The translations under genes and the position numbers were made by a program. The notes under the pieces are model-generated. The model saw only the letters and a program-made list of their open reading frames with translations. It searched no databases and had not been told where the DNA came from. Source: a virus. Taken from it: a stretch of 20,807 nucleotides of DNA. Location of the stretch: IMG/VR virus record IMGVR_UViG_3300023116_000445, positions 1 through 20,807 of that record, one strand, 5' to 3'. Of the stretch, positions 1 to 20,807 are shown piece by piece. Position 1 is the stretch's first letter. Every line of letters starts with the position of its first letter.

Positions 1-461
1 TAATCCCATAAGTTTTCATAATATTTTCCAAATAGTCGGAACCCATTTGAAATACGATCTTGTTCTTTTTGTATCTCGTCTCTACTATCAAAACGCATGT
101 ACACATCGTCCTTGTTTGCTTTACAATCAAATGCATAAATCATTTCGTCTAACACCCAGTCCCAACGTACAAAAAAGTTTTTGTCAGTGGTGCCGTCTTT
201 GTTGTATGCGGCAATTTCTTTTTTAGACGGACGTAATTCTTTGGGTACGTCTTTGTAATCTATTTGTGGTGCTCCGTGCTTGGTCTCTTTCAGCTGTTTG
301 AGCATAGGCAGGACAATGTGAGCAAGGGTATGATCCATGCTCCAAGTGTCCCATTTGTCAATGTGTACCTTTACCTTTTGCTCTGAATTGTATCCGAACT
401 TATCATACAACCAGTTACTCCACGGCCAGTGATTTGGAAACTTTCCTATTTTAACTTTCAT
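1..461 (-). CDS. Conserved phage protein of unknown function, C-terminus cut by window edge
   Basis: Reading starts at the ATG at 461-459 and stays open to base 1, so about 153 residues are present and the C-terminus lies outside the window. The start is supported by a GAGG Shine-Dalgarno sequence about 8 bases upstream, and it overlaps the end of the preceding gene by 11 bases. The protein is rich in Trp, Lys and Asp. It holds a segment reading WSMDHTLAHIVLPMLKQLKE at about residues 40-60, followed by KHGAP, which resembles a conserved protein I associate with marine T4-like phages. No catalytic motif, signal peptide or membrane segment is visible. It is the last visible member of the operon that starts at 1975. 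Its function is unknown; the neighbours suggest an early-phase role. Confidence 0.8.
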   Translation of the reverse strand, partial: MKVKIGKFPNHWPWSNWLYDKFGYNSEQKVKVHIDKWDTWSMDHTLAHIVLPMLKQLKETKHGAPQIDYKDVPKELRPSKKEIAAYNKDGTTDKNFFVRWDWVLDEMIYAFDCKANKDDVYMRFDSRDEIQKEQDRISNGFRLFGKYYENLWD

Positions 462-648
462 AATCTACCTCTTCGAAACTTTCCTTAATGTATGCCATAT
501 GATATTGCGAAGGGTAGTGCCTTAACAACCTACCTGCTTCTTCTCTAACTGCTCGCGGCACACGAGGATACTTCTTAGGATCTCGCAAGTCCATTAGGAA
601 TCTTTCTACATTTAGCACTGCGTTTGTTCTTTCAATAGGTAATGTCAT
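451..648 (-). CDS. Small BPSL0761-like protein
   Basis: A 65-residue protein that I match by eye to the small bacterial family annotated as BPSL0761. The family hallmarks are an ERT-A-L start, a mid-part with RDPKKYPRVPRAVREEA (about residues 22-38) and RLLRHYPS (about 40-47). The family has no established biochemical role that I know of. The ATG overlaps the stop of the upstream gene as ATGA, and the 3' end overlaps the next gene by 11 bases, so translation is probably coupled. There is no signal peptide or membrane segment; the protein is basic and Arg-rich and probably helical. The family match is from memory of its sequence pattern. Confidence 0.75.
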   Translation of the reverse strand: MTLPIERTNAVLNVERFLMDLRDPKKYPRVPRAVREEAGRLLRHYPSQYHMAYIKESFEEVDYES

Positions 649-1025
649 GCTAAGTCCGTTATAAGTTTATAGTTGTCCCACGCTTTTTGTTGCGCAGGAT
701 TCATTTCGTCTTGAGGTACTACACACTCTAACCAGTAGTAAGGCATACGTCGAGGATGAGCACCAAACTGACGAGGCTGATGCAGTTTGCCGTCTTCATA
801 CAAGTCAATTAGAATTTCACGCATCTCTTGTTCGTGATCTTCTAGGCCTGCCCATTCAGGATTGCTTAGGCCACCGTGCAAATAACCTTCCCAAATCTGT
901 TTCCAGTGGCTGTCATTGTTAGGATCTACATCTGTGCGGGCAACAATTACTAACACATCGTCGATGTATACACGTTCTTCTAAAATATCACGCATACAAC
1001 GTGACAGGCTTAGTCCAATTTTCAT
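645..1025 (-). CDS. Conserved phage protein of unknown function (126 aa)
   Basis: A soluble protein of 126 residues. Visible features are an N-terminal segment MKIGLSLSRCMRDIL, a VYIDDVLVIVARTDV stretch that looks like two beta strands, an acidic middle part, a basic patch HPRRMPYYWLE at about 90-100 and a C-terminal AQQKAWDNYKL. It is of a type I associate with T4-like marine phages, with no known function. It is coupled at both ends by ATGA overlaps (stop of the MazG-like gene with this start; this stop with the next start). Co-transcription with a nuclease and a nucleotide pyrophosphohydrolase suggests a role in early takeover or nucleotide metabolism, but that is inference only. Confidence 0.8.
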   Translation of the reverse strand: MKIGLSLSRCMRDILEERVYIDDVLVIVARTDVDPNNDSHWKQIWEGYLHGGLSNPEWAGLEDHEQEMREILIDLYEDGKLHQPRQFGAHPRRMPYYWLECVVPQDEMNPAQQKAWDNYKLITDLA

Positions 1026-1300
1026 CTAATTAGAGTGCTCCACTTAACAAGTTTATCACGCTTTACATTTACACGTTCAGCAATTTCTTTGTGTGTAACT
1101 ATACTATGATCGATCATTAGTTCAATCATACATTGTACATCGCCTATTTCTTCCATCAACTTAATACGTTGATCTTCTTCAATTTGATCAAGTGTTTCAT
1201 ATTTACGAATAATTTTACTACAACGTTGTGTTAATTCGCCACATTCTTCCATCGTGATTGTCATTAATTGTTGTAAATTATTAATTGGACTATTTAACAA
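1022..1300 (-). CDS. MazG-like nucleotide pyrophosphohydrolase (compact, 92 aa)
   Basis: A compact all-alpha NTP pyrophosphohydrolase of the MazG type. Such enzymes hydrolyse nucleoside triphosphates to monophosphate and pyrophosphate using Mg2+. The acidic metal site is visible as E18-E19-x-x-E22 (in MEECGEL) and E51-x-x-D54 (in EEIGDV), the usual EExxE...ExxD pattern, followed by a third helix. At 92 residues it is one MazG unit, shorter than the two-domain E. coli MazG. The true substrate (dNTP, a damaged nucleotide or an alarmone) cannot be read from the sequence. It overlaps the exonuclease gene by 11 bases upstream and the 126-residue gene by ATGA downstream. In a phage operon with an exonuclease it likely serves nucleotide recycling or pool control. 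Confidence 0.82.
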   Translation of the reverse strand: MLNSPINNLQQLMTITMEECGELTQRCSKIIRKYETLDQIEEDQRIKLMEEIGDVQCMIELMIDHSIVTHKEIAERVNVKRDKLVKWSTLIR

Positions 1301-1817
1301 TGTTTAATTCCTTATATGCAACTTGTACTGACTTTGCTTGAAAGTATGCATCTGCTAGTGCATTGTGCAAATCACTTTGCATTGCCTTACGTGGATCTTC
1401 TTTTAGACAAGCAAACAATGTGCGGCTATCACGCACTTGCCAAAAGTTCCAAGGTATAGGTTTACTACACTGACGACACATATCTTCAATGATTGTAATA
1501 TCAAAGCCGTAGCCGTGTCCCCATAGTACATCAACACCTACCATCCACTTAGGAAGTGATTCAATAAATGTGTCCATAGCAACACGCCCTTCTTCTGAGA
1601 ACGCTTCTTCTTGCACCTTAGGATCTTGACGCCCCCACCAAGCAATAGTATCATCACTTACTTGTCTGTATTGGCTATCAATGTCTAGTTTGTAGTAAAA
1701 CTCACTGTGCGGTTCTGCGTCCGAGAAAGGATCAAACTTTACTCCGCCTACGGTTAACACTGCGGCATGCGGTGTTGTGTGCAGAGTTTCTAAATCAATC
1801 ATTGCATGAGTTGTCAT
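1290..1817 (-). CDS. dexA: DEDDh 3'-5' exonuclease, DexA-like
   Basis: A 175-residue exonuclease of the RNase T/DnaQ (DEDD) superfamily, resembling T4 exonuclease A. Exo I is D8-x-E10 (MIDLET). Exo II is D106 in GHGYGFD, and Exo III is H151...D156 in HNALAD, giving the full DEDDh metal-ion set. The segment TIAWWGRQ at about 57-64 matches the TIEWWKNQ of T4 DexA, and FWQVRDSRTL (about 125-134) matches its FWNQRDIRTR. It is shorter than T4 DexA (about 227 residues). The family removes nucleotides from 3' ends of DNA; in T4 the enzyme is thought to help degrade host DNA. The ATG at 1817 has an AAGGT-type ribosome site and overlaps the stop of the upstream 53-residue gene as ATGA. An internal Met6 is a possible alternative start. 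All catalytic residues are intact. Confidence 0.88.
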   Translation of the reverse strand: MTTHAMIDLETLHTTPHAAVLTVGGVKFDPFSDAEPHSEFYYKLDIDSQYRQVSDDTIAWWGRQDPKVQEEAFSEEGRVAMDTFIESLPKWMVGVDVLWGHGYGFDITIIEDMCRQCSKPIPWNFWQVRDSRTLFACLKEDPRKAMQSDLHNALADAYFQAKSVQVAYKELNIVK

Positions 1818-1975
1818 CTGTTACCTTTTTCAAATCCAATGCCAGTTAAAATTAAAAATACATACAACAAAGGCCACGCCCAACCTGTGAGGTAGCCTGT
1901 CACATGAAGCACAAGTAATGCTATACCTGTAGCACCTGCTGTGCCTATACCTGTTCTACTTTCTGGTAATTTCAT
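1814..1975 (-). CDS. Small membrane protein (53 aa), first gene of the operon
   Basis: I read a 53-residue frame from the ATG at 1975-1973 to a TGA at 1816-1814. It has a strong ribosome site (TAAGGAG, 5 bases before the ATG), and its stop overlaps the exonuclease start as ATGA, both strong marks of a real gene. After a short polar N-terminus (MKLPESRTG) there are two hydrophobic stretches: a Gly/Ala-rich one at about 12-28 and a clear membrane span at about 31-47 containing GWAWPLLYVFLILTG. The C-terminus is short and charged (FEKGNR). It may sit in the host inner membrane; a role in superinfection exclusion or altering the host membrane is possible but unproven. No family is recognised. A sigma70 promoter and a hairpin that can hide its ribosome site lie directly upstream. 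Confidence 0.85.
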   Translation of the reverse strand: MKLPESRTGIGTAGATGIALLVLHVTGYLTGWAWPLLYVFLILTGIGFEKGNR

Positions 1976-1980
1976 GAGAT

Positions 1981-2024
1981 CTCCTTACAATTTATACATA
2001 TTATAACGCATAAACTGTAAGGAG
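1981..2024 (-). promoter_or_regulatory. Hairpin hiding the ribosome site in read-through mRNA
   Basis: The minus-strand RNA from 2024 to 1981 folds into one unbroken stem of 19 pairs (three of them G-U) closing a six-base loop UAUAAU. The outer nine pairs are CUCCUUACA with UGUAAGGAG; the 3' arm contains the UAAGGAG ribosome site of the gene starting at 1975. The three G-U pairs would be A-C mismatches in plus-strand RNA, so the fold belongs to the minus-strand transcript. RNA started at the promoter inside it (near 1993) lacks the 5' arm and leaves the ribosome site open. No U-tract follows, which argues against a terminator. An RNase III processing site is an alternative. Confidence 0.75.
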
Positions 2025-2028
2025 TCAA
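2000..2028 (-). promoter_or_regulatory. Near-consensus sigma70 promoter of the six-gene operon
   Basis: On the minus strand the -35 box is TTGACT (2028-2023), the spacer is exactly 17 bases, and the -10 box is a perfect TATAAT (2005-2000). Transcription should begin near 1993, giving a leader of about 18 bases that still includes the full TAAGGAG ribosome site of the gene starting at 1975. The promoter fits between the stop of the pyrophosphohydrolase gene (2037) and the membrane-protein gene. It looks like a promoter for unmodified host polymerase, i.e. early expression. A TATAAATT string at 1996-1989 resembles a T4 late promoter but would start transcription inside the ribosome site, so I do not favour it. 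Confidence 0.85.
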
Positions 2029-2036
2029 GTGTTAAT

Positions 2037-2390
2037 TTAAATAAATTGTGCCAATTCAGGTGCTTTCCAGCCTTCTGGCTTCAGCACCTTGCCATCTTCA
2101 CGTTTGCGAACTTTGCCTGTGTCTGGATCAATCTTAGCAAAGTTTGTACGCATTACTTCTTCCCAAGCACCTTCTCCGTCAAAGCCGGCTGCACGAATAG
2201 CACCCATAGTAACAACTAGGATATCAACAAGTGCATCAAGTTGTTCTACACGATCATTGTCTTCTACTGCATCTGCAAGTTCATGAAACTCTTCTTCAAT
2301 AAGACCGAGATACATTTTGTAGTTTGCTTCACTAGGCTCTTGATCACATGCTGAGCCAAAGCGTTCAATATCTGCAAAAGGATTTGTCAT
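2037..2390 (-). CDS. PRA-PH/MazG-superfamily pyrophosphohydrolase (117 aa)
   Basis: A second all-alpha nucleotide pyrophosphohydrolase, of the phosphoribosyl-ATP pyrophosphohydrolase (HisE)-like branch. The metal site is visible as E32-E33-E34-x-x-E37 (EEEFHEL) and D52-x-x-x-D56 (DALVDIL). The C-terminal signature NFAKIDPDTGKVRKREDG (about 83-100) followed by KVLKPEGWKAP is typical of phage and bacterial members of this branch, and not of histidine biosynthesis enzymes. It probably hydrolyses a nucleoside triphosphate; the substrate is unknown. The ribosome site is AGAGGT before the ATG at 2390. The gene sits 8 bases after the co-chaperonin stop and is clearly different in sequence from the 92-residue MazG-like protein at 1022-1300. 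Confidence 0.85.
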   Translation of the reverse strand: MTNPFADIERFGSACDQEPSEANYKMYLGLIEEEFHELADAVEDNDRVEQLDALVDILVVTMGAIRAAGFDGEGAWEEVMRTNFAKIDPDTGKVRKREDGKVLKPEGWKAPELAQFI

Positions 2391-2398
2391 TTATACCT

Positions 2399-2800
2399 CT
2401 ATTGGTTAACAAACGAACCTGGGTCAATAGTTGCCGGTCCGTCACTGTATTCATTACCGATGCTTACATCTTCTGGTTTTTCTTCTGAATAAGCAAGTAT
2501 ACTTTCTGCTTCAACCATACGAACTTCTTTTTCTCCGTCTGGGGTTTCTAGTTTAATGCTTCTTGTCCAGCGTCCGTGTTCAACTAGCACCCAATGTCCA
2601 ACTTCAAACTCGTCTTTGTTGTCTGGGCCTTTGTCGTATACTTTGCCCCAACGTGGATATATGCCACGTGTGGTTCCGTCGTCATCTCTTAAGATAAGTC
2701 CGCTTTTGGTCTTTTGTTCACCAAAATACATATCACTAACAAGTACTCTGTTACCGATAGCTCTTAGTTCACCTTCAATTTTATTCAAGTTTATTGACAT
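2399..2800 (-). CDS. GroES-like phage co-chaperonin
   Basis: A 133-residue protein with the GroES (Cpn10) pattern: a first beta segment IGNRVLVSDM (about 15-24), a mobile-loop region EQKTKSGLILRDDDG (about 28-42), then GIYPRWGKVYDKGPD (46-60), VGHWVLVEHGRWTR (67-80) and a closing strand VEAESILAY (96-104). An acidic tail of about 29 residues follows, which normal GroES lacks. Co-chaperonins cap the host GroEL chamber; T4 gp31 replaces host GroES to fold the large capsid protein, and this protein likely does the same. No GroEL gene is in the window. The ribosome site AGAGG precedes the ATG at 2800, and the spacing to the neighbours is 8 and 17 bases. Confidence 0.85.
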   Translation of the reverse strand: MSINLNKIEGELRAIGNRVLVSDMYFGEQKTKSGLILRDDDGTTRGIYPRWGKVYDKGPDNKDEFEVGHWVLVEHGRWTRSIKLETPDGEKEVRMVEAESILAYSEEKPEDVSIGNEYSDGPATIDPGSFVNQ

Positions 2801-2817
2801 AGTTTCCTCTTATGATA

Positions 2818-3201
2818 TTAGTCACCTTTTTTAACAAAGTTACCTTCGTCGTCTTCTACCCACTCTTCGTCCATTTCATCAAGCATTGCTTGTTCTTCAC
2901 TAGTGACCTCATCTGGTTGGTTGTTTTTAACCGGGGCTGCGGAAGCTGCTGGCTTTGGTGCTGCTGACTTTTGTCTAAAGGTTCCTTGCTCGTCTCTGAC
3001 TGCGTTTGGATTTTTTTCATAATATTCCTTTATGATGTCTTCTCTCTTACGAACAATTTTGCCGCCTGGTCCTAATTCATCGCCTCGGGCATTTACACGG
3101 GCGTTACCAACGGCTGGTGTAAGTTCATTCTTCTTTCGAAGAAGATCCATATCGATGGCTCTACCTCTCATCGATCTGTGTTGTTTTTGTATATTAGCCA
3201 T
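2818..3201 (-). CDS. Conserved charged phage protein (127 aa), function unknown
   Basis: A protein with three visible parts. The N-terminal half is basic and conserved-looking (RGRAIDMDLLRKKNELTPA at about 12-30; GDELGPGGKIVRKRE at about 40-54). A disordered Pro/Ala linker follows (KPAASAAP, about 83-90), and the tail is strongly acidic (EEQAMLDEMDEEWVEDDEG, about 102-120). I associate this pattern with a conserved protein of marine T4-like phages, with no function that I can name. It is mostly disordered and charged, as seen in scaffold, core or nucleic-acid-associated phage proteins, but nothing proves this. The ribosome site TAGGAG lies just upstream of the ATG at 3201. It is followed after 17 bases by the co-chaperonin gene. 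Confidence 0.82.
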   Translation of the reverse strand: MANIQKQHRSMRGRAIDMDLLRKKNELTPAVGNARVNARGDELGPGGKIVRKREDIIKEYYEKNPNAVRDEQGTFRQKSAAPKPAASAAPVKNNQPDEVTSEEQAMLDEMDEEWVEDDEGNFVKKGD

Positions 3202-3225
3202 ATAAGTCTCCTATTGTTAAACTAC

Positions 3226-3747
3226 TTATCTCAGGAACTCTCTCCAATCCAGGCCATACTGGATTGAATTAATACGATGCACACCTATTAAGTATAGCAC
3301 ATAACTTGCTACACTACTACCTCTACCTACACCCCATACAATATTATTCTCACGCATAAAGTCTACAAGATAGATCATATACTGTAGTAGAGGCATCATA
3401 TTGCGCCCTGCAAACTCTGCTAATTCTTCAGCACATCTTGCTGTTTCTTCTTGTGTTTCACACTTTGTTAGAATATAGTTATGTACGTTAAGTTCTTTAT
3501 ACTCTTTCGGCATAAACCATTCACCCTGACATACACCGTCAAAAGTCTTTTGATCTACATCTAATGGAATATACTTTTGCAGTTTAGGAAGACCTTGTTC
3601 TTCCATAGCACTATTAAACTTATCTATTTCGTCTGTAGGGTTACATAGTACCACATGAACTTTATCCGCATGACCTGAATAGATCATATCGATTAAATCG
3701 CGGTTAGAGAATCTTGGTATTCCTAGTGAATCTGTTTTCATAAGCAT
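3226..3747 (-). CDS. DnaE-like (DNA polymerase III alpha) fragment without the catalytic acids
   Basis: A 173-residue protein whose C-terminal half matches the bacterial replicative polymerase alpha subunit (C-family): AEELAEFAGRNMMPLLQYMI, then FMRENNIVWGVGRGSSVASY (about 130-149), which is the GPGRGSAAGSLVAY nucleotide-binding segment of DnaE, and the start of the following helix YGLDWREFLR. In DnaE the next residues are the PDFDxD motif with two catalytic aspartates; here the protein stops just before it. The PHP domain and everything beyond the palm are also missing. It therefore cannot polymerise DNA alone. It might bind DNA or nucleotide, interfere with host Pol III, or be a remnant. 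A promoter ends at its ATG, and no ribosome site is visible. A second ATG lies two codons in (3741). Confidence 0.75.
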   Translation of the reverse strand: MLMKTDSLGIPRFSNRDLIDMIYSGHADKVHVVLCNPTDEIDKFNSAMEEQGLPKLQKYIPLDVDQKTFDGVCQGEWFMPKEYKELNVHNYILTKCETQEETARCAEELAEFAGRNMMPLLQYMIYLVDFMRENNIVWGVGRGSSVASYVLYLIGVHRINSIQYGLDWREFLR

Positions 3748-3748
3748 T

Positions 3749-3768
3749 AATGTATTTTACGATACATT
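3749..3768 (-). repeat. Inverted repeat around the -10 box of the DnaE-like gene promoter
   Basis: AATGTAT (3749-3755) and ATACATT (3762-3768) are a perfect 7-base inverted repeat with a six-base loop. It overlaps the -10 box and the stop codon of the 79-residue gene. It could form a weak AT-rich hairpin in read-through RNA that ends one base before the ATG, or serve as an operator. No U-tract follows, so it is not an obvious terminator. Confidence 0.6.
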
Positions 3769-3782
3769 TATCAGATTGTCAA
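3754..3782 (-). promoter_or_regulatory. Strong sigma70-type promoter ending at the DnaE-like start codon
   Basis: On the minus strand: a perfect -35 box TTGACA (3782-3777), a 17-base spacer, and a -10 box TAAAAT (3759-3754; five of six consensus bases). Transcription should begin near 3748-3746, which is at the ATG (3747-3745) of the DnaE-like gene. The promoter lies inside the last codons of the preceding 79-residue gene. The absence of any Shine-Dalgarno sequence before the ATG agrees with a leaderless message. Confidence 0.7.
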
Positions 3783-3996
3783 GACCTTTATTGCCATTTT
3801 CTTGGTCTTGCTGTTGATTTAATTTTTGTTTTGCTCTGCGGGATTGTAATTCTAACTTATACTCTTCAATCAGCATTGTAATCTGCATTTGTACACCTGC
3901 ATTTGCTGTTTGCCAATATCTTTTTTGCAGTTGGAAATATCTTTCCTCTAGTTCATTGTCAGAGTATGTTGATAAATCGCCTGTACCTGGGTGCAT
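3757..3996 (-). CDS. Small helical (coiled-coil) phage protein (79 aa)
   Basis: A hydrophilic protein of 79 residues with a short N-terminal cap (MHPGTGDLSTYSD), then a long predicted helix from about residue 13 to 65 that is rich in Glu, Gln, Lys and Arg and contains ELEERYFQLQKRYWQTAN. The tail is Gln/Asn-rich and ends in GLDNLINVS. The heptad-like spacing of hydrophobic residues suggests a coiled coil. There is no enzyme motif. It lies one base after the stop of the 200-residue structural gene. It is the last gene of the structural block before the promoter at 3754-3782, so a minor virion or assembly protein is plausible but not shown. Confidence 0.78.
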   Translation of the reverse strand: MHPGTGDLSTYSDNELEERYFQLQKRYWQTANAGVQMQITMLIEEYKLELQSRRAKQKLNQQQDQENGNKGLDNLINVS

Positions 3997-3997
3997 G

Positions 3998-4600
3998 TTA
4001 TGCTTCCGAGAATTCGCCTACTTTTCTACCAAACACTGTAGCACCACCGTTTGATGTCCAAAACTCTAAAATAACAATATTATCGTTATTTAGAGTAACA
4101 GTACTAGTCATCGAATCATCAACGTAAAGTACGCCGCCGCCGAAGATAGTAAATTCAACATCGGTCGAATTTGTATTGCCGTCTGCTCTTGCAATTTCTA
4201 ATGTAATTTTTGCAAGTCTATCTTCGTTATTACCTCCAGCACTTGAAGGTAAAGGCCATTCAGAAAGAACAACTGTTTTATCCCCGCCGAAGCGTAAAAT
4301 TTGATAGTGACCGTTTGTAAAGTTGACTTGAGGAGTTTCTGGACCGTCTGTAAATGTTGTAGACTGTAAAACTTTTTGTGTCGAACTATCTAAGTTTGCG
4401 TCAATAACTGCTGTACCAGCAAAATTATTCGCTTCATTTAACTTAACTGTGTTAGTTTGTAATGCTTCTATTTCTGTTTTAGCATTGCTAAAATTTGATT
4501 CAATAATAGAAAAATTATCTCTAAAGCCACGTGTATCGTTGTCTACACCTGCTTGTGGATAGTTTACATCTATTTCATTTACTCTAATGTTACTGGCCAT
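3998..4600 (-). CDS. Virion structural / fibre-type protein (200 aa)
   Basis: A 200-residue protein with an N-terminal module (IRVNEIDVNYPQAGVDNDTR, then GFRDNFSIIESNFSNAKTEI) that looks like a variant of the 'LR-AF-KIN-NF-EL' module of the fibre proteins at 9468 and 16572. A short coiled-coil region follows (TEIEALQTNTVKL). The rest, about 75-200, is beta-rich, with alternating hydrophobic strands such as VNFTNGHYQILRFGG, KITLEIARAD and VEFTIFGGGVLYV. This suggests a virion protein with a conserved attachment end and a beta-sandwich body. The ribosome site is GAGGA before the ATG at 4600, with a GATAAATA late-promoter-like element a few bases further upstream. Confidence 0.8.
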   Translation of the reverse strand: MASNIRVNEIDVNYPQAGVDNDTRGFRDNFSIIESNFSNAKTEIEALQTNTVKLNEANNFAGTAVIDANLDSSTQKVLQSTTFTDGPETPQVNFTNGHYQILRFGGDKTVVLSEWPLPSSAGGNNEDRLAKITLEIARADGNTNSTDVEFTIFGGGVLYVDDSMTSTVTLNNDNIVILEFWTSNGGATVFGRKVGEFSEA

Positions 4601-4616
4601 ATTTTTTTCCTCAAAG

Positions 4617-4624
4617 TATTTATC
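4617..4624 (-). promoter_or_regulatory. Late-promoter-like element GATAAATA
   Basis: GATAAATA on the minus strand lies 16 bases before the ATG at 4600, in the gap after the 1599-residue gene. It differs from the T4 late promoter TATAAATA only in the first base and recurs in the gaps at 9451 and 16556. Confidence 0.5.
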
Positions 4625-4629
4625 TTGTT

Positions 4630-7600
4630 TTAAACGTTATATTGATAATTTGGAAATAGAATGTATTGTTCATTCACATTATCAAGCGTTCTATCAATTA
4701 TATATCTATCTATTGTAAAGTCGATATTTTTTACATCAAAATTTCCTTGATTGATTTCATTTTTAATGTTTAATAAAATATCTGCACTTCTTCCTGGTTT
4801 ACAATAGCAGACTGGAACTGCTGTTGTGTAATCCAATTCTCTTAGTTCGGTATCTGCTTGCGGTGTACGCATCCATAGTGGAAGATACAATCTATCATTA
4901 CCGCCTGTTATTTCAATCCTATCTCTCATATGATCAATATTTGAATTATAACGTATATTGTCAGATGTTTGTGCTACATTAACACTAGTATTATCTGCTT
5001 TAATTGTTGTATGTGTAGGTCTTATACGCATTGGTTCGCTATCTGCTTTAAGAAGTGTAACGGTAATTTCTTGATCGCCACGAATAGTAATAGTAAAGTC
5101 TTCGTTATCTGCGTCTATAGCAATATTACTTCCTTCTCTAGGATCTATTATAATTTCTTCTTGGCTAGGAACAATAAATCTTACTGTTTGTCTACCATAG
5201 ATAGGAACTTCCGAAATACCACTTGCTGTATTTGTATTGTCATCTGCAATAGAGTATTCTATACTGTCAACTGTTAGTCTGTTTTTATTGGTGATTGTAA
5301 ACGACTTTTTCGTTGTTCCTTGTTTTGGTTTTTGCGGATCTATTACTTCTATATAAACAACTTCGTATATAGTTTCTGTGGTGCCAGGTTCTCTAGCAAT
5401 CGCAGTTTTAAACTCACCTAATCTAAGTCTACGTCTTTTGTGATGCTGGGCTGTTGCAGCAACAAAAACATCTACATTTTTAGATTCTATACCAGCATAT
5501 GCTAACATCTGAATTTGTTTTTGGATACCAAATTCTGGATCATCTGGTCTATAAATATATTCTGGAACAAATACATCTGGATTACTAACGAATGTTTGAT
5601 AACTATTTCTGTTTCTTTGTTCTAAAAGAGGACGCATATACAAGTTACTATAGCGCAAATTGTCTTCATCACTTACCTTTAAAACAAATTCTCTAGTAAT
5701 TGCACTTAACCCAAATCTATCTCTTGCTTCTACAGTAAATTTGTACTCTCTATCAAATGTTGTTCGTTCGCCGCTTATACCGTCAAAGGTAGTTGCGTTT
5801 GCATCAAAGGTTGTTAATCCAGGACCATTTACATCTTGATACTGTCTAGGGCGTCCTATTAATTCTCCTGATCGATTTAATCTTATACCAAACGGTAAAC
5901 GTCCGCTTTCTAGTGTGTAAATCAAACTAGTATCGGGTACAGTGGTAGTTGCTTGTACTCTTAGTGTACTTAAAAAGTTTGCCGGCAGTGTTCCTAGATC
6001 ACTGTCGGTAATCCATCTAATTGTAGTATCAATTTCACCTATAATTTGTATTTCAAAGGTTTTACTTTTAGAAGGAAAATCTACTAATTCGTCTGTTTCT
6101 GCAACAGCGACATCCTTGCTAAAGAAATCTCCTCTGAATAGTGCTATACCTATGTTACGTCCGTCTGTTATATTTCTTTGTAGAGGATTTTGTAGATTTA
6201 ATTTATTTTCATTATCTCTTGTAATAGTTAATAGGGTTGAGCCGTTTTCTGTTCCGTAAAAGAATTCTGCAACTTTAGAAATCAAACGTGTAAATGCTGT
6301 ACTAGGCATTCTAACAGCAAATGCACCAGTATTTTTTTGTTCTATTGTAATTTCACCCTGTACATATTTTCTGCTTAAGGATTGTATAAGCATATTGTTA
6401 TTTGTTTCTTGATCTAACAACAGCTGGCTTGCAGCAACATATTGCCATCTTAGCGCATCAAACTCAAGAATAAATTCGCCGTTATCGTCGGTTATCGGAG
6501 CACCTAGTTCGTCAGTTACTGATTTAGCAGTAAAGGAATCACCGAGAACTACTACTTTCATAATCCCGTTACCACCTGATAAAGGTAGTTTGTCTATATT
6601 AGTATTTGGATTTAAAGCACCAGATTTTGTTGTGTGTATCATTAGTGTATTAACGTCAAATATTCGCAAGAAGTAAATTGTATTTGCATCTGCTCCTACT
6701 GGTAACTGACCTGTACTTTCTATTTGCACTGGTGCTCCGTTGAGCGAGTCTGCATCAAGTCCGTGTAACGGAGATATAATATTACCTGCAATATATTGTT
6801 GTACTGTAGCATCTATAGAACTTTTGTCGCCGAAAGCTACTTGATATATTCCAGCCTGATATGTTTCATCACCGGCATAACTTGCATAGTCTCCTAGATT
6901 GTATTCTGTTCCAACAGTCATCTCTAAACTAGAATTGCTTGCATATACTGCTCCAAAGTTTCTGTCTCTTACTGAATACTCTAGATAAGGTACTATGCTA
7001 TCAATTGTATAAAATTCGTTTTGAGAAAATCTTATCTGACGACCAAGAATTTTATCTTGCTGTTCGCCTGTAAGTTCGCGAACAAATAGATGATTTTGTT
7101 GGGCTACTCCTGGCTTTGTTAAACTTAAAGAAATATAAGGATCTAAAGAATTATCTAGAGTGATAGTATCATATTCAGGATTGGTGTCATCAACTGCTGT
7201 TACTTTATATTCTTTATCATAAAGTTTAATAGATCTCGTTACAAGTTCTTTTAAATCGTCTACACCGTCTATATCACCAGTAAGATCTAGCTTACCTATT
7301 TTAAAGGTAGTTGCTCCTAACAGTGTGTCTTCGTAGAACGTGCCAAATATAGTTGCAGTTCCCGTATCACCTTCAAATCTAGTTGCTGTAACACTAAATT
7401 TATAGTTCTCTGTGATTGCTGGCTGATAAGGAACACGGCCTGTTACTTCGCCCGATTTGGTATCAAGTGACATGCCCGGAGGCAATTGACTAGGAGTACC
7501 GTCATCATTAAAATCGTCTAGAGTATAGTATACTTGACCGTATAAAAATTCGTTCTCGATCACATCTAAAAACAAAGTTACATAGTTATTTGCTCGTCTA

Positions 7601-9429
7601 AATCCTAAGTCTCTTGGAGTTAACCATACTGGGTTTCTAAGATATGTGTTATCTGCTGTAAATATGCCTGTTCCTGATTGCATAATTGCGTTATCAGCAC
7701 GTAGGTAATCATCGCCTACTAGGTATACATTAAATTCTCTTTTTACAAAAGTATCACCGTCTGTAACTGTAACTATAAACGGATAGTAACGATTTAATTT
7801 TTTAGGTATAAGTGTAGGTATATTAAAATCATAGTTTTCTAAATCATAAAAATAAGTACCGTATCCGTTAGCACTTTTTACATTATAATCAGCCATAATA
7901 CTGTCATATAAATCTTGATCATATCCTGCATCTTTTTGACTTCTAGCAAGAGCAAACAAAGGTTCAACAATACCTTGTATTTTTCCGTCGTCAGTTAATG
8001 TTAATCCCGGAGGTAGTTCTCCGTCGCCTTCAGCAATAAAGTATGATAGCGTATCGCCCGCGGGCAAGTCGTTGTCATCTGCAAGCAGTTGATAATCGAT
8101 TAACTCGTTATCTAAAACAAAATAATGATTACTCGGTCCGGCATCTAATAATCCTGAAGGTGTTAACCAATAAGGTTCATCTGGTCCTGAAGTAATTATT
8201 TCAAAAGTTCTATCTTCAGTTCTAGCATTAAAGTAGGCACGTAAAACAAATCTCGATACTGTGTCTCTTTCTACCTCAAAAGGAGTTCCTTTAATTGCGG
8301 TGCCTTCAATTCGTAATCCAGCAGGCAATGATCCTGCTATTAGCTCTATTCTTGGACTTATACCGTTTGCAACAGGTAATCTTATTTCAATAGTATTTCT
8401 TTCTATAATAGTACTTAAAATATTACCACTACCTAAGTTCCACAAACTCTCTACATATCTTTGTTCGCCTAATCCTGCTGTTCTTGCTTGTTTAGTTTGA
8501 TTACCAAAAAAATAAGGATATGCAGGTTCTTCAAGTGTTAAATCTGTAAATGTTATAAAATATGCATATGTTCCGTTCGGAAACTCTGGAGTTTTACAAT
8601 ATCTTCCGTTGTATTGATCAAGTGTCCCTATATTTTCAATGTACTCATAGTCTTGTATATAAGTTCCTAGTTCTAAGGTATAAAGATCATCACCTATATC
8701 TATTTGATCTGTTTCTTTGTATCCTTCTGGTCTATGTCTATCGTTTGTTTTTAACCTATAACTAGATAACATTACAGATGCTCTGCTGTTAGTATCGTCA
8801 GGGTCTTTATATCCGTACGGACCGTATATAGGATATCCATCAAAGCAAAATCCTATTATCTTACTGTGTCCGTCTGCATGTCGCATGTGATCTTTACCGA
8901 ACGAAGTATCTCCATAATATTTGTTAGTAGAATATACTTTTGCATCTTGGAAAACACTTTTTAGAAACTCGCCGCTGTAATAGCCGTAAGACCCAAATGC
9001 ATCTGGAGATCCTGTTGCTGCATCTAATTTAAATACAGATTTCAAACGAAAGACATCAAAATTTAATCCAGGATGAGGTTCTGAGCTACTTGTAGGTAGT
9101 TGCTGAATAGGAAAAGAAGGGCTATTTAAGAACACTCCGTTTGCAGCTATTCCGATAGGACCTGTACGTCTATCAGTAGCATTTTCACTATTACGTGTTC
9201 CTCTATAAGTAAATGTTAAATCTCTACTTTGTTTTGTAATATTATTATTTTCAAGGAAGTTTCGGCGTTCGTTTGCCCCATCATTAATTAAAGGGGTTCC
9301 AGCCGCCGCTGGAAACGGGTCACCATCTGTGACTAATCTAATTGTTTCGCCTTCTAACCCTATTTCTGTAATACTAGGATATTGTCCTGTGTTATCTGAA
9401 ATAGCAATATCGTCAGGTTTAAATGCCAT
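4630..9429 (-). CDS. Giant virion structural protein with YHYH domain and Ig-like repeats (1599 aa)
   Basis: The largest gene of the window. Residues about 90-310 form a YHYH-type domain: GIAANGVFL (93-101), the signature FDGYPIYGPYGY (196-207) and a later NGRYCKTPEFPNGTYAYFIT (274-293). Four putative Ig-like (He_PIG) modules are marked by LPAGLRIEG-AIKGTP (368-383), LPPGLTLTDDGKIQGI (472-487), LPPGMSLDTKSGEVTGR (649-665) and LPFGIRLNRSGELIGR (about 1170-1185). Each of the last three follows a 'W-[LI]-T-x-x-x-L' unit. A Cys pair VCYCKPG lies near the C-terminus, which ends in an aromatic FPNYQYNV. There is no signal peptide. This architecture fits a baseplate- or fibre-associated protein that binds host surface polymers. 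Ribosome site GGGAG and a GATAAATA element precede the ATG at 9429. Confidence 0.85.
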   Translation of the reverse strand: MAFKPDDIAISDNTGQYPSITEIGLEGETIRLVTDGDPFPAAAGTPLINDGANERRNFLENNNITKQSRDLTFTYRGTRNSENATDRRTGPIGIAANGVFLNSPSFPIQQLPTSSSEPHPGLNFDVFRLKSVFKLDAATGSPDAFGSYGYYSGEFLKSVFQDAKVYSTNKYYGDTSFGKDHMRHADGHSKIIGFCFDGYPIYGPYGYKDPDDTNSRASVMLSSYRLKTNDRHRPEGYKETDQIDIGDDLYTLELGTYIQDYEYIENIGTLDQYNGRYCKTPEFPNGTYAYFITFTDLTLEEPAYPYFFGNQTKQARTAGLGEQRYVESLWNLGSGNILSTIIERNTIEIRLPVANGISPRIELIAGSLPAGLRIEGTAIKGTPFEVERDTVSRFVLRAYFNARTEDRTFEIITSGPDEPYWLTPSGLLDAGPSNHYFVLDNELIDYQLLADDNDLPAGDTLSYFIAEGDGELPPGLTLTDDGKIQGIVEPLFALARSQKDAGYDQDLYDSIMADYNVKSANGYGTYFYDLENYDFNIPTLIPKKLNRYYPFIVTVTDGDTFVKREFNVYLVGDDYLRADNAIMQSGTGIFTADNTYLRNPVWLTPRDLGFRRANNYVTLFLDVIENEFLYGQVYYTLDDFNDDGTPSQLPPGMSLDTKSGEVTGRVPYQPAITENYKFSVTATRFEGDTGTATIFGTFYEDTLLGATTFKIGKLDLTGDIDGVDDLKELVTRSIKLYDKEYKVTAVDDTNPEYDTITLDNSLDPYISLSLTKPGVAQQNHLFVRELTGEQQDKILGRQIRFSQNEFYTIDSIVPYLEYSVRDRNFGAVYASNSSLEMTVGTEYNLGDYASYAGDETYQAGIYQVAFGDKSSIDATVQQYIAGNIISPLHGLDADSLNGAPVQIESTGQLPVGADANTIYFLRIFDVNTLMIHTTKSGALNPNTNIDKLPLSGGNGIMKVVVLGDSFTAKSVTDELGAPITDDNGEFILEFDALRWQYVAASQLLLDQETNNNMLIQSLSRKYVQGEITIEQKNTGAFAVRMPSTAFTRLISKVAEFFYGTENGSTLLTITRDNENKLNLQNPLQRNITDGRNIGIALFRGDFFSKDVAVAETDELVDFPSKSKTFEIQIIGEIDTTIRWITDSDLGTLPANFLSTLRVQATTTVPDTSLIYTLESGRLPFGIRLNRSGELIGRPRQYQDVNGPGLTTFDANATTFDGISGERTTFDREYKFTVEARDRFGLSAITREFVLKVSDEDNLRYSNLYMRPLLEQRNRNSYQTFVSNPDVFVPEYIYRPDDPEFGIQKQIQMLAYAGIESKNVDVFVAATAQHHKRRRLRLGEFKTAIAREPGTTETIYEVVYIEVIDPQKPKQGTTKKSFTITNKNRLTVDSIEYSIADDNTNTASGISEVPIYGRQTVRFIVPSQEEIIIDPREGSNIAIDADNEDFTITIRGDQEITVTLLKADSEPMRIRPTHTTIKADNTSVNVAQTSDNIRYNSNIDHMRDRIEITGGNDRLYLPLWMRTPQADTELRELDYTTAVPVCYCKPGRSADILLNIKNEINQGNFDVKNIDFTIDRYIIDRTLDNVNEQYILFPNYQYNV

Positions 9430-9450
9430 ATAAAAACTCCCTATATAGCA

Positions 9451-9458
9451 TATTTATC
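9451..9458 (-). promoter_or_regulatory. Late-promoter-like element GATAAATA
   Basis: GATAAATA on the minus strand, 21 bases before the ATG at 9429, within the 38-base gap after the 238-residue gene. The surrounding ACGATAAATATG is identical to the copy at 16556, twelve bases in common, although the flanking genes are unrelated. Confidence 0.55.
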
Positions 9459-9467
9459 GTTAAACTA

Positions 9468-10184
9468 TTAGAAGAAGCCGCCGTCAATGTTACGTAATTC
9501 AGGTGTTTGGAAAGTTCCGAGATCAACTTCTGTTTGTCCTATCATCCATTCTAGAATGTTATCTACTGTGTCAGAAAATGAACCAAAATCAAATCCGGCT
9601 GTAAGTGTATCCTGGAATGCTTGTAGATCTCTTACATCTATGCCGTATACTAGTCCAGTTACTCCGCCTTCTAGTGCAGCATTCACTGTTGTTGCAGATA
9701 CTGTGTTAACGTTAATAATATTGTTATTTAATGCATCTAGCGTACCGCCTAATTGCGGAGTAGTATCTGTTACAATATCAGATTCTGTATTTGTAATTGT
9801 AAGTGTGTCATTTACTAAAGAAGTGCTAATACCTTCTCCGCCGACAATATTTAAAGTGCTACCTTCTGCAAGTATAATGCTGCCACTTTCAGAACTAACT
9901 ATTAGTTGTTGAAGGCCGCCAACTGCATCAAATGTAATAGTGTTCTCAGAAGAAGTAAGACTAATATTTGTTCCGCCTACTAACTTTTTAAATTGTAAGT
10001 CGTAATTGACTCTGTTAGAAAACACACCTTCACCTACATTACCTAGGTTACTAGCAGTTGTCTGTTCATCGTCTCGTAGGTCTAGTTCTTCAAAATTTTG
10101 ATTAATTTTGATCATTGCTTCACGAAGGTCATCCCCTGTACCGTCGTTTGCAATATTTCCTACATTTATTAGTGATATAGCCAT
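9468..10184 (-). CDS. Fibre-type structural protein (238 aa)
   Basis: A 238-residue protein that begins with the shared fibre module: INVGNIANDGTGDDLREAMI, then KINQNFEEL (about 5-35). A beta-rich body contains GGEGISTSLVNDTLTITNTE and the common phage-fibre phrase DTTPQLGGTLDALNNNIINV (about 139-158). The C-terminal part has short DLGTF/DFGSF strands of the kind found in repeats of marine phage fibre proteins and ends in DGGFF. It is low in Cys and charged residues, as trimeric fibres are. The ribosome site is GGAG at the ATG 10184. The 21-base gap before it holds a GCTAAATA element. It is likely a short tail-fibre or baseplate-attached protein; the exact partner is unknown. Confidence 0.82.
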   Translation of the reverse strand: MAISLINVGNIANDGTGDDLREAMIKINQNFEELDLRDDEQTTASNLGNVGEGVFSNRVNYDLQFKKLVGGTNISLTSSENTITFDAVGGLQQLIVSSESGSIILAEGSTLNIVGGEGISTSLVNDTLTITNTESDIVTDTTPQLGGTLDALNNNIINVNTVSATTVNAALEGGVTGLVYGIDVRDLQAFQDTLTAGFDFGSFSDTVDNILEWMIGQTEVDLGTFQTPELRNIDGGFF

Positions 10185-10202
10185 TTACTTCTCCGTTGTA
10201 TG

Positions 10203-10210
10203 TATTTAGC
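10203..10210 (-). promoter_or_regulatory. Weak late-promoter-like element GCTAAATA
   Basis: GCTAAATA on the minus strand, 18 bases before the ATG at 10184, overlapping the stop of the protease gene. It has two differences from TATAAATA, but its position matches that of the three GATAAATA copies. Confidence 0.3.
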
Positions 10211-12986
10211 TAACAATTATTCTTCCGTGTGCATCATTAAAGAGACTGCTTTGATAATAGAATATGCCTCTTGCTCTAGGCCTAAATGTAATAGTTCCTG
10301 ATGTTGCACCTTGACCTATACTATCGCCGACTTGATTATCTGTTCCCGGACCTTGTACATCTTTCATGTAAATTGGACGCCCTGCACTACTTACTGTAAA
10401 TAGTATTGTATCCCCGTAATCTATGTTAATGTCTATGTTATTACCAAAGATACCCGTTGTTCTATCTTGTCCGGCAATTTCAAACGCATTATCTCCTTGT
10501 TTAGATATAAAGATATCAAATTGTACACCTGGAGGTCTAGCAGGTGATGCATCTAATAAGTCTACTTCAAGGAATTCACTTCTACCATCTAGTTCTAGTT
10601 GCATTACTTCCGAACCTTCTGTTGTTAAATCTCTTGTAGTTGTTATAGTTGTTGTTGCAGTATTGTCATTTACTATAAATGATCCTGTTAATGATTCGTT
10701 TATATCACTTGCACTGATTCCTGTAATTGTATAAGGAACACTAGTTCCGTCAAACACATCAGTTGTTGTAAGTGTAAATGTGACACCAAAGCCTTCATCA
10801 ATTTCGGCATCACTGACAGAAAGTGAATAAGTTGGTGTTTTACTAGTATCTGTTACAGATACAAACACTGGATTAGCAAACGGGTCATCTAAAGAAAATG
10901 TAATTAGTTCAGTACCTTCAGTTAGTTGATCTTCTCTAAGTGTTATGCTTACACTCCCTGCTCCGCTTACAAGATTTATATTACCTGTAATACTACCTGA
11001 GCTTAAATCAAATTCATCTATGCCAGTAATTGTATAACCTAGTAATCCGTCTTCTACGTTTTTCGTAGATAGTGTAAATGTTACAGTGTCACCTTCGTTG
11101 ATAACATCAGCACTCTTAGTAAGTGTGTACACCGGTCTTTGATCTGTAGTACTTGTGTCGTTAATTTGTATACCAATTTCGGCTTTGCCGTTATCTAATG
11201 TTAGCACAAAATTTTGATCACCTTCTGTTGTCAAATCAACTGTGGTAGGAAATGTAAGACTTGCTGTATTACTATTAACAACAAAATTACCAGTTAGTGA
11301 AACACCGTCAATGTCTTCAGATTCGATTCCTGTAATTGTATAAGGAACACTGGTTCCGTTTGCAACATTTTCAGTTGTTAAGGTAATTGTAAAAGATTGT
11401 CCTTCGTCTACTTCTAAAACATTCTTAGTAAGTGCATACGTTCTGTGAGTTGGGAAACTAGACGATAATAAAATATTACTGTTATAAATGTTGTATGCAA
11501 ACTTATTTTCGCCGCCCCAAAGGCTTCTAGAATTTCCATAATCTGTATCAAGCCCTGTGCTTGTGAGTTTATTATCTTGCACATTAGACATGAACCATGT
11601 TTTAACTTGCGCAGGAGTAGCACTTGGATTGAGTCCTAAGTACAATGCGATCATTCCTGCAACTTGTGGAGCTGCCATACTTGTACCGCTTATGTTTGCT
11701 TGCTGGAAGAAAGAACTTCCTTCCCCTTGTTCATAGTCTGCTGTAGCAAAATCTGCAACAACACTTGCTGCACTCATAATATTTGTTCCTGGTGCAAATA
11801 CTGTTGTGCCAGGCCCTGAATTACTCGATTGTGCTTTTTGTTCTGCTCCTACACCGATAGTAGAATCAACGTTATTTACAATAAACGCTTCGTCATCATA
11901 AGGAGACATACCTCGGTGATAAAACCTAGTATCACCGTAGAAACTACTATTCCAACTGTTATCATAATCATCTCCGCCGGGTACATCTACTTTGTGAAAA
12001 TCATTACCCGATGCAATTACAACATGTACACCTTCGTCAATAAGTTCTTGCACATCAACGTCAACACTGGCTACTCTATAAGGATGATTAAAAGATACAC
12101 CATCAAAGCTACCTGTCATGCCTCTATTAGTATCTCTATTAATACCTGTCCAAGGAACTCCTCTATAAGTGCCTCCAGTTACACCTATGTACCTGCTAAA
12201 AAATCCCCAACTCATATTAATCACAGTAGGTCTTTTGTATCCTGTGCTAGGTTCAATAGGCTTATTACGATGCCATAATTTCATTAAGTCAAAAGCAGTT
12301 GTATAAGAAATACCTACAGAAGGATCATTAGATCCTTCTAAACCTGCAACTTTCATAGAAAAAATTTGTGCGTCTTTTGCCCAACCAAAATAAAGTCCTG
12401 TTGCAATGCCAGCAACGTGTGTTCCATGTCCGCTGTAATCGTTATAAAATCCCGAAGGCTGAGTGCCTGATACTCCGGCAGCAGAATACCAGTTTATATT
12501 TTGTACTCTGCTATTGCCTTCTCTATCAGCAAATTCTGGATGTGTAGAATAAATTCCACTATCCATTATAACTACATCTACACCAGTACCTTTTATTGTA
12601 TAGTTATATCCACCGTCTACGGTATTACCGGTATAAGGATCATCTACTTCGTTTAAGCGTCTTAATCCCCAGTTTACAAACGCACCGCTATCGGAAGTTG
12701 TTTTAGTAAAGTCGCTTTCTTGCACAGCATGACGTCCTATAAAAATGTCATCTCTGTCTAAAGGATTTATCTCTACAGCGTAAACTCTGTCATCTTCACG
12801 CAATGCTGCTGCTTCTTCATCTGTAAGCATGTAGTGAGTATTTCTGTAACTGCCTTCTCGAGGATCTGCAATGTCAACAGCTCTGTTTGGAATCGCTCCT
12901 GCACCTGTTGATGCAATCATTTCTGCATCAAATGCAGCATAATCAACGTTGCGGTTTAGACTAACTACGTATTCTTTTTCGCTCAT
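10206..12986 (-). CDS. Subtilisin-like (S8) serine protease with Calx-beta repeats, virion-associated
   Basis: A 926-residue protein. Residues 1-75 look like an inhibitor I9-type prodomain (YVVSLN start; LTDEEAAALREDDRVYAVEI at 54-73). The catalytic domain spans about 105-490 with an intact triad: D142 (VVIMDSG), H187 (GHGTHVAG) and S436 (GTSMAAPQVAG), plus the oxyanion N328 (ASGND). Three tandem Calx-beta-like repeats follow at about 517-612, 619-715 and 720-814, each with an 'EG' and 'YTITGI' and a late 'LTTEG/LTEG'. A cupredoxin-like beta domain ends the protein (about 822-926). There is no signal peptide, and it lies between two fibre genes, so it probably acts in or on the virion: processing neighbouring fibres or cutting host surface proteins. 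Ribosome site AAGGAGC precedes the ATG at 12986. Confidence 0.88.
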   Translation of the reverse strand: MSEKEYVVSLNRNVDYAAFDAEMIASTGAGAIPNRAVDIADPREGSYRNTHYMLTDEEAAALREDDRVYAVEINPLDRDDIFIGRHAVQESDFTKTTSDSGAFVNWGLRRLNEVDDPYTGNTVDGGYNYTIKGTGVDVVIMDSGIYSTHPEFADREGNSRVQNINWYSAAGVSGTQPSGFYNDYSGHGTHVAGIATGLYFGWAKDAQIFSMKVAGLEGSNDPSVGISYTTAFDLMKLWHRNKPIEPSTGYKRPTVINMSWGFFSRYIGVTGGTYRGVPWTGINRDTNRGMTGSFDGVSFNHPYRVASVDVDVQELIDEGVHVVIASGNDFHKVDVPGGDDYDNSWNSSFYGDTRFYHRGMSPYDDEAFIVNNVDSTIGVGAEQKAQSSNSGPGTTVFAPGTNIMSAASVVADFATADYEQGEGSSFFQQANISGTSMAAPQVAGMIALYLGLNPSATPAQVKTWFMSNVQDNKLTSTGLDTDYGNSRSLWGGENKFAYNIYNSNILLSSSFPTHRTYALTKNVLEVDEGQSFTITLTTENVANGTSVPYTITGIESEDIDGVSLTGNFVVNSNTASLTFPTTVDLTTEGDQNFVLTLDNGKAEIGIQINDTSTTDQRPVYTLTKSADVINEGDTVTFTLSTKNVEDGLLGYTITGIDEFDLSSGSITGNINLVSGAGSVSITLREDQLTEGTELITFSLDDPFANPVFVSVTDTSKTPTYSLSVSDAEIDEGFGVTFTLTTTDVFDGTSVPYTITGISASDINESLTGSFIVNDNTATTTITTTRDLTTEGSEVMQLELDGRSEFLEVDLLDASPARPPGVQFDIFISKQGDNAFEIAGQDRTTGIFGNNIDINIDYGDTILFTVSSAGRPIYMKDVQGPGTDNQVGDSIGQGATSGTITFRPRARGIFYYQSSLFNDAHGRIIVS

Positions 12987-12995
12987 TGTTGCTCC

Positions 12996-15900
12996 TTACC
13001 ATGCTGCACCAAACTGCCAGTTTTGTTTGCGCCATATATCAACACTTCCTGTTGTGTAGTCTGCTACACAGAAGTAAATTGATGCACCGTCAAATGCAAC
13101 TTCGCCGATTCTGTCTCCTGATGATCCTTTAGATGTAGAAGGAATGTTGGTTGTTCTAATTCTAAATACGTTACCGTTTACAGTAGTATCTGTTACTCCA
13201 CTGGCACCAATAATAATTTCTGCTGTTGCACCTGTTGTATGTCCTGTACCAATGTTTACGTTACCGTCTGTTGTACTATCGCCACCGTCTATATAAACGT
13301 TACCGCCGGTGCCTGCTGTTGCACCGCCTGCTCTTAGTATAATCGAGCCACCGATTGCTGTGTTACTTGCACCTGCAATAAGATTTACATTACCACCGTC
13401 TTGTCCAGCTAGTTGTGCATCACCCGGTAATAGTTCAATTGCCTGTGGAACAGTAGCACCAGTTGTATCCGGAGTTGTAATTGTAAATGTGCTGTTACCT
13501 TGACCAATAATACCGTCACCAGCAAGTTCGCCTGTTGAGCCGTCAATAATTAGTGCGCCAGCTGTACTGTAAAGGCTGCCCTTAACACCGTCTTGTGCAT
13601 CAATTCTATTTACAAATGTTACATTAGCACCGTCTACTTTCAAATCATTTGAAATATATGTAAGTGGTGTTTGCAATAGTATTTGTGCGCCGCTTGGTGT
13701 TCCGCTATATGTACTGTCAAAGAATCTAATTGTAGATGTTTGTTCTGCATTTTCAATTGATGCAAGTGGAGTACCTAGCATCCTTATTGTAGAAGCGGCG
13801 TCTATTCTTCCGCTTGCATTGCTGAGTGTTGTTGTAGTTGCTGTTGCACCTACAGTTAAGTTTGTATTGTCAATATTACCTGTAACGTTAGTTGTTACGC
13901 CAGTAGCATTTGTTGATAATACTAGTGCATTGTCATAGTATAAGTCTACACTACCGTTATTATTAAAGTAAGCAAAGTCTTCGTTTGTTGCAGCATTTAA
14001 CAATCTAATAGTGTCACCACTTAGTTGTAGTTCACCTGTGGTATTTTGTATAATACCGTTTGTGCCTGTATGCCACATTTCTAAGTCATCGTCAGTACCA
14101 AATACTGCTTTGACACTGTCAGCCATTTTAATGCCAGCGCCTGCTGCAATTTGTCTATTTGTAGTAATTGTGTAACCAGCACCTGCTGCCAAATCTAATT
14201 GTGCTGAAGCATTAATTTGTATAGGTCCTGGAGCTGTGCCGCCACCGTTTGCAATAGTTAGAAAACTATTTCTACCAATGACCCAACTGTCACTTGTAAT
14301 TGGGCCTCGTATTCCTCCGTTCACAGCATCAACTAGTATTGATGAATCATCTGCAAATACACTACCTTTGAAATCTGCTTCAACACTTGTTGCTGTAATA
14401 CTACTAGAGATAATGCCTAGTGCAGCATTTAAAGTGCCACCGTTAATATACCATCTATCGTCACCTTCGCTCCATAGTATAGAACTATTAGTTTCGGTTC
14501 CTCTTTCAATTTCAATACCTGCTGAACCTGCTGTTACGCCAGCACCTGTTTCATTTTTGTTTAATAGTATTGTATTGTCTTCAACTTCCAAGTTTACAGA
14601 GTCGACTGAAGTTGTAGTTCCGTTAACTGTAAAGTTACCAGTAACAATTACGTTATGACCAAATGTTGTGTCACCGTCTACTTGGTTCGTTGCTGCTGCA
14701 TGACCAACTGTAACATTTGTAGCTGTAGCACCTACTGTTAAATTTGTATTGTCTATATTACCAGTAACATCACCGTTAACATTACCAGTAAATGTACCTG
14801 CGTTAAGTTCTACCCATTCGCTGTTTTGTCTAAATTGTGTTCTGTTAGTATCTGTGTTATAAATTACGTCACCGTTTACTACTGGAAAGCCGTCTCTTGT
14901 GTCAGTTGATATTTGCGGCAACTTAAATAGTCCGCCTTCAATTCTAACACGGTTACCTGTTTCTAAAACTAAATCCCCGCCACTGCTAAATGTACCTACA
15001 CCTTCACCTTCTACTGTGAAACTAGTTGCTGTTAAACTTGTAGCAGTTAAATTTGTAAATTCTGCGTTTGCAACATTAAGTGAAGTAAAGTAACCTGTAC
15101 CAAACTTTTTAGTTACAGAACCAATAGCAGCACTACCGTCTGTTTCAGGTGTAATTGTACCAACAACTTCAGTATCACCTAGTTTAACAAAATATCCTGT
15201 ATCAGGATCAATGTTAATATTTTTACCTTGTATATAACCTTCTGTAACTGGAAAACGTATATCGCCGGCGATTTTACCTGTTAGTCCGTCTACAAGCAGT
15301 GTACTATCATCTGCATAAACGTTACCGCTTAAATCACCTGTTGCACCTATTAAGTTTGCAGAAATTAAATCATTGCTGTTAAAATTTAAACTTGCATTTG
15401 TAACACCACCTATTGTGTTTACAAGATGAAATCCGTAGCCTTCATTTGCAGCAGTTTTATCACCTGCTACAACATTGTTTGAACGTGTTTCATTGTTAAC
15501 CAAGTCACCTTGGAACGCACCTAAAAGTGTATCAGCAGTTAGTGTAACAAAGTGGCCTTCATTAAACTTTTTAGATGCTGTACCTATGAAACCTTCACTG
15601 TCGTTGACGGGTTGCAAGCCGTCAACTAATCTTGCATTTCCTAAATCAACTGTATATCCAGGATTAGGAATAATATTAATTTCGTTACCTTCTATATAAC
15701 CTTGTACTGCTTCAAATACAATTTTGTATCCATTTTGTACGGTTAGCGTATCTGTTTTGTTTGAAGCAAACCCTGTAATATCACCAGCAGTGCCCGGTTC
15801 CCATAATTCTGTTACTTCGTTCCAAACAATAGTTTGTCCGTCGTTAGCGCCGTTACGTGTTAGCCTTGCAGCATTAATTCGTCCGTTAATATGATCAACA

Positions 15901-16532
15901 AGTAGTGTACTATCTTCACCAAATACACTGCCTTGTAAATCGCCTGTGTTTTTAATTTCAACTGTAAGCGAACCGCCTGCTAAGTCTGCTTGTGTTACAT
16001 ACCCTGCATCGTTTTCGAGATCTGAAATCTGTGTTGGGCCACCTACAATTACACTGTAGGGTATTTGATTTGTAACAGCATCAAATACTGTACTTCCGTT
16101 GTACCCTTTGATACTACCTTTAAAATAGTTTCCGTGTACTTCGTTAAATTTCTTTTCGTCTGAACCTATGTTGCTTGTAAGTGTAGTAATCGGAGTAATA
16201 TTACCGCTTACAGTCATGTTGCTTACTGCTAGTGGAGTTTCGCCTCCACCTAGTGCAAAAAATTCCATGCCTGTACCTGAGGCGTTTACTCTAACAATTA
16301 AGTTTTCACTACCAACATAACTTCCAGGTGTGTCAGTTAAGTCTAAAAATCCGGAAGGTTTAAGTTCTTCCCCGTTTACACTAACACTGGCTGCATTAAT
16401 AGCTCCCACAGCATTAATATCTTGAACATCAACTATACTTACTTGTCTTAGATCTAAGTTATCACCAGCCGGTATTTCTTTGATCTTATTACCGTCTGTT
16501 GTGTCTACTACTAGTGGAAATCTATTTGCCAT
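12996..16532 (-). CDS. Repeat-rich long tail-fibre-like protein (1178 aa)
   Basis: A 1178-residue fibre protein. The N-terminus (MANRFPLVVDTTDGNKIKEI, then PAGDNL) is of a type I associate with marine T4-like fibres. The body is built from repeats: four copies of a 'G-x-V-x-x-DST-LLVD-x-x-NG' unit near residues 200, 400, 720 and 980, three 'N/A-IGS-x-x-KKF' units near 130, 330 and 475, and two 'NIDNTNLTVGATAT' copies. A Gly-rich stretch near 1080-1100 (GGSIILRAGG, TGGNVYIDGG) is followed by a C-terminal tip GEVAFDGASIYFCVADYTTG and an aromatic end WQFGAAW. The repeats suggest a long trimeric beta shaft with a host-binding tip. The gene begins after a GATAAATA element and stops 9 bases before the protease start, so the two are co-expressed. 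Confidence 0.85.
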   Translation of the reverse strand: MANRFPLVVDTTDGNKIKEIPAGDNLDLRQVSIVDVQDINAVGAINAASVSVNGEELKPSGFLDLTDTPGSYVGSENLIVRVNASGTGMEFFALGGGETPLAVSNMTVSGNITPITTLTSNIGSDEKKFNEVHGNYFKGSIKGYNGSTVFDAVTNQIPYSVIVGGPTQISDLENDAGYVTQADLAGGSLTVEIKNTGDLQGSVFGEDSTLLVDHINGRINAARLTRNGANDGQTIVWNEVTELWEPGTAGDITGFASNKTDTLTVQNGYKIVFEAVQGYIEGNEINIIPNPGYTVDLGNARLVDGLQPVNDSEGFIGTASKKFNEGHFVTLTADTLLGAFQGDLVNNETRSNNVVAGDKTAANEGYGFHLVNTIGGVTNASLNFNSNDLISANLIGATGDLSGNVYADDSTLLVDGLTGKIAGDIRFPVTEGYIQGKNINIDPDTGYFVKLGDTEVVGTITPETDGSAAIGSVTKKFGTGYFTSLNVANAEFTNLTATSLTATSFTVEGEGVGTFSSGGDLVLETGNRVRIEGGLFKLPQISTDTRDGFPVVNGDVIYNTDTNRTQFRQNSEWVELNAGTFTGNVNGDVTGNIDNTNLTVGATATNVTVGHAAATNQVDGDTTFGHNVIVTGNFTVNGTTTSVDSVNLEVEDNTILLNKNETGAGVTAGSAGIEIERGTETNSSILWSEGDDRWYINGGTLNAALGIISSSITATSVEADFKGSVFADDSSILVDAVNGGIRGPITSDSWVIGRNSFLTIANGGGTAPGPIQINASAQLDLAAGAGYTITTNRQIAAGAGIKMADSVKAVFGTDDDLEMWHTGTNGIIQNTTGELQLSGDTIRLLNAATNEDFAYFNNNGSVDLYYDNALVLSTNATGVTTNVTGNIDNTNLTVGATATTTTLSNASGRIDAASTIRMLGTPLASIENAEQTSTIRFFDSTYSGTPSGAQILLQTPLTYISNDLKVDGANVTFVNRIDAQDGVKGSLYSTAGALIIDGSTGELAGDGIIGQGNSTFTITTPDTTGATVPQAIELLPGDAQLAGQDGGNVNLIAGASNTAIGGSIILRAGGATAGTGGNVYIDGGDSTTDGNVNIGTGHTTGATAEIIIGASGVTDTTVNGNVFRIRTTNIPSTSKGSSGDRIGEVAFDGASIYFCVADYTTGSVDIWRKQNWQFGAAW
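13837..13886. repeat. Direct DNA repeat, copy 1, within the long fibre gene
   Basis: This 50-base segment matches 14719-14768 at 44 of 50 positions by eye and encodes the protein phrase NIDNTNLTVGATAT. The two copies lie 882 bases apart within one gene and could recombine. Confidence 0.75.
14323..14366. repeat. DNA repeat shared with the neighbouring fibre gene (16861-16904)
   Basis: A 44-base segment that matches 16861-16904 at 38 of 44 positions. It encodes the DSxxLVDAVN unit within the 1178-residue fibre; the other copy lies in the separate 167-residue gene. Confidence 0.7.
14719..14768. repeat. Direct DNA repeat, copy 2, within the long fibre gene
   Basis: Second copy of the 50-base repeat at 13837-13886. 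The differences lie mostly at third codon positions, so the protein phrase is kept. Confidence 0.75.
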
Positions 16533-16547
16533 TCTCTAAATCCTATT

Positions 16548-16575
16548 GTTATACATATTTATCGTAACTTATCAA
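16548..16575 (-). promoter_or_regulatory. Possible sigma70-like promoter overlapping a GATAAATA element
   Basis: TTGATA (16575-16570), a 16-base spacer and TATAAC (16553-16548) on the minus strand; each box differs from consensus at one base. The spacer contains GATAAATA (16563-16556). Start would be near 16541, just before the 1178-residue fibre gene. The late-type element is the more likely driver of a fibre gene; the two may be alternatives. Confidence 0.4.
16556..16563 (-). promoter_or_regulatory. Late-promoter-like element GATAAATA
   Basis: GATAAATA on the minus strand, 23 bases before the ATG at 16532, in the 39-base gap between two fibre genes. The surrounding ACGATAAATATG is identical to the copy at 9451. 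Confidence 0.55.
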
Positions 16576-17075
16576 AGCGCCGCTATCCTTGCTTGGAAGT
16601 CAGCAAAGTCTGCACTTGCTGCTACTTCTGTCTTTAGGGTTGCTAGATCGATCGTTTCAGATTGTAGGTAATCTGTACCTGCTACTGCTGCTGTTATGTT
16701 TCCTGCGCCGTCTGCTTTTATAATACCGTTTACAGCACCGACAATTGGATCTGTTTCTGTATAAGCAGTTAAGTATCCTGCTGCTGAATGATCTCCCCAG
16801 CCGTGGGCAGTATCCCAATTTGCACTATCTTCTACGTTTGCTTTCGGTATGTTAGCATTAACAGCATCAACTAGTAATGTTGAATCTTGTGCAATTACAT
16901 TACCTATTATATCACGTTCAAGCGTATTACCTTCACTTTCTACTCTTGAGTTTAAACTTTCAACATCTGTATAAAGTTCGTCGAAGTTATTATTAATTTT
17001 TGTAAATGCTGTGCGTAGCGGATCGCCATCGCCTTTGTTTTGACTGCTACCGGTATTAATTGACTGCTTTGCCAT
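16572..17075 (-). CDS. Fibre-type structural protein (167 aa)
   Basis: A 167-residue protein starting with the shared fibre module INTGSSQNKGDGDPLRTAF, then TKINNNFDELY (about 6-35). A short coiled-coil region (VESLNSRVESEGNTLE) leads into the DSTLLVDAVN unit (about 64-73), also found in the 1178-residue fibre. It then carries the phage-fibre phrase WDTAHGWGDHSAAGYLT (about 84-100) with TETDP. The C-terminal third holds ADGAGNITAAVAGTDYLQSE and ends in a short Ala-rich helix. It may be a short fibre or connector that stacks on the long fibre. Ribosome site AAAGGA precedes the ATG at 17075, and the gene overlaps the 52-residue gene upstream by 20 bases. Confidence 0.83.
   Translation of the reverse strand: MAKQSINTGSSQNKGDGDPLRTAFTKINNNFDELYTDVESLNSRVESEGNTLERDIIGNVIAQDSTLLVDAVNANIPKANVEDSANWDTAHGWGDHSAAGYLTAYTETDPIVGAVNGIIKADGAGNITAAVAGTDYLQSETIDLATLKTEVAASADFADFQARIAAL
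16861..16904. repeat. DNA repeat shared with the long fibre gene (14323-14366)
   Basis: Counterpart of the 44-base segment at 14323-14366 (38 of 44 identical), encoding DSTLLVDAVN. It links two separate genes and suggests past duplication or recombination between them. Confidence 0.7.
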
Positions 17076-17214
17076 TTGAATTATCCTTTGTTACCACTAC
17101 TCTTAATTTACCAGAAGTAACAACAGCCTGAACAGCGTTGTTACCTCTTATGTCAACATTAGAAGCTTTGGCTTTTCCTTTGTCAATAAGTCTTTCTATG
17201 TGTTTTTTACCCAT
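17056..17214 (-). CDS. Small basic protein (52 aa) between two fibre genes
   Basis: I read a 52-residue frame from the ATG at 17214-17212 to a TAA at 17058-17056. Its start overlaps the stop of the upstream gene as TAATG, a sign of translational coupling, and its end overlaps the next gene by 20 bases; without it there would be a 138-base hole in an otherwise packed region. The protein begins MGKKHIERLIDKGKAKASNV and continues with a beta-rich part (NNAVQAVVTSGKLRVVVTK). It is basic and has no membrane segment. It may be a small accessory of the fibre proteins, such as an assembly factor. No family is recognised. Confidence 0.72.
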   Translation of the reverse strand: MGKKHIERLIDKGKAKASNVDIRGNNAVQAVVTSGKLRVVVTKDNSNGKAVN

Positions 17215-20200
17215 TAAACTTTACCAACCACAACTTCTACAACACCTCTATCAGTGTTAGTTTTGTTTTCTAGTGCCTTACCAATTACTGTACCAACTTT
17301 TGGATTGTTGTTTACAATAGCATAACCTGGAACTGCGCTTGTTACAAGTAAGTCACCTTTTTCTACTTTACCTACTACTTTACAAGGTACTCTACCTTGT
17401 AATGCAACACCTACAACGTGATCACCTTCTAGTGCGCTGTTCATTAAGTGTGCAGGATTAGTTGTAACAACACCTGCTACTTTATGGTCATCTCTTCTTG
17501 CACAAACAGAAACTTCTGCTTCTCCACCAAACACAAGCACTGTACCTGGCTCGTAATCTGCATCACCTAAATAGTTTTCTGCAAGGTCAGCATAATATGC
17601 TTCTGTTGCTGTTCCGTTGAATACTGTTGCATACACTGTATTATACCTCTTAGTCGAAAGTCCAATGTTATAGATGTTGTTAAAGTCAGGCTGCATACCA
17701 GTACTGCTAAAGATAGCCGGTACCAAACTAGATGTTGTAGCACCATCAGCAACAACCATACCAATTTGTCCAGTTGTTGTTTTACCTGTGTTAGCACCTA
17801 AGGCAATACCTGTACTTGCAGCACCTTTTTCTTGAGTACTTTCAATAAAGTTTGAATAGATCCAGTCTACAGCAAGATTTGGTTCATTATTAAATCCTGA
17901 TAAGCCTTGTAGAATACTTTGTGCAACACCTGTGCTTCCTACGTTAATGCTTCCTGGGAAGTTAACAGTAGGAGGAGAAGTTGGTCCACCACCTTGTGAT
18001 GTAAATACCGTACCTTGTGCAGGTGTTTTAACTTGGAGTTCTGTAGTATTAAGTGACATAACTTCATAAGTTGAGTCACCGCCAAGTATAACACTATTAA
18101 CTTGGATACTTCCACTACCGTTTGTTTTAACAATACTATCAACTTCACCTGTTCTAGTTACGTTTGTAATGCCGTAAGTACCTGTACCAGTTTTAATTAG
18201 TGCTTCGCCGGGATCATTTACTCCCGGTATTAACGTTGTAAAGTCGCCGTCTGCTAAGCCGCCACCTTCTGCAATTACAGTTGCAAATGATATTGCACTT
18301 ACATCACCGTTACCTGCTGCACTTCTACCTATAACTGTATCGGTGCTTTGCTGTGCAAGTTCACCTAGTGCAATACCGTTGGCTTTGATGCGTACATAAC
18401 CGCTTGTTGTTTCAAAGTTTTCATCACTGAATTTAGCAAGACCTAGATCCGCTTGTACTTTAGGATCTGTTCCAGCCCAACCCGAAGCTGCATTGTTTTC
18501 ATCAAACGTATCAGCAGCTTGCATATTCAGTTTGCTTTGAGCTATTGCTGCATTTGCATTTACATCAGCATTTAGAATTGTATCTGGTTTAATTTGGATA
18601 TCTAATTCTAGCTGCCTACTTGCAGGTTCAGTTATTGGAGCTGTTGTTGTACGATTTACTGTAACTTCCACATCAGCACCAGCAGCATAAACAGCATTCA
18701 TCCATTCGTCAAACGGTCCGTCGATAACTGGACCCGTAGCGCCGCCTGGTACTTCAATTGTATCAGGTGCAGGAGAAATACCTGCAGGCTTACCGTCTGA
18801 CAAATCTGTAACACTTGTTGGCTCGTATGTAATAACTTGAATGTTGCCTTCAATACTTGTGGTAATCTTAATATCTCTAATTGTACCAGTTGCAGCAGTT
18901 ACATCGCCTACAAAGTTATCACCTACTTCAAATTGTCCTGTACCGCCTATGTTGTCTGCATCGATAATTACAGTCTTGTAGCCTGTTGCAGCCATAAGTT
19001 GCGCCTCTGCGATACCTTCAAATGTAGTATCACGCATCTTATCCATAGAGTTGAATTCTCCAACAGTTGCATCTACATATGCTTTAGTTGATGCATCTGA
19101 ATCAGCAATCGGTGCTCTTAAGTTAGTTACAGAATTACCTGCTGCGTTTAAGTCTGCTGCTAGTGCAACACTACCGTTTGCAGAAAGCACACCTGGACCA
19201 ATTAAGTTACCAACTGACTGGCCGTTATGATCAAAGCCTAAACGTCTGTTAACATATCCACGTACCGCACTTTCTGTCGGTACTGTGTCTGATGCGTTAT
19301 CAGTCATTGCTGTGTCTGTTGAGAATTCAGTAACAACAACACCACGCTTAAAGCCTAGACCGTCAACGTCTGAAAGCGCAATACTTGCACTGAACGAAAC
19401 TGTACCAGTACCTTGGTCAACGCTAAAGAAGCGTCCAACTCTAAAGATACCGTTTTGGTCTGTGGAAACATAGAACACACGCCCTTTACCAATTTCTCTA
19501 ACTTCGTTTGCTTGGTCTGGTGTTTGTGGCAGTCCAAAGATAACGTTTGGATAGTTACTTGTGTTAAATCCACCTGAACCAACGTCTAAGAAATCATGTC
19601 CAGTTGCACGACAAGTTGAAATTCTAATTGTAATTGTAGCTGGTGCACCTTCTTGTAGACCTGCCCTTAGTACAACGTTTTCGTTGCCTAATATTACTGT
19701 ACTTGCTAGTCCTGTACCTGTTGCAGGATAGTTAATTTCTGACTTGTCGTTAATACTAACAATACCAAAATCGTCTGTTTCTGAAGCCGTTGCTTGAACC
19801 TCGTATCTTGCTGTGTCGTCGTTATATTTTACACCACGATAGTTAAACACTCTGTGTTTTTTACCGCCCCAAGCCATTACCATCGGTAACACTGCACCAG
19901 AAGCTGTAAATGTTGCCGGACGGTGTACTTCAGGTGTTGCAGTATTGTTGTTCAATCTAAATATTTCATTAGGCTCGTAAATCTTAACAACAGCAATTAC
20001 TGTATCACCTGCCGTGTCGCCCATTGTACCTGTATTTGTAAGTGGGTTTCCGTCTAAATCGTAAACTGTGTTAGCATTAGATTGACCGTTTACACGATCT
20101 ACAACAAGTCTAATATAGTCATATGTGCTGTCAAACCCTGCTAGTGTTTCGTCGTTTAATAGAGCTTCGCCTGTGGCATCAGCTGTTCCGAAAGAAATTG

Positions 20201-20807
20201 ATCTATAAACATAATCTGGGTTTTCTCTAAATACAATCGCAGTTGAGGGTCGAATTGATAGCACATCTGGTCTATTAATATCGTTTAGTACAAACGTTTG
20301 GTTATATCTAACTTGTATTAATTCGTTGTGTAGAATATTATCTAGCAGACCGTCTTGGCTAAATTGCCCGTCATTTGTGCTAAAGTTAACTTTATAAACT
20401 TGACCGCTGTACTTCGGGGTTTCTGCTGTAATACTAGGTACACCTGTAACAGATATTTCTGTAATATTGCCGTCTAGGCTCACAGCATCAACTGTAATTG
20501 TTAGATCGTTTCCAGGTGACACACCGTCAAGATTTGTACCTGCAACAACAATTGTATCGCCCACCTCGAAATCTACACCAGCAGTTTCTATGTTTACATA
20601 ATAGTAAGATGTCTGATTTTTTCTAACAGTAAATGTTGGAGTTCCGCCGCCGAGTGTGCTTGTTATCGTGTAAGGAATGCCTGTGCCGTCAACAGCATAT
20701 TCATCAACATTAACAGCCGTTACTTCGATATTAGATATTTCATAACGTGCATAAATGTCTCTTGCTACGTGGTAATAATCAAATTCACCCCTGTTGCTAG
20801 GCGGAAC
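17214..20807 (-). CDS. Large virion structural protein with possible self-processing C-terminus, N-terminus cut by window edge
   Basis: The frame is open from base 20807 to a TAA at 17216-17214, giving 1197 visible residues; there is no stop upstream, so the true start lies outside. The codon at 20564 is only an in-frame GTG (Val), not a believable start. Visible parts: a beta-rich N-terminal region with Ig-like GTGIPYTITSTLGGGTPTF; a central region with FRVGRFFSVDQGTGTVSFSA and GFKRGVVVTEF; a fibre phrase DSDASTKAYVD; and a late NIGLSTKRYNTVYATVFNGT. The end, about the last 130 residues, starts YYADLAENYLGDADYEPGTV and resembles the Peptidase_G2-type auto-cleaving end domains of phage fibres. 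The domain call is tentative; the structural role is well supported by context. Confidence 0.8.
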   Translation of the reverse strand, partial: VPPSNRGEFDYYHVARDIYARYEISNIEVTAVNVDEYAVDGTGIPYTITSTLGGGTPTFTVRKNQTSYYYVNIETAGVDFEVGDTIVVAGTNLDGVSPGNDLTITVDAVSLDGNITEISVTGVPSITAETPKYSGQVYKVNFSTNDGQFSQDGLLDNILHNELIQVRYNQTFVLNDINRPDVLSIRPSTAIVFRENPDYVYRSISFGTADATGEALLNDETLAGFDSTYDYIRLVVDRVNGQSNANTVYDLDGNPLTNTGTMGDTAGDTVIAVVKIYEPNEIFRLNNNTATPEVHRPATFTASGAVLPMVMAWGGKKHRVFNYRGVKYNDDTARYEVQATASETDDFGIVSINDKSEINYPATGTGLASTVILGNENVVLRAGLQEGAPATITIRISTCRATGHDFLDVGSGGFNTSNYPNVIFGLPQTPDQANEVREIGKGRVFYVSTDQNGIFRVGRFFSVDQGTGTVSFSASIALSDVDGLGFKRGVVVTEFSTDTAMTDNASDTVPTESAVRGYVNRRLGFDHNGQSVGNLIGPGVLSANGSVALAADLNAAGNSVTNLRAPIADSDASTKAYVDATVGEFNSMDKMRDTTFEGIAEAQLMAATGYKTVIIDADNIGGTGQFEVGDNFVGDVTAATGTIRDIKITTSIEGNIQVITYEPTSVTDLSDGKPAGISPAPDTIEVPGGATGPVIDGPFDEWMNAVYAAGADVEVTVNRTTTAPITEPASRQLELDIQIKPDTILNADVNANAAIAQSKLNMQAADTFDENNAASGWAGTDPKVQADLGLAKFSDENFETTSGYVRIKANGIALGELAQQSTDTVIGRSAAGNGDVSAISFATVIAEGGGLADGDFTTLIPGVNDPGEALIKTGTGTYGITNVTRTGEVDSIVKTNGSGSIQVNSVILGGDSTYEVMSLNTTELQVKTPAQGTVFTSQGGGPTSPPTVNFPGSINVGSTGVAQSILQGLSGFNNEPNLAVDWIYSNFIESTQEKGAASTGIALGANTGKTTTGQIGMVVADGATTSSLVPAIFSSTGMQPDFNNIYNIGLSTKRYNTVYATVFNGTATEAYYADLAENYLGDADYEPGTVLVFGGEAEVSVCARRDDHKVAGVVTTNPAHLMNSALEGDHVVGVALQGRVPCKVVGKVEKGDLLVTSAVPGYAIVNNNPKVGTVIGKALENKTNTDRGVVEVVVGKV

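Follow-up and report, generated by a model that had tools for sequence, protein, structure and literature searches.

Subtilases in phages and their nearest relatives

Subtilases of a related kind are already known from marine phages. The family is recorded as PHROG 9158 or T4-GC_292 and appears as "subtilisin-like serine protease" in several public records; its members include P-SSM2_297, S-MbCM7_177, S-H38 gp095, S-CREM1_165, and a protein of S-WAM2, all from marine cyanomyoviruses. These combine a prodomain with a subtilase domain, keep the catalytic triad, and lie in a fibre/baseplate neighbourhood. A search of the available literature returned no study of a PHROG 9158-type protease in phage virions. 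An S8 peptidase (T4-GC518) has been described in P-HM1/P-HM2, alongside other peptidase clusters, with no virion role mentioned in the part of that paper available (PMC3037559).

The window, a 20,807-nucleotide stretch of DNA from a marine tailed phage (IMG/VR record IMGVR_UViG_3300023116_000445), encodes a protein with a full-length match to PHROG 9158 (residues 2-926, profile positions 4-696 of 696, E=1.6e-84). It is matched by 52 phage records, most of them from cyanophages, which bears out an earlier, sequence-only reading that similar proteins may exist in marine phages; that reading had missed that the family was already established. The isolate proteins are at most about 36% identical to it over the prodomain and catalytic domain, and none covers 80% of the query. 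What is new here is a divergent clade, its architecture, a shared cupredoxin module, and a link to virion mass spectrometry (MS) data. Relative to the isolates, the window protein adds a Calx-beta-like stalk and a degenerate cupredoxin domain, and it belongs to a clade free of isolates. Outside phages, the proteinase K/aqualysin I group (S8) gives the best sequence and structure matches and has an I9-type propeptide, which the window protein probably shares. Those enzymes are secreted with a signal peptide, whereas the window protein has none and carries long insertions, a beta stalk, and a cupredoxin domain.

A predicted subtilase with a complete catalytic site

The gene occupies the interval first reported for it, 10206-12986, as the open reading frame and its translation confirm; the strand, which had not been given, is minus. 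The gene, its translation signal, and its catalytic features are as follows.

12986..10206, minus strand: protease gene, ATG start, 926 aa, without a signal peptide and without cysteine (open reading frame and translation)
12992..12997, minus strand: ribosome-binding site AAGGAG, overlapping the upstream gene's stop codon at 12996-12998 (sequence reading)
11487..12674, minus strand: subtilase catalytic domain, residues 105-500 (Pfam, PDB sequence match, model, and Foldseek)
12561..12563, minus strand: catalytic Asp142 (DSG motif and conservation)
12426..12428, minus strand: catalytic His187 (GHGTH motif and conservation)
12003..12005, minus strand: oxyanion-hole Asn328 (ASGN motif and conservation)
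11679..11681, minus strand: catalytic Ser436 (GTSMA motif and conservation)

Because AAGGAG lies 9 bp ahead of the protease ATG and overlaps the stop codon of the preceding 1178-aa fibre-like gene, the two genes are probably translated in series. The lack of a signal peptide, claimed earlier, agrees with hydropathy, by which the protease has no signal-peptide-like hydrophobic segment. Within the window, no RNA families or tRNAs were found, and candidate promoters and terminators were no better than shuffle level.

Pfam Peptidase_S8 (PF00082) matched residues 133-485 with E=1.7e-29, over profile positions 1-287 of 288. Among solved chains, the sequence is nearest to aqualysin I and to enzymes resembling proteinase K; a Foldseek search with the model placed it on aqualysin I with E=2.1e-17 (TM by target 0.85). 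The triad and oxyanion Asn named in the sequence-only reading are all present, each in its canonical motif. Conservation was assessed in a set of 70 viral-contig loci, nine loci from genome collections, and phage isolates. This set yielded 84 sequences that cover the catalytic domain, reduced to 51 distinct ones at 90% identity. D142, H187, N328, and S436 are kept in 51/51 distinct homologues spanning the sites and fall among 18 invariant columns out of 509. The search patterns applied to viral contigs held none of these four residues. Homologues commonly lacking the triad had been named in advance as the finding that would speak against a protease; the triad is intact in every one of the 51. 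Since all four residues are retained throughout, the pattern fits selection for catalysis. Two other explanations were rejected: a chance open reading frame is excluded by the E-values and by the 51 homologues with an intact triad, and a pseudo-protease arising by loss of catalytic residues is excluded by their presence both in the window and in all 51 homologues. At the level of sequence, the product of 12986..10206 is confirmed as an S8 subtilase with a complete catalytic site. Some homologues (L090, L091, L089, L015, and L020) carry catalytic-domain insertions of about 100 to 300 residues, in several cases located between the Asp motif and the His motif.

Prodomain and linker

12762..12986, minus strand: I9-type prodomain, residues 1-75 (b-a-b-b-a-b topology in the model; I9 HMM in homologues)
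12675..12761, minus strand: linker, residues 76-104 (low pLDDT at 85-94; expected self-cleavage region)

An AlphaFold2 model built from 25 sequences had a mean pLDDT of 82 and a pTM of 0.58, at which the relative placement of the domains is uncertain. It gave, in order, an N-terminal domain, a linker, the subtilase, three similar beta domains, and a C-terminal beta sandwich. The N-terminal domain adopts a b-a-b-b-a-b topology over residues 4-73, with pLDDT roughly 80-93. The Pfam I9 profile matches 8/25 homologous N termini (best 1.9e-4) and not the N terminus of the window protein itself, and a prodomain profile searched against the PDB gave no credible match. The predicted topology and the profile matches in part of the family fit the earlier assignment of an I9-type prodomain; we regard residues 1-75 as an I9-type prodomain that is supported, not proven. 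Within the prodomain, the motif HYMLTDEE shows very strong conservation, which is partly an effect of search-pattern choice. Residues 85-94 have pLDDT below 50, as for a poorly ordered linker, and the mature aqualysin chain, when aligned, starts just ahead of residue 105. We infer that self-cleavage would occur within the 76-104 linker.

A repeat stalk and an overlooked cupredoxin-like domain

11160..11441, minus strand: Calx-beta-like repeat 1, residues 516-609 (repeat comparison and model)
10851..11132, minus strand: Calx-beta-like repeat 2, residues 619-712 (repeat comparison and model)
10554..10832, minus strand: Calx-beta-like repeat 3, residues 719-811 (repeat comparison and model)
10209..10529, minus strand: degenerate cupredoxin-like domain, residues 820-926 (family profile, solo fold, Foldseek, and ligand alignment)

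Of the three Calx-beta repeats proposed earlier, the tandem repetition is real: the pairs are identical at 36/95, 50/86, and 35/82 residues (38-58%), and 0/500 shuffles reach their scores. The name is less secure. A Calx-beta profile matched 1/25 homologues (1.2e-5) and not the window protein, and because the name rests on that single match we call the repeats Calx-beta-like. The stalk region varies among relatives, from none in L010 (518 aa) to a larger one in L059 (1447 aa), and about half of the homologues consist of a bare prodomain and catalytic domain of 510-590 aa without an adhesion module.

The sequence-only reading had overlooked the C-terminal domain. Modelled alone it folds with confidence (pLDDT 90); its family profile matches nitrite reductase and plastocyanin (2.8e-6 and 7.2e-6), and Foldseek aligns it with rusticyanin at a modest TM by query of ~0.56. 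It thus resembles the cupredoxins in profile and fold and differs from them in having lost all four type-1 copper ligands, the corresponding positions being R870, S913, F916, and A919. The His-Cys-His-Met ligand set is kept in most relatives. Intact modules were located at L005:14003-14341, L007:13082-13420, L059:14000-14338, and L061:3349-3684, and in P-SSM2_298 (within L072) and S-SCSM1 gp141 (within L075). The last two are a proximal and a long tail fibre, respectively. A search with one intact module matched 55 phage records, and among other cyanophage proteins the module occurs in ones named tail fiber, baseplate wedge tail fiber connector, minor tail protein, and peptidase S8. Copper binding on a virion would be unexpected; a search of the available literature found no paper linking cupredoxin, phage, and tail fiber.

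Genomic neighbourhood and lineage

12996..16532, minus strand: 1178-aa fibre-like protein, upstream; N terminus conserved beside the protease in the window's clade
9468..10184, minus strand: 238-aa protein with a T4 gp9/gp10-type N-terminal anchor, downstream (PHROG 677, 7.1e-10; weak PF07880)
16572..17075, minus strand: 167-aa protein with a gp9/gp10-type N-terminal anchor (Pfam and PHROG searches)
4630..9429, minus strand: 1599-aa YHYH/He_PIG virion protein (PF14240, 7.3e-31; virion and baseplate PHROGs)
17214..20807, minus strand: tail fibre running past the window end (PHROG 9851 tail fiber, 5.7e-33)
3226-3747, minus strand: PolIII-alpha-like open reading frame, 173 aa (PF07733; closest to jumbo phages, e.g., PA5oct and GAP32)
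1290-1817, minus strand: Rv2179c-like exonuclease
2037-2390, minus strand: PRA-PH/MazG-like pyrophosphohydrolase
1022-1300, minus strand: second, weak MazG-like open reading frame
2399-2800, minus strand: weak GroES-like open reading frame (Cpn10, below cut-off)

The protease lies inside a tail-fibre cluster, as had been noted, with virion genes on both flanks: two gp9/gp10-anchored genes, a tail fibre, and the YHYH gene. PHROG 677 is annotated as baseplate wedge tail fiber connector. The upstream 1178-aa protein matched no Pfam or PHROG family and gave weak partial matches in phages. A gp9/gp10-type-anchored gene adjoins the protease in 27/51 homologues, a count in which some contigs end too near to tell, and the neighbouring fibre genes vary widely between relatives.

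In the tree, the window falls in a well-supported 12-sequence clade (98/96) without any isolate. The same fibre-protease-YHYH cassette is carried by L087 (PBPT01000016.1, 335 kb), which is binned as Candidatus Neomarinimicrobiota and is probably a jumbo phage genome misbinned into a bacterial metagenome-assembled genome. The PolIII-alpha-like protein is nearest to those of jumbo phages of other hosts, and 3226-3747 appears to be one segment of a polymerase gene that is split, in a phage with a large genome. No psbA-family gene was found in 20 related contigs, two of them of 345 and 400 kb and some of them fragments. The window phage represents a lineage apart from the cyanomyoviruses, related to the 335-kb contig and with a jumbo-phage-type PolIII-alpha gene. 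A cellular gene or moron is not favoured, given homologues in fibre clusters, the L087 cassette, and the nine matches in bacterial and archaeal genome collections, which are mostly metagenome bins.

A homologue tagged as a virion protein

Among viral proteins, the best structural match is S-SCSM1 gp144 (L075:11932-16164, 1411 aa; E=9.4e-36), which shares 30% identity over 545 columns of prodomain and catalytic domain, has an intact triad, and lies beside fibre genes. It differs in that two Laminin_G_3 lectin-like stretches behind the catalytic domain (1.2e-25) replace the repeats and the cupredoxin domain; Laminin_G_3 domains on family members suggest carbohydrate or cell-surface targeting. 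In its record it is noted as "baseplate wedge subunit (virion protein)." That name is apparently a misannotation, since the protein has a prodomain, a subtilase whose triad is intact, and two Laminin_G_3 stretches.

The tag is another matter. The S-SCSM1 record contains 33 "(virion protein)" notes, and a further 14 of its products are called "virion protein," for a total of 47; in CsCl-purified S-SCSM1 particles, 45 proteins were found by MS (PMC9602691). Tagged proteins include NMNAT and D-Ala carboxypeptidase, both named as detected in that paper, as well as a translation repressor; several proteins with a tail or head annotation do not carry the tag. From the matching counts and this distribution, the tag very probably marks MS detection. 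The paper's section on virion-associated proteins mentions no protease. The suggestion that the protease is built into the virion gains support from the gp144 tag, from the C-terminal module that annotated tail fibres also carry, and from the gp9/gp10-anchored neighbours. Because the gp144 tag matches the published virion MS, so far as that paper is available, incorporation of the window protease into its own virion is likely, judged from sequence comparison.

Function of the protease

Related proteases are fused to adhesion-type lectin, cupredoxin, or Calx-beta-like modules, and for this reason we favour, with somewhat more belief than doubt, a virion-displayed, self-processed protease whose substrate at adsorption is host surface protein; the homologues without an adhesion module, about half, weigh against it. 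Lacking a signal peptide, the zymogen would be synthesized in the host cytoplasm, and the I9-type prodomain would chaperone folding, hold the enzyme inhibited, and be cut off by self-cleavage in the linker. The catalytic head would be borne with a beta-domain stalk, comprising the three repeats and the degenerate cupredoxin domain, and may sit at the tail fibre or baseplate periphery together with its gp9/gp10-anchored neighbours. There it could trim host surface proteins at adsorption, as a protein-cutting counterpart of tail polysaccharide depolymerases. Tailspike depolymerases of other phages are tail-borne enzymes that clear polysaccharide from the host surface. We propose, from their description in the literature, that the window enzyme works alike, except that it would cut protein; no sequence relation is claimed.

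Tight coupling to fibre genes, the lack of a signal peptide, and the conserved catalytic residues would also suit an assembly protease, one that clips fibre or baseplate proteins encoded nearby, for example the upstream 1178-aa fibre, inside the infected cell and may stay in the particle. Fibre maturation of this kind would preserve the triad. A specific processing protease fits poorly, however, because the neighbouring fibre genes differ so widely between relatives, and lectin or cupredoxin modules on several members also speak against it; we consider it unlikely. The triad would likewise be preserved by one self-cleavage in a PCSK9-like module, with the prodomain kept in the active site and the protein then acting in the fibre either structurally or in receptor binding. 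PCSK9 chains are among those that Foldseek aligns to the model, and conservation of the prodomain motif, subject to the search-pattern effect given above, would agree; but resemblance to PCSK9 is generic to S8 enzymes with a propeptide, and the nearest enzymes, in sequence as in fold, are proteinase K-type proteases that are active, which makes this improbable. A soluble protease released at lysis to digest host debris or surface protein outside the particle would suit the many bare homologues, and is very unlikely given the gp144 tag, in line with the available MS report, the tail-fibre modules on several members, and the repeated location in fibre clusters.

Were the particle-borne protease proposed here active, phages would have a second means of clearing the host surface, protein-cutting as opposed to sugar-cutting, and the question of how marine phages get through surface protein layers could be approached concretely. 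Tentatively, several marine tailed-phage lineages (cyanomyoviruses and jumbo-type phages) might carry a tail zymogen subtilase that is switched on outside the cell, for example by seawater calcium, and cuts host-surface protein layers; such enzymes could, on this same doubtful footing, so far have gone unrecognized behind the labels "baseplate wedge" or "hypothetical." Direct tests are within reach, since isolates with homologues exist (S-H38, S-CREM1, S-SCSM1, and P-SSM2). In S-SCSM1, the "baseplate wedge subunit" holds a subtilase whose catalytic site is intact, and the authors who described that phage do not list it among the non-structural virion proteins.
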